Source: Mesoterricola sediminis (GTDB lineage: Bacteria > Acidobacteriota > Holophagae > Holophagales > Holophagaceae). Taken from it: a DNA stretch of 64,000 nt. The notes beneath the pieces are model-generated. The model saw nothing but the letters and a program-made list of their open reading frames with translations, had not been told where the DNA came from and ran no database searches. Position numbers and translations under genes: made by a program. This document shows positions 1-64,000 of the stretch, one piece after another. Numbering within the stretch: position 1 is the stretch's first letter; each line of letters opens with the position of its first letter. The DNA is taken from positions 2,773,001 to 2,837,000 of the forward strand of contig NZ_AP027081.1 in the NCBI RefSeq assembly GCF_030295425.1, read 5' to 3'.

Positions 1-558
1 GGAGGCGGTCAGGGGGGTCCCGGCGGCGTTGACGATCCGGCAGACGAGCCGGATGGGGCCGGTGGTCCCGGCCTGGAAGGTCACCTCGGGGCCGTCGGTC
101 CGGCCCGCCAGGACGGCATGGACGGCGCTCCAGGCGTAGGTGGCGCCCGGCTGGGCGGGCACCGAGGCCTTCAGGTCCCGGGCCCCGGGGGGAACCCGGT
201 CGGGTCCGGTCACGGGTCCCCGGGGGGGCGGGATGACCCGCACCTGGGTGTGGCCGGTGCGGCCGTGGACCCGGGCGGTGACCTGGAACGTGCCGGGCCC
301 ACCGGTGGCCTGGTATCGCCCGCCGGGCGAGATCGTGCCGCCGGTGACCGACCACGCCGTCCCGGCCGGGGCCTCCGCCCAGCCCCGGATCCGCAGGTCC
401 AGGGTCCGCCCCTCCGTCACCACGCCGTCCGCCGGTTCCAGGACCAGGGCCTCCGGACCCATGGGCGACACCGGCGCCACCGCCTTCGGCGCCTGGCAAC
501 CGGGTAGGGCCACCAGGGCCGCCAGGATTCCGATCCGCCACCCCGCCCGCATGCCCAT
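1..558 (-). CDS. Putative Ig-like-domain lipoprotein, 5' part only
   Basis: Minus-strand frame open from an ATG at 558 (alternative ATG at 552) to the left edge, so only the first 186 residues are visible. The N-terminus has a short signal sequence ending in ALPGC, a usable lipobox with the Cys at residue 21, so the product is probably an outer-membrane or periplasmic lipoprotein. The rest is Gly/Pro/Thr-rich beta-type sequence of the bacterial Ig-like or PKD kind (for example WSVTGGTISPGGRYQ followed by GPGTFQVTAR), apparently in two consecutive repeats. It is divergent from flhA with an 89-bp gap. Function unknown; an adhesin-like or cell-surface role is inference. The 3' end lies outside the window. 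Confidence 0.7.
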   Translation of the reverse strand, partial: MGMRAGWRIGILAALVALPGCQAPKAVAPVSPMGPEALVLEPADGVVTEGRTLDLRIRGWAEAPAGTAWSVTGGTISPGGRYQATGGPGTFQVTARVHGRTGHTQVRVIPPPRGPVTGPDRVPPGARDLKASVPAQPGATYAWSAVHAVLAGRTDGPEVTFQAGTTGPIRLVCRIVNAAGTPLTAS

Positions 559-647
559 GCCTGCCTCCAGAACCTTGCCAAATCCAAGCTGTCCATTGGA
601 TAAGGCCTGTTGGCATCACTTTCGCTGTCTGAGGCCCTGGTGTCAAC

Positions 648-2729
648 ATGCTGACCTACCTGGACAGGCTCCTCCCCTACGTCAGCCGCCTTTCCCGGCG
701 GGTTGACCTGGCTGCGCCCGTCTTCGTCCTGATCGTCATGGTGGTCATGATCCTGCCGCTGCCGGCGTTCGTGATCGACATCCTGATCGTCTTCAACATC
801 ACCCTGTCCCTCCTGATCCTCCTGGTGGGCATGTATGTCAGCAAACCCCAGGAATTCAACGCCTACCCCTCGATCCTCCTGATCGTCACCCTCTTCCGCC
901 TGGGCCTGAACGTGGCCACCACCCGCCGGATCCTCCTGTATGGCGGCGAGCAGGGCCCGGAGGCGGCCGGCCACATGGTGCAGGCCTTCGGCCAGTTCGT
1001 GGTGGGCGGCAGCTACGTCATCGGCCTGGTGGTCTTCCTCATCCTCCTGGCCATCCAGTTCCTCGTCATCAACCACGGCGCCGGCCGCATCGCGGAAGTG
1101 ACCGCCCGCTTCACCCTCGACGCCATGCCCGGCAAGCAGATGGCCATCGACGCGGACCTGAACGCCGGCTACATCGACGAGCACGAGGCGCGGCGCCGGC
1201 GGCGGGAACTGGGCGAGGAGGCCAATTTCTACGGGGCCATGGACGGCGCCGTGAAGTTCACCCAGCGGGACGCCGTGGCCGCCCTGCTCATCCTGGCCGT
1301 GAACATCATCGCCGGCATCATCATCGGCATCCTCAAGTACAACATGCCCGTCATGGCGGCCATGGAGACCTTCACCCTCCTGACCGTGGGCGACGGCCTC
1401 GTCACCGCGGTGCCCAGCCTCCTCATCTCCGTGGGTGGCGCCATCCTCACCACCCGCAGCGGCAGCCAGTCCCCCAACCTCGGCGCCGACCTGGTGGGCC
1501 AGCTCGGCCTCGACTACCGGCCCCTGGCCATCGCGGCCGCCGTCCTCTTCCTCTTCGGAGCCGTCCCGGGCCTGCCCCTGGTCCCCTTCTGGATCATGGG
1601 GGTGGTCTTCGGGATCATGGCCTACGCCACCTACGTGTTCGCGCTGCAGAAGGCGTCCCGCAAGGCGGAGCCGGAGAAGCCCAAGGCCGAGGCCCCCGAG
1701 CGGGTCGAGGCCCTCCTCAAGGTGGATCCCCTGGGCCTGGAGGTGGGCTACGGCCTCATCTCCCTCCTGGACGTCAACCAGGGCGGGACAGTCCTTGAGC
1801 GGATCAAGGCCCTCCGGCGCCAGATGGCCCAGGAACTGGGCATCGTCGTGCCCCCCATCCGGATCCGGGACAACCTCCAGCTGCCGGCCAACGTCTACCG
1901 GGTCCAGCTGCGCGGCGAGGAGATCGCGCGCAGCGAGGTCATCCCGGGCATGTTCCTGGCCATGAACCCCGGGACGGCCACCGGCGACGTCCAGGGCACC
2001 GCCACCACCGAGCCCGCCTTCGGCCTTCCCGCCTTCTGGATCCAGGAAGGCCAGCGCGACCACGCCCAGCTCATGGGCTACACGGTGGTCGACCCGGCCA
2101 CCGTGATCACCACGCACCTCTCGGAACTCATCAAGCAGCAGGCCCCCGAGCTCGTCGGCCGGCCCGAACTCCAGGGCCTCCTGGACAACCTCAAGGAGTC
2201 CGCCCCCAAGCTCGTGGAGGAGCTGGTGCCCAACGTGGTGCCCGTGGGCCTCCTCCTCAAGGTCCTCCAGAACCTCCTCCGGGAGCGGGTGCCCGTGCGG
2301 GACCTGGGCCGGATCCTGGAGGCCACCGCCGACGCCGCCGGCGTCACCCGCGACCCCCTCGTCCTCACCGAATACGTCCGGCAGCACATGGGGCGCTCCC
2401 TCACGACGCCGCACCTCAGCGAGAACAACGAGCTGGGCGTCCTCATGCTGGACCCCCAGCTGGAGCAGGCCATCCAGTCCGGCATCGAGACCACGGACCG
2501 CGGCAGCTTCCTGGCCCTGGACCCGGGCCGCTTGCAGGAGATCCTCGGCCGCATCAGCTCGGGCATCACCAACCTCCTGCCCGGGGCCCAGCCGGTGCTC
2601 CTGACGAACCCCGTGGTCCGCCCCCACCTGCGCCGCCTCCTGGAGCGCGCCCTGCCCCACCTCGTCGTCCTCAGCCACAGCGAGATCCCCATGGACGTGC
2701 GCGTGGTGAACCTCGGGACGGTGTCATGA
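648..2729 (+). CDS. flhA: Flagellar export gate protein FlhA
   Basis: 693-aa FlhA, the inner-membrane gate of the flagellar type III export apparatus. The N-terminal half holds about eight membrane helices and the diagnostic stretches PSILLIVTLFRLGLNVATTR and GRIAEVTARFTLDAMPGKQM, with the FHIPEP-type loop between; residues from about 330 on form the cytoplasmic domain that receives chaperone-substrate complexes. Length matches the family (about 690-700). First gene of an operon with flhF, flhG, fliA, fliM and fliN/fliY, all on the plus strand with short gaps. No strong Shine-Dalgarno is seen in front of the ATG, but no better start exists. Confidence 0.97.
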   Translation: MLTYLDRLLPYVSRLSRRVDLAAPVFVLIVMVVMILPLPAFVIDILIVFNITLSLLILLVGMYVSKPQEFNAYPSILLIVTLFRLGLNVATTRRILLYGGEQGPEAAGHMVQAFGQFVVGGSYVIGLVVFLILLAIQFLVINHGAGRIAEVTARFTLDAMPGKQMAIDADLNAGYIDEHEARRRRRELGEEANFYGAMDGAVKFTQRDAVAALLILAVNIIAGIIIGILKYNMPVMAAMETFTLLTVGDGLVTAVPSLLISVGGAILTTRSGSQSPNLGADLVGQLGLDYRPLAIAAAVLFLFGAVPGLPLVPFWIMGVVFGIMAYATYVFALQKASRKAEPEKPKAEAPERVEALLKVDPLGLEVGYGLISLLDVNQGGTVLERIKALRRQMAQELGIVVPPIRIRDNLQLPANVYRVQLRGEEIARSEVIPGMFLAMNPGTATGDVQGTATTEPAFGLPAFWIQEGQRDHAQLMGYTVVDPATVITTHLSELIKQQAPELVGRPELQGLLDNLKESAPKLVEELVPNVVPVGLLLKVLQNLLRERVPVRDLGRILEATADAAGVTRDPLVLTEYVRQHMGRSLTTPHLSENNELGVLMLDPQLEQAIQSGIETTDRGSFLALDPGRLQEILGRISSGITNLLPGAQPVLLTNPVVRPHLRRLLERALPHLVVLSHSEIPMDVRVVNLGTVS

Positions 2730-2760
2730 TCCCCCCCTCCTTCGATCCACGGACGGCCCC

Positions 2761-4087
2761 ATGCGCGTGAAGACCTTTGAAGCCGCCTCCATGCAGGAAG
2801 CCCTCTCCGTCGTGAAGCGCGACATGGGGGAAGACGCCTTCATCCTGTCCACCCGGACCCGCCGCCGCAAGACGCCCCTGGGCGAGGAGGCCTACATCGA
2901 GGTCACCGCGGCCGTGGACGAGGCCTCGGACCGCCCGGCCCCCCAGCCCCCGCCCGCACCCGCCCGGGCCGCCGCCACGTATGGCCTGCGCGACCCCCTG
3001 GCGGCGCGCCACGCGCCCGTGCGCGCCCCCGAACCGCCGCGGGCGGAGCCCCGCCCCGCCGCCCCGCCCGCGGCGGCCGCGCCCCCCGCCGCCGCCCCCG
3101 CCCCCCGTGGACCTCCAGCCCCTGCGGCGCGAGCTCCTGGAGATCAAGGGCGCCGTGGAGGCCCTCAAGGAGGTGGAGGTCCGCAACGCCTCCATCCTGC
3201 GCGAGCTGGACCAGATGAAGGCCCAGCTCACCCGCATCCAGAAGCAGGGCATGCCCCAGGCCCAGCTGCAGCTGCCCCAGCCCCTGCTCGAGCTCTACGG
3301 CGACCTCGTCGCCAACGACCTGGACCCCCTCATCGCCCTGCGCCTGTGCGAGTACACCCAGCGCTCCCTCATGGAGCAGGACGGGACCGGCCACTCCGGG
3401 GAGCTGGACCCCGAGCGGGCCCGCATCTTCCTGCGGCGCGTCATCGCCGACTTCATCCCCGTCGCCCCTCCCATCCAGCTCGAGACCGGGCGCACCCGGG
3501 TGGTGGCCCTGGTGGGGCCCACGGGCGTGGGGAAGACCACGACCATCGCGAAGCTGGCCGCCTATGCCAAGCTCGAGCTCAAGCAGAAGGTCGCCCTCCT
3601 GACCCTGGACACCTTCCGCATCGCCGCGGTGGACCAGCTCCACCAGTACGCGGAGATCCTCCAGGTCCCCCTCCACGTGGCCCTGACCGTGGAGGACCTG
3701 CGCAGCGCCCTCCGCTTCTACCAGGACCGCGCCCTCGTGCTCCTCGACACGCCGGGGCACAGCCCCAAGGACGCGGAGATGATGGGCCAGCTGCGCCGGT
3801 TCCTGGACGAGCTGCCCGAGGCGGAGGTCCACCTGGTGCTTTCCGCCACCACGAAGCCCCGGGACCTGGCCGACATCGCCCAGCGCTTCGAGTCCCTCGG
3901 CCCCAGCCGCCTCGTCTTCACCAAGCTGGACGAGACCTGCACCCTGGGCCCCCTCCTCTCCACCCTGGTGAGAGTCAAGCGCCCCATCAGCTACCTGGGG
4001 ACGGGCCAGGAGGTCCCCCAGGACCTCGAAATGGCCACGAGCCGGCGCCTGGCCGACCTCATCCTCCCCCTGCCCCAGCTCGCCTGA
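2761..4087 (+). CDS. flhF: Flagellar GTPase FlhF, reading frame broken near 3060-3107
   Basis: SRP-type GTPase that places the flagellum at the pole. The N-terminus (MRVKTFEAASMQEALSVVKR from 2761) and the GTPase core lie in different frames: frame 1 reads to about 3100, and the remainder (VDLQPLRRELLEIKGAVEAL onward) is one base further on, ending at 4087. The switch falls in a Pro/Ala-coding stretch full of C runs (runs of 5-6 C at about 3079-3106). Removing one base there would restore a protein of about 440 aa. The core shows G1 GPTGVGKTTTIAKLAA, DTFRIAAVDQL, DTPGHSPKD and TKLDE. An assembly or homopolymer error is the simplest explanation; a true mutation or programmed slippage cannot be excluded. 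Left as it stands, the product would be a truncated N-terminus with a nonsense tail. Confidence 0.88.
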
Positions 4088-4124
4088 CAGTTCCCCGCAT
4101 CCGCGCATCGACCCTAGGCCCGCC

Positions 4125-4988
4125 ATGAACGATCAAGCCAACCGTCTCAGAGCCCTGGCCCGCACCCAGCCGGCCCCCTCCAGCCTCTTCGGGAGCCGGG
4201 TGATGGCCATCGCCTCCGGCAAGGGGGGCGTGGGCAAGACCAACGTCGTGGCCGGCCTGGCCATGTCCCTCGCCCAGCAGGGCCAGCGCGTGATGGTCCT
4301 CGACGCCGACTTCGGCCTGGCCAACCTGGACATCCTCCTGGGCCTGGCCCCCAGCCACACCCTCGAGCACGTCCTCCGGGGCGAGAAGCTCCTGGAGGAG
4401 ATCATCGTGGACGGGCCCTTCGGGATCCGGATCATCCCCGCCAGCAGCGGCATCCAGGAGCTGACCCGGCTGGACGCCGCCGCCGAGCTGCGCCTGGTCC
4501 AGGGCCTCCAGCGGGTCTCCCAGGGCCTGGACTGGCTGCTCATCGATACCGCCGCCGGCATCCACGATTCGGTCATCAAGCTCCTCATGGCGGCCCAGGA
4601 GGTCCTCCTGGTCACCACCCCCGAGCCCACCGCCCTCGTGGACGCCTACGCCATGGTCAAGGTCGTCCACCTGCGGGATCCCCAGAAGCCCCTGTGGCTC
4701 CTCGTGAACAACGCCCAGAACGAGGAGGAGGCGGAGGAGACCATCGAACAGCTCCAGGCGGCCACCCAGCGCTTCCTCAACCGGGAGCTCCAGGTCCTGG
4801 GCATGCTCCCCGCCGACCCCTTCATGCTGCAGGCCGTCCGCCAGCAGCGGTGCGTGGTCGATCTCTACCCCCAGGCCCCCGCCACCCTCGCCTTCGCCGA
4901 GGCGGCCGCCCGCCTTCAGCAGAAGATCCCCTTACAAAAAGAGGGATTTGCTGCATTCTGGAAGGGCCTTAGCACCGAGGAGCCATGA
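4125..4988 (+). CDS. flhG: Flagellar number regulator FlhG (MinD-like ATPase)
   Basis: 287-aa ParA/MinD-family ATPase. The deviant Walker A is SGKGGVGKTNVVAGLA (about residues 31-46), followed by VLDADFGLANLDILLGL, typical of FlhG/FleN/YlxH. In the known system FlhG binds FlhF and limits flagellar number; here it follows flhF directly (37 bp after its stop) and overlaps fliA by 4 bp, so it should be translationally coupled. The C-terminal region ends LQQKIPLQKEGFAAFWKGLS, consistent with a membrane-targeting helix. Length is normal for the family. Confidence 0.95.
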   Translation: MNDQANRLRALARTQPAPSSLFGSRVMAIASGKGGVGKTNVVAGLAMSLAQQGQRVMVLDADFGLANLDILLGLAPSHTLEHVLRGEKLLEEIIVDGPFGIRIIPASSGIQELTRLDAAAELRLVQGLQRVSQGLDWLLIDTAAGIHDSVIKLLMAAQEVLLVTTPEPTALVDAYAMVKVVHLRDPQKPLWLLVNNAQNEEEAEETIEQLQAATQRFLNRELQVLGMLPADPFMLQAVRQQRCVVDLYPQAPATLAFAEAAARLQQKIPLQKEGFAAFWKGLSTEEP

Positions 4989-5851
4989 CGGAGGGAGGTC
5001 GACCGGCGGGAAAGGGGCAGGACCCCAGGCAGGCCGCGTCCACGATGGGCAGGGCGGCCCTGGACGCCTATGGCCGCGCCGCCAGGATTCCCACCCCCTC
5101 CCCGGCCCGGCCCGAGGCGCCGGAGGTGCCGGACCTGCCCGACCTCCGGGACCGGGAGGAGCTCATCACCGAATGCCTGCCCCTGGTGAAGTTCGTCGCC
5201 CACCGCATCTCGAGCCGCCTGCCCAGCCACGTGGAGGTGGATGACCTCATCCACTCCGGGATCCTGGGCCTCATGGACGCCGTGCGGAAGTTCGAGCCCG
5301 ACCGGAACGTGAAGTTCAAGACCTACGCCGAGCAGCGCATCCGGGGCGCCATCCTGGACGGCCTGCGGGACCTGGACTGGGTCCCCCGGAGCCTCCGCCG
5401 CAAGAAGAAGGACATCGAGGCCGCCTATCACCTCCTGGAGCAACAGCACGGGCGGGCCGCGACGGACGAGGAAGTGGCCGCCCACCTGGGCCTCGCCCTG
5501 GACGACCTCCACCATTCCCTGGACGAACTCAAGGGCGTGACCCTCGGCGCCTTCGTGGACGCCGGCGAGAACGGCGAGGGCGAGAACCTCATCAGCTTCG
5601 TCCCCGACCCGGACGGGGAGAACCCCCACATCCTGCTCCAGGCCCGGGAGGTGAGAAGCATTCTCAAGTCGGCCGTCGACCGCCTCCCCACCAAGGAGCG
5701 GTTCGTGGTCCAGCTCTACTACTTCGAGGAGCTGACCATGAAGGAAATCGGCACGCTCCTCAACATCACCGAAAGTCGGGTATCGCAATTGCATACCAAG
5801 TCCATGCTCCGCCTCCGGGGCAAGCTCAAGGAACGACGCATCGATGGTTGA
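4985..5851 (+). CDS. fliA: RNA polymerase sigma factor FliA (sigma-28)
   Basis: 288-aa sigma-70 family protein of the FliA/SigD group. Region 2 is around residues 60-125 (LPLVKFVAHRISSRLPSHVE, then DDLIHSGILGLMDAVRKFEP and KFKTYAEQRIRGAILDGLRD). Region 3 begins WVPRSLRRKKKDIE, and region 4 near the C-terminus has LPTKERFVVQLYYFEELTMK plus the recognition helix ITESRVSQLHTKSMLRLR. It would direct late flagellar gene transcription. The ATG overlaps the flhG stop by 4 bp. The roughly 50-residue Pro/Arg-rich N-terminal extension is unusual; an internal start (MGRAALDAYG, 5045) is possible. Confidence 0.95.
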   Translation: MTEGGRPAGKGQDPRQAASTMGRAALDAYGRAARIPTPSPARPEAPEVPDLPDLRDREELITECLPLVKFVAHRISSRLPSHVEVDDLIHSGILGLMDAVRKFEPDRNVKFKTYAEQRIRGAILDGLRDLDWVPRSLRRKKKDIEAAYHLLEQQHGRAATDEEVAAHLGLALDDLHHSLDELKGVTLGAFVDAGENGEGENLISFVPDPDGENPHILLQAREVRSILKSAVDRLPTKERFVVQLYYFEELTMKEIGTLLNITESRVSQLHTKSMLRLRGKLKERRIDG

Positions 5852-5863
5852 ACGGGATGAGCG

Positions 5864-6892
5864 ATGGCCAAGATTCTAAGCCAGGAAGAGGTTGATGCCC
5901 TCCTGAAGTCCCACGCCAAGGCGGCGAAGGGGCCTGCACCCGCTGCCGGGCCGGTTGATCGCCCCACCGCCAGCGCCGCGCCTCAGAAGGCAAAAAAAGC
6001 CCAGCAGTTGAAGAAGGTCAGCCTCTACAACTTCCGCCGGCCGGACCGGGTCAGCCGGGAGCAGATGCGCTCCCTGCACTTCATGCACGACCGCTTCGCC
6101 CGGAACTTCTCCAGCTCGCTGTCCGCCTACCTCCGGACCATCACCGAGGTCAACCTGGTCTCCGTGGAGCAGTTGAGCTACCAGGAGTTCCTCCTCTCCG
6201 TCCCGGACCCCACCTGCTTCAACGCCATCTCCATCCGGCCCCTGGAGGGCGCCTTCGCCCTCGAGGTGAACCCCCAGCTGGTCTTCCCCATCATCGACAA
6301 GATGCTGGGCGGCCCCGGCGACCCCCTCAAGCAGCTGCGCACCATGACCGACATCGAGCAGTCCATCTTCGACGGCGTGCTCAAGCTGGCCCTGGACGAC
6401 CTGCGCGAGGCCTGGCGCGGCATCATCGACCTGGACTTCAAGATCCAGGCCCGGGAGACGAGCCCCCAGCTCATCCAGATCGTGGCCCCCAACGAGGTCG
6501 TGCTGCTGGTGGTCTTCGAGGTGAAGATGAGCTCCGTGGTCGGCATGATCAACCTGGCCATCCCCTCCATCATCCTGGAGCCGGTGGCCAGCAAGTTCGA
6601 CCAGGAGATGTACACCGGCTACAAGAAGTCCGGCACGTTCGAGGAGGCCAAGCTCCTCATGGAGAGCGTGAAGCGGTGCGACATGCAGGTCTGCGCCGAG
6701 ATCCGGGGCACCAGCCTGAGGCTCTCGGACATCCTGGCCCTGCAGGAGGGGGACCTCATCCCCCTGACCAAGCGCTTCGACGCCGTGCTGGACCTCACCG
6801 TCGACGGCATTCCCCGCTTCCAGGGGTACGTCGCCCTCAATTCGAACCAGAAGCGGGTGTTCCAGGTGACCGCCCAGAAGCAGGAGGCTTGA
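5864..6892 (+). CDS. fliM: Flagellar motor switch protein FliM
   Basis: 342-aa C-ring protein. The N-terminus carries the CheY-P-binding signature as LSQEEVDALL (residues 5-14), then an Ala/Pro linker. The middle CheC-like domain begins about residue 50 (YNFRRPDRVSREQMRSLHFM) and includes MLGGPGDPLKQLRTMTDIEQ. The C-terminal SpoA domain, about residues 260-335, contains LRLSDILALQEGDLIPL. Lies 12 bp after fliA and immediately before fliN/fliY, the usual C-ring gene pair. Confidence 0.96.
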   Translation: MAKILSQEEVDALLKSHAKAAKGPAPAAGPVDRPTASAAPQKAKKAQQLKKVSLYNFRRPDRVSREQMRSLHFMHDRFARNFSSSLSAYLRTITEVNLVSVEQLSYQEFLLSVPDPTCFNAISIRPLEGAFALEVNPQLVFPIIDKMLGGPGDPLKQLRTMTDIEQSIFDGVLKLALDDLREAWRGIIDLDFKIQARETSPQLIQIVAPNEVVLLVVFEVKMSSVVGMINLAIPSIILEPVASKFDQEMYTGYKKSGTFEEAKLLMESVKRCDMQVCAEIRGTSLRLSDILALQEGDLIPLTKRFDAVLDLTVDGIPRFQGYVALNSNQKRVFQVTAQKQEA

Positions 6893-6893
6893 C

Positions 6894-7868
6894 ATGGATC
6901 CCGTGATGTCCGACCTCGATCAGAAGATCGGCGGCTGTTTTTCCGAGAGCATGGCCAGCGTGTTCTCCATGCTCACCGGGCGGGAATTCGCCATCAAGCC
7001 GCAGGACGGCAACACCCTGGACCACACCGGCGTCTCGGTGCTGCACCAGGCCACCGTCGTCTACGTGAAGGCCCACTACACCAAGGGCATGACCGGCACC
7101 CTCCTGTTCACCCTCCCCCTCAAGGAGGGGACGATGCTGGTGGACCTCATGCTGGGCGGGGACGGGACCCCCAGCACGGAGCTGGCCGGCGACAGCAAGG
7201 ACGCCCTGGCCGAGACCTTCAACCAGATCATGGGCAGCGCCAACCAGGCCCTGTCGGACCTGGCGGGAGAGACCCTCTCCATCTCCAACGTCGAGATCTT
7301 CTCCATGGAGGGCGGCGACGCCACCGGCCTGGAGGAACTCATGGGGCCCGGGCCCTTCTACGACCTGCCCCTGGAGACCACCCAGGAGAACCTCTCCACC
7401 CAGATCCACCTGCTCATCCCCGACCTGCTGGTGCAGCAGCTGAAGCGCAAGCTGGGCCTGGGCGAACCGCCCGCGGCCCCGCCGCCGGCCGCCCCCGAGC
7501 CCGTCGCGGCTCCGGCGGCCGCGCCAGCTGCCCGCGCGGCCGCGGCCCCCGCCCCCGCCGCCGCTCCGGCCGCGGGTCCCACCGCCCGGCAGCAGTCCGC
7601 GGTGGATACGGGCAACCTGGACCTCCTCCTCGACATCGAGCTGCCCCTCATGGTTCGGATGGGCCAGACCGAAATGCAGCTGGGCGAACTGCTCAAGCTG
7701 ACCCCCGGCAGCATCCTGGAGCTCAACCGCGCCGCCGACGCCCCGGTGGAGCTCCTGGTGAACAGCAAGCTCATCGCCCGGGGCGAAGTGGTGGTGGTCG
7801 ACGGCAATTTCGCCTTCCGCATCACGGAGATCGAGAGCACCGACGCCCGCATCCGCAGCCTCGTCTAG
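6894..7868 (+). CDS. fliN: Flagellar motor switch protein FliN/FliY (CheC-like domain plus SpoA)
   Basis: 324 aa, much longer than a plain FliN (about 100-140 aa). Residues 1-180 form a CheC/CheX-type domain (ALAETFNQIMGSANQALSDL carries the ExxN helix seen in CheC phosphatases). Then comes an Ala/Pro linker (about 190-230) and a C-terminal SpoA domain (LDLLLDIELPLMVRMGQTEM through NGNFAFRITEI-type sequence). This is the FliY layout of Bacillus and Leptospira; whether it dephosphorylates CheY-P here is inference. Last gene of the flagellar operon; its start is 1 bp after the fliM stop. Confidence 0.93.
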   Translation: MDPVMSDLDQKIGGCFSESMASVFSMLTGREFAIKPQDGNTLDHTGVSVLHQATVVYVKAHYTKGMTGTLLFTLPLKEGTMLVDLMLGGDGTPSTELAGDSKDALAETFNQIMGSANQALSDLAGETLSISNVEIFSMEGGDATGLEELMGPGPFYDLPLETTQENLSTQIHLLIPDLLVQQLKRKLGLGEPPAAPPPAAPEPVAAPAAAPAARAAAAPAPAAAPAAGPTARQQSAVDTGNLDLLLDIELPLMVRMGQTEMQLGELLKLTPGSILELNRAADAPVELLVNSKLIARGEVVVVDGNFAFRITEIESTDARIRSLV

Positions 7869-7956
7869 AAAGCCCTGGACGCTGAAGGCAGGTTCGCCTC
7901 CCATCCCGAGGTGAGGCCGTCCGAAGGGCTGCGAAGAGCCTGGCTCCTGGGCCCGG

Positions 7957-8193
7957 TCAGGCCCTGCCGTCCGGGGCGCCGGCCTTGCGCTGGCGCCGCT
8001 GGATGACCAGGTGGACGATCAAGAGGACCACGCCGGCCCCGGCGAGGAGGCCGCGGAAGAAGTCGAGCAGGCCTGGCTGGAGGGTTCCCAGCCAGCCGTG
8101 ACGCGCGAGCATGGGCAGCAGGTTCCCGCCGGACACACAGGCCAGGCCGCAGAAGAACCATCCGGTGACGGGGGTGCGTTGGGCGCGGCACAT
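7957..8193 (-). CDS. Small membrane protein, downstream of Xre regulator
   Basis: 78 aa starting MCRAQRTPVTGWFFCGLACV with two hydrophobic segments (about residues 10-25 and 45-65) and a basic Arg/Lys tail. The ATG at 8193 lies 2 bp after the stop of the gene at 8196-8393, so it is the third gene of a tight minus-strand operon. No family recognised. A longer in-frame reading exists up to 8319, but it would run antiparallel through the neighbour and lacks a ribosome site. Confidence 0.6.
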   Translation of the reverse strand: MCRAQRTPVTGWFFCGLACVSGGNLLPMLARHGWLGTLQPGLLDFFRGLLAGAGVVLLIVHLVIQRRQRKAGAPDGRA

Positions 8194-8195
8194 GG

Positions 8196-8393
8196 TCAGC
8201 CCCTCAGCCGGAGATAGGTCAGGGCGATCACCTTCGTGACGGCCATGACGACCAGGACGGCCATCAGGTCCCGGTGCAGGCCCTCGCCGCGGAGGAGGCC
8301 CCGGATCAGGAAGGCGCACAGCACCCCGGCGCCGGCCACTGCGGCATGGCTGGTGGCCTTGTACCGATGGATGATGAATCTTTCGTCAAACAT
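8196..8393 (-). CDS. Small membrane protein next to Xre regulator (DUF2178-like)
   Basis: 65 aa (MFDERFIIHRYKATSHAAVA...) with two predicted helices around residues 14-31 and 42-58. Its ATG (8391-8393) directly abuts the stop codon of the upstream Xre regulator. Pairs of a short Xre regulator and a small DUF2178-type membrane protein are common in bacteria; matching this protein to that family rests on size, topology and context only. Confidence 0.65.
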   Translation of the reverse strand: MFDERFIIHRYKATSHAAVAGAGVLCAFLIRGLLRGEGLHRDLMAVLVVMAVTKVIALTYLRLRG

Positions 8394-8606
8394 TCAGGAC
8401 TCCTTGAGGGTGAACAGGTCGTCGGTGGCCAGCCCGAAGTGCCGCGCCAGCTGCAGGGCCAGGGGCAGGCTGGGCACATAGCGCCCCTGCTCGATGGAAT
8501 TGATGCTCTGGCGGGACACCCCCACCGCGTCCGCCAGATCCTGCTGGGTGAGGCCCCGCGCCGTGCGGACCTCGCGCACGCGGTTCTCGAGGATGGGATG
8601 GGCCAT
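8394..8606 (-). CDS. Small Xre-family transcriptional regulator
   Basis: 70 aa from MAHPILENRVREVRTARGLT. It is a single helix-turn-helix of the Cro/CI type (LTQQDLADAVGVSRQSINSI) followed by EQGRYVPSLPLALQLARHFG, the pattern of short one-domain regulators such as YozG. Start chosen at 8606; the upstream ATG at 8624 lies inside a palindrome likely to be the operator (8619-8636). First gene of a three-gene minus-strand operon with two membrane proteins, probably autoregulated. Confidence 0.85.
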   Translation of the reverse strand: MAHPILENRVREVRTARGLTQQDLADAVGVSRQSINSIEQGRYVPSLPLALQLARHFGLATDDLFTLKES

Positions 8607-8618
8607 GGCGCACCTGTG

Positions 8619-8636
8619 TGTCAAACTTGCTTGACA
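8619..8636. promoter_or_regulatory. Palindrome upstream of the Xre gene, candidate operator
   Basis: TGTCAA-ACTTGC-TTGACA is a perfect 6-bp inverted repeat centred 21 bp before the Xre start codon. A third half-site, TGTCAA, occurs at 8662-8667. The arrangement suits autoregulation by the Xre protein; this is inferred from position and symmetry. Confidence 0.5.
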
Positions 8637-8812
8637 TCAGCCTGGGGCACCGCCGGTGGGATGTCAAGCCACCTTTACATCTTTCCGCGGGCCCCGACTG
8701 TGGCGCCGGCGCCACACCCCCCGCCACACCCGGGCACACACCCTGTGGGCGCACGGACCACATTGTCAAAATCCAGCGAATGCTCTTGAATGGGGACCAG
8801 GCAGGAGCTCCC

Positions 8813-10645
<1,833 letters not shown>

Positions 10646-10647
10646 AC

Positions 10648-10674
10648 GCGGGGGGCGCCCCTGGCGCCCCCCGC
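10648..10674. terminator. Bidirectional terminator between glmS and pilY1
   Basis: Perfect 12-bp GC-only stem (GCGGGGGGCGCC / GGCGCCCCCCGC) with a 3-nt loop, 2 bp after the glmS stop and 11 bp before the convergent pilY1 stop. There is no T-tract, so it is not a textbook intrinsic terminator, but stem strength and position argue that it separates the two convergent genes. Confidence 0.75.
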
Positions 10675-10685
10675 TGCTTCAGGCC

Positions 10686-13600
10686 CTACCGGATGATGCG
10701 CCAGGCCCGGATCCTGGGCATGGTGGAGGGCGGCTTGCCCGGCCCCGGCTGAGTGCCGATGGTCCCCGAGCCCGTGGCGCCGTTCCTCACCTCGCCGGTC
10801 TGGAGCACGCCGGCCAGGCCGATCGTGGCCATCTCGCTGGAGATGTCGTTGAAGGAGCCATACCAGCCGTTGTCGCAGAGGCTTCCGGGCGTGGCCACGG
10901 CCTGGGCCCCGTTGTTGAAGACCGGCGCCAGCACGTCGCACATGCGGAACGAGTAGCTGTAGCCGGAGCCGGAACAGGCCGTGGAAGTGGCTTCGGGCGT
11001 GTAGGTGGAGAAGAACAGCACCCGGTTGAGGACCACGGAGGGGGTGACCGTCTTCTGGTACGCGTACCGGTCCTGGGCGGAGACGTAGGCCGACTTCTGG
11101 GTCCCCACCGTGTAGTTGAGGTAGTAGCCGAACTTCGTCTTCAGGTAGTAGTTCGTCTGGGAGCTGTCCACCGCCGTCCCGGAGGAGGAGGCGATGGCGG
11201 TGAGGTCGGCCAGGTCGTCGTCCGTGAGGCCCTTGGTGTCGATGGGCCCGAGGGTGCCCGTGATGTCGGCGCTGTCCTGCCGGTCCAGCACCACCAGGAG
11301 CCGGTTGCGGTACGAGGTGCCGCCCCCGCCGGGATTCACCGAATCCAGGTCCATGGGATCGTTGCGGTCGCCGGTCCCGAACACCACGCCCCAGGTGGGG
11401 ACGATGGCCTTGGGGGCCGTGGTCCGGGCCACGGGGAAGCCGTAGGGCAGGTTGAACACCACCGGCGCGACGCTGACGGCGGTGCCGGCGTACTTGGGCG
11501 TGTAGAGGCGGCGCACCGACCAGCTGTCCATGTTCATGGTGTCGCTGCGGGAGCCGCTGGCCGCCATCGCGCCCAGCACATAGGCCCCGCCCGAGGTGTC
11601 CGTGAAGTAAACCCGCTGCGTGGAATTGCTGTTGCTGATGGCCTCGACGGGCGTGACGGAGGCGGGGATGCAGCCCATGGAGGGGAAGGCCGACTTGAGG
11701 GTCGCGTCCTTCGCGAAATCCCACACCTTCACCACCGAACCGTCCCGGACATTGAGGGCGAGCACGGACCGGCCCAGCTTCGTGCCGGAACCGTAGCCCG
11801 GAGGCGTCGCCGTGGTGGCGGCGGAGAAGGCCGTGTCCACCTCGGGCGTCGTCAGGCCGCCGCCCATGAGGAACACGTCGGTCAGGACGCCGCCATAGCG
11901 GATCCGGGAGATGGTCGGGGTGCTGGAGCTGAAGCCGAGGGTCTTGAGGGTCTGGTTGGGGGACGTGGTGTCCGTCGGCGCGATTTCGTCGGGCCGGATC
12001 TTCCAGGCGACCTGGAGCTGGGTCGGATCATTGTTGGTGAAGGTGAGGCAGTAGAGGCTGCGCCCGCCCTTGCGCAGGCCCACGAGGATGCGGACGACGT
12101 CATTGCCGTCCACCATGCCGTTGCGGGTCCCGGCCTCGTTGAAATAGACCGTCGGCGAGCCGTCCATCAGGAAGCGGTGGGTGGTCCCGTTCCGCCAGGC
12201 CTGGAGGCCGCCCAGGAAATCGGGGGGCAGGAAGGCCCAGAGTTCGTCCACGGCCCCTTCCACCACGCCCTGGACGAGGGGCCGCCCCCCCACCGTCTCG
12301 GTGGCCTTGGGGATGCCGCTCACCTCGCCGAACCCGTGCAGGAGGCCCTGGTTGTCGCCGACGATGATCAGGCGGAAGTGGATGTCCGTCAGGTGACTCT
12401 TGAAATCGGAATGGAAAGTCGCCAGGGAACTGCCCGAGGGGATGGCGGAGGTGGGGAATTCCAGGATGACGGGGGTGCTGTTGATGATGTCCCCCATGAT
12501 GTCGGCCCGGACCCCGGTGATGGAGCTGTTGGCGGAGGTGTCCGCCTGGGCCGCGAGGCTGGCCCCCATCATGAAGCGGATCAGGCTGCGCCGCTCGGTA
12601 TCCGAGGAGACCCCCAGCATGGCGTTCGTGATGCTCGACGTGAGGCTCTCGTTCCAGGCCACCAGGGTGTTCGTGAAGGTGGTCGCGGAGGAGGGCGAGA
12701 GGGTGTAGATCTTGCGGTTGTTCCAGCCCCGGGTGGCGAGCGCGTCGGCCGCGGACCACGCGGCGTTGCCCGCGTTGAGACCGCTCGTCGCCGCCAGGAC
12801 CGCGCCGTTCTTGTCGAGGATGTTGATCTGGTTCCCCAGGACCGAAAGGCCGGTCATCAGGAGGTCCCCGGTCCAGACGGAGCTCTGGTTGGTGATGAAG
12901 GTTCCCACGTAGGTCTGCCGGCCCACATTGAGGCCGACGAGGGGGGCCACCGGGGAGCCCATGGTGTTGGTGGCGCTGCGGGCCATGCCGAAGGCGAGGG
13001 AGAGGGCATCGGACAGGCCGTCCGGGTCCTTGCCATCGAAGTAGAAGGGGTTCTTCTGCTTGTCGGCCGCATTCGGGTCCAGGGGGTTGTAGGACGGCGG
13101 CGGATTGTTGTTGATGTCCCACGGCGTGGTCCGCTTTTCCCACCCGTACAGGGCCGCCGCGTACATGGCCTTCTTGGCCCCGTACGTGTCGTTCAGGTTG
13201 CCCTCCAGGCTCACCCCGATGGTCATGGTGCTGATGCGCCGCGTGATCCCGCTGGGCCGGGAGGTGATCACCCAGGGCACCTTGACGTTCGCGCTGTAGT
13301 TATCGGTGGGCATCCCCGAGATCGAGCTCGAGGTGGGGTAGTGGGCGGCGATGCCGGCGAGGGTGTAGAAGTTGTTGTAGGCGCGCGCCCCCTTGATGTA
13401 GCTGGGATTGGTGGCGACGGCCTTGTTGCCGTTGGCGACGCCCGTGGCGTAGGGATCCGAATCCCCGCCCGCGTCCGTCGGCCCGCCGTCCGAGAGGATG
13501 ATCAGGTAGCTCTGGGTGCAGGAGGGCACGTCCTTGGGGAAGACACTGTTGCCCGTGTTGGTGTTGGCGAACTGGGCATAGGCGTTCATCACGCCGTTGG

Positions 13601-15029
13601 TGAGGGGCGTGCTGCCCGAGGCCCGCATGGTGATGACGTAGCGGAGCCGCTCGTCCGGGTTGTTGGCGCTGGTGGGCTGGGTGAGCTTGAGGAGCTCACG
13701 GTCGCCCGGGTTCCCGTTCGTATTGTTGGAATCGTACTGGGTCGGCGCGGTGGTGCCGCTGCTGGAATCCGGATCCCCGTAGAAGAACCGGAGGGCCCAC
13801 TCCACATCCAGCTGGTTGTCCACCCAGGTCTGGATCAGGCAGCGCTTGATGGCCATGAAGCGCGTCATGCCCGGGAGCTGGTTGTTCCAGGCGGCGCCGC
13901 CCTCGCGCACGTCCTTGACCGCGTAGCTGCCAGCGTTGGTCCCGGTGTAGGCGGTGATGCCGTCGTCCGTGGCGTTCCGCACGTCCTGGCCGAAGGCGAT
14001 CCACATGAGGTAGTCGGCCCCGTAGTTGAAGCAGCCGATCTTGCCCTTGGCGCTCGTCGCGCCCGTCCAGGGCTGGAGGATGCCGTCGTTGCCGTCGAAG
14101 CCCTGGGACCAGATGCCGTCCACCTCGTACCACTGGGCCTTGCTGGTCTGGTTCCCGTTGGAATCCGGCACCTTGTCGAAGATGTACGTGTGCTGGGGGT
14201 GCTTCTTGGCCACCGCGTCGGCATAGTTGCCGTTGCCGCCCGTGGGCCACTGGGGCGCCGGGCTCAGGGACCGGTTCTGGCCCTCGTAGTAGGGCACGGC
14301 GTCGAAGAGCGCCCAGGGCAGCGGCAGGTCCACGACGCGGATCTTGTCGGACCGCTTGATGTCCGTGGCGGAGTAGGAGGTGTAGTTGCCGCCGGCGCCG
14401 CCCGAATAGGGCCGCGGCTTGATGTTCAGGTTCCCGACCGCATAGGTGCCCGTGGTCCCGTCCGACTTCACGTACGAGTAGTTCACGGCGGAAGAGCTCG
14501 AGGCGAAGGAGAAGCGCACGTGGCTGGCCCGCTGGACCCAGAGCTTCACGTCCGTGCTGTTCACGTCCGAATAGACGACGGGGTCCCCGTTGGGCTTGAT
14601 GAGGATGCCGTTCTTCAGGCCGGATACCACGTTGCCGGGCGACGGGTCGATGGCCTTGCCCTCGTGGAGGTTCACCCACACGGAGATGCTGGACCCGGAG
14701 CCGCTGGAGTACACCACGGGCACCACCCGGTTCTGGAAATCGCCCGCGGGCAGGCCCCAGACGTTGTTGTGGATGCTCTGCCCCGTGGAGCCCTGGGTGG
14801 AGGTCCGGTCCGCGTCGGCGTAGTAGAGCTTGCTCCAGTAGACGCCGTTCATGGATCCGGAGTTGTCGATGAGGGTGATGATCTCCGGCTTGGCGGCGGC
14901 GGAGGTGCCGCCCGTGTACACATCGAGCACGTCGGTCTTGCAGGTCTGGAGGCGCGTGTCGAGCTGGGCCGTGGCCACGACCGGGGCCAGGGCCAGCAGG
15001 AGGGTGGAAATCGCGCGGAAGCACTTCAT
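10686..15029 (-). CDS. pilY1: Type IV pilus tip/biogenesis protein PilY1-like
   Basis: 1447 aa from ATG 15029 (an ATG at 15047 is possible but overlaps the pilX stop). A signal peptide (MKCFRAISTLLLALAPVVAT) is followed by a von Willebrand A-like region whose metal-site motif DNSGS is at residues 55-59 (EIITLIDNSGSMNG). The C-terminal half, from about residue 850, has PilY1 beta-propeller features (LRLIIVGDNQGLLHGF-type stretches, FGTGDRNDPMD). It closes a minor-pilin operon, the usual place for pilY1, and would act at the pilus tip in adhesion or extension control. The Asn-containing metal motif and long Ser/Thr-rich segments are typical of the family. Confidence 0.88.
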   Translation of the reverse strand: MKCFRAISTLLLALAPVVATAQLDTRLQTCKTDVLDVYTGGTSAAAKPEIITLIDNSGSMNGVYWSKLYYADADRTSTQGSTGQSIHNNVWGLPAGDFQNRVVPVVYSSGSGSSISVWVNLHEGKAIDPSPGNVVSGLKNGILIKPNGDPVVYSDVNSTDVKLWVQRASHVRFSFASSSSAVNYSYVKSDGTTGTYAVGNLNIKPRPYSGGAGGNYTSYSATDIKRSDKIRVVDLPLPWALFDAVPYYEGQNRSLSPAPQWPTGGNGNYADAVAKKHPQHTYIFDKVPDSNGNQTSKAQWYEVDGIWSQGFDGNDGILQPWTGATSAKGKIGCFNYGADYLMWIAFGQDVRNATDDGITAYTGTNAGSYAVKDVREGGAAWNNQLPGMTRFMAIKRCLIQTWVDNQLDVEWALRFFYGDPDSSSGTTAPTQYDSNNTNGNPGDRELLKLTQPTSANNPDERLRYVITMRASGSTPLTNGVMNAYAQFANTNTGNSVFPKDVPSCTQSYLIILSDGGPTDAGGDSDPYATGVANGNKAVATNPSYIKGARAYNNFYTLAGIAAHYPTSSSISGMPTDNYSANVKVPWVITSRPSGITRRISTMTIGVSLEGNLNDTYGAKKAMYAAALYGWEKRTTPWDINNNPPPSYNPLDPNAADKQKNPFYFDGKDPDGLSDALSLAFGMARSATNTMGSPVAPLVGLNVGRQTYVGTFITNQSSVWTGDLLMTGLSVLGNQINILDKNGAVLAATSGLNAGNAAWSAADALATRGWNNRKIYTLSPSSATTFTNTLVAWNESLTSSITNAMLGVSSDTERRSLIRFMMGASLAAQADTSANSSITGVRADIMGDIINSTPVILEFPTSAIPSGSSLATFHSDFKSHLTDIHFRLIIVGDNQGLLHGFGEVSGIPKATETVGGRPLVQGVVEGAVDELWAFLPPDFLGGLQAWRNGTTHRFLMDGSPTVYFNEAGTRNGMVDGNDVVRILVGLRKGGRSLYCLTFTNNDPTQLQVAWKIRPDEIAPTDTTSPNQTLKTLGFSSSTPTISRIRYGGVLTDVFLMGGGLTTPEVDTAFSAATTATPPGYGSGTKLGRSVLALNVRDGSVVKVWDFAKDATLKSAFPSMGCIPASVTPVEAISNSNSTQRVYFTDTSGGAYVLGAMAASGSRSDTMNMDSWSVRRLYTPKYAGTAVSVAPVVFNLPYGFPVARTTAPKAIVPTWGVVFGTGDRNDPMDLDSVNPGGGGTSYRNRLLVVLDRQDSADITGTLGPIDTKGLTDDDLADLTAIASSSGTAVDSSQTNYYLKTKFGYYLNYTVGTQKSAYVSAQDRYAYQKTVTPSVVLNRVLFFSTYTPEATSTACSGSGYSYSFRMCDVLAPVFNNGAQAVATPGSLCDNGWYGSFNDISSEMATIGLAGVLQTGEVRNGATGSGTIGTQPGPGKPPSTMPRIRAWRIIR

Positions 15030-15046
15030 GGCGTGGATCTCCTGCA

Positions 15047-15736
15047 TCAGGGGGCGACGGTGACGAACATTTCACGGGTGGCGCTGAAGCGAACGTAGGT
15101 GTTCAGCCCCGTGGGAACGCTGGCCTTGCCGATGCCCTGCACCTGGTAGAGCGAGGAGGCCAGGCCCGTCTGCTGTGTGGCCCCCCCTGCGGTGGAGCCC
15201 GTGCCGCCCTGGGCGGCCGAGACCTCGGCCACATCGGACTTCCCCAGGTAGCGCACGGTGACGTCGAAGCTCTGGACGGTGGCGAGCCCCGTCTGGAGGA
15301 AGCCCGTCCCCGACCGGGTGAGGACCATGTCGGACGCCGAGGAGCCCTCGGTGGAACCCACCAGGATCGCCCGGTCCCAGGCCACGCCGGCCGAGTCCAC
15401 CCAGCCGGGGTTGAGCAGGTAGGGACTGGACTGCCAGGCCCCCAGGGTGTTGAGCTGGCGGAAGGCCTCCACCAGCCGCTGGCGGTCCCGGTCCGTCGCG
15501 GCGGCGGCGTTCTCGGGGTTGGTCCAGAGCAGGTACCAGTCCAGGCCGGCCTCGGCGGCCTCGGAGGCCCGCGCGGACTGCCATACGGTCCCCGAGCTGG
15601 CCACCTCCGTCAGGGCGTTGCGGCCCAGGGCGAAGGTGAGGATCGTGACCAGGATCAGCAGGGCGAGGGTGGCCAGGATGGTCACGGCGCCCCGCTCCCG
15701 GTCCCGGGAGGCGGAACGGAAAGGTTCAGGAGCCAT
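15047..15736 (-). CDS. pilX: PilX-like minor pilin
   Basis: 229 aa. The N-terminus RERGAVTILATLALLILVTI is a prepilin-type segment: Gly16, then a long hydrophobic helix. Position +5 is Leu rather than Glu, as in initiator/GspK-like pilins and some PilX proteins. Overlaps pilW by 11 bp and ends 17 bp before pilY1. PilX is known to work with PilV, PilW and PilY1 in priming pilus assembly. The identification rests on N-terminal motif and operon position. Confidence 0.8.
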   Translation of the reverse strand: MAPEPFRSASRDRERGAVTILATLALLILVTILTFALGRNALTEVASSGTVWQSARASEAAEAGLDWYLLWTNPENAAAATDRDRQRLVEAFRQLNTLGAWQSSPYLLNPGWVDSAGVAWDRAILVGSTEGSSASDMVLTRSGTGFLQTGLATVQSFDVTVRYLGKSDVAEVSAAQGGTGSTAGGATQQTGLASSLYQVQGIGKASVPTGLNTYVRFSATREMFVTVAP

Positions 15737-16898
15737 ACGCGAAATTCCTTGGAGAAACGAGGATGGTCTGGGTTCGGGTGCGGTAGGCCCGCGTGCCCGG
15801 CGTGGTGGCGTATTCGCTCCGGCGCAGGGGGGTCCGCGAGGTCAGGTCGATGCGGATCAGGCAGTTGATGGAGCGGAACCAGTCCGGGTGGAGGGGATCG
15901 GTGATGGACTTCAGGCCCTGGAGGCCTGCCGAGTTCAGCTGGCTGTTGGCATTGGCCTGCATCGTCGCCCAGTCCACCGTGCCCGTCGTGGGCCGCGTCC
16001 AGGTGCGCCCGCCGTCGAAGGACAGGTCCAGGCGGAAGCCGTCCACGTTCTCGGCCACGATGCGGCCCGGGACCTTCGTCCAGTCCACCGTGCCCGTCAG
16101 GGGATAATCGGCCTGCTGCCGGACCAGGCACGGGAGCCGGACCCCCGAATTGGCCGGGTCCAGGCCCACCGCCTGGACGGAGAAGCGCACCAGCTGGGCG
16201 GGGCGCATGAACATGACCGGCACCTTGGCGAAGTGGGGCTTCTTGAGGCCGACGGTGCCATTTCCCATGGCGAAGCGGTTCACGACGTTCTGGTCCGTCT
16301 GGAACGCGATGGGGTTGGTGCCTCCGGCGATGAGCGGATGTTCCCAGTAGCCCTTCTCGCCGCTGTCCAGGATCACCATGACGTCGTTGGCCTGGAGGTC
16401 GGTGATGTTCCCCGCCAGCAGGTTGAGGGTGACGCTCGTCGGGGGCGAGGTGGGCACGCCCGTGTAGGCGATGTCCTCGCCGTCCGTGTTCGTGGCGAAC
16501 TCGGCCCGGACCCGCAGGGGGATGTCCTGGAAGAACTCGATGACGTCCGAGGTCACCGTCTCGTCCTGGGTGGTCGTGGGATCCGTGTCGCTGATCCGCT
16601 TCACCGTGAGGGCCTGGTCGAGGGCCAGCGAGAAGAGGGGTTCGCTGCCGCTCATGATGTAGGTGGGGAGGGCCCGGTCGGGGAAGATCATGCCCGCCTG
16701 GGAGAAGTCGTCCGAGATCTGCTCGAGGGCCCAGCGGTTGCTGCGCTGGATGCCGATGGTCTCGTTCACGGCGGCGTAGTTGGACGCCGAGCCCCGGAAG
16801 ACCCGGGCCAGGCCCGCCATGAGGATCGCCGTGAAGGCCACGGCGACCATGAGTTCGACGAGGGAGAAGCCCAGGTGGGTCCGTCTAGTAGCGCACAT
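15726..16898 (-). CDS. pilW: PilW-like minor pilin
   Basis: 390 aa with a clear prepilin peptidase site: Gly10 followed by FSLVELMVAVAFTAILMAGL, Glu at +5. The long C-terminal globular part (VFRGSASNYAAVNETIG, SNRWALEQISDDFSQAG) matches the PilW type in size and position. Overlaps pilV by 14 bp and pilX by 11 bp, indicating tight co-translation. Confidence 0.87.
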   Translation of the reverse strand: MCATRRTHLGFSLVELMVAVAFTAILMAGLARVFRGSASNYAAVNETIGIQRSNRWALEQISDDFSQAGMIFPDRALPTYIMSGSEPLFSLALDQALTVKRISDTDPTTTQDETVTSDVIEFFQDIPLRVRAEFATNTDGEDIAYTGVPTSPPTSVTLNLLAGNITDLQANDVMVILDSGEKGYWEHPLIAGGTNPIAFQTDQNVVNRFAMGNGTVGLKKPHFAKVPVMFMRPAQLVRFSVQAVGLDPANSGVRLPCLVRQQADYPLTGTVDWTKVPGRIVAENVDGFRLDLSFDGGRTWTRPTTGTVDWATMQANANSQLNSAGLQGLKSITDPLHPDWFRSINCLIRIDLTSRTPLRRSEYATTPGTRAYRTRTQTILVSPRNFAYGS

Positions 16899-17430
16899 AG
16901 CGGCTCATGCTCATGACGCGGTTCACCGCGCCGTCGGTCCAGGTGACGTTCACCACGAACTCCTGGGAGTGCATGGCGGACACGGGGGCGGTGCCCTGGT
17001 AGGCCAGCCGGGCCCAGGACGCGGCGTAGACCGGCACGCGCTTCTGGGGATCGGGGACCAGCTTGGCCAGGTTCGCCACGGCGGCCCCCGTGGACGTCGT
17101 GACCTGCACGCCGTCCACATTGAATCCGCCCACCGGCGCCGGGTCCTTGGAGGTGCCAGGATCCTTGGTGTAGAGCGCCGTGTAGGCCGGGGTCAGCCCG
17201 TTCATCTTGGCGAAGTAGCTGTGCTGGCCCTCGCTCTGGACCTGCTGCAGCACCTGGTCGGCCACGTACGAGGCCGTCACCCGGCCCCTGCCGCCGGTGG
17301 AAGCCGCGGTGGAGGCGGCCTGGAGGGCCGCGAGGCCGAGAAGTCCGATGGAGAGGATGAAGGCCGCCAGCAGGAACTCCACCAGGGTGAAGCCCCCCTG
17401 CCCCGCCGGCGCCGCGCCCCGGGCCCTCAC
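16885..17430 (-). CDS. pilV: PilV-like minor pilin (GTG start)
   Basis: 181 aa. A GTG at 17430 overlaps the stop codon of the upstream fimT-like gene by 4 bp and gives VRARGAAPAGQGG, then FTLVEFLLAAFILSIGLLGL: prepilin cleavage after Gly13, Glu at +5, and the SIGLLGLAALQ helix typical of PilV. A longer in-frame reading up to 18027 is antiparallel overlap with the neighbour and is not needed. Third-domain details are unclear, but length and context fit PilV. Confidence 0.85.
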   Translation of the reverse strand: MRARGAAPAGQGGFTLVEFLLAAFILSIGLLGLAALQAASTAASTGGRGRVTASYVADQVLQQVQSEGQHSYFAKMNGLTPAYTALYTKDPGTSKDPAPVGGFNVDGVQVTTSTGAAVANLAKLVPDPQKRVPVYAASWARLAYQGTAPVSAMHSQEFVVNVTWTDGAVNRVMSMSRYVRY

Positions 17431-18140
17431 AGCCGCATCCAGGTCGCGGTCGGGCTCGACCGGTAGTACCGCAGGATGGAGCCGGTCTGGGTGACCAGCA
17501 GCACCCCCACGGGGCCCTCCGGGTCCGGGGCCCCGCCCCGGGCCGCCACCACGGCGATGTAGCCCTCCGCGTCGAGGGAGCCGTTGGCGTTGATCGTCCA
17601 GGTGCGGGAGGGATCGGCCAGGCTGTTGGTCCACATCCCGGCCGTGAAGACCGTGCCGCCGTCCACCGCCAGCGTGCTGAGCTTCCCCTGCAGGCTGGTG
17701 ATGGCCGTGGACGCGCCCGAGGTCGCGCCGGTCATGTCCACCATGGCGCGCTGGGCCAGGCTGGGCTCCGAGGCCAGGGACCAGCGCCCCTGGCTCGCGC
17801 CGAACGTGAGGGTGACGGAACTGGATACGACGGCGGGCCCGCCCGTGGCCGCGGTCTGGTAGGCGAAGGCCGCCGCCGAACCCGTCCCCGTGGGCGCCAC
17901 CGTCACGGCCTGGCCGCTGCCGCGGGCCAGGGTCCGGGCCTCCACCAGGGCCCCGTAGATGCCGTTGAGCGTGCCCTTCACGGCCGGCGCCGTGCGGTCC
18001 ATGACCGAGAAGGCGTAGACCAGGCAAAGGATGGAGATGATGGCCATCACGACGAGCAGTTCGATGAGGGCAAGGCCCCGTTCCCCGCGGTGTCGCCCGG
18101 CCCTGGCGTGTGGCCCCTCGGCTGGAAAGGTCTGGATCAT
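17427..18140 (-). CDS. fimT: FimT/GspH-type minor pilin, first gene of the pilus operon
   Basis: 237 aa. The ATG at 18140 has a strong ribosome site (GGAGGAAAT, 7 bp upstream). The N-terminus ERGLALIELLVVMAIISIL is a prepilin site (Gly22, Glu at +5). The body resembles FimT/FimU/GspH pseudopilins (GIYGALVEARTLARGSGQAV). In-frame codons further upstream to 18299 lack a ribosome site. It begins the operon fimT-pilV-pilW-pilX-pilY1. It could also be called fimU; the two are not separable by eye. Confidence 0.82.
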   Translation of the reverse strand: MIQTFPAEGPHARAGRHRGERGLALIELLVVMAIISILCLVYAFSVMDRTAPAVKGTLNGIYGALVEARTLARGSGQAVTVAPTGTGSAAAFAYQTAATGGPAVVSSSVTLTFGASQGRWSLASEPSLAQRAMVDMTGATSGASTAITSLQGKLSTLAVDGGTVFTAGMWTNSLADPSRTWTINANGSLDAEGYIAVVAARGGAPDPEGPVGVLLVTQTGSILRYYRSSPTATWMRL

Positions 18141-18337
18141 AGACGGATTTCCTCCGATCACCCGCACCCTCCGCGAACGGGCCTGGAGCCTCCCCGCAAA
18201 AGAATGCTTGAACATGAAAATTGTCGGGAATTCACCATTCAAAACCACGAAAGCTTCACCCCCCGGCGAAGAGCGCCCGATTCGCGCAGCGAAGGGCACA
18301 TTCCGGGACCTGAAGTGAACATTTCAACGGTTGAGCA
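18141..18337 (-). promoter_or_regulatory. Intergenic region in front of the pilus operon
   Basis: A 197-bp gap between the LytTR gene and fimT, AT-richer than its surroundings (about 18200-18260). It probably holds the pilus operon promoter and LytTR sites. No convincing -35/-10 pair or LytTR direct repeat could be fixed by eye. Confidence 0.35.
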
Positions 18338-19075
18338 TCACTGGAGACCCAGGATGCGGTTCAGCTCGCGGGTGCCCATGCGGGTCGCGATGTACTCCCG
18401 GCCGTCCGCCAGGAGGATCATGCGCTTCCCGTAGCGAAGCACCCGGAGGCCCCGCACGCCCTCGGGACGGGCCACCACCGTGCGATTCAGGCGGATGAGC
18501 CGGACGCCGGGCAGGGCCTCCAGCACCTGGTTCAGGGACCGCCACCGGGTCTGGAACTCCCCGGAGGCCGTGCAGGCCCAGACGGCCGCTCGCTCCAGCT
18601 TGAAGTGGCTGATCTTGGCCACCTCCAGGAGGAGGGTGCCCGTGCCCGCGAGCACCGGGATCCGGGGCGCCGGCTGCGCGAGGCTCGCCGCCTGGGCCAC
18701 CCCCAGCTGCTTGCGCACGCGCTCAAGGGCCTTCTCGATGCGTTCCTGGGAAAAGGGCTTGAGCAGGAAGTCCGTGGCCTCGAAATCGAAGGCGGGCACG
18801 GCGAACTCCGCACCGCTGGTGACCAGCACGATGGGGAGCCGCGTGGAGTATTCGGCGAGGATATCGAGCCCGCTGGCGCCGGGCATCTTCACATCGATGA
18901 AGAGCGCGTCCGGCTGATCATGGCCCTGGAGCCAGTCCACCAGGGTGGCCCCATCCGCGAACTTCCCGACCACCGTACAGCCTGATTTTTCCAGACATCG
19001 TCCCAACCTCAGCAGCGAGAGGGACTCATCATCGGCTATGGCGATCTTCAGACTGCGGGAATCTTGCTGGGTCAT
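18338..19075 (-). CDS. LytTR response regulator, AlgR-like
   Basis: 245 aa from MTQQDSRSLK. Receiver domain with acidic pocket D15/D16, phospho-acceptor D61 (FIDVKMPGASG), Ser/Thr in LVTSG (about 84-88) and K106 (LLKPFS). LytTR DNA-binding domain from about residue 150 to the end (RWRSLNQVLEALPGVRLIRL, YIATRMGTRELNRILGL). The start was chosen at 19075; ATGs at 19090 and 19162 are alternatives. It sits directly upstream of, and co-oriented with, the minor-pilin operon. In Pseudomonas, AlgR of this family drives the fimU-pilVWXY1 operon, so it is a good candidate activator. No partner kinase is seen here. Confidence 0.9.
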   Translation of the reverse strand: MTQQDSRSLKIAIADDESLSLLRLGRCLEKSGCTVVGKFADGATLVDWLQGHDQPDALFIDVKMPGASGLDILAEYSTRLPIVLVTSGAEFAVPAFDFEATDFLLKPFSQERIEKALERVRKQLGVAQAASLAQPAPRIPVLAGTGTLLLEVAKISHFKLERAAVWACTASGEFQTRWRSLNQVLEALPGVRLIRLNRTVVARPEGVRGLRVLRYGKRMILLADGREYIATRMGTRELNRILGLQ

Positions 19076-19231
19076 TCGCTTCTCTTGCATCGAGCATACA
19101 GTGCGCCGGGACGGCCGCTTCATGGGCTTGCAAAGATGCCATTCACCCTTCCAATTGTGCACTTCGCTGTATTACAACGTGCATATCGAGCTCGCCCCCC
19201 CGACACCTCGCTACCACCGTAGGATGGAGGC

Positions 19232-19786
19232 ATGAACGACCTGGTCATCACGAGGCGCACCCTCGCCCTGGCGGCTCTCTGGACCGTGGCCGCCATCCAC
19301 GCCTGGATCCTCCTCGTCCAGGCCGCCCTGATCATCTTCGCGCCCCAGGGCGCCTGGCACTGGCCCGACGTCTACCAGGTGGAAGTGGTCGAAGTGGACA
19401 AGGACTCCAACGATGCCTTCCAGCGCGAGGTGAGCGTCCTCATCGGCGGCGAGGCCGAGACCATCAGCCTGCCCCGCCGGGAGGCCCTGGAGCTCCACCG
19501 CCACGACACCTTCTGGGTGCTGGACAACTTCTACGCCACCGGCATCCGCCCCGCCCAGTTCCGCCTCACCCCCGGCCGCCTCCTGGCCGAATACCCCGAA
19601 GTCCTCCTCCTCCTGGCCCTCGCCCTCATCCTCCGCATCCGCCGCTCCCGCTGGGGCCTCCCCCCCGAACCCGCCGCTGTGCCTGAAGGCGAACGCAAGG
19701 TGTACCGCGACACCTTCCACACCCGCGCCCAGCGCCACGCCGCCCCCGAGAAAGACCCCTCGACTTCCGGAACCGACAAGGTATAA
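19232..19786 (+). CDS. Membrane protein of unknown function
   Basis: 184 aa with an N-terminal helix (about 10-37, LALAALWTVAAIHAWILLVQ) and a second near residues 125-138 (VLLLLALALILRIRR). The roughly 85-residue segment between (VYQVEVVEVDKDSN...) is probably periplasmic; the tail is basic and proline-rich. No family recognised. The ATG follows a clear AGGATGGAGG region. It lies just upstream of tRNA-Val and outside the genomic island. Confidence 0.7.
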   Translation: MNDLVITRRTLALAALWTVAAIHAWILLVQAALIIFAPQGAWHWPDVYQVEVVEVDKDSNDAFQREVSVLIGGEAETISLPRREALELHRHDTFWVLDNFYATGIRPAQFRLTPGRLLAEYPEVLLLLALALILRIRRSRWGLPPEPAAVPEGERKVYRDTFHTRAQRHAAPEKDPSTSGTDKV

Positions 19787-19805
19787 TGAACCTTCGCCGA
19801 CACAT

Positions 19806-19881
19806 TGGCGCGTAGCTCAGGGGTTAGAGCACTACCTTGACACGGTAGGGGTCGGTGGTTCGATTCCACTCGCGCCAACCA
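19806..19881 (+). tRNA. tRNA-Val (GAC), CCA encoded
   Basis: A complete cloverleaf can be drawn: acceptor TGGCGCG pairs with CGCGCCA; D-arm GCTC/GAGC; anticodon stem CTACC/GGTAG with loop TTGACAC (anticodon GAC, Val); T-arm GGTGG/CCACT with loop TTCGATT; discriminator A and encoded CCA. Its 3' 47 bases are repeated at 29046-29092, which marks it as the integration site of the island that follows. Confidence 0.95.
19835..19881 (+). repeat. attL: 47-bp direct repeat in the tRNA-Val 3' end
   Basis: The last 47 bases of tRNA-Val, from the anticodon stem to the encoded CCA, are identical to 29046-29092. Sequence differs immediately outside on both sides. This is the standard signature of tyrosine-integrase insertion at a tRNA 3' end. 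Confidence 0.93.
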
Positions 19882-19889
19882 AAACGAAC

Positions 19890-19920
19890 GAGGCACCCAT
19901 TGGGTGCCTCTTGTTTTATT
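19890..19920 (+). terminator. Intrinsic terminator after tRNA-Val
   Basis: A 9-bp stem GAGGCACCC / GGGTGCCTC with loop ATT, followed by TTGTTTTATT. Lies 8 bp after the tRNA. Because it is inside the island it was probably brought in with the integrated element; the original chromosomal terminator is the hairpin at 29101. Confidence 0.88.
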
Positions 19921-19950
19921 CCGGCACAAGGCCGTCTCAAGATTCGCCCA

Positions 19951-19971
19951 GGCCCACAATAGGCCCAAAAC
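19951..19971. repeat. Inner-border repeat, left copy (candidate integrase arm site)
   Basis: A 21-bp sequence beginning GGCCCACAATAGGCCC is repeated exactly at 28912-28932 in the same orientation. The copies lie 69 bp inside attL and 113 bp inside attR, so they would flank the core in the circular form, as integrase arm-type sites do. The rest of 19920-20321 (about 400 bp before the integrase) holds no gene; apparent reading frames there come from the antisense of the tRNA. Confidence 0.5.
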
Positions 19972-20321
19972 GCCTTCCGCGGACCGGCGCGAATCCACAG
20001 GGAACGCCGTGGATCCACCAAGGTGATTCCCGGTACGCAGGCCAAAAGGCCGACCCAACGCCATAGGTCGGCTTCTCCGAGCCGCCCTCGGCATGCAGGC
20101 CCCCGCCTTGGAGGCCAATACGTATTAACCCGCCAGGGTTGGTCGGAGAGTGGGTCTGCCGGGGGGGCGGATCCCGAAGGATCCGGGTGTCTCGAAAGCC
20201 TCGCCACCACTTGCTTTCGGGCCGGCCCGAAGGGTCACGAAAACTCTCCGGAGATCCAGGAATCGCACTCCCAAGGGTGGATGGAAACGACTGTGGATTG
20301 AGCTATATTGCGGGTCTACAG

Positions 20322-21386
20322 ATGAACACCGTACGAAACAGACTTAGTGCGAGGAAGGTAGCAGAGGCGACAACGCCGGGCTACCACCTGGATGGCGGCT
20401 GCCTCTACCTCAGGATCCACCTGCGGGGCTCGGTCCGCCCGAGGGGCACCAGGGAAAGGCCCACGGACAACGTCACCAAGTGCTGGTGCTTCCGCTACCG
20501 CGACCGCGCCACGGGCCGGAAGGTGGAACACGGCCTCGGAAGCTACCTCGACGTGTCCCTGGCTGATGCCCGGGAGAAGGCTGCCGAGTTGCGAAGGATG
20601 CTGATTGACGGCCACGACCCGCTCCTTCAGCGGCAGCAGAAGCGCACCGAGCAGAAGATCGCCGCCGCCACCGTCCTCACCTTCGATGAGGCCGCTGAGC
20701 GCTGCATCGCCGATATGAAGGCCGGCTGGCGGAACGCCAAGCATGCCCACCAGTGGACCAGCACCCTGGCCACCTACGCCTCCCCCGTCCTCGGCAAGCT
20801 GCCCGTGTCGGCCATCGACCTCCCCCTTATCCGGAAGGTCCTGGACCCCATCTGGACCACCAAGAACGAAACCGCCAGCCGCGTCCTCCAGCGCATCGAA
20901 TCCGTCCTGGCCTGGGCCACCGTCAGCGGCTATCGGTCCGGGGACAATCCCGCCAGGTGGAGGGGGAATCTGGACCATATCCTGCCGAGGCCTGGCAAGG
21001 TCCAGGCCCAGGAGCATCACCCTGCCCTTCCCTACACGGAGATTGGGGATTTCGTCGCCGCCCTCCGCAGGCAGAACGGGGTGGCGGCCCTGGCCCTGGA
21101 ATTCCTGATCCTGACCGCCGCCCGCACCAACGAGGTGATCAAGGCCAGGTGGGAGGAGTTCGACCTCGAGAAGGCCCTGTGGACCGTCCCCGCTGAGCGG
21201 ATGAAGGCCCACAAGGAGCACACCGTGCCCCTGTCACCTCGCGCCCGGGACCGAATCCGTCAACTCGCCCAGGCCAAGCTGGGTCCGTACGTCTTCCTCT
21301 TCCCCGCCGAGGCTAAGCGTCCGCCCAAGGAGGCAGTTCGTACTCCGTCTCCGCGACCCCCAGGCACTCCCGCTCGACCCAATTAA
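20322..21386 (+). pseudogene. P4-type tyrosine integrase, C-terminally truncated
   Basis: 354 codons. The start MNTVRNRLSARKVAEATTPG and the N-terminal arm-binding domain (VSLADAREKAAELRRML, GHDPLLQ) are those of P4-family prophage integrases. The catalytic domain begins normally (FLILTAARTNEVIKARWEEF with the first Arg; MKAHKEHTVPLS) but is cut at about residue 335. The HxxR, second His and Tyr boxes are missing and the last 15 residues (RTPSPRPPGTPARPN) are antisense of the neighbouring gene. Normal members are about 400 aa. The location next to attL, pointing into the island, is right for the integrase that targeted tRNA-Val; it can no longer be active. Confidence 0.85.
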
Positions 21387-21915
21387 GGTTCTCCGCGTAG
21401 CGGGTGAGGTGCTGCGCGCGGGCATCCATGGAGAAGACGTCAGCCGCCGACAGGAACCGTTCCACCAAATAGGCGTGATCCACCAAGTTCCGATCCGTCA
21501 TGGCCTTGATGTCCGCCTTGTCATTGTCGTGGAAGCGTTTCAGCTTGCTGACGACCACATCCGGGATGTCCAGCGCCAGGACCTCGAATGACCGCAGCCT
21601 CGCATTCAGTTCCCTGACCTGGTTCCATTTGGGCGGATGAGGCAGGAATGGGACCCCGGAGCCGACCACGTCAAGGTATACGTGATGCTTCCGATGCAGG
21701 GCCGTGTCCTTCCCCGCCAAGGCGAGCAGATCCTGCGCCACCTTCCCGATGATCGGATCGACGCCGAGGACATCGCTGTCCTTCGTGCCTCGGATGTAGG
21801 CCGTCTGGAGCATAAGGGCGGTCGAACCCAGCACCCGGAAGGGGATCCGGGGCTCGGTCTCAGGCCATTGTTCATCGATGGCCTGGAGAAATCGTTCAAT
21901 GGGCGTCGGGGACAT
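21313..21915 (-). CDS. Nucleotidyltransferase-like protein (DUF6036/MNT type), possible toxin partner
   Basis: 200 aa from MSPTPIERFLQAIDEQWPET. The motif LGSTALMLQTAYIRGTKDSD has the GS...DxD pattern of minimal nucleotidyltransferases, as in AbiEii and DUF6036 proteins. The rest is helical, with no other motif seen. It overlaps the 3' end of the upstream Xre-type gene by 20 bp, so the two form a bicistron like toxin-antitoxin or abortive-infection pairs. Its 3' end overlaps the truncated integrase antiparallel. Function as a TA or defence toxin is inference. Confidence 0.7.
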   Translation of the reverse strand: MSPTPIERFLQAIDEQWPETEPRIPFRVLGSTALMLQTAYIRGTKDSDVLGVDPIIGKVAQDLLALAGKDTALHRKHHVYLDVVGSGVPFLPHPPKWNQVRELNARLRSFEVLALDIPDVVVSKLKRFHDNDKADIKAMTDRNLVDHAYLVERFLSAADVFSMDARAQHLTRYAENLNWVERECLGVAETEYELPPWADA

Positions 21916-22696
21916 GGCTTTCCTGGATGGCCGCGGCGAAATCCGTGACCTGGATCGTGGTGAGAATGTTCCAGGCCTCCGAAATCGCGGAGCGTTTCCG
22001 GAGGACCTCCTGCTTCGTCTTGGGACTCGCAAAGGGCAGCCCCAGGTAGTCCTCGAAGGGGGCCTCCTGGGAACGCCCCCCGCCGAAGACCCGGTCCCTG
22101 TGGCTTCGAAGAACCGTGGCAGCCTTTGTGAGCGCCAGGGCCTGCTTCCGGGAAGGCGCCGCCCCGAGGGCCAGGTCGATGGCTGAGAGGATATTGTCGA
22201 GCAACCACCCGTACCGGTTCTCCAAGTGGTAGTCCTTGAACTGGACGAACAGCTTGGCCAGGTTTATCTGGCCGATATTGCGGATGACGACCGGGGCGAG
22301 AGCCGTCAGGGCCCGAGGATTCTCCCCGGAAACAAGGGCCTCCCGAATGATGGAATCCACCCGGGCCAGGTTTTCGCTGGGAAGGAGGTTGGGATCCTCC
22401 GCCAGGTGGTTCGCACCATGGGCGGCCAAGGCCTTCTGGATGGCTCCCCCGGTGTCTCCAGGGGTGGGGTCGAAATGGCTGGCCGGCACGTTGAAGAACT
22501 TGAGCACATGAATGAACTGCTCCGCGGACAGGGAACTCTGCCCGAGTTCGATCTCAGAAATGGCACTTTGGGAGAGGCCCAGGATCCGGCCCAGCTCCCC
22601 CTGAGACAAACTCCGCCCCTTCCGGAGGTCGCGGAGCTTCTTGCCAATCAGACTCCTTGACGGGGTTGCCGTGGCGGCTGTAAGCACGTTATTCAT
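21896..22696 (-). CDS. Xre-family regulator with long C-terminal domain
   Basis: 266 aa. Residues 17-75 are a Cro/CI helix-turn-helix (LRKGRSLSQGELGRILGLSQ then SAISEIELGQSSLSAEQF); residues 90-266 are an unrecognised helical domain. It has a strong ribosome site (AGGGGG, 8 bp before ATG). It overlaps the nucleotidyltransferase gene by 20 bp. Palindromes just upstream (22736-22760) suggest it represses its own bicistron; the long C-terminal domain may bind the partner protein. Confidence 0.78.
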   Translation of the reverse strand: MNNVLTAATATPSRSLIGKKLRDLRKGRSLSQGELGRILGLSQSAISEIELGQSSLSAEQFIHVLKFFNVPASHFDPTPGDTGGAIQKALAAHGANHLAEDPNLLPSENLARVDSIIREALVSGENPRALTALAPVVIRNIGQINLAKLFVQFKDYHLENRYGWLLDNILSAIDLALGAAPSRKQALALTKAATVLRSHRDRVFGGGRSQEAPFEDYLGLPFASPKTKQEVLRKRSAISEAWNILTTIQVTDFAAAIQESHVPDAH

Positions 22697-22735
22697 TTTG
22701 CTTACCCCCTACATCTGGAATGCCAAACCTGATAT

Positions 22736-22760
22736 CCGGTGAAACTACCGGAAACACGGT
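22736..22760. promoter_or_regulatory. Overlapping inverted repeats, candidate operator of the Xre/NTase pair
   Basis: CCGGT-GAAACT-ACCGG (22736-22751) overlaps ACCG-GAAACA-CGGT (22747-22760), giving three half-sites with equal 6-bp spacers, 40-64 bp upstream of the Xre start codon. The spacing suits cooperative binding of a dimeric HTH repressor. Nothing else is seen in the 187-bp gap to the integrase. Confidence 0.5.
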
Positions 22761-22883
22761 AAATCTAGGCCCCAAACGAAGAGAAGTCAAGATGGAACCA
22801 GTCTTCCGCAAGCCAAGCCACACCGACGAAACCGATTCGGGAGGCGAATCCGCCGCACCCTTCACAAGCTGCCCTTTCACCCC

Positions 22884-24260
22884 TCAGCCCGAAACCGGCT
22901 TGGCGATCTCAAGGGGCTGAACCACCCCCAGCCCACCAATCCCGAGCACGGGCGCCAAGGACCGGATGGCCTCCGCCTTGGCGCTGGGCGCCAGGTGGCC
23001 ATAGTGCTTCTGCACCATCCGAATGTCCGAATGGCCCAGCTGCTCGGCCACGAAAGCCAGGGGCACCCCCCGATTAACTAGGCCAGATGCATAGGTGTGC
23101 CGCAGCTCATGGAAGGTCACCTTGTCCACCTGGCCGGCCTCGCAGGCCAACTCCATGGCGTGGACCTCGTCATAGGCCGCCCACCCGTCAAAACCGGACA
23201 AGGCCTCCTTGCGGCCGGACCGTGCCACGGAACCCCGACGGAACATCAGCTCGTCGCCCCGACGGCCAGTCGAGTGCGAAACGAACCAACGCTGCCCTTC
23301 TTCGGTCAAGGCCACATGGCGCGGCTTATAGCCGCCGCCCTTGGCCTTGCCGAACTGGATGAACAAGGTGCCGGCCTGGGCGTTGAAGTCCCGGACCTGT
23401 AACTTGGTGAGTTCGCCGTACCGGGCGCCCGTGAACAGCGCCCCCTGGACCAAGGCCCGGAACTCGGGAGGACAGGCGTTGACCAGCCGCTGCTGCTCCT
23501 CCACGGACAGGAAGCGAACCCGAGCCTGGCTGACGTTTCGGAAGGGCTTCACTTCAGACCAATTCACGCCCCGGCCATGGCCGTGGCGCTGGGCGAAGTT
23601 CAGGGCGGCTTTCAGGTTGGTGAGGATCCGGTTGGCGGTATCCCTGCGGGCGCGGCGCTCATCGTCGGTGGCCGGTTTCTCCTGAAAGATCACCTCCTCC
23701 CCTTCCCGCCGGGCCCGGCCCGTCCGCCGACGGGGCTGCTGCGCCAATTCCTGATGCCACCGCTGCACCCGCCGCGGTGTCAGGGCTGTCACGTCCATGG
23801 CGCCCAGCTCGGGCAGGATGTGGGCTTGGGCGATCTGGTCCATGATCCGGACACCGTGAACGCCCCGCACTCTGGCATCGGCCAGGTAATCCCGCCAGAC
23901 ATCAGCCACGGTGTAGGGGCCTTCATGGGGAACCTCCCCACCGGCAACCAGGACCGCGGCACGGGACCATTCGGTGAATTTCGCCTGGGCAGCCTTGGAG
24001 GCCTGGGTGAAGGTGAGGATCTTGATTCCGTCGGCGTCCATGAAATCGTCGGCGGTTCCCACCCGGGCCTGCTTGTATACCCGTGGAGTGGCTTCCAGGT
24101 CGCACCATCGGGCAATCCATGAACCGCTGCCCCCAGAAGGGGGCCGCTCATAGGATAAGTAAGCGCCTGGCCCCAGCGTATCCATCCAGCGGCGCCCTAA
24201 AGCCAGTTCAAGCCTCTTATTGCGGGTGTCCAAGTCCGTACTTCGCTTGGTCCTCGCCAT
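22884..24260 (-). CDS. Tyrosine integrase, full length
   Basis: 458 aa. N-terminal arm and SAM-like core-binding domains (YTVADVWRDYLADARVRGVH) are followed by the catalytic domain with every active residue: Arg in LFTGARYGELTKLQV, Lys in GKAKGGGYKPRHV, FHELRHTYASGL, and LGHSDIRMVQKHYGHL with the nucleophilic Tyr. It is the only complete integrase of the island and the best candidate for excision. It lies in the middle of the element rather than at an end, which hints that two elements merged. Confidence 0.92.
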   Translation of the reverse strand: MARTKRSTDLDTRNKRLELALGRRWMDTLGPGAYLSYERPPSGGSGSWIARWCDLEATPRVYKQARVGTADDFMDADGIKILTFTQASKAAQAKFTEWSRAAVLVAGGEVPHEGPYTVADVWRDYLADARVRGVHGVRIMDQIAQAHILPELGAMDVTALTPRRVQRWHQELAQQPRRRTGRARREGEEVIFQEKPATDDERRARRDTANRILTNLKAALNFAQRHGHGRGVNWSEVKPFRNVSQARVRFLSVEEQQRLVNACPPEFRALVQGALFTGARYGELTKLQVRDFNAQAGTLFIQFGKAKGGGYKPRHVALTEEGQRWFVSHSTGRRGDELMFRRGSVARSGRKEALSGFDGWAAYDEVHAMELACEAGQVDKVTFHELRHTYASGLVNRGVPLAFVAEQLGHSDIRMVQKHYGHLAPSAKAEAIRSLAPVLGIGGLGVVQPLEIAKPVSG

Positions 24261-24365
24261 TCACCCTCCAGGCCTGATAAGACCCCAAACTTCCTCGCGG
24301 CGACCGTAGCACCACCACATGACGCCGAGAACAAAACAACTCATACACCCTGACCAAATTTCAGG

Positions 24366-25667
24366 ATGCGCGCTAAGATAATTGCCATTCCATTGGGTAG
24401 AAAGAAATTCGTGACGAGCTCAGCTGTCCAATTCATCGCCCTCGGCACAAAACTGTGCCTCATCTATAGCCCACGGGATGGCGCCTCATGGATTCATGAG
24501 CGATTTGCAAGGGGCGACGCGCTCGACATAAAGGGCACATTTCACCTTACCAAAGCGGATCTTTTGGAGAAAACAGAACCAAACAATCTGAATGATGTAG
24601 ATTACGACGATTCGGAGATTAGTTTTGTAGTAGCTCAGGCCGAGGGGAAATATTTCGTTTTCAATCCAGCAATCATCCAGATCAAAGTCCCCGTGCTTAT
24701 AGCTAGAGGATCAAATCCAACCTGGAAGTGGTTCACCGCAGAGGAAAAAGTCTCCGTACTGAAGTTACTCGCAGATTTAAAACCCAGTCGTATTGTAATC
24801 GGGGGCGATGCAAGCGACGCAATTCCAATCAATGAATACGAAAAACTAATTGCGCAATTCCCAACTGCCTACGAATTAAAATATTATATCAAGTCACGCT
24901 TATCCATAGTGTTTCGTGAATTTTCTGATGCCAAAATTGATGCAAATGCCCTTCTTCATAATTACGTAGCAAAACGCATTACTTCTGACCCCAAGGACCC
25001 CATCCAGCCATTCCGGAAAGTAGAGGCACTAAAATACGAATACTTACTCAAAAAGCTCAGATCAATGCTCAAAAAGGATGTTGGCTATACCGAGCGCCAC
25101 TGGCAGAAGGAAATTTTAGGAATTTTACAACTATTAAATCCGAAATATGTTGCATGTTTTACATCAGTAATTATCAAGGATACCCTAACCGGAGGCAATC
25201 GTCAGGTCGACATCATGCTGGTCGATGCTAACGGAAATATTGACGTAGTTGAAATCAAGAAACCATTCAAGGCCAAGATCGTAACCGAAGGAACGTATCG
25301 AAATAACCACGTCCCTCACCACGAACTATCAGGAGCGGTTACACAGGTCGAAAAATACCTTTTCCACCTAAACCGATGGGGCAACCAAGGGGAAGACAAA
25401 TTAACAGAACGTTTCAAGGAGCACCTTCCCGTCGGACTCAAAATCCGAATTGTCAATCCTTGCGGCCTAGTCATCATGGGACGCGATAATGACCTTACAA
25501 ATCAGCAGATGGCTGATTTCGAGATCTTCCGCCGCCAGAATAAGAACATTGTAGATGTAGTCACATATGATGACCTTGTGCGCCGCTTGGAGCGAGTGCT
25601 TAACCACTTCAAGGCCAAAGCCGATCTCCAAGACCCAGAGTGGAATGACCCGGTCAAGGAACAATAG
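24366..25667 (+). CDS. sduA: Shedu-like anti-phage nuclease SduA (DUF4263)
   Basis: 433 aa. The C-terminal part (about 235-410) is a DUF4263 PD-(D/E)xK nuclease domain: HWQKEILGIL, D282 in RQVDIMLVD, E297 and K299 in VVEIKKP, then ELSGAVTQVEKY with Q327. The N-terminal 220 residues are the variable sensor part. Shedu is a known single-gene defence system with this domain. Base composition is far more AT-rich than the host and codon use is foreign. It is 100 bp upstream of gajA in the same direction. The family call is from motifs and context; the specific Shedu subtype is unknown. Confidence 0.82.
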   Translation: MRAKIIAIPLGRKKFVTSSAVQFIALGTKLCLIYSPRDGASWIHERFARGDALDIKGTFHLTKADLLEKTEPNNLNDVDYDDSEISFVVAQAEGKYFVFNPAIIQIKVPVLIARGSNPTWKWFTAEEKVSVLKLLADLKPSRIVIGGDASDAIPINEYEKLIAQFPTAYELKYYIKSRLSIVFREFSDAKIDANALLHNYVAKRITSDPKDPIQPFRKVEALKYEYLLKKLRSMLKKDVGYTERHWQKEILGILQLLNPKYVACFTSVIIKDTLTGGNRQVDIMLVDANGNIDVVEIKKPFKAKIVTEGTYRNNHVPHHELSGAVTQVEKYLFHLNRWGNQGEDKLTERFKEHLPVGLKIRIVNPCGLVIMGRDNDLTNQQMADFEIFRRQNKNIVDVVTYDDLVRRLERVLNHFKAKADLQDPEWNDPVKEQ

Positions 25668-25766
25668 GGATGGATTCAGGAGACCAGGAATTAAACATCT
25701 ACCATTTAAAAAATCCTCTAAGGGATATATGGTAAGGGCATCGAGTCCATTCGTTGGATAAAAGCC

Positions 25767-27557
25767 ATGAGAATAGCTACCCTGAAGATTGAGAACTTCC
25801 GCGGCGTAAACACGGGCGTTGTTCAATTCGGAAAACACTCGATTCTCATCGGGGACAACAACACAGGCAAAACAACATTGATCGAAGCCCTCGCCCTTCT
25901 TCTGGGAAGGGACCGACTGGTTCGGGAGCTCACTGAGCATGATTTTTTCGGGTCATGCCCTCAAGCAGCCGATCGAATCAAGATCATCGCCACCCTTACG
26001 GATTTTCCCAATGACGATCCGGAAGAAAGCAGCCAGTGGTTTCGGGAAGGTAGAGCGGTAGTCAAATGGCTTGATGGAGCCTCTGGCACGGTTCATCCCC
26101 GGAGGGAAAACCAAGCATGGAAACTGTGTTGCCAACTCGCAGTGCAAGCCAGGTTTGATCAAGAATCCTTGGCAGTAGAAACACTTCGATATTTCTATGA
26201 CCACGACCAACCTATTGACCCTTTTTCGGAAGACGCCCCGGCAATAATACCCGGCAAGCTTATTCAGGAATTGAGCTTTTACCTTGTGCGAGCAAGTCGC
26301 ACGTGGGACAAAGTTTTCTCCTGGGGCAACGAATTGTTCAAGCGGACTGTGGCAGCAGCCGCTGCGCAACCAGCCGCCTCCCTCCTGGCTGAGCGAGACC
26401 GCCTTCGTTCACCGGAGCAACCAATTGATGCTGACCCAGGCATTGAACCGCTAGTTCAGAGCTTAAACAAGGAACTAGCCATTTCCTTCCCAAATGCGCC
26501 CCAAGTGCAGCTTCGAGTTACTGCGACGGACAGCCGCTCTGTAATGGAAGCCGTAACAGCTCATTTTAAAGGGGAAGACGGGAATAGCATCCCCGCCGCT
26601 AGACAAGGAAGTGGACTTGTTTCAATGCAAGGATTGCTCCTACTCCTTGAATTGGGTCGGGCACGCGCAGCGGGAGGTGGCGAATTCTTAATGGCCCTTG
26701 AAGAGCCAGAAATTCACCTCCCCCCTTCGGCCCAGCAGCACTTGGTGCGGCGCGTGCAAGCGCTTTCAACCCAGACATTCGTGACAACTCACTCGCCACT
26801 CGTTGCAAGCATGGCTGACCCAACTTCCGTATTGATTCTAAGAAAGCACGCCGGTGTTCTATCCACTGAGCCATTCCTCAAGGAACCTCTACCGGAAGTG
26901 GCACCAAACTGGCAGAGAAGACTTTTACAACACAGCCGAATAGATGTTCTCGGTGCGTTAATGCAGCCATCGTTGCTTGTACCTGAAGGGAAGGCAGATT
27001 TCCATCTACTTAGGTGCATCTGGAAACCATTGATGACGACTTCAGGTTGGGTGGAAACCTTAAGTCGCCCCTATGGAATCGAGGTGGGAGTTGTTCCAAC
27101 CGAAGATGCAAAGGTAGTTGAAACCCACCGCCTGATGGCCAGATTACATAGAAATGCGTCCTGCCTTGTCGATGGCGACAGGGAAGGACTGCGTTATGTG
27201 GAACATCTGAAAGACACCCCAGCGCCCCCCGCAGCGATCATCCGTTGGAATGATGGGGCAATGATCGAAGACATTGTTGGATGGGTTCTGAAAGCAGGCG
27301 AGGACGCCGCGATCGCGATGCTTGCTGAGATCCCTCAGGCATCTATCAGGTCCAGCAGTGATGTCGTGGCCTACTTAAAAGGACACAAAATGGACATCGT
27401 GGCATACGAACATGTTGCCGAGGCCATTGCGAATAACGAATCTTGCCGAAAACGCGCTGCCGAGCTATTCAGTGGGCTGGCTTGCGCATGTGCTGGGTCC
27501 CCTACGACGCAGCGCTTTCTCCCTGGCCCTGAAGGCGTGTGGGTCTTCCAGCCGTGA
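25767..27557 (+). CDS. gajA: Gabija endonuclease GajA (OLD-family ATPase with Toprim)
   Basis: 596 aa. ABC-type ATPase: Walker A GDNNTGKTTLIEAL (about 29-42), RQGSGLVSMQGLLLLLELGR before Walker B (FLMALEEPEIHLPPSAQQH) and THSPLVASM. The C-terminal Toprim nuclease domain has E407 (VPEGKADFHLL) and D469-G-D471 (CLVDGDREG). OLD-family nuclease followed by a UvrD-like helicase with overlapping frames is the defining layout of Gabija (class 2 OLD). Length is close to known GajA. In known systems the GajAB complex cuts DNA when nucleotides are depleted. Confidence 0.9.
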   Translation: MRIATLKIENFRGVNTGVVQFGKHSILIGDNNTGKTTLIEALALLLGRDRLVRELTEHDFFGSCPQAADRIKIIATLTDFPNDDPEESSQWFREGRAVVKWLDGASGTVHPRRENQAWKLCCQLAVQARFDQESLAVETLRYFYDHDQPIDPFSEDAPAIIPGKLIQELSFYLVRASRTWDKVFSWGNELFKRTVAAAAAQPAASLLAERDRLRSPEQPIDADPGIEPLVQSLNKELAISFPNAPQVQLRVTATDSRSVMEAVTAHFKGEDGNSIPAARQGSGLVSMQGLLLLLELGRARAAGGGEFLMALEEPEIHLPPSAQQHLVRRVQALSTQTFVTTHSPLVASMADPTSVLILRKHAGVLSTEPFLKEPLPEVAPNWQRRLLQHSRIDVLGALMQPSLLVPEGKADFHLLRCIWKPLMTTSGWVETLSRPYGIEVGVVPTEDAKVVETHRLMARLHRNASCLVDGDREGLRYVEHLKDTPAPPAAIIRWNDGAMIEDIVGWVLKAGEDAAIAMLAEIPQASIRSSSDVVAYLKGHKMDIVAYEHVAEAIANNESCRKRAAELFSGLACACAGSPTTQRFLPGPEGVWVFQP

Positions 27558-28816
27558 CAGTTCATGCGTTCACGGGTGGTGCCGGCTGTGGCAAGACCTA
27601 TCAGCTGATGAAGGCTCTGTCTTGCCATCTGGAGGCCAACCCCCTCAGAGAGGGACAGAAAGTTCTGGCCCTGACGTTTATGCATGGCTCCCGGCGCCGG
27701 CTGGAAGAACGGCTGGCACAGCAGCCTGCCGCCAGGGGACGGACGAATTGCTCCACTATTGACAGCTTCGCATGGCAATTGGTTCGAAGGTGGTCGTCTC
27801 TCGCAGCCGCCCTAGGGTTCACCAGACTTGAGCCGGATCAGTACGAGGGGGTGTGTGACGCCGCAGGCGGCTTGCTACAGGTTGACGAGGTTCGTGGGTG
27901 GGTGGCAGCCACTTATCCCATCCTCCTGGTAGATGAGGCACAGGACCTGACTGCCAACCGCCTTCGTGTTGTCGAAGGTTTGTCAGCGAGGCAGGAGGTT
28001 TTCGCAGCCGCCGACGAGTTCCAATGCCTGAATGAAGAATTACGCCCCAACCCTGCCTGCACATGGTTGGCCCAGGTTTGTTCAGCTCAGGAACTCATTC
28101 AACCCCGACGAACAAGAGTTACAGAACTTCTCGATGCTGCCGCTGCCATTCGCAGAGGAGAGCCGCCCACCTCAGGGACCGCATTCAAAGTCCAATTGAC
28201 TCCCAAATTGCCGCTTGCCGGAACGTGGCTAATTCAAAATTTATGCTGGTTCGGCGGTGGTAAGCGCGTCGCAGTTATTACACCCTCTTTGTGCCCGTTT
28301 TCACTTGGAACCGTGAGTTGGGCCGCAGCGAACAGGACGAAGAGGGGATCAGGTCCATATTCAATCAAATGGGAGGAATCGGAGACGAAAGCCGCCGAAA
28401 GTTATCTCAGCAAAATCGCTCTACAAGATGTGAACGACATACCCACCTTAGTTTCCATACTCGACAATGCGGGTGACTTCCGGGTAGCAAGAGATCTTGC
28501 AGACTGGTTGGACATACAAAAAAGGGCTCGGGGCAAGGTTACCTTTACGAGAAGTGAGATAGAACAAGCGATCAGGCAAGGATTTGCTCAACGGCGGAGG
28601 GCCCACAAAGGTGATGGGGAAGGCTGGAAGGGCATGACTGTCCACGGTGCGAAAAACCGGGAGTTCGACAATGTGATCGTCCTTTGGCCTGCTGCTACAG
28701 GCGGCAGTGATGACCAGAAACGTCGGCTTCTCTACAATGCTGTCACCCGAGCAAAGAACCGATGCCTGGTCCTGATCCAAGCGAAGGCGTGCCTAACCCA
28801 ACCCCCATTTGCATAA
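27554..28816 (+). CDS. gajB: Gabija helicase-like protein GajB (UvrD family)
   Basis: 420 aa, starting at GTG 27554, which overlaps the gajA stop by 4 bp (an in-frame GTG at 27539 is the alternative). SF1 motifs: Walker A TGGAGCGKTYQLM, motif Ia-like LTFMHGSRRR, Walker B ILLVDEAQDL, motif III AAADEFQCLN, motif V MTVHGAKNREFDNVIVL and motif VI LLYNAVTRAKNRCLVL. It is shorter than full UvrD/Rep helicases, as is usual for GajB. It has no promoter of its own and is coupled to gajA. Confidence 0.88.
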   Translation: MTVHAFTGGAGCGKTYQLMKALSCHLEANPLREGQKVLALTFMHGSRRRLEERLAQQPAARGRTNCSTIDSFAWQLVRRWSSLAAALGFTRLEPDQYEGVCDAAGGLLQVDEVRGWVAATYPILLVDEAQDLTANRLRVVEGLSARQEVFAAADEFQCLNEELRPNPACTWLAQVCSAQELIQPRRTRVTELLDAAAAIRRGEPPTSGTAFKVQLTPKLPLAGTWLIQNLCWFGGGKRVAVITPSLCPFSLGTVSWAAANRTKRGSGPYSIKWEESETKAAESYLSKIALQDVNDIPTLVSILDNAGDFRVARDLADWLDIQKRARGKVTFTRSEIEQAIRQGFAQRRRAHKGDGEGWKGMTVHGAKNREFDNVIVLWPAATGGSDDQKRRLLYNAVTRAKNRCLVLIQAKACLTQPPFA

Positions 28817-28911
28817 GCTCACCCTTATCACAGAGTGTTTCGAAGCCAGCTGTACCGCATGAACAAAGACTTTGGTGATCAAGGAATCAATTGAGACGGC
28901 GTCTCATCCTG

Positions 28912-28932
28912 GGCCCACAATAGGCCCAAAAC
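28912..28932. repeat. Inner-border repeat, right copy
   Basis: Exact 21-bp copy of 19951-19971, same orientation, 113 bp inside attR. The stretch from the gajB stop (28817) to 29276 is otherwise free of credible genes; it holds this repeat, attR and a terminator hairpin. Confidence 0.5.
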
Positions 28933-29045
28933 TCCTCCCGAACACCCCGACCCCTGCCCGGCACCGGATGAACAGAATCCTATATTTTCCGAGAAAACCC
29001 GAGTTCACCTGGGTTCGCCGAATTGAGAAAAACCCCCTTGTCGCG

Positions 29046-29092
29046 CCTTGACACGGTAGGGGTCGGTGGTTCGATTCCACTCGCGCCAACCA
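29046..29092 (+). repeat. attR: second copy of the tRNA-Val 3' end
   Basis: 47 bases identical to 19835-19881 (anticodon stem to CCA). The 5' half of a tRNA is absent upstream, so this is a displaced 3' fragment and not a second tRNA gene. It marks the right boundary of the island. Confidence 0.93.
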
Positions 29093-29100
29093 GTAAAGAA

Positions 29101-29126
29101 AAGAGGCCGCTTACGAGCGGCCTCTT
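29101..29126 (+). terminator. Terminator downstream of attR (probably the original tRNA-Val terminator)
   Basis: An 11-bp stem AAGAGGCCGCT / AGCGGCCTCTT with loop TACG, followed by TCGCG and no T-run. It lies 8 bp after the attR copy, the same distance as the terminator after the intact tRNA. Confidence 0.7.
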
Positions 29127-29276
29127 TCGCGTTCACATCCCCGTAATAGACACCTTCCCCGAAACATCCCCGAAGTTGCAGGCAAACCATCCGGGATCAG
29201 GAAGGACCAGGAAGGACCCAAACGGCGCCCCAACCGGGTGAAGATCGGCCCCCCGCGTGACCTTGAAGGCCGCCGT

Positions 29277-29534
29277 CTATCCCGTGTCTTCCGGGTTCGG
29301 GGCCGCGAGGAAATCGTCCACCGCCACGACTGGGATGATCACGCGCTTGCCGCAACGCACGGTACGGAGCCGCTTCTCCTCGATGAGCCGCATGATTGTG
29401 TTCCGCCCACCATCCAGAACTTCAGCGGCCTCCTCGATGGTGTAGGCCTTCCGCGGCAAGACCGCCGGGGCGGGCACCTGGAGCAGGATCGGCTGGCGCT
29501 CCCGGAATTCACGGCGCCGGCATTCAATCCCCAT
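29277..29534 (-). CDS. Excisionase/MerR-type DNA-binding protein
   Basis: 85 aa from MGIECRRREFRERQPILLQV. It has a single helix-turn-helix of the excisionase family: PRKAYTIEEAAEVLDGGRNT then IMRLIEEKRLRTVRCGKRVI, VDDFLAAP. Start at 29534 has GGAGG 13 bp upstream; a longer in-frame reading to 29843 has no supporting ribosome site. It lies just outside attR, so it may be left from an earlier element at the same tRNA. Confidence 0.75.
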   Translation of the reverse strand: MGIECRRREFRERQPILLQVPAPAVLPRKAYTIEEAAEVLDGGRNTIMRLIEEKRLRTVRCGKRVIIPVVAVDDFLAAPNPEDTG

Positions 29535-29591
29535 GGCTGCCCCGCCTCCAAGGTCAGACCTTGAACGTACTACCTTTCCGAGGGTGAAACC

Positions 29592-29897
29592 ATGCCACGA
29601 CGAAGCGACCATCCCGGACCAACCCTGGAAGACACCTTCGGCCCCACGGAAGGTGAACCATCCACGCAGTATCTTGCCGTGATCGAATGGGTGAGAAAGG
29701 ACATGGGGGTGGCGGAGTGGCATGCCGACCGCCTTGGCAGGAACAGGAATCCCCAGCTCGCGTTCCCCTTCATCACCTTCTCGGTGTTGCCGGGTAACGA
29801 GGTGCGGCCATGGCTGAAAAAGGTAGGATTGGCTGCGGTCCAAAAGGGCATGCCCTTGGCCCTTCAGCAGGGTTGGGTGACAGGCGTGGACGAATAG
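29592..29897 (+). CDS. Hypothetical protein, 101 aa
   Basis: Reads MPRRSDHPGPTLEDTFGPTE...QYLAVIEWVRKDMGVAEWHA. No family recognised, no Cys, no signal peptide, no membrane segment. GAGGGTGAAACC precedes the ATG. It could be a remnant of mobile DNA; overlap with an antiparallel frame makes it less certain that it is real. Confidence 0.4.
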   Translation: MPRRSDHPGPTLEDTFGPTEGEPSTQYLAVIEWVRKDMGVAEWHADRLGRNRNPQLAFPFITFSVLPGNEVRPWLKKVGLAAVQKGMPLALQQGWVTGVDE

Positions 29898-29927
29898 ACC
29901 GCGCCTCCAGAATGACCCGAGTGCGCA

Positions 29928-31265
29928 TTACTTCTGACGCATGACATCTCCTCCCGTGACAAGCATGGGTCGATCCCATCCGGGATCCCCCGCATCCATC
30001 CCGGCCAGGAAGCTCAGCGCTATCCCCGCTGAACCGTTCAGCCAGCCCGGGTCAGGGTTCCATTCCACCTCGCTGCCTTCCGTTGCGGGAATGTAGGCAA
30101 GAAACCCTCCGGCCTCGGTTCCGGCTCTGCGCATGCCCAGCGCCATGTCATATCCCTCCAAGGCCCTGTCGCGAAACCGGGCCATACCGGTCTCCTGGTA
30201 CAGCCGCGAGAACAGATGCGCATCCCCCGCGGCACCATGGCACAGGGCCGCATCATGGATTCCGGCCCATGGTTCCCGTCGTTCGGCGCAAGCCGACCCC
30301 AAATGAATCGCCACCTGGCGCCACCGTTCCTTTCCGGAACTCTTGGCGACACCCAGCATCACGGCTGCAATCCCGAGATCGCCGTAGCACCATGAAAGCC
30401 GACAGCCGTCCATGGCCAAAGAATTCCCTGGGTTTACCCAGCGGCCGAATACAAAACCGTCAGGATGTGACATCCGGCAGGAGAGCAGCCAGGTCAAAGT
30501 GCGCTCGAGCAACGGCAATGCCGGCGCGTGCCCCTGGCCGTAGGCACTAGCCAGGAACCCGAGGATTCCCGGGATTCCGTGGGCGACCCCCAGGTCGATT
30601 CGGCCGTCCGGCTCTTGCGGGCGCGATCCGGTCCAGCCGTCGATAGGGGCCTCATGCCCCGCCCCCCCATGAAGCACCCGGTGCTCGGACGCCAAGAGCC
30701 GTTCAAGCACCAGGCGGACCACCTTTTGGGAGCCAGCTCCGCCGGGCCGGTCCAAGGCATAAAGGCCGATTCCCGCCAATCCGTCGATGAGTTCACACGG
30801 CACCCGCCATGCATTCTTCTCCAGGAGCTGCACCAAGGCCGAATCAACAGCTTCGTTCAGATCCTCCGGCTCATCCAGAATCCCCATTTTCTGCAGGTGA
30901 TCCACTGTCCAGGCGACTCCGCTGTAGCCGGCGTAAAGGCCGGGGCGCTCCCGCAGCTCGGGAAGCAGCGCCACACTGGTTTCGAGATGCGCCAAGGCTC
31001 TGGATTTCCAGGCAGGGCCCTGCTTCCCATGGTTGCCCCTTGCCGCGTAGGCGAAGGCCAACGCAAACCCGGCATGCCCGCCGGCAAGGGTGGCTCCCCA
31101 CCCCGATTCCTGCGGTGCCGGCAAGCTGTCCAGGATCTCATCGACGGCCGCTCTCGCCTGCTTCAGGCGTGGACCTGCCAGAAGGGGGCGCCAGGATCCA
31201 TCCATGCCCGAAGGTGCCGGGCCAGGGGCCAAGGTTCCGCCAGTTGGCCAGCTCCACCCCCCCAT
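29928..31265 (-). CDS. lanC: Lanthionine synthetase C-like cyclase (LanC)
   Basis: 445 aa. Double alpha-barrel cyclase that joins Cys thiols to dehydrated Ser/Thr. Repeated barrel motifs GGHAGFALAF, GLYAGYSGVAWT, ELIDGLAGIGLYAL, DLGVAHGIPGILGFL (His229) and GSAGIALSFL are visible, and all zinc ligands are present: Cys293 (WCYGD) and Cys342-His343 (CHGAAG). Start at 31265 or 31205; neither has a strong ribosome site. It is divergent from lanB with a gap of about 110 bp, which should hold the promoters. As a stand-alone LanC beside lanB this is class I lanthipeptide machinery. Confidence 0.92.
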   Translation of the reverse strand: MGGWSWPTGGTLAPGPAPSGMDGSWRPLLAGPRLKQARAAVDEILDSLPAPQESGWGATLAGGHAGFALAFAYAARGNHGKQGPAWKSRALAHLETSVALLPELRERPGLYAGYSGVAWTVDHLQKMGILDEPEDLNEAVDSALVQLLEKNAWRVPCELIDGLAGIGLYALDRPGGAGSQKVVRLVLERLLASEHRVLHGGAGHEAPIDGWTGSRPQEPDGRIDLGVAHGIPGILGFLASAYGQGHAPALPLLERTLTWLLSCRMSHPDGFVFGRWVNPGNSLAMDGCRLSWCYGDLGIAAVMLGVAKSSGKERWRQVAIHLGSACAERREPWAGIHDAALCHGAAGDAHLFSRLYQETGMARFRDRALEGYDMALGMRRAGTEAGGFLAYIPATEGSEVEWNPDPGWLNGSAGIALSFLAGMDAGDPGWDRPMLVTGGDVMRQK

Positions 31266-31376
31266 TCACGGGCAAAACGGCACTGCAACCTTTGGCCTTC
31301 AGCGATCACCCATTCTCCAAGGGGGCCGCCTGAGTCCCTGGATGGGATTCTTCAACCCCATGCGCGTTCGAATGAG

Positions 31377-34300
31377 ATGGAAGATAAAAAACCCGCATTC
31401 CACCTGGACGACTTCTTCGCCTTCCGGATTCCCTTGCTCCCCTACCGGGACTGGGAAACGTGGAGTGAGGGCCTGCGCGCCGCTCCGGCCCAGGCTGGCC
31501 CGGATGGATTCCGTCAGGCCTATGCCTTCGACATGGAACTTCTGCGCAGTCGCCTCCGCCTCTGGGCGGCACGTCCCGAAGTCAGGGAAGCCCTTTTCGT
31601 GGCATCACCGGACCTGGTGGACAGCCTGCCCCGATGGGCCGAAACCCCAGACAGCGAAGGAGGCCGCCGAACGGAACGGGCCTTGGTCCGTTACTTGGCC
31701 CGGATGTGCAACCGCCCCACCCCTTTCGGCCTGTTCGCCGCCCACGGAACCGGCCACCTGGGTCCCGAGACCCGCCTGAGCATCGCCCCCCGGGTATCCT
31801 GGAATCGCCATTCCCGGCTGGACATGGGCTACGTTGACCAGTTCGTGGCCGTGTTGGAACAGGATCGCGGTCTCCGCGGAGCCCTCTCCTTCCGGCCCAA
31901 CTCCAGTCTTTATACCGCGGGCGGGCAAATCCGCTGGGTTCGCAGTTGGATCGAGGCCGGCGGACGCCGGTTCGAACTGATGGGCGCCAGGATGGACGAC
32001 CCCCTCCGCGCCTTGCTGGAAGCAGCCCGGGACGGAATCGGCCTGACGGGATTGACGGACCTCCTTTGGGATGGTGAGCTGGCCCAAGAGGAGATCCATG
32101 GGTACCTTCATGCCGTGATTGACCGCCAGATCCTGGTGTCAGACCTACAGCCCCCGGCGACGGGGAAGGAGCCTTTGAAAGGATTGGCGGCCCAACTTGA
32201 CCGGACGCCATCTTCCCAGGCCATGGCCACGTCCCTGTCCCATGTAGCCCGCTTGCTGGAGGACTTGGATTCCCGCGGGTTGGGCCAACCCCCGGAGGCC
32301 TACCGGGCCTTGAGGTCCGCCCTGCCACATGCAGACTCGGGGCCTTTCGGCTCAAGGCCTTGGCAGGTGGACCTTTTCCACCCGCCCGACTCCTTCGCCC
32401 TGGGGCACAGCCTGCAGGCGGAGATCATGGCCGCGGTGACCTGTTTGAGGCGTTTCGGCTTCCGAAGGCCCTTCGATCCCCTCGGCCCCTTCAAGGCGGC
32501 CTTCACCCGGCGCTATGAGGACCATTGGCCGCCCCTGCTGGAGGCGCTGGATCCTGAATCCGGCATCGGTCTCGACGGAACCGGCGGTGACGTGGCGTTG
32601 GGGGTCCCCCTGCTGGAGGGGCTCGAAGGGAAATCCTTGGAAGCCGCGGAGGAGTCCGGGGAATCGGCCTTTACAGCCCTGGAGGCCCACCTGCTGAAAC
32701 GGATCCAGGCCCTGGAAAGTTCCATCCCGCCATGCCTGGATTTGCAGGAAGCGGACATGAAGGCCCTTAACCGTGAACCGGCGGTGCCCCTGCCGGATTC
32801 CTTTTCGCTCATGGTGGAGTTGGCTGGCCGATCCGTCGAGGCCTTGGATTCCGGCGACGGGTGGATCCTGGTCCATGCTGGAGGGGGACCCTCCGCGGCC
32901 AGGATGCTGGGGCGTTTCTGCCACGGGGATCCCGATCTGGCCTCCAAGGTCCGCAGCCATTTGAAACGGGAGGAGGGGCTCCGACCGGGGGCCCTCTTCG
33001 CCGAGATCGCGCACCTGGGGGAAGGCCGGATGGGCAACGTTCTGGCGCGGCCCGTCCTGCGGGACTACGAGATCCCTTGCCTGGGACGTTCGGGAGCGGA
33101 GCCGGACCGGTGGCTTCCCCTGGAGGACCTTCATGTGGGGCTGCGGGGTGAACGCCTGGTCCTATGGTCCCGCAAGCACGACCGGGAGGTGCTGCCGCGC
33201 CTTGCCAGCGCCGCCGCCTACCAGGACCGCGGCAACGAGATCTACCGATTCCTAGGGCTTCTTCAGGACCAGGGCGTCCAGAACTTCCTGGGCTTCTCCT
33301 GGGGACGGCTCGAAACCGAGCCCTGCCTGCCCCGGCTCACCTGCGGGCGGATGGTGTTTGCCCGCGCCCAATGGCGCCTGGAGACGGCGGATCTTGACCC
33401 CATCCGGCGCGCTTATGACGCCCAGGGCCGGTTCCTAGCATTCCAGGAACTCCGGCAGGGGCGGAGGCTCCCCCGGCGTCTGGTACTGGCGGACAGCGAC
33501 CAGGAACTGCCGGTGGACCTGGACAACCCCCTGAGCGTCGAGGCCTTGTGGTCCCTGCTCCGAGTCCGGAAGGGGGCCGTGCTGCTGGAGGATTTCCCCT
33601 CCGCAGACCTCCTGCCGGCGCGTGGCCCCGATGGCGCCTACCGGCATCAACTCATCCTGACCTTCCTGGGGGAGCACGGACAGGTTCCGCTACCCGAGCC
33701 TCCGCCTCGGCTCGGCCGAAACCCCGTCCTTCATGCCCCAGGTTCCGAGTGGCTGTACGCCAGGCTCTACATGGGCCGGCACACCGCGGACAGACTCCTG
33801 GCCGGCGCCCTGGGTGGATGGATCCGGGATGTGATGCGGTCAGGCATGGCGGACCGCTGGTTCTTCCTTCGCTACTCGGATCCTGAGCCTCACCTGCGCC
33901 TGCGCTTCCACGGTGATCCAGGGATCCTGTGGGGGCACCTCCTTCCCAGCCTCAAGCTCGCTGCGCAACCCTGGCTCGCCGAAGGCTCCGCCTGGGGGTT
34001 CCAGTTGGATGCCTATGTTCCAGAAACCGGCCGCTATGGCGGCACGGACAACCTGGAGCGGGCGGAACGGGTCTTCCAACTGGACAGCGATGCAGTCCTG
34101 GAATGGCTCGGGTCCGGCGCCGGCAGCCCCGGCGCCGACCGCTGGAGGCTTGCCATGGTCAGCGTTGACGGCTACTACGAGGCCGCAGGATTCACCCTGC
34201 AGGAACGGCTGGCCCAGGCCCGGGCGCGCAGGGAGGACTTCCGCGTGGAATTCGGCCTCCACCGCCCGGAACGCCGCCAGCGCCTGGGTGCGGCGTTCCG

Positions 34301-34598
34301 GCGGGAGCGGCCGGCGCTGTCCCGGATCCTGGCCGGCCCGGAACTCGAGCCCGGCGGCCCCGCCCTGGCCATCCTGGAAGCCCGGAATTCCCGGTTGAGG
34401 GTGGAACTTGAGGCCATGCGGGCCCTGGAGGCTTCAGGCGGCCTGGAGGGCTCCTTCGAGGCCGTACTGGCCAGCCTCCTGCACATGTCCATCAACCGGC
34501 TCCTGGCTTCGGCCCAGCGGCCCCAGGAGGCAGTGATCCATGATTTCCTGGTCCGCTGGTACGAATCCTGGCTGGGCCGGGACCGGAAGGCACCCTAG
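31377..34598 (+). CDS. lanB: Lanthipeptide dehydratase LanB (full length)
   Basis: 1073 aa from MEDKKPAFHLDDFFAFRIPL. The long N-terminal glutamylation domain (about 10-690) contains YLARMCNRPTPFGLFAAHGT, the conserved PTPFGLF motif. The C-terminal SpaB_C/elimination domain (about 745-1065) contains WLYARLYMGRHTADRLL and WFFLRYSDPEPHLRLRFHGD. Such proteins glutamylate Ser/Thr using Glu-tRNA and eliminate to Dha/Dhb. The single chain holds both halves, as in NisB. The stop is 2 bp before the hlyD-like gene. No good ribosome site is seen, but the protein begins where homologues begin. Confidence 0.92.
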   Translation: MEDKKPAFHLDDFFAFRIPLLPYRDWETWSEGLRAAPAQAGPDGFRQAYAFDMELLRSRLRLWAARPEVREALFVASPDLVDSLPRWAETPDSEGGRRTERALVRYLARMCNRPTPFGLFAAHGTGHLGPETRLSIAPRVSWNRHSRLDMGYVDQFVAVLEQDRGLRGALSFRPNSSLYTAGGQIRWVRSWIEAGGRRFELMGARMDDPLRALLEAARDGIGLTGLTDLLWDGELAQEEIHGYLHAVIDRQILVSDLQPPATGKEPLKGLAAQLDRTPSSQAMATSLSHVARLLEDLDSRGLGQPPEAYRALRSALPHADSGPFGSRPWQVDLFHPPDSFALGHSLQAEIMAAVTCLRRFGFRRPFDPLGPFKAAFTRRYEDHWPPLLEALDPESGIGLDGTGGDVALGVPLLEGLEGKSLEAAEESGESAFTALEAHLLKRIQALESSIPPCLDLQEADMKALNREPAVPLPDSFSLMVELAGRSVEALDSGDGWILVHAGGGPSAARMLGRFCHGDPDLASKVRSHLKREEGLRPGALFAEIAHLGEGRMGNVLARPVLRDYEIPCLGRSGAEPDRWLPLEDLHVGLRGERLVLWSRKHDREVLPRLASAAAYQDRGNEIYRFLGLLQDQGVQNFLGFSWGRLETEPCLPRLTCGRMVFARAQWRLETADLDPIRRAYDAQGRFLAFQELRQGRRLPRRLVLADSDQELPVDLDNPLSVEALWSLLRVRKGAVLLEDFPSADLLPARGPDGAYRHQLILTFLGEHGQVPLPEPPPRLGRNPVLHAPGSEWLYARLYMGRHTADRLLAGALGGWIRDVMRSGMADRWFFLRYSDPEPHLRLRFHGDPGILWGHLLPSLKLAAQPWLAEGSAWGFQLDAYVPETGRYGGTDNLERAERVFQLDSDAVLEWLGSGAGSPGADRWRLAMVSVDGYYEAAGFTLQERLAQARARREDFRVEFGLHRPERRQRLGAAFRRERPALSRILAGPELEPGGPALAILEARNSRLRVELEAMRALEASGGLEGSFEAVLASLLHMSINRLLASAQRPQEAVIHDFLVRWYESWLGRDRKAP

Positions 34599-34600
34599 CC

Positions 34601-35809
34601 ATGCCCGCCCCCGCCGGTGCCCCCCTGTTCCGCCAGGAAGCGCTGGAGGCCTATCTTCGCGACCGGAACGGCCGGGAAATTCTGCGGGTGAGCCCCCTCT
34701 GGAGTTGGACCGTCACGGTGACTCTCGCCTGCCTGCTGGCGGCCGCGCTTGCCTTCGCCTTCCTGGGGAAGGTCGATGTCATCGAGAAAGGCCCGGGCAT
34801 CCTGCGGCCGCAGGGCGGTGTGCGCCTCCTCTCGGCCCAGGCGGAAGGGGTGATCTCCCAGGTGCTGGCCAGGACCGGCGACCCGGTCAAGGCGGGGGAT
34901 CCCATCCTGCGGCTGGAGGCCCCCCAGCTCAAGGGCGCCATCCAGGAAGCGGACCTGACCCTGGCTGCGCACGTTCGCGAACAGGCAGAGGTCGCCGACA
35001 ACCAGGCGTCCCTGTTCGCGCAACAGAGGGCCATGGCCCAGGTCCGGGTCGAGCATCTTGAGCGGGAGACAGCGAGTTTCCTCCGCACCCGTGACCGCGC
35101 CGCCGATCAGCTCTCCGCCCAAAGGGAATTGCACAGGCAGGGCCTCATCAGCCGGATGGAAATGCTGGATCATGAAAACCGGTTCGATGCCGCCCAACGG
35201 GATGTCGCTTCCGGCGAGAGCGAGCTGAGCCGGGCCCGCCAGGAGCTGGCCATGCTGGAGACCCAGCGGCGGCAGCAGGTGTGGCAGCAGAAGACCGGGG
35301 TTGCCCTGGCCCAGGCACGGCGCGTATCCCTGGAACACCGCCTGGGGCAGACGCTCATTGCCAGCCCGGTGGACGGGATCGTGGACGGCCTGGTCCTGCG
35401 GGCGGGGGATCTGGTCAGCCCAGGTGCCGTGACAGCCAAGGTGATCCCCCTCGGCACGCCCCTCAGGGTCATCGCCTTCCTCCGGGAAAAGGACAGGGCC
35501 TTCGTGCGCGAAACCGATCCGGTGACCCTGGAACTGGCGCAGTATCCCCACGCCGAATTCGGGACCCTCAAGGGACAGGTGGTGCGGGTGGGCACGGATC
35601 TGGCGGGCCCGGCGGAAATCCAGGAAGCCTTCGGCGTTCCCGAAGGACCGGTGGCCAGTCCCAGCTTCCGGGTGGAAATCCAGCTCGACCCGGGTCAGGG
35701 GAATCAATGGAACCTCCGATCGGGCATGCTGCTCGAGGCCCGGTTCACCCTGCGCCGCCAGCGTCTCGCGGCCCTGGTCCTTGACCCGCTCCGCCGGTGG
35801 CTGCGTTGA
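34601..35809 (+). CDS. HlyD-family periplasmic adaptor of the lanthipeptide exporter
   Basis: 402 aa. A cytoplasmic head (residues 1-35) is followed by one membrane helix (about 36-57, WTVTVTLACLLAAALAFAF) and a barrel-sandwich/lipoyl half (VISQVLARTGDPVKAGDPIL, LIASPVDGIVDGLVLRAGDL). A long coiled coil lies between (about 115-235). It would link the inner-membrane ABC exporter to an outer-membrane channel, showing a Gram-negative type I-like export route. Overlaps the C39-ABC gene by 4 bp if that starts at TTG 35806. Confidence 0.9.
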   Translation: MPAPAGAPLFRQEALEAYLRDRNGREILRVSPLWSWTVTVTLACLLAAALAFAFLGKVDVIEKGPGILRPQGGVRLLSAQAEGVISQVLARTGDPVKAGDPILRLEAPQLKGAIQEADLTLAAHVREQAEVADNQASLFAQQRAMAQVRVEHLERETASFLRTRDRAADQLSAQRELHRQGLISRMEMLDHENRFDAAQRDVASGESELSRARQELAMLETQRRQQVWQQKTGVALAQARRVSLEHRLGQTLIASPVDGIVDGLVLRAGDLVSPGAVTAKVIPLGTPLRVIAFLREKDRAFVRETDPVTLELAQYPHAEFGTLKGQVVRVGTDLAGPAEIQEAFGVPEGPVASPSFRVEIQLDPGQGNQWNLRSGMLLEARFTLRRQRLAALVLDPLRRWLR

Positions 35810-35949
35810 GCCGGCGCGCACGGGTCCCCTTCATCCCCCAGATGGAGAACGCGGAATGCGGGGCCGCCTGCCTCGCCATGATCCTGGGCCGCCTGGGCCA
35901 TCACGCGCCGTTGCCGGAGGTGCGCCAGGCATGCAATGTGGGCCGCGAC
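35806..35949 (+). pseudogene. C39 peptidase-ABC transporter, 5' fragment cut by IS element
   Basis: First 48 codons of a LanT-type transporter, from TTG 35806 (overlapping the hlyD stop; GTG 35797 is the alternative). They hold the peptidase C39 active site: oxyanion Gln12 and Cys18 in PQMENAECGAACLAMIL. The frame runs to GRD at the IS junction. Joined to the 3' fragment at 39851 after removing the element and one target copy, it gives a continuous protein of 713 aa, the usual size of C39-ABC exporters, with no base lost. Confidence 0.92.
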
Positions 35950-36061
35950 TTGGATGCTAACCAAAACCAGGCCGCTTCTGCTCTCCAGAAGCAGTCCACA
36001 CCTGAAACAGGATCGGAATCCTGGGCGGATGGCAGCCATCAGCGAAACTCCGGGCCAGGGC

Positions 36062-36102
36062 AGCACTCGGGGCGGAGGCCGTAGGCCGGAGCGCCGAGTG
36101 CT
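36062..36102 (-). terminator. Inverted repeat after istB, probable terminator
   Basis: AGCACTCGG (36062-36070) pairs with CCGAGTGCT (36094-36102) around a GC-rich loop that can fold further. It lies 31 bp past the istB stop, inside the left end of the element. Confidence 0.5.
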
Positions 36103-36132
36103 GTCCTGGCCCGGGGTCTGGGGGCTCAGGGC

Positions 36133-36858
36133 TCAGCCCTGTGGGTCACGCAGGGACACGCCGTTGATGCGCACCGTCTTGCACCGGTGCCGCAGCCGGC
36201 TCAGCAGGGCTTCCACCAGTCCCGGGTTGCCCAGGAAGTTCTGCCACTCAGGGAAGTCCAGGTTGGTGGTGATGATCGTGGGGTAGCGGTTGTAACGCTC
36301 CTCCATGAGCTTGAAAAAGATGTTGGTCTGCTCCGGCTTGATGTTCAGGTAGCCCAGTTCGTCGATCAGGAGGACCTGGATCCGGGACAGGCGTGTCAGG
36401 AGCTTGCGGGAGGACCTGTCCGCCAGGGAGGCGTACATCTCGTCGAACAGGTCCTGGGCGCGGATGAACAGGCCGCGGTGCCCGTTCTGCAGGGCCTTGA
36501 GGAGGATCCCGGACGCCAGCCCCGTCTTGCCCACCCCGGTCGGGCCGATGAACACGATGTTCTCGGCCTTGGCGATGAAGTCCAGTTCACCGAAGGACCG
36601 GATCTGGCGCTGGTTGACGGAGGGCTGCTGCTTGTAGGGGAAGCTCTCCAGGGTCCAGTTCTCCGGAAGCCTGGCCTGCCGGATCCGGTAGGCCATCGCC
36701 GATTCCTGCTGGTGATGCCATTGCGCCCGCAGCAGCCGCGCCAGGAACTCCTCGTAGGAGGGCTCCTCCTTGGCGGCCTCCGCCAACTCCTGGTCCAGGA
36801 TCTCGGCCATCCGCCCCAGATGCAGGTTTCTGAGCAGTTGCTCCAAGTCATCCTTCAT
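36133..36858 (-). CDS. istB: IS21 helper ATPase IstB
   Basis: 241-aa AAA+ DnaA/DnaC-like ATPase: Walker A IGPTGVGKTGLASGIL (about 103-118), Walker B IQVLLIDELGYLNI, sensor TTNLDFPEWQNFLG. IstB assembles on target DNA and activates IstA. Its start overlaps the istA stop by 11 bp, the normal arrangement. Full length, no damage seen. Confidence 0.96.
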   Translation of the reverse strand: MKDDLEQLLRNLHLGRMAEILDQELAEAAKEEPSYEEFLARLLRAQWHHQQESAMAYRIRQARLPENWTLESFPYKQQPSVNQRQIRSFGELDFIAKAENIVFIGPTGVGKTGLASGILLKALQNGHRGLFIRAQDLFDEMYASLADRSSRKLLTRLSRIQVLLIDELGYLNIKPEQTNIFFKLMEERYNRYPTIITTNLDFPEWQNFLGNPGLVEALLSRLRHRCKTVRINGVSLRDPQG

Positions 36859-38281
36859 GGTCGTCCTCCTTGGGATCAGGGGTGGGGTCGCCGGCGGTGT
36901 CTCCGAGTACGAAGTACTCCCGGGCGATGTGCCGAAGCACCATCCGGTCCAGCCGCTCCAGGTCGAACAGGCCGTATTCCAGGGCGGTCCCGATGGCGGC
37001 CAGCAGCGGGGCGCGGGGGTAGTCCCGGACCATGGCCTGCAGCCGCCTCAGCATGCGCAGCATCCGGCCCGGATGCCGGACCCGGAAGGCGGCGACGTAC
37101 CCGGCCAGGGCCGGCTCTGCCAGCAGCAGGTCCACCTCCTCAGGGCTGGTGGTTCGTTTGCTCCGGCCCTGGCCGCGAGGGGCCCGGTGGGCGGGATCGA
37201 TCACCCGCTGGCCGGAGGCGTCCAGCACCTTGCGGTGGGTAGCCACCTGCCTTGGACCAACAAAGACCTCGATCTGGTCGCGGGTCTCCCGCACTTCGAG
37301 CTGGTGGCCGATCAGCGCATAGGGGATGGAGTAGCGGTTGCCTCCGATGCTGACGAAGCCCTGGATGTCCCCGATCCTCTGGTGGAGCTGGTAGACGGTG
37401 GGGACCCAGATGGGCAGCGGCCTGAGCTGGGTCCGCTCCTCCAGGAACAGCTCCCTCGGGCTGGCCTGGAGGCTGCGCTTGCGGGTGGCGTTGACCTTCT
37501 CGCACCAGTCCCGGGCCTGCCGGTTGAGATCGTCCCAGTCCCGGAATTCGCGGCCGGCCAGGAAGTTGTTCTCGATGTAATCGAATGGCCGCTCCACCCG
37601 GGCGCTGCGGTTGGCATGGCCCAGCGCATGGGCGCGGAACTCGAATCCGAACCGCTCGGCGAATGCCGCCATCTCCGGCGCGGGGATCATGGACGCCCCC
37701 GTGCCCTGGGACACCACCACGTGGGTGTTGTCGATCATGCAGCGGGCGCAGGCCCCACCAAAGAACTGCAGGGCTTCCGTGAGGAACACCTTGCACCAGA
37801 AGCGGTTGAAGGTCGGGTAGTACTGGTGGAACAGCATCCGGGAATGGCAGAGCACCAGGCTTGCGTCCTGGATGAGGAGCATCCGCTCCCCGATCCGCAC
37901 CCGGTGCGGACTGGTGTCGTGCTGCATCTCCTCGCCGGGTTGGAAATGGTATTCCCCGGAGGGCTGGGGTCCCGGGTGGCCGATGCCGTGGCGGCGGCAG
38001 AACCCCGTCAGCGCCTGGTAGGACAGGTCGGCGCCGCGTTCGCGCAGGATCTCGTGGACCCGGATCAGGTTGCCCTTGCAGGCCGGGAACAGTTCCAGGA
38101 TCTCCTCCCGGTGCGGCTCGGCCTTCTCCGGCCGCTGGTTTTCGGGGATCGTCGGGGCCCCTGCCGCCAGCACCCGGCCCACGGTGTCCCGCGAGGCCCT
38201 CACGGCCCGGGCGATGCCCCGGATCGTGTGCCCCTGCTCGCGGAGCACCAGGATGGCGGTCCGTTTCGACTCGTCAAGCAT
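36848..38281 (-). CDS. istA: IS21 transposase IstA
   Basis: 477 aa from MLDESKRTAILVLREQGHTI. N-terminal helix-turn-helix (IRGIARAVRASRDTVGRVLA), then an RNase H-fold DDE domain: Asp in LLIQDASLVL, Asp in ARCMIDNTHVVV and Glu in ARVERPFDYIENNF. The C-terminal beta-barrel-like part begins about residue 300 (FVSIGGNRYSIPYALIG). The start at 38281 overlaps the ParB-like stop by 8 bp; a longer reading to 38548 is only antisense/other-frame overlap. Confidence 0.94.
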   Translation of the reverse strand: MLDESKRTAILVLREQGHTIRGIARAVRASRDTVGRVLAAGAPTIPENQRPEKAEPHREEILELFPACKGNLIRVHEILRERGADLSYQALTGFCRRHGIGHPGPQPSGEYHFQPGEEMQHDTSPHRVRIGERMLLIQDASLVLCHSRMLFHQYYPTFNRFWCKVFLTEALQFFGGACARCMIDNTHVVVSQGTGASMIPAPEMAAFAERFGFEFRAHALGHANRSARVERPFDYIENNFLAGREFRDWDDLNRQARDWCEKVNATRKRSLQASPRELFLEERTQLRPLPIWVPTVYQLHQRIGDIQGFVSIGGNRYSIPYALIGHQLEVRETRDQIEVFVGPRQVATHRKVLDASGQRVIDPAHRAPRGQGRSKRTTSPEEVDLLLAEPALAGYVAAFRVRHPGRMLRMLRRLQAMVRDYPRAPLLAAIGTALEYGLFDLERLDRMVLRHIAREYFVLGDTAGDPTPDPKEDDHEG

Positions 38282-39155
38282 GGGGCAGCTCTCGCTCGCT
38301 GCGCTGGAACAGGGCCTGGCAGTCGCCGGCGGCCTGGCGCAGGGCGGCGCTGGCCTCCTGGACCTCCGACGCGGAGTGGTGCAGGACCAGCGCCCCGCGG
38401 CCCAGGTGCTGCTTGGCCCTGCGGGCCACCGCCGCCAGGGTGCCCAGGTCCTCCAGCCAGAGATGGAACGGGTTGGCCAGGCCCTCCGGGGCCGCCAGGG
38501 CCCGCTGGGAGCGGAGGAACAGCACGGGATCGGCCAGGAGGCGTTCACGGGCCTCGGCCCGGCTTTGCTGCCAGGCGGCCTTGAGGGCCACGGCCTCCCG
38601 GGTGGTGAACGGGGCCTTCAGCAGGGCCGTGCACAGGTTCAGGCAGTCCCGGCGGTTGGCGCGCGCCAACGGGACCAGGACCTTCATGGCGGTGTGGGCG
38701 GAAAGCCGGCCGAATAGCACGTGCTCCTGCACCTCGCCGGGCAGTTCCTCCACCAGGGCCAGCCGCCGGGATACCCAGCTCGGGGTGCGCCCGAAACGCC
38801 TGGCCAGTTCCTCGGGCGGCATCTGGAACCGGTCCCGCAGCTCGCACAGGAACCATGCCTCCTCCAGGGCGCTGTCCGGCTCAGAGGTCCGCATCATCCG
38901 CTCCAGCAGCAGGGCATCGACCTCGCCCAGGTACCAGAGGGCGGCCTCCAGCGTGTCCCGCTTCAGGCGGCGCAGGGCCCGGAAACGCTTGTAGCCGTCC
39001 AGGAGGGCGTAACGGTCCTGCCCCAGGGCCAGCACCACCACCGGCACCTTCTGGCCATCCGCGGCCAGGGAGGCCAGCAGTTGACGCTCGCCCTGGGGAT
39101 CACGGCGACGCAGATGCTCGTAGCGGAGATCGATCTGGTGGAATTCGAGGTCCAT
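38274..39155 (-). CDS. ParB-like nuclease-fold protein carried by the IS element
   Basis: 293 aa from MDLEFHQIDLRYEHLRRRDP. The N-terminal ParB/Srx fold (LLASLAADGQKVPVVVLALG, then DRYALLDGYKRFRALRRL) is followed by a helix-turn-helix typical of ParB/KorB (MPPEELARRFGRTPSWVSRR). It overlaps istA by 8 bp, so it is part of the transposition operon. Standard IS21 elements carry only istA and istB; a role in regulating or guiding transposition is inference. Confidence 0.82.
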   Translation of the reverse strand: MDLEFHQIDLRYEHLRRRDPQGERQLLASLAADGQKVPVVVLALGQDRYALLDGYKRFRALRRLKRDTLEAALWYLGEVDALLLERMMRTSEPDSALEEAWFLCELRDRFQMPPEELARRFGRTPSWVSRRLALVEELPGEVQEHVLFGRLSAHTAMKVLVPLARANRRDCLNLCTALLKAPFTTREAVALKAAWQQSRAEARERLLADPVLFLRSQRALAAPEGLANPFHLWLEDLGTLAAVARRAKQHLGRGALVLHHSASEVQEASAALRQAAGDCQALFQRSERELPHA

Positions 39156-39328
39156 GGCGCCACCCGAAAGGACGGCCAACAGGGTAGGAAACCCCGGGGG
39201 AGCCTTTCGAGGTCGTCTCGCAGGTGGAGGGGGGGAAGTATGTCTTTATTTTATTGATTCCATAGGAGGTTGGGCGGAAGCTGCGTCTCGCGGCCGGGAA
39301 ATATCATGTTTGTCGATACCTCGTGATT

Positions 39329-39673
39329 TCATTTGAGTTGCACGAGAACTGCGTCTCGCGCCTGGCGCAGGAGGACTTTGCCGCTCTCCTCGACCAGGGC
39401 GCTGATTTCCAGCCCGACCACCTTCCGGGCGTAGCGCCAGTCGATGGCCTCCGCAGGCACCGTCCCCTTTCCCCCGGCCCCCACCTGCACCAACTTGGCG
39501 GTGAACCGGGTGTGGCGGTCGTAGTCCGGGTCCCGGTCATGGAACCGGGCGCAGGCCCGCCGGTGCCGCTCCTTCTGGCAGGAGGGGGCCCCGCAGACGC
39601 GCTGCCGCTCCCCAACCATCCGGTCTGGGTGGAACCATTTCCTGCAAATAAGGCAGGGCCGAGCCTTGAGCAT
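39329..39673 (-). CDS. Small zinc-binding protein of the IS element
   Basis: 114 aa from MLKARPCLICRKWFHPDRMV. It has two Cys pairs (CLIC, then CGAPSC) followed by a basic stretch (QKERHRRACARFHDRDPDYD), a zinc-ribbon look often seen in small DNA-binding proteins of mobile elements. The C-terminal half (ALVEESGKVLLRQARDAVLV) is helical. First gene of the element's operon, 173 bp before the ParB-like gene. Family not recognised; role in end recognition or regulation is inference. Confidence 0.65.
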   Translation of the reverse strand: MLKARPCLICRKWFHPDRMVGERQRVCGAPSCQKERHRRACARFHDRDPDYDRHTRFTAKLVQVGAGGKGTVPAEAIDWRYARKVVGLEISALVEESGKVLLRQARDAVLVQLK

Positions 39674-39841
39674 GCCGGGCCTCCTTGGAAAGGGGGTGCT
39701 CAAGCCTGTCCGGCCTCCACGCTCGGGACCAGGGGGAACAAGGAGAGGTGGCCGATTCTGGAGAGCAGGGATGCTCAGGTCTCAGCCGCCGATGGCCTGG
39801 TTTTGGAGAGCAGGCCTATGCCGATTCTGGAGAGCGTCGAA

Positions 39842-41848
39842 GGCCGCGACGGCGCCACCGCCGCGGGCATCCTCCGCGCCGCGGTGGGATACGGCCTGGA
39901 GGCCGACGCCTACCACGCGGAGGTGGAGGAACTGGCCGGTCTGCCCATGCCCCTGATCCTTCACTGGGAATTCCGCCACTTCCTGGTCCTGGAGCGGATC
40001 ACGGGGCGCAAGGTTGTCCTGATGGACCCGGCCCAGGGGCGCCGCAGCCTGGACCATGGGCGGTTCCGCGAAAGCTATACCGGTGTGGCGATGACCTTCA
40101 GCCCCGGACCCGCCTTCCGGCCCCGGAGGAAGCGCCTGCCGTCGAGGGATCGCTACTTCGCCATGATCCGCGAGCACCTGCCGTCCCTCGGGCTGGTGCT
40201 CCTGGGCAGCCTGTGGCTCCAGGCCCTTGGTCTGGTGCTTCCGCTGGGCCAGAAGGTGCTGGTGGACCAAGTGCTCCTGCCCCGGCGGGAAGGCTGGTTG
40301 TGGGGTCTCGCCGCCGCCCTGGCCGGAGCGGCCTCCGCCCAAGCCCTCCTCAGCTACAGCCGCATCCGGGTGCTCCAGAACCTGCAGGCGACCACCAACC
40401 TGGCCCTGGCCCGGAGCTTCATGGGACACCTGCTGGCCCTGCCCATCGCGTTCTTCCTGCAGCGCGGAAACGGCGACCTGGTACACCGCCTGGACAGCCA
40501 AGGGGAGGTCCAGAACCTCTTCACCGAGCGCAGCGTGGCGGCGCTGCTCGATGCGTTCCTCCTTGCAGGGTATGCCACCCTGATGGTCGCCTTTCACGCA
40601 AGGCTGGGCGCCCTGGTTATTCTCTTGAGCCTGACCCAGGTGGCCTGCCGGTGGGCGATCCGGGAACGGAAAGCGCGCCTGATGGCGGCCGAACTTGCCG
40701 CCGCCGGCAATGCCAGTTCCGTCCTGGTGGAATCCCTCTCCACCCTGGAAACCATCCAGGTCGCTGGCGCCGGAAGGGTGTTCGTCCAACGCTGGGCCGA
40801 CGCGCGGATCCCGAGCCTCAACGCCGCGCTGGAGCGCCAGGGCCTGGAAGCGAACCTGGGCGCCGTGGATGCCTGCCTTGGCCACCTCGGCGCCACCCTG
40901 GTGCTCCTGGCCGCCGGTTGGGAGGTCCTGAACCATTCCATGACCCTCGGCACTTTTTCCGCCTTCCTGACCCTCCAGACCCTCCTCCTGGTGCCACTGT
41001 CAGCCCTGCTGGAGGCCTGGGGCCAACTTCAAGGTCTGGGGAGCCATCTGGCGCGCCTGGACGATGTCATGGAAGCCCGCCCCGAGCCGGGGGGGGACCG
41101 GGATCCCGGCAAGCTGACCGGCGCCATCGACCTTGCCGGCGTCAGCTACCACTTCCCGGGGTGCCCAGAGCCCGCGTTGGCTGGAGTAGACCTGCAGGTG
41201 AAGGCCGGATCCATGGTCGCCCTGGCCGGACCCACCGGAGCCGGCAAATCCACCCTCGCGCGGCTCTTGCTGGGGATGCACGTTCCCGATGAAGGCAGCA
41301 TCCGATTCGACGGCCTCGATCTGCGCACCCTGGACCTGCCCCACCTGCGCCGGAATCTGGGCGTGGTCCACCAGGACACCTTCCTGCTCAACGACACCGT
41401 ATGGGCGAACCTGGCCCTGCAGGCACCGGATCTTCCCCGCGAGCGCCTCATCGAGGCAGCACGGTCAGCCCGCGTCCATGAGGTCCTCTCCGCACTGCCC
41501 CAGGGGTACGACACGGTAATCGGCGAGAACGGCCTCACGCTCTCCGGAGGTCAGCGCCAGCGCCTGGCCCTGGCCAGGGCCCTGGCACCACGACCGGCCA
41601 TCCTCCTCCTCGACGAGGCCACCAGCGCCTTGGACCCAGAAACCGAGGCGGCCGTTCACCGGAATCTCGCCGGACTAGGGTGCACCCGAATCGTCATCGC
41701 GCATCGTCTGGCGACCCTGGCGGATGCAGATCTGATCCTGGTCCTGGAACGGGGCCGGGTGGTCCAGCGCGGCCGGTACCGTGAGCTGGCGGAATGTCCC
41801 GGGCTTTTCCGGACCATGGTGGAATGCGAACGTGGCCCGAACCCCTGA
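39842..41848 (+). pseudogene. C39 peptidase-ABC transporter, 3' fragment
   Basis: Starts in the second target copy; useful sequence from 39851 (GATAAGILRAAVGYGLEADA). It holds the rest of the C39 domain with the catalytic His and Asp (LHWEFRHFLVLERI, VLMDPAQGRRS), a six-helix membrane domain (about 40180-41030) and an ABC ATPase: Walker A GPTGAGKSTLARLLLG, signature LSGGQRQRLALARAL, Walker B ILLLDEATSALDP, switch IAHRL. In intact form it would cut the precursor after Gly-Gly and export it. A shorter protein from an internal start could keep ABC function but not the peptidase. Confidence 0.92.
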
Positions 41849-43811
41849 ACCGGAACGGCTGGAGGGAATCCGGGCCCAGGAAGCCCTGCGCCGGCTGCTG
41901 GCGGCCCGGGGGCTGGAGCCCGGACCGCCAGCCATGGCCCTGGACCGCGAGGGCCTGGCCACCGAACTGGAGCGCCACGGACTCCAGGGTCGCTGGGTGG
42001 ATCTGGAGCCCCAGGATGTTCCATGCCTGGAACTGCCCACCTTGGCCGCCCTGGCCAACGGCACCTACCTGCTGATCCTGCCCACGCGACACGGCCGGAT
42101 CCATGTTCAAGGCTCCGCTTCAGAAGAGACCATGGAAATCCGCGCCCTGCCGAAAGCGGCCTACCTCGATCTGGCGGCGGGTCTGGCGGAGGGAAGTCTG
42201 GTCCGGACCCTCATCCGGACCCTCCTGGCCCAGAAACGGAGGGTGCTGGAGATCCTGGCCGCGATGGTGGCGGTCCAGGCCGTCGCACTCCTGGTTCCCC
42301 AGTTCACGCGGATCCTGGTGGACCGGGTCTTCCCTTCGGGGGCAAAGTCCACCTTCCAACTGGTCCTCTGGGCCAGTGCCTTCACCGGCGTCTACCAGGC
42401 TTGGATCCTTTGGCTTCATGGCCGGTACGAGCGTTTTCTCGGCGCACGCCTCGGCTTGGTCCTGGAGCAGGGGCTGTTGTGCCGGCTCCTGCGCCTTCCC
42501 TGCGCCTGGATCCGCGGCCGAAGCCAGGGCCAGCTCCTGCAGGGCATCGCTGGACTTCAGGCCGCGCAGACCCTGCTGACCGGCCACTTCCTGGAGGCGG
42601 TTGGCGAAGGATTCACCACCCTGGCCTGCCTGGGGATGATGGTGAGCATCCTGCCAGGCGCCACCGGACTTTTCGCTGGACTGGCCCTGCTCTGCCTGGG
42701 CCTCACCCTCCTGGCCGGGTTCCGGGTCGTGAACCTGGAGGCGCAGGTGGTGGAAGCCCAGGTTCGCGAGCGTGGATTCCTGATCGAGATCCTCCGTGGC
42801 ATCACGTCCCTCAAGGCCTCCGGCGCAGAACGACACGTAGGGGAGAACTGGGCCCGGATGGCCTCCCGGCGCTGGAGCCTTAACCTCGGCACCCGGCGCG
42901 CCGCGGCTTCCGCAGGGGCCAGTGTGGCCTTCATCCAGATTCTCGGCGTCCAGGGCTTGACCCTCTGGGGAGGCCTACAGGTTCTGCAGGGAAACCTGCG
43001 CCTCGGGGAACTGCTGGCCTTCCTGATGCTGGCGGCCTCCCTCCAGCAGGCGATCTCCGGCCTCGGGGACACCCTGCTCCAATGGTGCACACTCAAACCG
43101 CAGCTCGCAGAAGTCCGAACCATCCTGGAGACGCCAGCCGAACCCGTGCCGCCGGTCCTGACCGCAAGCGCCCGCCAACCCGCAGGGATCGACGTCCAGG
43201 ACCTGGCCTTCCGCTACAGGCCGGAGCGGCCCTGGGTCTTCAAGGGGCTGGATCTGGTGGTGCCCCCCGGGGAGAAGGTGCTCCTGAGCGGCCTGTCCGG
43301 ATGCGGCAAATCGACCCTCCTCAAGATCCTGGCCGGGCTCTGTCTCCCCGAGCGGGGCCTAGTCGTGCTCGGGGGCCTGCCGCCGAGGCGGGCCCGGGGC
43401 CTGGTGGCCTACCTTCCGCAGTCCGTCCAGCTCTTCAATGGCTCCCTGCGGGAAAACCTGAGGCTGCTGTCCGGGGGTGCCGGGCGCGAGGAGCTGGAAG
43501 CGGCCGCCCTGGAAACTGGGTTGGCCCGCCTGGTGGCGACCCTGCCCATGGCCTGGGAGACCCTGGTGAGCCCTGGAGGGGACAACTTCTCCGGAGGCCA
43601 ACGCCAATTGATCGCGCTGACCGCGGCCATCGCAACGCCCAGGCCCGTCCTGCTCCTGGACGAGCCCCTGGCCAACCTCGACCCGATGGCCAAGGCCGCC
43701 CTCCTTCAAGGCGCCCTGTTTAAAGCCAAAACCGTGATCATGGCCAGCCATGACCTCACTCACCGCCACGCAAGGAAGGAAGGCAACGTCTTCAGGGTTG
43801 TGGACCTGTGA
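41832..43811 (+). CDS. Second ABC exporter with catalytically dead C39-like domain
   Basis: 659 aa from GTG 41832, overlapping the first transporter by 17 bp. The N-terminal ~130 residues look like a C39-like domain without the Cys motif (TLAALANGTYLLILPTRHGR matches the His-side strand but His/Asp context is lost). Membrane domain about 150-430; ATPase with GLSGCGKSTLLKILAG, FSGGQRQLIALTAAI, VLLLDEPLANLDP and MASHDL. C39-like domains in other exporters bind substrate without cutting. It may pair with the first transporter as a heterodimer or serve in immunity; not decided by sequence. Confidence 0.86.
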   Translation: MARTPEPERLEGIRAQEALRRLLAARGLEPGPPAMALDREGLATELERHGLQGRWVDLEPQDVPCLELPTLAALANGTYLLILPTRHGRIHVQGSASEETMEIRALPKAAYLDLAAGLAEGSLVRTLIRTLLAQKRRVLEILAAMVAVQAVALLVPQFTRILVDRVFPSGAKSTFQLVLWASAFTGVYQAWILWLHGRYERFLGARLGLVLEQGLLCRLLRLPCAWIRGRSQGQLLQGIAGLQAAQTLLTGHFLEAVGEGFTTLACLGMMVSILPGATGLFAGLALLCLGLTLLAGFRVVNLEAQVVEAQVRERGFLIEILRGITSLKASGAERHVGENWARMASRRWSLNLGTRRAAASAGASVAFIQILGVQGLTLWGGLQVLQGNLRLGELLAFLMLAASLQQAISGLGDTLLQWCTLKPQLAEVRTILETPAEPVPPVLTASARQPAGIDVQDLAFRYRPERPWVFKGLDLVVPPGEKVLLSGLSGCGKSTLLKILAGLCLPERGLVVLGGLPPRRARGLVAYLPQSVQLFNGSLRENLRLLSGGAGREELEAAALETGLARLVATLPMAWETLVSPGGDNFSGGQRQLIALTAAIATPRPVLLLDEPLANLDPMAKAALLQGALFKAKTVIMASHDLTHRHARKEGNVFRVVDL

Positions 43812-43881
43812 AGCCGCACGCCGGGTCGAGGCATGTTCAGGGGAAGGTCCGATTCCAGGCATGGTAGCCTCCGGAGATCCC

Positions 43882-44607
43882 ATGACGAACACGCCCGCCG
43901 ATGCCCCGCCTGAACACGACCTGGACTTGGTGCGGCTCTATCACCAGGCTTTAGGAGACCCGCCCGGAACCGTGGATGAGGCAACCTGGCAAGACCTGGC
44001 CATGGATGATGTCTTCGGCAAGATGGACCGCACCGCGAGCTGGGCCGGAAGCCAGATCCTCTACCGGTGGATGAGGGTTCTTGAACCCGAGGACCGGATT
44101 CTGGAGGCCCGGTCCCGGAACTACCAAACCCTCCGGAACCACAGGGCATGGATGGACCGGGCCAGGGCAATCCTGAAGCCCCTCGGGGAATCCGGCGGCG
44201 CCTTCCTGGCCCCGTTCCTGATCGTCGGGCTGCCGGACCAGCTCCCGCGTCCATGGCTCTACATTCTCTGCGCCCTGGTCCCCCTGCCCTGCTTCCTGGG
44301 ATGTTTCCTGGCTCCCTGGCTTTTCCTTCCGGGACTGGCCTTTCTTTGCGTGAATATCCTCATCAACACCATCCTCGGGCCGAAGCTGGCCCCGTACTAT
44401 CCGGCCTTCTCTAGGATCCACGCCCTGATCGAGGTGGGCGACACCCTCGCGGCCCTACGGGAAGCACCTCCCCTTCCGGAAATCGACCGCCTGCGTCAGT
44501 GCCGCCCGGCCATGGCACGGGTGCAGGCGCGCCTGAGCACGCTTTCCGTGGACCGCAGCCAATTGTCAGAACTGGCCGCGGCGATCTTCGGCTACCTGAA
44601 CATGCTT
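43882..44607 (+). pseudogene. MutS-like membrane ATPase, 5' fragment cut by IS91-like element
   Basis: 242 codons from ATG 43882 (CGGAGA ribosome site): MTNTPADAPPEHDLDLVRLY... with two hydrophobic segments (about 108-150, LYILCALVPLPCFLGCFLAP) and a helical stretch ending AIFGYLNML. The frame continues in the fragment at 47024 as FLLDIICFLRAV, an exact fit to MutS-lever-type sequence. Membrane-bound MutS-like proteins occur in some RiPP and other clusters; their job is unknown. The current frame continues into the element to a stop at 44655. Confidence 0.8.
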
Positions 44608-44746
44608 GGACGAAGCCGCTTCGCGGCAGGGGTGATCAGCGTCCGTCCAGCCTGATCGTCCAATAAGGCTTGCGGGATCTACAGCTTGCAGTCCCCATGG
44701 ATGTGGCGGTGTTACAGCACCAGCCCCACATTCATGGAGGACTGCA

Positions 44747-45586
44747 ATGGCGGTCAGTTTATCTCTGTCCCGGTTCGCCGGGGACCTTCAAATGGCGAAC
44801 CGCGCCCATAAGACGATCCAGCAGTACGTCGCATCGGTGAGGCGTTTCGAGGAATTCCTTGGCCACGACCCATGCGACGCCAGCCAGGAATCGGTGCGGC
44901 GGTGGGTGGACGTCCTCCGGCAGCAGGCCATCGGAGCCTCCCGGCTGGCCCTCCACTACTCAGCCTTGAAGTTCCTCTATGCCCGGACCCTGGGCCAGCC
45001 CGAGAAGGTGGCCTGGATCACCGTCCCCAAGGCCAAGGCCCACCTGCCTTCCACCTTGAGCCAGGCTGAGGTTGCGCGGCTGCTGGACGGGTTCACCACC
45101 ACGAAATACCGCACCTTCTTCACTCTGGTCTACGCCACCGGCCTGCGGATCAACGAGGCCTGCCGGCTCGAGACCCGGGACATCGACGCCATGCAGCAGG
45201 TGATCCACGTCCGCGATGGAAAGGGCGGCAAGGACCGGATGGTGCCCATGGGGGCCAAGCTCTACCGGGCGCTGCGGACCTACTACAAGCACATGCAGCC
45301 CCCGAAGCCTTGGCTGTTCGCCTCCAAGTCGGGAGGGCCCCTCTGCGCGGACACCGCCCGGCGCGCCCTCCTTTGCGCAGCGGCCGTCTCCGGCATCGGC
45401 AAGTTCGTGAACCCCCACCTTCTGCGCCACGCGTTCGCGACCCACCTGCTGGAGAGCGGCGAGGACCTGCGCAAGATCCAGGTGGTCCTGGGCCACGCCA
45501 GCATCACCTCCACCCAGATCTACACCCAGGTGGCGCCAGGCCAGATCGCCGCCGTGCGAAGCCCTCTGGAGGACCTGCCGGAGTAG
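44747..45586 (+). CDS. Tyrosine recombinase of the IS91-like element
   Basis: 279 aa with a good ribosome site (GGAGGA). SAM-like N-terminal domain (KTIQQYVASVRRFEEFLGHD) and a complete catalytic set: Arg in VYATGLRINEACRL, Lys in GKGGKDRMVPMG, HLLRHAFATHLLESG, and LGHASITSTQIYTQV with the Tyr. Xer-like in length. It ends 4 bp before the transposase start, so the two are co-transcribed. Confidence 0.92.
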   Translation: MAVSLSLSRFAGDLQMANRAHKTIQQYVASVRRFEEFLGHDPCDASQESVRRWVDVLRQQAIGASRLALHYSALKFLYARTLGQPEKVAWITVPKAKAHLPSTLSQAEVARLLDGFTTTKYRTFFTLVYATGLRINEACRLETRDIDAMQQVIHVRDGKGGKDRMVPMGAKLYRALRTYYKHMQPPKPWLFASKSGGPLCADTARRALLCAAAVSGIGKFVNPHLLRHAFATHLLESGEDLRKIQVVLGHASITSTQIYTQVAPGQIAAVRSPLEDLPE

Positions 45587-45590
45587 GGCG

Positions 45591-46715
45591 GTGGGGTTCA
45601 CCCGACCCCGTTTCGACATCGCCGACATCGTCCGCCTCCACCGCGACGCCCTGGAAAGCCGGGTTGCCTTGAACCGGCAGCAGCGCCGCGTCCTCACGGC
45701 CATCGGCCAATGCCGCACCGCGGCCCTGGGCGGGCACAAGGAGGTCTGCGAGCACGGTGACTTCGAGCGGATCGCCTACAACTCCTGCCGGGACCGGCAC
45801 TGCCCCAAGTGCCAGGCCCTGGCCCAGGAACGCTGGCTCGACAAGGAGACCCAGCGCCTCCTGGACGTGCCCCACTTCCACCTGGTGTTCACCCTCCCGG
45901 CGGAACTGCGGTTCCTGGCCCGGCAGTATCCGGCCAAGTTCTACGGCGCCCTGTTCCGGGCAGCGACGAAGACCCTCCTGAAGCTGTTCCGGAGCCGACT
46001 GAAGGCCATTCCCGGCCTGCTGCTGGTGCTGCACACCTGGACCCGGGAGTTGACCTTCCACCCCCACCTCCATGTGCTGGTCACCGCCGGGGGCCTCGCC
46101 CTCGACGGCGGAGGCTTCATCCCCAGCGGGAAGAATTACCTGTTCCCGGTGGCCATGATGGGTGAGGTGTTCCGGGCCAAGATGCTCAACGCCCTGGGCC
46201 GGCTCCAGGCGAAGGGCGCCTTCCCTGAGGTCCCGAAGGAACTCTACGCCAGTCGGATGGCCACGGTCAGCGATCTGGACTGGGGCGTCCACGCCAAGAA
46301 GCCGTTCGGGCACTCCAGCCATGTGGCCGGCTACCTGGCCCGGTACACCCACCGGGTCGGCATCGCCAACTCCCGGCTCCTGGACGTCACCGAGGACCGG
46401 GTGACGTTCGCCACCAAGAACGGCAACACTGCAACGGTCCACCCCGTGGAGTTCCTCGAGCGCCTGGTCCAGCACGTCCTCCCCCCGGGCTTCCACAAGA
46501 TCCGTCATGCCGGCCTCTACGGCTCCCTCCAGGCTGGCGGCCTTCTGGAGAAGGCCAGGGCCATCGTCGGGACCTGCAAGAAGCCCCGGAAGGATCCATC
46601 CGACCTGGAACGGGTGGAACGCGAATCCCAGACCTGCCCGGTCTGCGGCGGGGCCCTCCGTCGGACACCCCTGCCCGCCACCATCCGCGCACCGCCCGAG
46701 GACGATCCATGCTGA
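45591..46715 (+). CDS. IS91-family transposase (HUH/Y2 type)
   Basis: 374 aa from a GTG. N-terminal zinc-binding region (CEHGDFERIAYNSCRDRHCP, then KCQ), HUH metal motif in TFHPHLHVLVTAGG, and the catalytic Tyr region GYLARYTHRVGIANSRLLDV. A C-terminal Cys pair (CPVCGG) is present. Appears full length and undamaged, so this copy may still be active. Confidence 0.92.
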   Translation: MGFTRPRFDIADIVRLHRDALESRVALNRQQRRVLTAIGQCRTAALGGHKEVCEHGDFERIAYNSCRDRHCPKCQALAQERWLDKETQRLLDVPHFHLVFTLPAELRFLARQYPAKFYGALFRAATKTLLKLFRSRLKAIPGLLLVLHTWTRELTFHPHLHVLVTAGGLALDGGGFIPSGKNYLFPVAMMGEVFRAKMLNALGRLQAKGAFPEVPKELYASRMATVSDLDWGVHAKKPFGHSSHVAGYLARYTHRVGIANSRLLDVTEDRVTFATKNGNTATVHPVEFLERLVQHVLPPGFHKIRHAGLYGSLQAGGLLEKARAIVGTCKKPRKDPSDLERVERESQTCPVCGGALRRTPLPATIRAPPEDDPC

Positions 46716-47023
46716 CCGTCCCCACAACGCCCATGACATCAACTCCCGGCCTGCCCGGTTGGGGTGGCTGGACCGGGGTCTGCCTGCACCTCAGCATCCC
46801 GCCGGGAACGGTGATCCCGAAGGGCGAATCTGAGCCCCACGGAACGATCCAGGGAGCCATCGGGTCCCCTCCCGGGCTCCGACCCATTTCGAAATCCCCA
46901 TAGCCCGGTTGCGCCGGCCCCCTGCCGCTACGGGCCTGTCCAAGAACGTAAGATCGGGCTGCGCGTCAGCGCGCCGGTCAAGGCGTACGCTCGTGTTCCT
47001 GCGAGCCCGATTTACTAACTATT
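46716..47023. other. Noncoding 3' end of the IS91-like element
   Basis: About 300 bp without a credible gene. From 46899 it contains GC-rich imperfect hairpins and the terminal sequence that recurs inverted at 49013. By analogy with IS91 this would be the rolling-circle origin end; that is inferred from its position after the transposase. Confidence 0.55.
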
Positions 47024-48130
47024 TTCCTGTTGGACATCATCTGCTTCCTCCGGGCCGTTCCAGCCCTGCGCCGGGACCGTGAGGAACTGCTGGCTCTCCT
47101 GGAAGCCCTCGGGTCCCTTGATGCCGCCATGGGCTTGGTCCGCTACCTGGATGGGATTCCAGAAGGCCATGTCGAACCCGTGTTCACGCCGGACCGAGAA
47201 GTGGAGATCGCGGGTGCCTACCACCCCCTGCTCTCCCGGCCCGTGCCCAATGACCTGGCCCTCCGAAACCGATCCTGCCTCATCACCGGCTCGAACATGG
47301 CCGGCAAGACCACCTTCATCAAGACCATCGGCATCAACATCCTGCTCGGACAGACCCTGCACTTCTGCCTGGCCCGGCGCGCACGCCTTTCCCGACTCCA
47401 GGTGCAATCCTCCATTTGGCGCAGCGATCACCTCGAAGCAGGCCAGAGCTATTATCTGGCGGAGGTGGACCGCTTGCGGGAGTTCGTGGAGGTCGAGCCG
47501 GGCAGTCCACCGAAAGTCCTGCTCATCGACGAGATCTTCCGGGGAACAAACACCCTTGAGCGCCTCGCGGCTGCCACCGCGGTTCTTTGGCACCTCCAGC
47601 AGCAGCACCTGGTGCTGGTCACCACGCATGACTTGGAATTGGGCGATGCCCTCGCAGGCCGCTTCGATCTCTACCACTTCTCCGAACAGGTCGTGGAAGG
47701 GACCTTCGGGTTCGACTTCAAACTGCGCCCCGGGCCCGTCTACACGCGCAACGCCATCCGGCTCCTGGAACTCCGCGGATTCCCTGCCTCCATCACCGAG
47801 GAAGCCCGCCGCCTCGCCAACTCAAGTCGATCCGAGATGGGCAACGACGTGCCACAACACGTCATGGACCAGATGGGGAATCGCCGCGGCGGCCCAGCCC
47901 AGCCAGAAGGACCGGGGGCGCCAGGAGAGGAAGGCCGCCGTCATGATGAAGAAGGCCCAGTACGGGTTCAGGAATCCCAAGTGGAACCCGTTGAAATGGA
48001 GGGCCCCCCACACCAGCGCGGATATCCCGGAGAGAACCACGATGTTGGTGATCTGGGGGGCCAGCAAGGAGGCCAGCCCGACGACCATGAAGGTTTCCAG
48101 AACGGGGCCCAGAAGCACCACAAGCCATAG
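47024..48130 (+). pseudogene. MutS-like membrane ATPase, 3' fragment
   Basis: Continues the fragment at 43882. The MutS-type ATPase core is intact: Walker A ITGSNMAGKTTFIKTIGINI, YYLAEVDRLREF, Walker B VLLIDEIFRGTNTLERLAAA and the His switch VTTHDLELGDAL. The family-like part ends near 47818 (EEARRLANSS); the open frame runs on to 48130 through the antisense of the CPBP-like gene with no sign of protein selection, so the natural stop may have been lost. Reassembled, the protein would be about 510 aa plus any tail. Confidence 0.78.
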
Positions 48131-48343
48131 GGGCCACGTGAATGTCGGGCACGTCTCCCCGGCGAGGTGGACGAGCCCTTTAGATTGCGCCCATGCGACA
48201 GCCATGACCAGCATCCAGCCAGGCGTTTCCATGGCAAGGATGGCCTTTAGCACGGACCACGCATAGCCGTCACTTGGCCGAAAAAGGAAAACCCTTTTCG
48301 GGAGGGCCCAGCGTGTGGTGGCGGGTCTACGAGATGCTTCCAA
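47822..48343 (-). CDS. CPBP-like intramembrane protein next to the precursor gene
   Basis: 173 aa from a TTG at 48343 with GAGG 6 bp upstream. Five or so hydrophobic segments. Motifs resemble CPBP (Abi) intramembrane proteases: GPVLETFMV with a single Glu instead of EExxxR, WGALHFNGFHLG and AIPHLVHDVLWH. CPBP proteins in bacteriocin clusters often give immunity or process leader peptides; because the Glu motif is degenerate, a protease role is uncertain. It lies 80 bp downstream of the precursor in the same direction, probably the same transcript, and is convergent with the mutS-like gene. Confidence 0.65.
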   Translation of the reverse strand: MEASRRPATTRWALPKRVFLFRPSDGYAWSVLKAILAMETPGWMLVMAVAWAQSKGLVHLAGETCPTFTWPLWLVVLLGPVLETFMVVGLASLLAPQITNIVVLSGISALVWGALHFNGFHLGFLNPYWAFFIMTAAFLSWRPRSFWLGWAAAAIPHLVHDVLWHVVAHLGST

Positions 48344-48423
48344 TCAATGCCTCTGTCGGTTGTCTGGTACGCATCACCACCACAGAACGATTCGCCGGGG
48401 ATCGCAAAAATGGGCTTTGGGAC

Positions 48424-48675
48424 TCAACAGACCCTATTTCGGGTACAGTTCGTGGCAGAAGAATAGGGAGGTGGCGGCGGGCAACCCTGCGTATGGTTCT
48501 GGATTCTCCGCCTCCAGTTATCCAGATTCTGGGGGGTATAAACGCAGTTGATCTGAGACCAACGAACGATGGTCGGGGTCGCTGGTGTGGTGCCGCCGGC
48601 CACTGCGTCGGTCTCGCTGACCACCTGGCCACTCAGTGGCATGATGACTTCGGTTTCGAGGGAAAGTTTTCGCAT
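48424..48675 (-). CDS. lanA: Putative lanthipeptide precursor (Gly-Gly leader, Cys/Thr-rich core)
   Basis: 83 aa. The leader, residues 1-28, is MRKLSLETEVIMPLSGQVVS followed by ETDAVAGG, ending in a double-glycine site suited to the C39 peptidase of this cluster. The 55-residue core starts TTPATPTIVRWSQINCVYTP and contains four Cys (44, 65, 77, 83, the last being the C-terminus), eight Thr and three Ser, a Trp/Arg-rich middle (NWRRRIQN) and five Pro after Cys65. Such a composition suits dehydration by LanB and ring closure by LanC. AGGTG lies 6 bp before the ATG. No similarity to a named lantibiotic was recognised. Disulfide-only maturation is the main alternative. Confidence 0.78.
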   Translation of the reverse strand: MRKLSLETEVIMPLSGQVVSETDAVAGGTTPATPTIVRWSQINCVYTPQNLDNWRRRIQNHTQGCPPPPPYSSATNCTRNRVC

Positions 48676-49012
48676 GGCGGCACCTGTGGTAGGAGAGCTG
48701 ACATGTGTTGGAAAGGACCTTGAGCCGCGTGCCACGGATGCACGTTGCCCGGCGTCCTTGAACGTGATTCAAGGTGGGTACAAGGTTCCATGGCCGGCCA
48801 TCCGGGTCGCCGGTACAGGAAACTGGCCAGAACGTGGACGGCTGCAAGGCACGTTGGCACCACGGCAGGGTGGCCACCTTCTTTTCCTAAATCCTTCTGG
48901 ATCCCGGTGGATAGAGTCCCAGAGAGTGGTGTAAGAGCCGGGTAGGCATACAGTTGGCCACCGTTCCCCGTATGTTTGTTTTTGCGGGAACAACATAGGA
49001 GCGGAAAACGAT
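48676..49012. promoter_or_regulatory. Region upstream of the precursor gene, with palindrome
   Basis: About 340 bp without a credible gene. It contains a perfect 7-bp palindrome CCTTGAA-CGTGA-TTCAAGG at 48756-48774, about 80 bp before the precursor ATG, a candidate regulator site or small hairpin. At 49001-49012 there is an AGGAG-spaced ATG reading only three codons (MAR) before the IS91-like remnant, possibly the beginning of a gene destroyed by that insertion. Confidence 0.4.
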
Positions 49013-49480
49013 GGCCAGATAGTTAGTAAATCGGGCTCGCGGGACACGAGCGTACAGGTGTGACGGGGCGCTCGCGCGCAGTCCGATCTTACGTTCTTGG
49101 ACACGCCCGTAGCGGCAGGGGGCCGGCGCGACCGGGCTATGGGGATTTCGGAGCTGGTCGGCCGCCGGGATGGGACCCGATGGGCGCGTCGGTCGAGGTC
49201 AGGGCCGCTGACCCCCAGGTTCTCGGGCCCAGCGACGAGGCAGCGACCCGGCGCAGGCAGACCCCGGGCGCCCCACCTTGTGGAGGCGGGCGGTGAACCG
49301 AGATTATGGATGTTGTGGGGACGGTCAGCATGGTTCGTCCTCGGGAGGTGCGCGAATAGCGGCCGGCAGGGGCGTCCGGCGCATGGCCCCGCCGCAGACC
49401 GGGCAGGCCATGGATTCCCGCTCGAGCCGCTCCAGGTCGGAGGGATCCTTCCTGGGCTTCTTGCAGGTGCCGACGATGGG
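49013..49480 (-). mobile_element. Remnant of an IS91-like element, inverted relative to the intact copy
   Basis: Starts with the same end sequence as 46899-47022 but in opposite orientation (ATAGTTAGTAAATCGGGCTC onward). It continues into a diverged copy of the 3' noncoding tail and the last ~50 codons of the transposase (frames match VGTCKKPRKDPS...CGGA in altered form, around 49330-49480). The rest of the element is missing, so it cannot move alone. It cuts the M28 peptidase gene that follows. Confidence 0.75.
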
Positions 49481-50178
49481 TCGTAGCTACCGGAACGTCA
49501 TCGCGCACTTCGGACCCGATGAGGGCCCCTTGATCGTGGTGGGGCTCATTACGACACCTGCGGGGCCAAGCCGGGAGCCGACGACAACGGCAGCGGCGTC
49601 GCAGGGCTCCTTGAACTGGCCAGCCTCATGGGGAAAGAAGGCCAGCACCAGGCCATCGACCTGGTCGCCTTCACGCTGGAGGAACCACCCTTCTTCCGCA
49701 CGGAGCACATGGGCAGCGCCCACCACGCCAAAGGCCTCAGGGACGCGGGCAGGGAGGTAAAGGCGATGGTCGCCCTGGAGATGATCGGGTATTTCTCGGA
49801 CGCGCCCCGAAGCCAGGGCTATCCCATCGGCCTCCTGAAACTGTTCTATCCCTCCCAGGGGGATTTCATCGCAGTGGTGGGCAACCTTGGCGGCTTCGGC
49901 TTGACTCGACTGGTCAAGGGGGCCATGCGGGCCGCCACGCCCCTGCCGGTCCAGTCCATCAATCCCCCAAAGCCATTCCCGGCATCGACTTTTCGGATCA
50001 TCTCAATTACTGGAAGGAAGGCTTCCCGGCCGTAATGGTGACGGACACGGCCTTCAACCGTAACCACGAGTACCATGAAGCCGGAGACACCCCCGCACGG
50101 CTTGATTACCGTCGGATGGCCATGGTCGTAAAGGGGGTGAGGGTGGTCGTCGCGGCCCTGGGACGAAGCGACGATTGA
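49481..50178 (+). pseudogene. M28 family metallopeptidase, truncated and frameshifted
   Basis: The 5' end was lost to the IS91-like remnant. Reading across two one-base deletions gives a normal M28 aminopeptidase-type sequence: RNVIAHFGPDEGPLIVVG, AHYDTCGAKPGADDNGSG (zinc His and Asp), LVAFTLEEPPFFRTEHMGSA (Glu), then IPGIDFSDHLNYWKEGFPAV and MVTDTAFNRNHEYHEAGDT (last zinc His region). The deletions fall after a GGGG run near 49545 and in CCCCCAAA near 49970. Dead as it stands; the missing N-terminus shows it is not merely a sequencing artefact. Confidence 0.82.
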
Positions 50179-50193
50179 GCCCGTAGAGCCTGC

Positions 50194-51018
50194 CTATTCA
50201 CCGCCGTTGAAGGCCGATCTCCAAACTGGCTCACAGGGAAATACGTTCCGCACCGAAACGGCCCACTTCCGTCCATCTATCACCACGGCGCCCTTCTCCT
50301 TCCGATTGCCCAGGAAGGCGGAAATCCGTTGAAGTTCTGCCCCTGGAAGGAAGATGGAATATGAGCTCTGGCGCTTGATTGCCTTCTCTGAGGACAGGCC
50401 AGGCCACTCCTTCGGCCAGTAAATGGATGCTTCCGGAGCATATTCATAGGGCCAGATCATGGCCTCGACGTAACGCGGCACCCAAATCTGCATCCCGGGG
50501 ATTTTCGCTTGCGTCAGCAGGCTCGCCAGAGCCCCAACCTCTTTCGGGATCTTCACGGCGCGGTTCCGGCCCGGGACATCGCCCCCACCGCCCCAGGAGA
50601 GCCCGTACACAGATCTGACGTAACGGGCACCCTCAAGATCCACGAAGAGGCTGGTCTCAGGCATGTCCGTGGCTTCCGTCAGCACAATCCGGTCGGCCTT
50701 CTTCGGGAATGGTCCACAAGCCTTGACCTTACCCAGGAACTGAGACAGCTCCTGTTGCGACATTTGTTTCCAGTAGTACGTCGCCTTCCTCTCCGATTCC
50801 TTCACCAACTGGATGACCTGACCGTCTTCGTATAGGACGAACTTCGGCGTGTCGGACCCCACCACCCAGATCCAGGGGTCCGAGACAAGCATGACGATGA
50901 GGGGCTTTGGCCCTTCAAATGGGTTGAAGCTCCCCGCCGCCAAAGGAAGTGAGGACAGAAGGATCCATGCAAGGAGTCTCAACCCCTTGCCCACAAATCC
51001 GCTCACGAGCATTCCCAT
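50194..51018 (-). CDS. Secreted protein of unknown function
   Basis: 274 aa from ATG 51018, chosen because AAAGGAAAGG precedes it and it begins a signal peptide (MGMLVSGFVGKGLRLLAWIL, cleavage about residue 29); ATG 51039 and TTG 51072 are alternatives. Mature part Trp/Pro-rich with no known motif (SDPWIWVVGSDTPKFVLYED, YYWKQMSQQELSQFLGKVKA). It follows a second secreted protein gene on the same strand and the pair is probably an operon. Confidence 0.65.
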   Translation of the reverse strand: MGMLVSGFVGKGLRLLAWILLSSLPLAAGSFNPFEGPKPLIVMLVSDPWIWVVGSDTPKFVLYEDGQVIQLVKESERKATYYWKQMSQQELSQFLGKVKACGPFPKKADRIVLTEATDMPETSLFVDLEGARYVRSVYGLSWGGGGDVPGRNRAVKIPKEVGALASLLTQAKIPGMQIWVPRYVEAMIWPYEYAPEASIYWPKEWPGLSSEKAIKRQSSYSIFLPGAELQRISAFLGNRKEKGAVVIDGRKWAVSVRNVFPCEPVWRSAFNGGE

Positions 51019-51068
51019 GGTGCCTTTCCTTTCGCTCATCGTTCCAGGGTCCCGGACATCTGCATGCT

Positions 51069-52298
51069 TCAACCCTCCTCCTCGTCGTCCTTCCCCCTCC
51101 TCGGGGGCTCCTCTTCACCGAAACCTGCTGGAAGTTCTTCGGAAATGCTCGCAACCCGGTAGATGCCGCCCCTCTCCGTGAGGGTGAAATACCAGACCTG
51201 CTTCCCATCCATCTCCCCTTCCACCCCATCGGGCTCGAAGGCAACAAGGACCCGGTTGGAGGCCCCCTTCTCCTGCCTGGTATACAGGAAGGTGCCAGTG
51301 GCGAGTTTGTGGATACGGGCATGGAATGGCTTGAGACTTGGCCAAGCCGAACCCTCAGACCATTGGATGGCACTGCCGGCATCCAGGTCCTTCCACAAGT
51401 CGACGGTTTCGTCGGGACGCAAGCCGGGCATCGGCTCCATCCGAATCCCGGAGGCGCTCGTCGCAAATCGAATCCGGACCTGGCGTCCCCATAACCCGGG
51501 ATCACTGCTCATGGCCTCGTATCGGAGAATGAAGCCGGACTTCGAGGATTCGAGATGCGGGACGTTCTTTTCGTCGCAGCGGTAAAACCCCATCTCCCTC
51601 GCCAAGGCCGTCTCCTTGAACCGCCCGGCCGCATCGAAATGGACGATGGTCATCCTGAGGACGCTCCAGCAGGAGGTGCACCATGGCGGATTGTGGCAGG
51701 TGGCAAGATAGAAGGAGCCATTCGGCATCGGCTCGGAAAGGACGACTTCCAGGTCTTCCTGGCCGGGATCTTTTTCAGGATGATTTCCAGGTTCACGGGC
51801 CCAGGATAAGCGCCAGGTCCCATGGTCGAACCGGAACAGGAAAAGCGACGTTGTGCGCCCGCAAAGGGTCGGATAATCGACCGTCACCAGCAAGATGCCT
51901 GGGTGCCCTTCAGGGCGTTTAACCAGAACGTGGGGAATATCCCCGAGGCGGTCCTCACTTCCGGGCTTCTGGGTGCCTCCCATGGCGCCTTGAAGCCGCG
52001 CGGCAAGGTGCGCCACGGATTCATCTGCCGGCGCCGCCACCATGCAGGCCTCAAGGGTGTATCGAACCTGGTCGCGAAGGGTTACCAGAAGGGCGACCGC
52101 AACCTCTGGAAGTTTGAATTCATTGGGTTGATGGACTTTTCGTAATTCGAGCAGAGTCCCGGCGAGTTGACCGGTTGGCGCCTCTTGGCGGACAGGCGCC
52201 GACTGGCATGCCCCAGGTGCACCGGATAGGGACAGGAACATTGCGAGGATAGGAACCTGCGGAAAATTTTGCGGAGGCCATGGAGGCATCCTTGTCAC
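51069..52298 (-). CDS. Secreted protein of unknown function, 409 aa
   Basis: The N-terminus (MTRMPPWPPQNFPQVPILAM then FLSLSGAPGACQ) looks like a signal peptide with a possible but non-ideal lipobox. The body is beta-rich, with Cys-containing segments (ATCHNPPWCTSCWS) and an acidic tail (GEEEPPRRGKDDEEEG). No family recognised. Co-oriented with, and just upstream of, the gene ending at 50194. Confidence 0.65.
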   Translation of the reverse strand: MTRMPPWPPQNFPQVPILAMFLSLSGAPGACQSAPVRQEAPTGQLAGTLLELRKVHQPNEFKLPEVAVALLVTLRDQVRYTLEACMVAAPADESVAHLAARLQGAMGGTQKPGSEDRLGDIPHVLVKRPEGHPGILLVTVDYPTLCGRTTSLFLFRFDHGTWRLSWAREPGNHPEKDPGQEDLEVVLSEPMPNGSFYLATCHNPPWCTSCWSVLRMTIVHFDAAGRFKETALAREMGFYRCDEKNVPHLESSKSGFILRYEAMSSDPGLWGRQVRIRFATSASGIRMEPMPGLRPDETVDLWKDLDAGSAIQWSEGSAWPSLKPFHARIHKLATGTFLYTRQEKGASNRVLVAFEPDGVEGEMDGKQVWYFTLTERGGIYRVASISEELPAGFGEEEPPRRGKDDEEEG

Positions 52299-52490
52299 CT
52301 GAAGGGGAGTCGGTTCGTTGAACGTCGGGTTTCCAGGTCCATTGTATACTTATTGGTTCATCTTCCATGTTCCCTTCTCGCCCTTCCTGGCCAATCCTCG
52401 ACCACGTAAGGCTTCCGCATAGCCAGCACCCTGGGTTTGCCTTTCCCTTCAAGACCAAGAGATCCTGACCAACTACGCCTTGAGGAGGCG

Positions 52491-52970
52491 ATGTCACCAA
52501 GCCCGAAATCCCTTCTCGGATTCATGGCCGATAACTTCGACCTCATGGAGGAGTTGTGCCGCTACAACAGCCATACGCATGGCGAAGTCGTAGAACTCCT
52601 GGAACGGTTCACGCCCAAGGATAAGCAGACGGAACCTGGCGACTTGGTGGTAATGGGCATCATCGAGGCCGTGGAGTCCCGGGACACGGAACCGTTCGGA
52701 TCGTCCATCGCGGTGTGGCTGTCGGAGGCATTCTACAACCGGGCCAACCCGGAGCCAGCCGCACTTGTGCCACCGCCCAAGACCTTCCGTATCCCCCTTT
52801 CCGACAAACTCGTCGGGCACCGGTTCGCCCGGAAAGGGGGACATGCCGATGATCTGCTTGGTTGGCTCCGTGAGGAGTTTCCCGAAGCGGGCCTCAGGGA
52901 GGTGTTGCGGTCGTACCATTTCCTGCTGAAGACGACGGCAGTGAACCGGAATGGTCCGCGCCGGACCTTG
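52491..52970 (+). pseudogene. Unknown gene truncated by an IS3 remnant
   Basis: From MSPSPKSLLGFMADNFDLME, with GAGGAGGCG before the ATG. About 155 sensible residues (EELCRYNSHTHGEVVELLER, ...HADDLLGWLREEFPEAGLRE) stop near 52960, after which the frame runs antiparallel through transposase sequence to 53153. No family recognised. The loss of its 3' end appears to be caused by the IS3 fragment. Confidence 0.5.
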
Positions 52971-52974
52971 GAAC

Positions 52975-53250
52975 ACCCCGAGTCCACCACCGGGGCGACG
53001 GCGACGACCCCGTCCTGCTTGGTCCAGACGGAGGCCAGATCGGTGGCCCACCGGCGATTGCTGTCCGGGACCACCCCATGCCCGCGGGGGCCGGGGAGGC
53101 GTTCTCCGCCGCTCACAGGGAGCAGCAGGCCCAGGCCGCGCATGAGGGCGTAGATCCGCTTCTGGGAGGCCTGGAGGCCCTCCGAGCGCAGCAGCGCCCA
53201 AACCTTGCGCACGCCCCAGGCGGGATGATCCTGGACAGCCTTCTAAATGG
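52975..53250 (-). pseudogene. IS3-family transposase OrfB fragment
   Basis: Reads AVQDHPAWGVRKVWALLRSE, then GLQASQKRIYALMRGLGLLL and RRWATDLASVWTKQDGVVAV. This is the HTH_21 domain and the first Asp of the DDE domain of IS3-type OrfB. Both ends are missing (a stop codon lies just upstream at about 53250), so only about a third of the protein remains. Confidence 0.8.
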
Positions 53251-53357
53251 CGGATTGCCAGATTCCATGACTGCATCTGTTGATCCTGCAGAGGAAAAGT
53301 GCGGTCCTTGCGCGAGGTTCTTCGCAACCGTATTATATTTACGGGAGAATTAATACG

Positions 53358-53936
53358 GTGTCTCGTCCTGCCACCCCCACCTTGCACCCGGGTCAAGTGC
53401 TGCGCACAAAACAGCTGTCCGCATGGTCGGCCAATCCCGTGCGGCTGGCTCAACGTCTGGTTCGGGACGGCCACCTCCTGAAGCTGTCCCACGGACTTTT
53501 TGCGGTCCCCAAGCGTGGCCGCTTCGGCTTCGTCCCACCGGACCTGCCCACGCTGGTGGCCGCGTTCCTGGAAGGCTCTCCATTCGTCGAGACCGGCCCA
53601 TCGGCGTGGAACACCCTTGGACTGGGTTCGATGGCCCTGTGGTCCCATTCCCTGGTCTACAACACCAAGCGGTCCGGCGAATTCATGCTGGGCAACCAGC
53701 GCGTTCGGTTCCGGAGGGTCCGCTTTCCGGAACGTCCGCCCAAAGAATGGTTCGCCGTTGATCTCCTCGAATCCAGGGATTCCGTCGGGCTGTCCCTGGA
53801 GGAACTCAGGCCCAGGCTGGTCGATGCGCTCCGCTCAGGGCGCCTGGACCCGCTTCGCCTGCAGGCAATGGCAGCGGCGTATGCGACGGCCTTCCATCGC
53901 CATTTCGTGGAAGACGCCATCCGGGAGGCCCGTTGA
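53358..53936 (+). CDS. AbiEi-like antitoxin (DUF6088), orphan
   Basis: 192 aa from GTG 53358 (GGGAGA upstream). The winged-helix N-terminus (LRTKQLSAWSANPVRLAQRL, VRDGHLLKLSHGLFAVPKRG) and the following TGPSAWNTLGLGSMALW are those of type IV antitoxins of the AbiEi/DUF6088 group. These normally repress the operon and neutralise an AbiEii nucleotidyltransferase encoded just downstream. Here the partner is reduced to a 17-18 codon stub (53935-53991), so the antitoxin is orphaned. Confidence 0.78.
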   Translation: MSRPATPTLHPGQVLRTKQLSAWSANPVRLAQRLVRDGHLLKLSHGLFAVPKRGRFGFVPPDLPTLVAAFLEGSPFVETGPSAWNTLGLGSMALWSHSLVYNTKRSGEFMLGNQRVRFRRVRFPERPPKEWFAVDLLESRDSVGLSLEELRPRLVDALRSGRLDPLRLQAMAAAYATAFHRHFVEDAIREAR

Positions 53937-53991
53937 ACTTCGTCCACCGTGATCCGGATTGGTTGTGTACAAAGGTTTCCGCAAGTTAGCG
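53935..53991 (+). pseudogene. AbiEii-like toxin start, cut after 18 codons
   Basis: A TTG overlapping the antitoxin stop (TTGA) begins NFVHRDPDWLCTKVSAS and stops. The beginning resembles the start of AbiEii/DUF1814 nucleotidyltransferases, normally about 280 aa. The remainder is absent, replaced by the unrelated chromosomal region ahead of the zinc-ribbon gene. Too short to be sure by itself; context supports it. Confidence 0.45.
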
Positions 53992-54039
53992 TCCGGGATT
54001 TCCCCTTGGCCGAGGTACACGGTGTTTTGTCGGCGCTTC

Positions 54040-54675
54040 CTATTCCGGAGCCGCCTCGGTGGCGGGGAGTTCCTTGCCGCAATAGCGGCAGAGGATCGCG
54101 GCCGCTTTGATGTCCTCGGCGCAATAGGGACAGACCTTCATGCCAGGGCGCGGGGCGGGGGCGCCCGGGTCCCCGGAGGCGGGGCCGGCCGGTTCCCCGT
54201 CCTTGGCGTGGTGCTGGGCGAGGGGCGTGTCCGCGGGAACGATCCCGGGGTTCTGGCAGGCGGGACAGACGAGGACGGCCTTGAGCTTCGCGTTGCTGGC
54301 TGACCGGGAGACGGCGAAGACCGAACAGATGATGCCAAGGGGGATGAACAGGCCCGCCAGCCAGCAGCCGCCTGCCATGCCCAGGAGGCCCGCCCCCAGG
54401 TTGGAGGAATTCCCGCTGCCGTAGCTGACCAGGAGGGACACGCCGGCCAGGACGAAGGAGATGACCGTGGCTGTGGCCATGGGATTGCGCTTGTCCGGCT
54501 CGATCAGCCGGGGCTTCGCGGTGGTCTTGCAGCGGGGGCAGAAACATTGGCCGCTGGACGCGGACGGGCTCGCGGGCGCTGGGTCCGGACCCGCTTTGCC
54601 GTGGCCGCAGTACGGGCAGCCATTGCAGGTATCCAGGAAGTCCTGTCCGCAGGACGGGCAATCCACGAGGGCCAT
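54040..54675 (-). CDS. Zinc-ribbon membrane protein
   Basis: 211 aa. Three Cys-pair zinc ribbons: CPSCGQDF...CPYCG at the N-terminus, CPRC and CPACQ in the middle, CPYCAEDIKAAAILCRYCGK at the C-terminus. Two hydrophobic helices (about 70-90 and 98-125, VISFVLAGVSLLVSYGS and GCWLAGLFIPLGIICSVFAV) lie between. Function unknown; such proteins are common and poorly characterised. Confidence 0.75.
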   Translation of the reverse strand: MALVDCPSCGQDFLDTCNGCPYCGHGKAGPDPAPASPSASSGQCFCPRCKTTAKPRLIEPDKRNPMATATVISFVLAGVSLLVSYGSGNSSNLGAGLLGMAGGCWLAGLFIPLGIICSVFAVSRSASNAKLKAVLVCPACQNPGIVPADTPLAQHHAKDGEPAGPASGDPGAPAPRPGMKVCPYCAEDIKAAAILCRYCGKELPATEAAPE

Positions 54676-54801
54676 GTGTTCTCCATGGGTTTGACGATCC
54701 CGGATGCGCCAGGAGGGCAGTCCCCGTCGTCCTGGATCGTGTGTTGTTCGGCTGGAAGGACCAGCCTATCAAACCCGCCCGGAGGGGAGAAGCGCCCGGA
54801 G

Positions 54802-57072
54802 TCAGGCGCCCGGGTGGGGGGCGTCCCCGGCGATCAGCCACTCCCGGAGCTTGGACCAGCGGCCCTGGGCCTTCACGCCCTGGACGGCGATGGCCACGGC
54901 CTTTTTCTGGCCCACCAGGACCACGAGCTTCCGACCGCGGGTGACGCCGGTGTAGAGGAGGTTCCGGGCCAGCATGGCGTAGTGCTGGGTCATCACGGGG
55001 ATGACGACGGCGGGGAACTCGGAGCCCTGGCTTTTGTGGATGCTCGCGGCGTAGGCGAGCATGATCTCGTCCAGTTCGCCGAAGGCGTAGGGCACGAGCC
55101 TGCCGTCGAAGCTGATGGCGGCCTCGCCGGCGTCCAGGTCCACGGCCGCGACCCGGCCGATGTCGCCGTTGAAGGTCTCCTTGTCGTAGTCGTTGACGAT
55201 CTGCATGACCTTGTCGCCCACCCGGTACGTGTTTCCGAACCGCTCCACCGCGGGCTGCCCGGGCCCCCCGGGGTTGAGGGCTTCCTGCAGGGCGACGTTG
55301 AGGGCCCGGGCCCCCACCGCGCCGCGGTTCATGGGGCAGAGCACCTGGACATCCCGGACGGGATCCAGGCCGAACCGCGCGGGAATCCGGTGGCGCACGA
55401 TCTCGAGGATCCGGGCCACGGCGGTCTCGGGCGCGTCGGCTTCGACGAGGTAGAAGTCCGTCGGCCGGTCCCGGGGCACGTCCCCTTCGGGCATCTGGCC
55501 CCGGTTGATGCGGTGGGCGTTCACGATGATCCGGCTCTCCGCCGCCTGGCGGAAGATCTCCGTGAGGCGGGTCACGGGGAGGGTCCCCGAACCGATGAGA
55601 TCGGCCAGGACCTGGCCCGGCCCCACCGACGGCAGCTGGTCCATGTCCCCCACGAGCAGCACCGCCGCCCGGTCCGGCACGGCCTGGAGGAGGGAGGCCA
55701 TCATCGGCACGTCCACCATGGACATCTCGTCCACCACCACCAGGTCCGCGGGGAGCGGGTGATCGGGGCCGCGCTTGAAGCCGCCGCCGGCCGGATCGAA
55801 TTCCAGGAGGCGGTGCAGGGTCTTGGCGGGCAGGTTCGTGCTCTCGGAGAGGCGCTTGGCGGCCCTGCCCGTGGGCGCGGCCAGGGCCACCTCGACGCCC
55901 TTGGCGCCGAGGATCCGGAGGATCGCGTTCACCAGGGTGGTCTTGCCGACACCGGGGCCGCCCGTGATGACCATGACCTTGGAGGCCAGCGTCTGCTTGA
56001 CGGCGGCCCGCTGGCTGGCGGCGAGGGTGACGCCCAGGGTGCCCTCCACCCAGGGCAGGGCCTTCGCCGGATCGATGGCCGGCCAGGGGGGAGCCCCCGT
56101 GCCCAGGGCCCGGATCCGGCCTGCGAGGATCCGCTCGGACCGCCACAGGTGCGGCAGGAAGGCGCACCAGCGCCCGCCGAGGGTGTCCCGGATGACGTTC
56201 CCCTCGGCGACTTCCTCGGCCAGCGCCTCCGCCAGGGGTTCCCGGGGGAGTTCCAGGAGGCGCGCCGCCAGACCCAACAGGTCGTCCTCGGGGAGGGCGC
56301 AGTGGCCGTCGTGGAGGGCCTCCAGGAGGGCGTAGGTGACCCCCGCCCGGGCCCGGAGCATGGAATCGGGCGCGATGCCCAGCTGGCGCGCGATCTGGTC
56401 GGCGCTCTTGAAGCCGATCCCGCGGATGTCCTTGGCCAGGCGGTAGGGGTTCTCGGTCACCAGCGGAATGGCGTCCGCCCCGTAGGTCTTGTAGATGCGC
56501 ACGGCCCGGGCGGTGCTGACGCCGTGGGACTGGAGGAACAGCATGATCTCGCGGACGGCCTTCTGTTCCGCCCAGCCCGCGATGATGCGCCGGGCCCGCA
56601 CCGGGCCGATGCCCGGGATCTCCTTGAGCCGCCCCGGGTCCGACTCGATCAGGTCGAAGACCTGCTCCCCGAAGGCCTTCACCAGCTTCTCCGCGTAGAC
56701 CGGGCCGATGCCGGGGATCAGGCCGCTGCCCAGGTAGGTCTCGATCCCGGCCAGGGTCGTGGGCAGGGTGGCCTTCAGGAAGGCGGCCTTGAACTGGGGC
56801 CCGTGGTCCCGGTGGTTCTCCCAGGTGCCGCTGGCCTGGATCTGCTCCCCGGCCTGGATCGCGGCCACGGTGCCGATGACGGTCACGGGCTCCCGGCGCC
56901 CCCGCACCAGGACCCGCAGCACGGAGAAGCCCGTGTCCGGGTTGTGGAAGGTGACGCGCTCCACCAGGCCCGCGAGGGGCTCCCGCCGGGGCTCCGCGCC
57001 GGGTTCGGGCGTCAGGGGGGCGTCGGGCATCCAGGTCATGGGCAGGGGCGCGGGAGGGGTTCCCGCATCCAT
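54802..57072 (-). CDS. recD2: RecD2-type ATP-dependent DNA helicase
   Basis: 756 aa from ATG 57072 (MTWMPDAP at 57039 is an alternative). N-terminal OB-like part, then helix-hairpin-helix repeats (LIPGIGPVYAEKLVKAFG, EIPGIGPVRARRI, IRGIGFKSADQIA). SF1B core: Walker A TGGPGVGKTTLVNAILR, Walker B LVVVDEMSMVDVPMM, LLVGDMDQLPSVGPGQVL, LTEIFRQAAESRIIVNAHRI, SH3-like insert YRVGDKVMQIVNDYDKETFN, and YAASIHKSQGSEFPAVVIPV plus LLYTGVTRG. RecD2 acts in DNA repair outside RecBCD. The frame stays open to 57987 but has no credible upstream start. Confidence 0.95.
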   Translation of the reverse strand: MDAGTPPAPLPMTWMPDAPLTPEPGAEPRREPLAGLVERVTFHNPDTGFSVLRVLVRGRREPVTVIGTVAAIQAGEQIQASGTWENHRDHGPQFKAAFLKATLPTTLAGIETYLGSGLIPGIGPVYAEKLVKAFGEQVFDLIESDPGRLKEIPGIGPVRARRIIAGWAEQKAVREIMLFLQSHGVSTARAVRIYKTYGADAIPLVTENPYRLAKDIRGIGFKSADQIARQLGIAPDSMLRARAGVTYALLEALHDGHCALPEDDLLGLAARLLELPREPLAEALAEEVAEGNVIRDTLGGRWCAFLPHLWRSERILAGRIRALGTGAPPWPAIDPAKALPWVEGTLGVTLAASQRAAVKQTLASKVMVITGGPGVGKTTLVNAILRILGAKGVEVALAAPTGRAAKRLSESTNLPAKTLHRLLEFDPAGGGFKRGPDHPLPADLVVVDEMSMVDVPMMASLLQAVPDRAAVLLVGDMDQLPSVGPGQVLADLIGSGTLPVTRLTEIFRQAAESRIIVNAHRINRGQMPEGDVPRDRPTDFYLVEADAPETAVARILEIVRHRIPARFGLDPVRDVQVLCPMNRGAVGARALNVALQEALNPGGPGQPAVERFGNTYRVGDKVMQIVNDYDKETFNGDIGRVAAVDLDAGEAAISFDGRLVPYAFGELDEIMLAYAASIHKSQGSEFPAVVIPVMTQHYAMLARNLLYTGVTRGRKLVVLVGQKKAVAIAVQGVKAQGRWSKLREWLIAGDAPHPGA

Positions 57073-57294
57073 GGTAGGGCGGTTCCGGGAACGCGGCACC
57101 CCTGGGCGGCCCGGCGCAAACATGCCCCCCCAGGGGGCGGGGTCCTGAAAGACCTGGGGCCGTGATGCCGAGGAGGCCTTGGGCAGCCAGGGCGTGGACC
57201 CCTTGGAACCTGCCGTCGCGTCCAGGCCGTCCCCCTTCCCCGCCCCCGGGTTCCGTGGTGGAATCAGGGCGCTCCCCCATCCCCCGAGGCTCCC

Positions 57295-57927
57295 GTGTTC
57301 CCCTTGCGATGCCTGTGCTTCCTCACCCTCGCCAGTGCCCTGTCCGCCCAGGGGTGGGAGTACGGCATGACGGTCGGCCGGCAGACCTTCGGCTCCCTGT
57401 CCGCCTCGGACGGGATGCCGGGCTACGCGCCCTCGGGCTCGGTGGCGGGCACGACGGTGGTGTCCGCCCGGCTCGCCTGGACCATCCTGGACACGGACGG
57501 CGGGGAGCTCCAGGTCGCCTGCGCCTTCCAGCCCACCACCACCGCCACGGCGCGGTTCTCCGTGCAGCCGACCACCGCCCCGGGCCTGCCCCGGATCGAT
57601 TCCGGGCCCCTGAACTACCGGTGCGGCTACCATGCCCTCGGCGTCTCGTACCGGACGCCGGGCCGGGTCCGGGCGGGGGTCGGCCTGGACCTGCGCTTCC
57701 AGCGCGTGGACCTGCCCGCCAGCGCCGCCAACGCCGCCGAGACCGCCACCACCGCGGTGCCCTGGATCCGGGGGGGGCTCTACCTCCCCGCGCGCGCCGG
57801 CTGGATCCGGCCGATCGTGGGCGTGGAGGCGGGGCTGGCCCTCCTCACCACCTCCGACGCGGCCCACCCCGCGGGTTCCCTGAGGCCCCGGTCCGAGGTG
57901 GCCCTGTACGCGGGGGCGCGGTTCTAG
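57295..57927 (+). CDS. Small outer-membrane beta-barrel-like protein
   Basis: 210 aa with signal peptide ([20 protein letters not shown]). Mature part shows alternating aromatic/small residue strands ([34 protein letters not shown] with a terminal Phe), as in small outer-membrane barrels. No specific family recognised; it may be a porin-like or structural protein. Confidence 0.65.
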
Positions 57928-58015
57928 CCGGCCTGGACCGGGTTCGCCCATCCGCGGACATTCCGCTATTATCCAGAGCGGATTCAACGCTTCAGATCAG
58001 GATTCCGGAGGCCCC

Positions 58016-60283
<2,268 letters not shown>

Positions 60284-60329
60284 AACGGGACCCGGCCCTG
60301 CCCCAAGCTGGAGCCCTGCCGGAGGCCCC

Positions 60330-61154
60330 ATGACCACCCCGCCCCCCATCCTCCTCTCCAACGGCGTCGCCGTGCCCGCCCTCGGCTTCGGGACCTGGCA
60401 GATCCCCGAGGGCCCCGCCGCCTTCGACGCCGTGACCTGCGCCCTCGCCAGCGGGTACCGCCACATCGACACGGCGCGGGCCTATGGGAACGAGGCCAGC
60501 GTGGGCCGGGCCCTCCGCGCCAGCGGCCTGCGCAGGGAGGAGGTCTTCGTGACCAGCAAGCTCCCGGCGGAGGAGAAGGATTCCGGCCGGGTCCTGGCGG
60601 CCTTCGACGCGACGATGGCGGCCCTGGGCCTCGACCAGCTGGACCTCTACCTCATCCACGCCCCCTGGCCCTGGAGCCGCATCGGGCTGGACTGCATGGC
60701 CCAGAACAAGGCCATCTGGAAGGTGTTCGAGCGGCTCTACGCCGACGGCCGCGTCCGCGCCATCGGAGTCTCCAACTTCAACGAGGCCGAATTGGGCGGC
60801 CTCCTGGAGGTGTGCGACGTGGCGCCGATGGTGAACCAGATCCGGTTCTTCATCGGCGACACCCAGCCCTCCCTGGTGGCCTTCTGCCAGGCGCGGGCCA
60901 TCGCCGTGGAGGCCTACTCCCCCCTGGCCACCGGGCGCCTCCTCGCGAACCCCGACCTCGCCAGCCTGGCCCAGCGCCTGGGCGTGACCCTCCCCCAGCT
61001 CTGCCTCCGCCACGCCCTCCAGAAGGGCCTCATCGTCCTGCCCAAGTCGGTGACGCCGGCCCGCATCCGCCAGAATCTGGAGGTGGACTTCCAGCTTTCG
61101 GCCGAGGACATGGCTTGGCTCGATGGCCTGACCGGCACCGTCCCCCGGCGCTGA
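60330..61154 (+). CDS. Aldo/keto reductase
   Basis: 274 aa, NADPH-dependent AKR of the 2,5-diketogluconate/methylglyoxal reductase type. The catalytic tetrad is visible: D47, Y52 (IDTARAYGNEASVGR), K77 (TSKLPAEE) and H110 (LYLIHAPWPW). GVSNFNEAELGGLL and the cofactor-binding LPKSVTPARIRQN are present. Full length. Substrate cannot be told from sequence. Confidence 0.93.
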   Translation: MTTPPPILLSNGVAVPALGFGTWQIPEGPAAFDAVTCALASGYRHIDTARAYGNEASVGRALRASGLRREEVFVTSKLPAEEKDSGRVLAAFDATMAALGLDQLDLYLIHAPWPWSRIGLDCMAQNKAIWKVFERLYADGRVRAIGVSNFNEAELGGLLEVCDVAPMVNQIRFFIGDTQPSLVAFCQARAIAVEAYSPLATGRLLANPDLASLAQRLGVTLPQLCLRHALQKGLIVLPKSVTPARIRQNLEVDFQLSAEDMAWLDGLTGTVPRR

Positions 61155-61209
61155 ACCCGGGCCCTGTCCCCGAAGGCCCGCGTCGGCCGGACGGATGCGG
61201 GGAGACCGC

Positions 61210-62139
61210 CTAGCGGACCTCCCTCAGCTCCACCGTGAGGTGCACGATCTCCTCATGGATGGCCAGGGCGGCGTGGACGGCCTCGGGCGCGAGGCCGGGG
61301 TCGGTGCCGGACAGGGCCAGGATGCAGGCGAAACGGCCCTTGCCCACCTGCCACACGTGCAGGTCCGCGACCTGGACGGCGGGCCCCCACGCCGGATGGG
61401 CGGCCACCACCTCCCGGATCTCGCCGGCCACCGGGGCGTCGTTCTCGGCGTCCAGGAGCACCCGGGAGGTGTCGCGCAGGAGGCCCCGGGCCCAGACCGC
61501 CACCAGGACCGCCCCGGCGAAGCCCATGGCGGGGTCCAGCCAGCGCCAGCCGAAGACGAGGCCCCCGGCGAGGGCGAGAATCGCCAGGACGGAGGTGGCG
61601 GCGTCGGCGAGGACGTGCAGGTAGGCGGAGCGCAGGTTGAGGTCCGCGTGGCCATGCCCGTGGTCGTGGCCGTGGTCGTGGCCGCCGTGGGACTGGCCGA
61701 GGATGAAGGCGCAGGCCAGGTTGACGAGGAGGCCCAGGATGGCGACGGCGATGGCCTCCCGGTAGGCGATGGGGCGCGGATCGAAGAGGCGCTCGAGGCT
61801 GCCCCCCACCATGAGGGCGGCCACCACCAGGAGGAAGAGGGCGCTGGCGAACCCGCCGAGGATCTCGATCTTCCAGGTGCCGAAGGCGTACCGCCCGCTG
61901 CCCGCCTGACGCCGGGCGACCCGGTACGCCAGGGCGCTGACCCCGATGGCCACCGCGTGGGAGCTCATGTGCCAGCCGTCGGCGAGGAGGGCCATGGAGT
62001 TGAACCACCACCCCGCCGCGATCTCCACCACCATGGTGGCCAGGGTGATGCCCAGGACGAGGCGGGTGCCTCGCTCGCCCGCGGCGTTGCCGGTATCGAA
62101 GGCGTGGCTGTGGAGGGGGGGACCGGACAGGGCGTTCAT
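61210..62139 (-). CDS. dmeF: CDF-family metal efflux transporter, DmeF-like
   Basis: 309 aa. Six membrane helices with metal site A in MALLADGWHMSSHAVA and its partner in LHVLADAATSVLAI. FGTWKIEILGGFASALFL and LFDPRPIAYREAIAVA are characteristic of DmeF. A His-rich loop (GQSHGGHDHGHDHGHGHADL) lies between helices 4 and 5. The C-terminal cytoplasmic domain follows. DmeF proteins export Co2+/Ni2+ (also Zn2+) in exchange for protons; no metal regulator gene is beside it. Confidence 0.92.
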   Translation of the reverse strand: MNALSGPPLHSHAFDTGNAAGERGTRLVLGITLATMVVEIAAGWWFNSMALLADGWHMSSHAVAIGVSALAYRVARRQAGSGRYAFGTWKIEILGGFASALFLLVVAALMVGGSLERLFDPRPIAYREAIAVAILGLLVNLACAFILGQSHGGHDHGHDHGHGHADLNLRSAYLHVLADAATSVLAILALAGGLVFGWRWLDPAMGFAGAVLVAVWARGLLRDTSRVLLDAENDAPVAGEIREVVAAHPAWGPAVQVADLHVWQVGKGRFACILALSGTDPGLAPEAVHAALAIHEEIVHLTVELREVR

Positions 62140-62271
62140 GGGTTCCTCCCCCCCAGGAAACCATGAAACCCGGATCCCGGGCACCACCCCGCCGGGGAGG
62201 CTTCGTCCCCGTGGACGACCGCCCTCTCCTGGGGGGAGAATGGGGCATTCCTGCCTTTGAAAGGGTCTGTC

Positions 62272-64000
62272 GTGCTGCGATCCCGCCCCTCCCGTAACCT
62301 GCTGGCCTTCGCGGCCACCTTCGCCTACGGTTGCCTCATGGCCCAGACCCCCACCCCGCCCGTCGCCCCGCAGATCGACCACGTGTCCGTGTGGCACGGG
62401 GAGCAGGTCCACGATCCCTGGTTCTGGCTCCGGGAGAAGGCGAACCCCCAGGTGGTGGCCTACCTGGAGGCGGAGAACGCCTACACGGCCGCCGTCACCC
62501 GCGAGCTCCAGCCCTTCGCCGACGCCCTCTACGCCGAGATGCTGGGCCGGATCAAGCAGACCGACCTGTCCGTGCCCCAGGTCAACCGGGGCTGGTACTA
62601 CTACCAGCGCACGGAAGAGGGGAAGCAGTACCCCATCCGCTGCCGCCGCCGGGCCGGCGCGGACGGCGCCTACGACCCCGCCGCCCCCGAGCAGGTGATC
62701 CTGGACCTCAACGCCCTGGCCCAGGGCCGCAAGTTCCTGGGCCTGGGCGCCACGGCCGTGAGCGACGACGGGCACCGCCTGGCCTACGCCCTCGACACCA
62801 CGGGCTACCGGCAGTACGAGCTCTACGTGAAGGACCTGCGCACCGGCGCGGTCGGCCCCCGGGTGGCGGAGCGGGTGACCAGTGTCGCCTGGGCCGCCGA
62901 CGGCCGGCACCTGTTCTTCGCGACGGAGGATGCGGTCACCAAGCGGTCGGACCGTGTCTGGCGCCTGGATCCCGGGGCCAAGCGGCCCACCCTCGTGCGC
63001 CACGAGCCGGACGAACTGTTCACCACCGGCATCGGCCGCACCCGGGACGGCGCCTTCCTGCTCATGGAGACGCGAAGCACGGACACCTGGGAGACCCGCT
63101 GCCTCCGGGCCGATCGGCCCAAGGGCGCCTTCCGTGCGGTGGCGCCCCGGGAGAAGGGCCACAAGTACGCCGTGGACCACCGGGCCGGCGCCTTCTGGAT
63201 CCGCACCAACCGGGGCGCCGTCAACTTCCGCCTCGTCACCGCCCCCGCCGCCAACCCCGGCCCCCGGGCGTGGAAGGAGGTCCTGCCGGGCCGCGAGGAC
63301 GTGCTGCTCGAGGACATCGACTGCTACCGCGACTTCGTCGTCGCCCAGGAGAAGACCGCCGGCCTCGACCGGTTCCGGGTCTTCGACCCCGCGAAGGGCG
63401 CCTGGCGCGAGATCGCCTTCCCCGAGCAGGTCTACGCGGCCGGGCCCGCGGGAACCCCCGATTTCGGGTCGCGGACCTACCGGATCAGCTACCAGTCCAT
63501 GGTGACCCCCCCCGCCGTCTACGACGTGGACATGGCCACCGGGAACCGCACCCTCCTGAAGGCCACCGAGGTCCTGGGCGGCTACGACCCCTCCAAGTAC
63601 GCCACCGAACGCCTCTGGGCCACCGCCCGGGACGGGGTCCGCGTCCCCCTCTCCATCGTCTACCGGAAGGGCACGCCCCGGGACGGCTCGGCGCCGCTGC
63701 TCCTCTACGGCTACGGATCGTACGGGTACGGCATGCCGGCCTCCTTCCAGAGCCAGCGGCTGAGCCTCCTGGACCGGGGGATGGTCTTCTGCGTCGCCCA
63801 CATCCGCGGCGGGAACGAACTGGGGGAGGGCTGGCACCGGGACGGAATGCTGATGAAGAAGATGAACACCTTCAACGACTTCATCGATTCGGCCGAGTAC
63901 CTCGTGCGCGAGAAGTGGACGTCGAGCTCCCGGCTCGTCATCGAGGGCGGCAGCGCCGGCGGCCTCCTCACGGGTGCCGTCACCAACCTGCGGCCTGAGC
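62272..64000 (+). CDS. S9 family oligopeptidase (oligopeptidase B-like), 5' part
   Basis: First 576 residues; the gene leaves the window. It starts at GTG 62272 with AAAGGG upstream and a signal peptide (VLRSRPSRNLLAFAATFAYG) ending near LMAQ. N-terminal beta-propeller from about residue 30 (DPWFWLREKANPQVVAYLEA, YYYQRTEEGKQYPIRCRR), then the alpha/beta hydrolase part (LLLYGYGSYGYGMPASF, FCVAHIRGGNELGEGWHRDG) with nucleophile Ser561 in EGGSAGGLL. The Asp and His of the triad lie outside. Likely a periplasmic peptidase for short peptides; its metalloprotease neighbours are unrelated. Confidence 0.93.
   Translation, partial: MLRSRPSRNLLAFAATFAYGCLMAQTPTPPVAPQIDHVSVWHGEQVHDPWFWLREKANPQVVAYLEAENAYTAAVTRELQPFADALYAEMLGRIKQTDLSVPQVNRGWYYYQRTEEGKQYPIRCRRRAGADGAYDPAAPEQVILDLNALAQGRKFLGLGATAVSDDGHRLAYALDTTGYRQYELYVKDLRTGAVGPRVAERVTSVAWAADGRHLFFATEDAVTKRSDRVWRLDPGAKRPTLVRHEPDELFTTGIGRTRDGAFLLMETRSTDTWETRCLRADRPKGAFRAVAPREKGHKYAVDHRAGAFWIRTNRGAVNFRLVTAPAANPGPRAWKEVLPGREDVLLEDIDCYRDFVVAQEKTAGLDRFRVFDPAKGAWREIAFPEQVYAAGPAGTPDFGSRTYRISYQSMVTPPAVYDVDMATGNRTLLKATEVLGGYDPSKYATERLWATARDGVRVPLSIVYRKGTPRDGSAPLLLYGYGSYGYGMPASFQSQRLSLLDRGMVFCVAHIRGGNELGEGWHRDGMLMKKMNTFNDFIDSAEYLVREKWTSSSRLVIEGGSAGGLLTGAVTNLRPE

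Follow-up and report, generated by a model that had tools for sequence, protein, structure and literature searches.

A probable 9.2-kb integrative element with Shedu and Gabija genes at a tRNA-Val gene of Mesoterricola sediminis

The Shedu gene sduA and the Gabija genes gajA and gajB of Mesoterricola sediminis are very probably carried, in that order, as anti-phage cargo by an integrative element of 9.2 kb whose insertion site is the 3' end of a tRNA-Val(GAC) gene. The features on which this reading is based are listed in Table 1; they lie in a window of 64,000 nucleotides (contig NZ_AP027081.1, positions 2,773,001 to 2,837,000), the whole stretch of DNA that was analysed. An initial annotation had named and ordered the three defence genes. 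Open reading frames were found where it had placed them, with agreement between PADLOC and Pfam; the att sites, the tRNA gene, the integrases and the bounded 9.2-kb element had been overlooked.

Table 1. Features of the element and its boundaries (positions in the window).
Feature	Position	Strand	Evidence or remark
tRNA-Val (GAC), integration target	19806-19881	+	ARAGORN; Rfam tRNA 65.9 bits
attL, last 47 bp of the tRNA gene	19835-19881	.	47/47 identical to 29046-29092
Left arm-type site, GGCCCA-N5-GGCCCAAAAC	19951-19979	.	29-nt repeat; 93% identity with 28912-28940
Int1, truncated tyrosine integrase remnant	20322-21386	+	Pfam match ends at profile position 86/172
DUF6036 nucleotidyltransferase	21313-21915	-	PF19502 E 8e-14; weak AbiEii E 6e-4
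HTH regulator or antitoxin-like protein	21896-22696	-	HTH_3 E 3e-10; upstream of nucleotidyltransferase
Int2, intact tyrosine integrase	22884-24260	-	Phage_integrase E 8e-22; R, HxxR, H, Y motifs
sduA	24366-25667	+	Shedu nuclease close to solved effector 8ps4; PADLOC, phmmer, catalytic residues
gajA	25767-27557	+	OLD-family ATPase with TOPRIM nuclease; PADLOC, residue conservation
gajB	27554-28816	+	Short UvrD-like protein, 420 aa; PADLOC, motifs, overlap
Right arm-type site	28912-28940	.	Partner of 19951-19979
attR, repeat of the last 47 bp of the tRNA-Val gene	29046-29092	.	Repeat; again at G000:C1:2802046

Ends and backbone of the element

As expected of a tRNA-integrated genomic island, a direct repeat of the tRNA 3' end was found at both boundaries, and the intact tyrosine integrase Int2 is encoded between them. 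The two 47-bp copies stand 9,211 bp apart. Inside each end lies an arm-type site, the right one 134 bp from attR, which is the usual spacing, and this architecture recurs in four related elements. In the five elements for which both ends were available, the arm-like sites are placed alike, about 133-159 bp before attR, and the shared end 24-mer consists of two hexamers 11 bp apart. Left and right 24-mers agree at 21-24 of 24 positions within an element, against 15-17 of 24 between elements, indicating that the arm-like sites are element-specific while the tRNA core is common. Int2 is probably the integrase of the element. It would most likely have inserted the element by recombining the 47-bp tRNA end as core site, and would bind the 11-bp-spaced direct repeats inside each end as putative arm sites; the tRNA gene would be rebuilt upon insertion. 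The element may also excise and transfer.

The element has a composite history, as judged from the position of int2 and from the truncation of Int1. In contrast to its relatives, int2 starts 4.65 kb from the right arm, and the defence genes fill this space. Alignment with full-length homologues (L008, L011, L012) showed that Int1 is without the H-R-H-Y end of the catalytic domain, and we regard it as a remnant because this HxxR...H...Y end is missing. The cargo would be a later acquisition, placed between int2 and the right end of an element that already existed. No short repeats of at least 8 bp, as a mark of transposition, were found flanking the cargo. A duplicated right end just upstream of int2 was considered but is not supported: an arm-like sequence there (about 24270-24294) matched at 15 of 24 positions, but 50 of 173 control windows reached at least 14, and several control windows inside the element reach 15-16 of 24 arm matches.

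The HTH and DUF6036 genes of the window (21313-22696) recur as a pair beside Int2-type integrases, at L084:7248-8619 and L049:205-1225. The further pair in this genome is 38-52% identical, and that of the congener G005 85-88%, with a partial nucleotidyltransferase. Possibly the two genes form a toxin-antitoxin or defence pair that has so far escaped recognition.

Related elements at the tRNA-Val site

Relatives of Int2 were detected in 37 of the 77 genomes of the same bacterial family. The integrase gene starts about 130-200 bp from a partial tRNA-Val copy in G005 (twice), G036, G066, G061, G025, G076 and G097. The left flank by the tRNA gene is collinear in the congeners G001, G002 and G004, and partly so in G003; the right flank is not common to any congener examined. 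The tRNA-Val site looks unoccupied in G001 and G004, as no second copy of the tRNA 3' end is present there. G005 carries other element pieces and att fragments at its tRNA gene, together with an HTH protein 85% identical to that of the window. In G036 the related element has another defence gene, PD-T7-3, along with a gene for a Rep_1 replication protein. Between PD-T7-3 and the G036 integrase gene we observed a 1267-aa protein (L048:7188-10991) without Pfam or PADLOC match.

The regions from the tRNA gene to attR in G061, G066 and G025 span 42-88 kb, and the pieces that were read contain phage tail, primase and helicase families, indicating that prophages use the same integrase family and the same tRNA site. 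The possibility that the element of the window is itself a shrunken prophage or the remnant of a phage satellite, which kept an integrase, a repressor-like HTH gene and defence cargo but lost self-mobility, therefore keeps real weight. It agrees with the truncation of Int1 and with the Pfam result that none of the 9.2 kb encodes packaging, replication, structural or transfer functions. On the other hand, no capsid, tail or packaging gene is left that would prove a phage origin, the att sites, arm sites and Int2 are all intact, and the compact Int2 element with Rep_1 in G036 makes a small non-phage ancestor equally possible. On balance we consider a prophage or satellite remnant a possible, if somewhat doubtful, origin.

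Several features were observed around the probable integrative element. A minus-strand gene for an HTH_17 excisionase-like protein (29277-29564) lies just outside attR, and a 45% similar piece was found beside the G005 att fragment (L049:1231-1431); the gene hints at vestiges of another element in tandem. Genes of LanC-like and lantibiotic dehydratase type (29928-34598) come next on the element's right-hand side. To the left, the 8.6 kb from 10650 to 19230, with pilin-like genes and a response regulator, are missing at that place in four congeners and represent a separate insertion or loss.

The defence genes, their origin and their pairing

All three defence genes are intact, with conserved catalytic motifs. 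The distance between sduA and gajA is 99 bp, where 100 bp had been claimed; the 4-bp overlap of gajA and gajB, also claimed, was confirmed as GTGA at 27554-27557. In the ORF listing gajB starts at 27539 or 27554 and ends at 28816.

SduA matched PADLOC PDLC00388 over nearly its full length (E 2e-142) and Pfam SduA_C PF14082 (E 2e-35). A phmmer comparison with the solved Shedu effector 8ps4 (E 5e-67) aligned residues 21-415, a span that takes in the D...ExK nuclease site as well as the N-terminal region, and the N-terminal construct 8ps6 was matched as well (E 1e-11). The protein combines an 8ps4-type N-terminal region with a C-terminal PD-(D/E)XK domain. Conservation of the nuclease motifs had been set as a check on the assignment of both systems, and on the Shedu side the catalytic residues D282, E296 and K298 (E296-x-K298) do not vary among 8 homologues and have aligned counterparts in 8ps4. 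In our reading, 8ps4/8ps5 is the EcSduA (type I) of Loeff et al. 2025; compared with it, translation from the first ATG gives SduA of the window 20 more residues at the N terminus. The closest relatives found, from Variovorax and Aquabacterium, are 59-61% identical, and a viral contig search gave no confirmed viral contigs for SduA relatives. DNA ends are sensed by type I Shedu (PMC12904381, PMC12407980). Like its relatives, SduA would sense linear DNA ends with an N-terminal clamp and nick near them through its PD-(D/E)XK domain.

GajA and GajB matched PADLOC PDLC00086 (E 6e-47) and PDLC00104 (E 1e-23), and AAA_15 and UvrD_C_2 were among the Pfam matches of the Gabija genes. GajA is an OLD ATPase with a TOPRIM domain bearing the glutamate and DxD: its residues E407, D469 and D471, as well as the Walker residues, are invariant in 11 homologues, so that the nuclease motif is kept on this side too. 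E407 and D469-x-D471 correspond to the BcGajA site described in PMC10781630. GajB, which adjoins gajA as a UvrD-like partner, has conserved Walker A GxGKT and DEAQD (DEXQD) motifs. In Gabija GajAB of Bacillus cereus VD045, too, a UvrD-like protein follows an OLD-type ATPase-TOPRIM protein, and the catalytic residues are common to both pairs. The pair of the window is nevertheless very divergent from it: single-sequence searches with GajA and GajB matched no solved GajA or GajB, whereas profile searches reached solved GajA at 7e-12 and GajB at 3e-7.

The divergence is also visible in the length of GajB, 420 aa here against 494 in Bacillus, with about 59 residues of the difference falling before the C-terminal part. 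In profile alignments residues 296-413 corresponded to BcGajB 355-472, and about 60-70 residues were skipped relative to UvrD where subdomain 1B lies. A 4:4 complex of GajA and GajB, held through the 1B (Nacc) subdomain of GajB, is characteristic of Gabija. In BcGajB this subdomain comprises residues 73-155 (PMC10681800) and makes contacts to GajA (PMC10781630). The GajA contact may differ from that of Bacillus in the present GajB clade, since the N-terminal part of GajB is shorter around 1B. Gabija acts on linear DNA unprocessed by RecBCD (PMC12904381, PMC12407980), and GajA and GajB would assemble into a TOPRIM-nuclease complex with linear phage DNA as its substrate. The defence mechanisms considered for both systems are taken from PMC12904381, PMC10781630 and PMC12407980; through them the island may protect its host from phages.

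A closer counterpart is the GajA-GajB pair of Pseudomonas putida plasmid pTTS12, 75% and 64% identical over the full length, with the identical 4-bp overlap and an integrase gene close by. Unlike the pair of the window, it has Lamassu genes and no Shedu as neighbours. Relatives of GajA gave no confirmed viral contigs, GajA no phage records, and GajA was absent from 369 genomes of one class around G443.

The GC contents of sduA, gajA and gajB (0.448, 0.532 and 0.557) are below those of the flanking core genes (0.65-0.71, with GC3 mostly 0.94-0.97), so the defence block is AT-rich for this host, as first described, and the foreign origin of its genes is upheld. The further suggestion of more than one source proved right in one respect only. 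GC at four-fold sites is 0.48 in sduA and gajA and 0.55 in gajB, and synonymous codon use, in a test of limited power on single genes, hardly distinguished Shedu from Gabija (permutation p 0.25 for sduA against gajA, 0.04 for sduA against gajB, 0.89 for gajA against gajB). The GC contrast between the two systems resides mostly at codon positions 1 and 2 and therefore reflects protein composition. A single donor pool, presumably a lower-GC donor, may well have supplied the whole cargo. By contrast, the cargo differs clearly from the integrase backbone: for sduA or gajA against int2 the observed codon-use value was 157-161, against 44-46 expected (0 of 500 permutations).

Co-occurrence gave no support to the proposal that Shedu and Gabija cooperate. 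Among 14 further loci with this type of GajA, on plasmids and in three other genomes of the phylum, none had a relative of this SduA, and none of 7 further SduA loci had this GajA/GajB; flanks of about 4.5-9 kb were compared as far as each record reached, a comparison that would miss Shedu or Gabija types of very distant kinship. The neighbours found elsewhere were BREX (L088, L092), Lamassu (L090), DISARM-like DrmB (L107) and SAVED/CBASS-like genes (L112). The idea that this Gabija type has a set nuclease partner upstream was likewise rejected, as its neighbours vary and none is constant. The pairing looks opportunistic. A single cooperative module, with both systems expressed together in a complementary attack on linear phage ends, would be consistent with the common strand and short spacing of the genes, with a sduA-gajA gap free of terminator-like sites, with the similar codon use of sduA and gajA/gajB, and with published work that assigns both Gabija and type I Shedu to the ends of linear DNA (PMC12904381); given the missing pairing and the other neighbours at these loci, we consider it very unlikely. 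There is scarcely any likelihood for the specific version in which the co-expressed Shedu nicks near phage ends, a Gabija without most of 1B blocks or cuts the same ends, and the pair covers phages escaping either one. Promoters and terminators in the block were at or below chance level. Joint action of the two defences would be possible in principle, because both systems would meet the same substrate, linear DNA ends. Two end-sensing systems acting together would form a naturally linked pair, of which the survey shows no sign. Finally, although defence genes widely cluster without active mobility, an ordinary chromosomal defence island beside a coincidental or relic tRNA repeat is extremely improbable, given the perfect 47-bp repeat and matching inner arm repeats that enclose the genes and the same layout in four related elements.

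Significance and comparison with known islands

The integrative element illustrates the usual way in which defences travel, as swappable cargo. It also reveals one tRNA site common to a defence island and prophages, a situation for which we found no description in this bacterial family. A layout in which a common tRNA core is surrounded by arm-like sites particular to each element, and cargo stands between integrase and att site, offers a simple handle for finding further islands.

Shedu and Gabija are both known types of system, and the island of the window is a tidy but essentially ordinary tRNA-integrated defence island of a class already described, including with Gabija (PMC12595487). Islands I23, I44 and I55 of Pseudomonas fluorescens SBW25 (PMC12595487) similarly have direct repeats from the end of an RNA gene, a tyrosine integrase (intY), defence cargo and no transfer genes, and I23 carries Gabija as the window does. 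The SBW25 islands target tmRNA with 14-bp repeats, against tRNA-Val and 47-bp repeats here. The island of the window further differs from them in its integrase and host, in having no recognised AlpA inside, and in the position of its cargo between the integrase and attR.

Follow-up and report, generated by a model that had tools for sequence, protein, structure and literature searches.

Walker et al. 2020 (PMC7268733) described LxLxKx5L leaders in class I lanthipeptide precursors, several of which came from Bacteroidetes. Many of these precursors have leaders that end in GG, and a C39 protease is often, but not always, encoded in the cluster (PMC7268733). The locus analyzed here lies in a 64,000-nucleotide stretch of the Mesoterricola sediminis genome (hereafter, the window; G000:C1:2773001-2837000 of a 4.5-Mb genome in a single contig). 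It resembles the LxLxKx5L Gly-Gly class I type (PMC7268733; NF038153, lant_leader_L1a) in the presence of LanB and LanC, the LxLx-x-x5-L spacing and GG end of the leader, and the genes for a C39-type exporter, but differs in that the leader has Thr where the motif has Lys, is three residues longer ahead of GG and gives no match to NF038153, the core is unrelated, and the linked C39 gene is disrupted. With nisin-type class I systems, which have an FxLD leader and the LanP serine protease, the locus shares the LanB/LanC chemistry, as judged by domain content, whereas the peptide has a GG leader without FxLD, and no subtilisin-type LanP is present among the window genes examined. The export cassette is related to the NHLM/NHLP systems (TIGR03794, TIGR03796, TIGR03797): TIGR03796 is the best match for the C39-ABC gene, and the HlyD and second ABC genes best match these or type I secretion models, although all these scores are under the curated cut-offs, and the precursor has no match to the nitrile-hydratase-like leader. 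Within the genus, the precursors of genomes G067 (two peptides) and G069 (one) have the same leader type and lie in lanB/lanC/hlyD/lanT loci, but their cores can be aligned with that of the window only in short stretches, their lanT genes are intact, and their lanA genes are located upstream of lanC.

By sequence, the features of a class I lanthipeptide system are present, namely, a full LanB, a stand-alone LanC with the zinc motifs, a shared leader, and a core containing Ser/Thr and Cys. The predicted peptide is best filed as a divergent LxLxKx5L-type member with a new core in the already known Gly-Gly class I architecture. The first-pass annotation had implied a conflict between class I and a Gly-Gly leader cut by a C39 enzyme; given that LxLxKx5L leaders ending in GG beside C39 have already been reported (PMC7268733), calling such peptides odd, on the view that class I implies FNLD and a serine protease, is now outdated. 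The present locus adds Holophagaceae to the groups with Gly-Gly class I lanthipeptides, and its core is uncharacterized; in the open-access literature, we found no paper naming Holophaga-type taxa together with lanthipeptides. An acidobacterial source had also been considered unusual, but LanB was found in 25 of the 77 relatives searched. In many Holophagaceae genomes (L039-L055, mostly of genus g3, Geothrix-type), a full-length LanB homologue (~38% identical) occurs with no LanC match genome-wide; these bacteria may make a different RiPP or a dehydrated peptide.

The predicted precursor and its homologue

48424..48675, minus strand: predicted lanA, 83-aa lanthipeptide precursor (translation, G070 homologue upstream of lanC/lanB, conservation tests)
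48592..48675, minus strand: leader-coding part, MRKLSLETEVIMPLSGQVVSETDAVAGG, with LxLx(K)x5L spacing and Thr in place of Lys

The 83 codons translate to the leader MRKLSLETEVIMPLSGQVVSETDAVAGG followed by the core TTPATPTIVRWSQINCVYTPQNLDNWRRRIQNHTQGCPPPPPYSSATNCTRNRVC and a stop codon. The leader (residues 1-28) ends in AVAGG, and the 55-aa core (residues 29-83) contains four Cys (44, 65, 77, 83), eight Thr and three Ser, with PPPPP after Cys65; all these features, listed in the first-pass annotation, were reproduced by translation. Its statement that no known family is recognizable agrees with the lack of matches to the peptide in Pfam, NCBIfam and PHROGs, and none of the curated leader families matches either. 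The PHROGs search of the peptide and the neighboring ORFs gave no indication of a phage origin for the precursor, and no lanA relatives were found in viral contigs. No sigma-70-like promoter was found for lanA, and its codon usage is atypical compared to the long genes of the window (log-odds -16.5), so that composition alone is insufficient to predict a gene here and the case must rest on comparison. Motif scans and the leader model described below identified no second precursor in the window, and the leader model matches the genome once.

When 77 genomes of the family were searched in six frames, a homologue of lanA was detected in the genus-mate G070 (G070:3162264-3162542; E 1e-6, 43% identity over residues 2-70), and the next best match had E 0.015. 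The homologue starts with GTG preceded by an AGGAG-type ribosome-binding site and reads (V/M)EKLSFKAESIMPLNSVSDSEMQWVVGG in the leader and TSPTPTTIRLVNN...VDVWKRRLG...PTCWC in the core. The two leaders are of equal length (28 aa) and identical in 14 of the 28 positions, with an alignment score of 57 compared to a maximum of 38 in 5000 shuffles; the core score of 56 was reached by 5 of 5000 shuffles. Nucleotide mismatches between the two genes are most frequent in the third codon position (13, 9 and 21 in positions 1, 2 and 3, respectively). The number of Cys residues differs, four in lanA vs three in the homologue, and their positions are poorly conserved, although the C-terminal Cys is kept. 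In G070, the lanA homologue is followed by lanC (~0.35 kb on) and by a LanB domain (2.4 kb on) that is 52% identical to LanB of the window. The chief argument for reading 48424-48675 as LanA is this adjacency to lanC/lanB in another species, and it bears out the original call of a Gly-Gly-leader precursor of the lanthipeptide type. On these comparisons, the ORF very probably represents a genuine lanA gene. The homology rests on one relative; no credible further member was found in 396 genomes of the phylum, where the sole additional match (G423, E 4.7e-4) contains a stop and was taken as noise. For the predicted core, no curated family gives a match, and only two species are known to have it.

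The leader family

The lanA motif L4-S-L6-E-T8-EVIMP-L14 reproduces the LxLxKx5L spacing exactly, with Lys replaced by Thr and no NCBIfam match; no FxLD/FNLD motif is present in the 28-aa leader. The lanB+lanC locus of G067 encodes precursors with the leaders MKKLELTKETIVPLVDAQASSVHGG and MKKILIERETILPLNEQQALSVNGA, that of G069 encodes one with MKLQLNVETLEVLLADHSAEVHGG, and G095, which is further removed within the phylum, encodes a leader that includes RLTLDRETVRRLTREDLSRVGG. A Gly-Gly or Gly-Ala end is present in all these leaders of the genus: AVAGG in the window, WVVGG in G070, SVHGG and SVNGA in G067, and EVHGG in G069. Similar leaders adjoin LanB homologues from Kofleriaceae, Myxococcus, Paenibacillus, Accumulibacter and Acidobacteriota, including Holophagaceae.

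With a leader model of ten sequences, matches at E <= 1e-8 within the genus were confined to G000, G067 (twice), G069 and G070, all of which contributed leaders to the training set. All these matches are in genomes with lanB/lanC and lie at those loci, except for the 13.8-kb gap in the window; nothing of note was detected by the model in the genus-mates G066 and G068. The first-pass annotation made its reading depend on a conserved leader in related loci, and the leader type is indeed found at the lanB/lanC loci of genus-mates. An HMM built from 16 other leaders, with those of the window and G070 left out, placed lanA at rank 124 (E 150) among 37,339 ORFs, a miss caused by the 3-residue insertion and the Thr for Lys substitution. 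The lanA leader appears to be a divergent member of the LxLxKx5L type with these two changes, the three extra residues preceding GG.

G067 encodes two adjacent precursors (L053:12045-12476, minus strand) whose cores, TTSAICATARTTTHVITLTTSRNTCGSLHTCRWSGITTQKCD and STVACAGFTVVTRWTKFTTSANTCGTLDSCPTRRGITTVAC, are rich in Thr and Cys; the exporter there is intact, and the pair possibly represents a two-peptide system. No precursor was identified by the leader motif beside lanC/lanB in G019; a leader-type peptide with a Cys-rich core, KKLSLNKETVRSLSEVQAADVAGG, is encoded in this genome (L176, G019:C30:103038) on a contig different from that of the lanB/lanC locus.

Modification genes, the split exporter and the probably rearranged locus

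29928..31265, minus strand: lanC, LanC-like cyclase, 445 aa (PF05147, 3.6e-33)
31377..34598, plus strand: lanB, class I dehydratase, 1073 aa, glutamylation and elimination domains (PF04738, 1.3e-147; PF14028, 1.5e-59)
34601..35809, plus strand: membrane-fusion protein of the HlyD family, part of the export cassette (PF13437; TIGR03794/TIGR01843)
35824..35946, plus strand: lanT, 5' piece, covering the start of Peptidase_C39 and carrying the catalytic-Cys motif ENAECGAACLAMIL (PF03412 model positions 2-42; G000:2808824-2808946)
35950..39841, no strand assigned: IS21-family element in lanT (IstB 36133-36858, IstA 36848-38548, accessory ORFs)
39842..41848, plus strand: lanT, 3' piece, with the remainder of C39 and the ABC membrane/ATPase domains, NHLM_ABC1-like (C39 model 41-131)
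41832..43811, plus strand: second ABC transporter, NHLM_ABC2/type I secretion-like, without a C39 domain (model matches)
43854..44606, plus strand: MutS-like ATPase gene, 5' part (uninterrupted in G066)
44607..47023, plus strand: element with a tyrosine integrase and an IS91-type transposase (identical copies at five other genome sites)
47024..48130, plus strand: MutS-like gene, 3' part (MutS_V; homology to G066 extends to 47833)

LanB is encoded by one intact full-length ORF and matches the solved lantibiotic dehydratases 5ehk and NisB in the PDB. LanC, aligned to solved LanC-like proteins, keeps the AHG, WCYG and CHG motifs with the zinc ligands (Cys, Cys, His); NisC itself matches it weakly. 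The gene order in G067 is lanA1-lanA2-lanC-lanB-hlyD-lanT-ABC2, and its lanB-hlyD-lanT-ABC2 portion is that of the window. The ORFs at 52494-57280, beside the precursor, were considered as LanB/LanC candidates and rejected as frames without domain matches, the real lan genes being located at 29.9-35.8 kb. The first-pass annotation assigned the precursor to the same locus as lanB, lanC, HlyD and C39-ABC genes; all these genes exist, but lanB ends 13.8 kb off, with two mobile elements in the interval, and the C39-ABC gene is split. If both insertions are subtracted, the distance between lanA and lanB is ~7.5 kb.

The IS21-family insertion, which was not mentioned in the first-pass annotation, splits the C39-ABC gene into two pieces 3.9 kb apart that cover positions 2-42 and 41-131 of the C39 model, with the break just after the catalytic Cys, whose motif in the 5' piece is ENAECGAAC. 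A possible start codon for the 3' piece, ATG at 39818, falls within the end of the element. The element is flanked by the direct repeat GGCCGCGAC (35941-35949 and 39842-39850), and a second near-identical copy is present at 1.93 Mb, with one mismatch in 3897 bp, indicating that the insertion in lanT is recent. In G067 and G069, the C39 domain next to lanB is continuous. A linked intact C39 peptidase is absent both at the window locus, where it is split, and at the G070 locus.

Between the exporter and the precursor, the MutS-like gene, which has a paralogue elsewhere in the same genome (L182, 62-64% identical), is broken at 44606/47024 by the 2.4-kb element carrying the integrase and the IS91-type transposase; this split, too, had gone unmentioned in the first-pass annotation. 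A decayed copy of the end of the IS91-type element (78% identical) is located on the opposite strand at 49019-49479, just upstream of lanA. In the relatives, lanA is upstream of lanC, whereas in the window, it is found inverted at the distal end of the cassette; lanC is inverted relative to lanB as well. It is a reasonable inference from this arrangement that the locus was rearranged by IS21/IS91-type elements.

Predicted maturation and the alternatives

Under our working model, which we regard as highly probable, 48424-48675 encodes the LanA of a class I Gly-Gly lanthipeptide that would be modified by LanB and LanC and, if it is cut at all in this strain, would be cut by a C39 peptidase in trans. 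The LxLx...L motif of the leader would dock on LanB (31377-34598), which would dehydrate Ser and Thr residues of the core via glutamyl-tRNA, and LanC (29928-31265) would then couple the dehydrated residues to Cys. All four core Cys residues have a Ser or Thr 3-5 residues upstream, so up to four small rings are possible, with S40-C44, T62-C65, S72/S73-C77 and T78-C83 as the predicted pattern. The modified peptide would be exported through the HlyD/NHLM-type ABC system, with the C39 peptidase cutting after Gly28, and the product might have an antibacterial role.

Because the linked lanT is split, leader removal needs the unlinked NHLM-type C39 exporter, or else the pathway is dead in this strain. 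The only complete C39 domain in the genome (G000:4031769-4032152) belongs to an unlinked NHLM-like cassette at ~4.03 Mb, whose exporter would presumably do any cutting in this strain. G070 likewise has a single C39 exporter, unlinked and 56% identical to that of the window genome; the side of its lan genes that was examined contains no exporter, the neighbors being mscS, moeA and tupA-type genes. Lanthipeptide clusters dependent on proteases encoded elsewhere are documented (PMC8960859). Processing in trans is plausible in both species on this genomic evidence, and in G070, the leader is probably removed by the unlinked C39 exporter. A broader proposal appears rather doubtful: the mature product would be a new class I scaffold with several small rings set around a linear center rich in Trp/Arg and Pro, it would be made from lan loci with no functional exporter in place, and a single conserved NHLM-type C39 exporter encoded elsewhere would cut and export it in trans, thereby serving RiPP loci dispersed in the genomes of the genus.

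The strongest alternative, against which we lean only slightly, is a decaying pseudo-cluster in which the precursor is real by descent but no mature peptide has been exported since the IS21-family element split lanT and the IS91-type element moved or isolated lanA. This alternative opposes the trans-processing part of the model alone and not the identity of the gene. The recent insertion within the C39 domain fits it, as do the IS91-type element, with five further identical copies, between the exporter and the precursor, the decayed end copy at 49019-49479 and the failure to find a promoter-like site; however, the reading frames of LanB, LanC and the precursor are intact, an intact NHLM-type C39 exporter is encoded elsewhere in the genome, and G070 keeps lanA-lanC-lanB without any linked exporter. 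With the exporter broken, product mining in the window strain may fail, and the G070, G067 and G069 loci are better starts. The locus could also show, in a simple test, whether peptides that have lost their own exporter are matured by an unlinked C39 exporter.

It is unlikely that LanB and LanC make a product with few rings, or one mostly dehydrated and uncyclized, in which the Trp/Arg-rich and Pro-rich stretches stay linear. The core is long (55 aa), only two relatives are available with poorly conserved Cys positions (4 vs 3 residues), and the conserved N-terminal T-rich stretch has no nearby Cys, all compatible with such a product; yet a LanC with zinc motifs adjoins LanB in the genus-mates that have this leader type, each Cys follows a Ser or Thr at 3-5 residues, and the C-terminal Cys is conserved. 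Finally, a chance ORF with no gene at 48424-48675, as the poor codon-usage score and the lack of matches in curated family libraries might suggest, is very improbable given the leader, core and start site conserved beside lanC/lanB in another species and the bias of substitutions to the third codon position.

Returning to the predicted lanthipeptide locus, its surroundings include several other genes. The region from the precursor to the RecD2-type helicase (48700-54000; the helicase is at 54802-57987) has a lower G+C content (~0.60), little convincing coding potential and few homologues. An AbiEi-like antitoxin gene is located at 53280-53936 (plus strand; PADLOC 1.9e-46, with Pfam AbiEi_4 below cut-off), with no obvious AbiEii partner. 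Directly adjoining lanC is a stretch of defense genes (24366-28816, plus strand) with a low G+C content (0.48-0.57), which encodes Shedu SduA (24366-25667, plus strand; PADLOC 2.4e-142) and a Gabija-like pair, GajA (25767-27557; 6.3e-47) and GajB (27539-28816; 1.2e-23).
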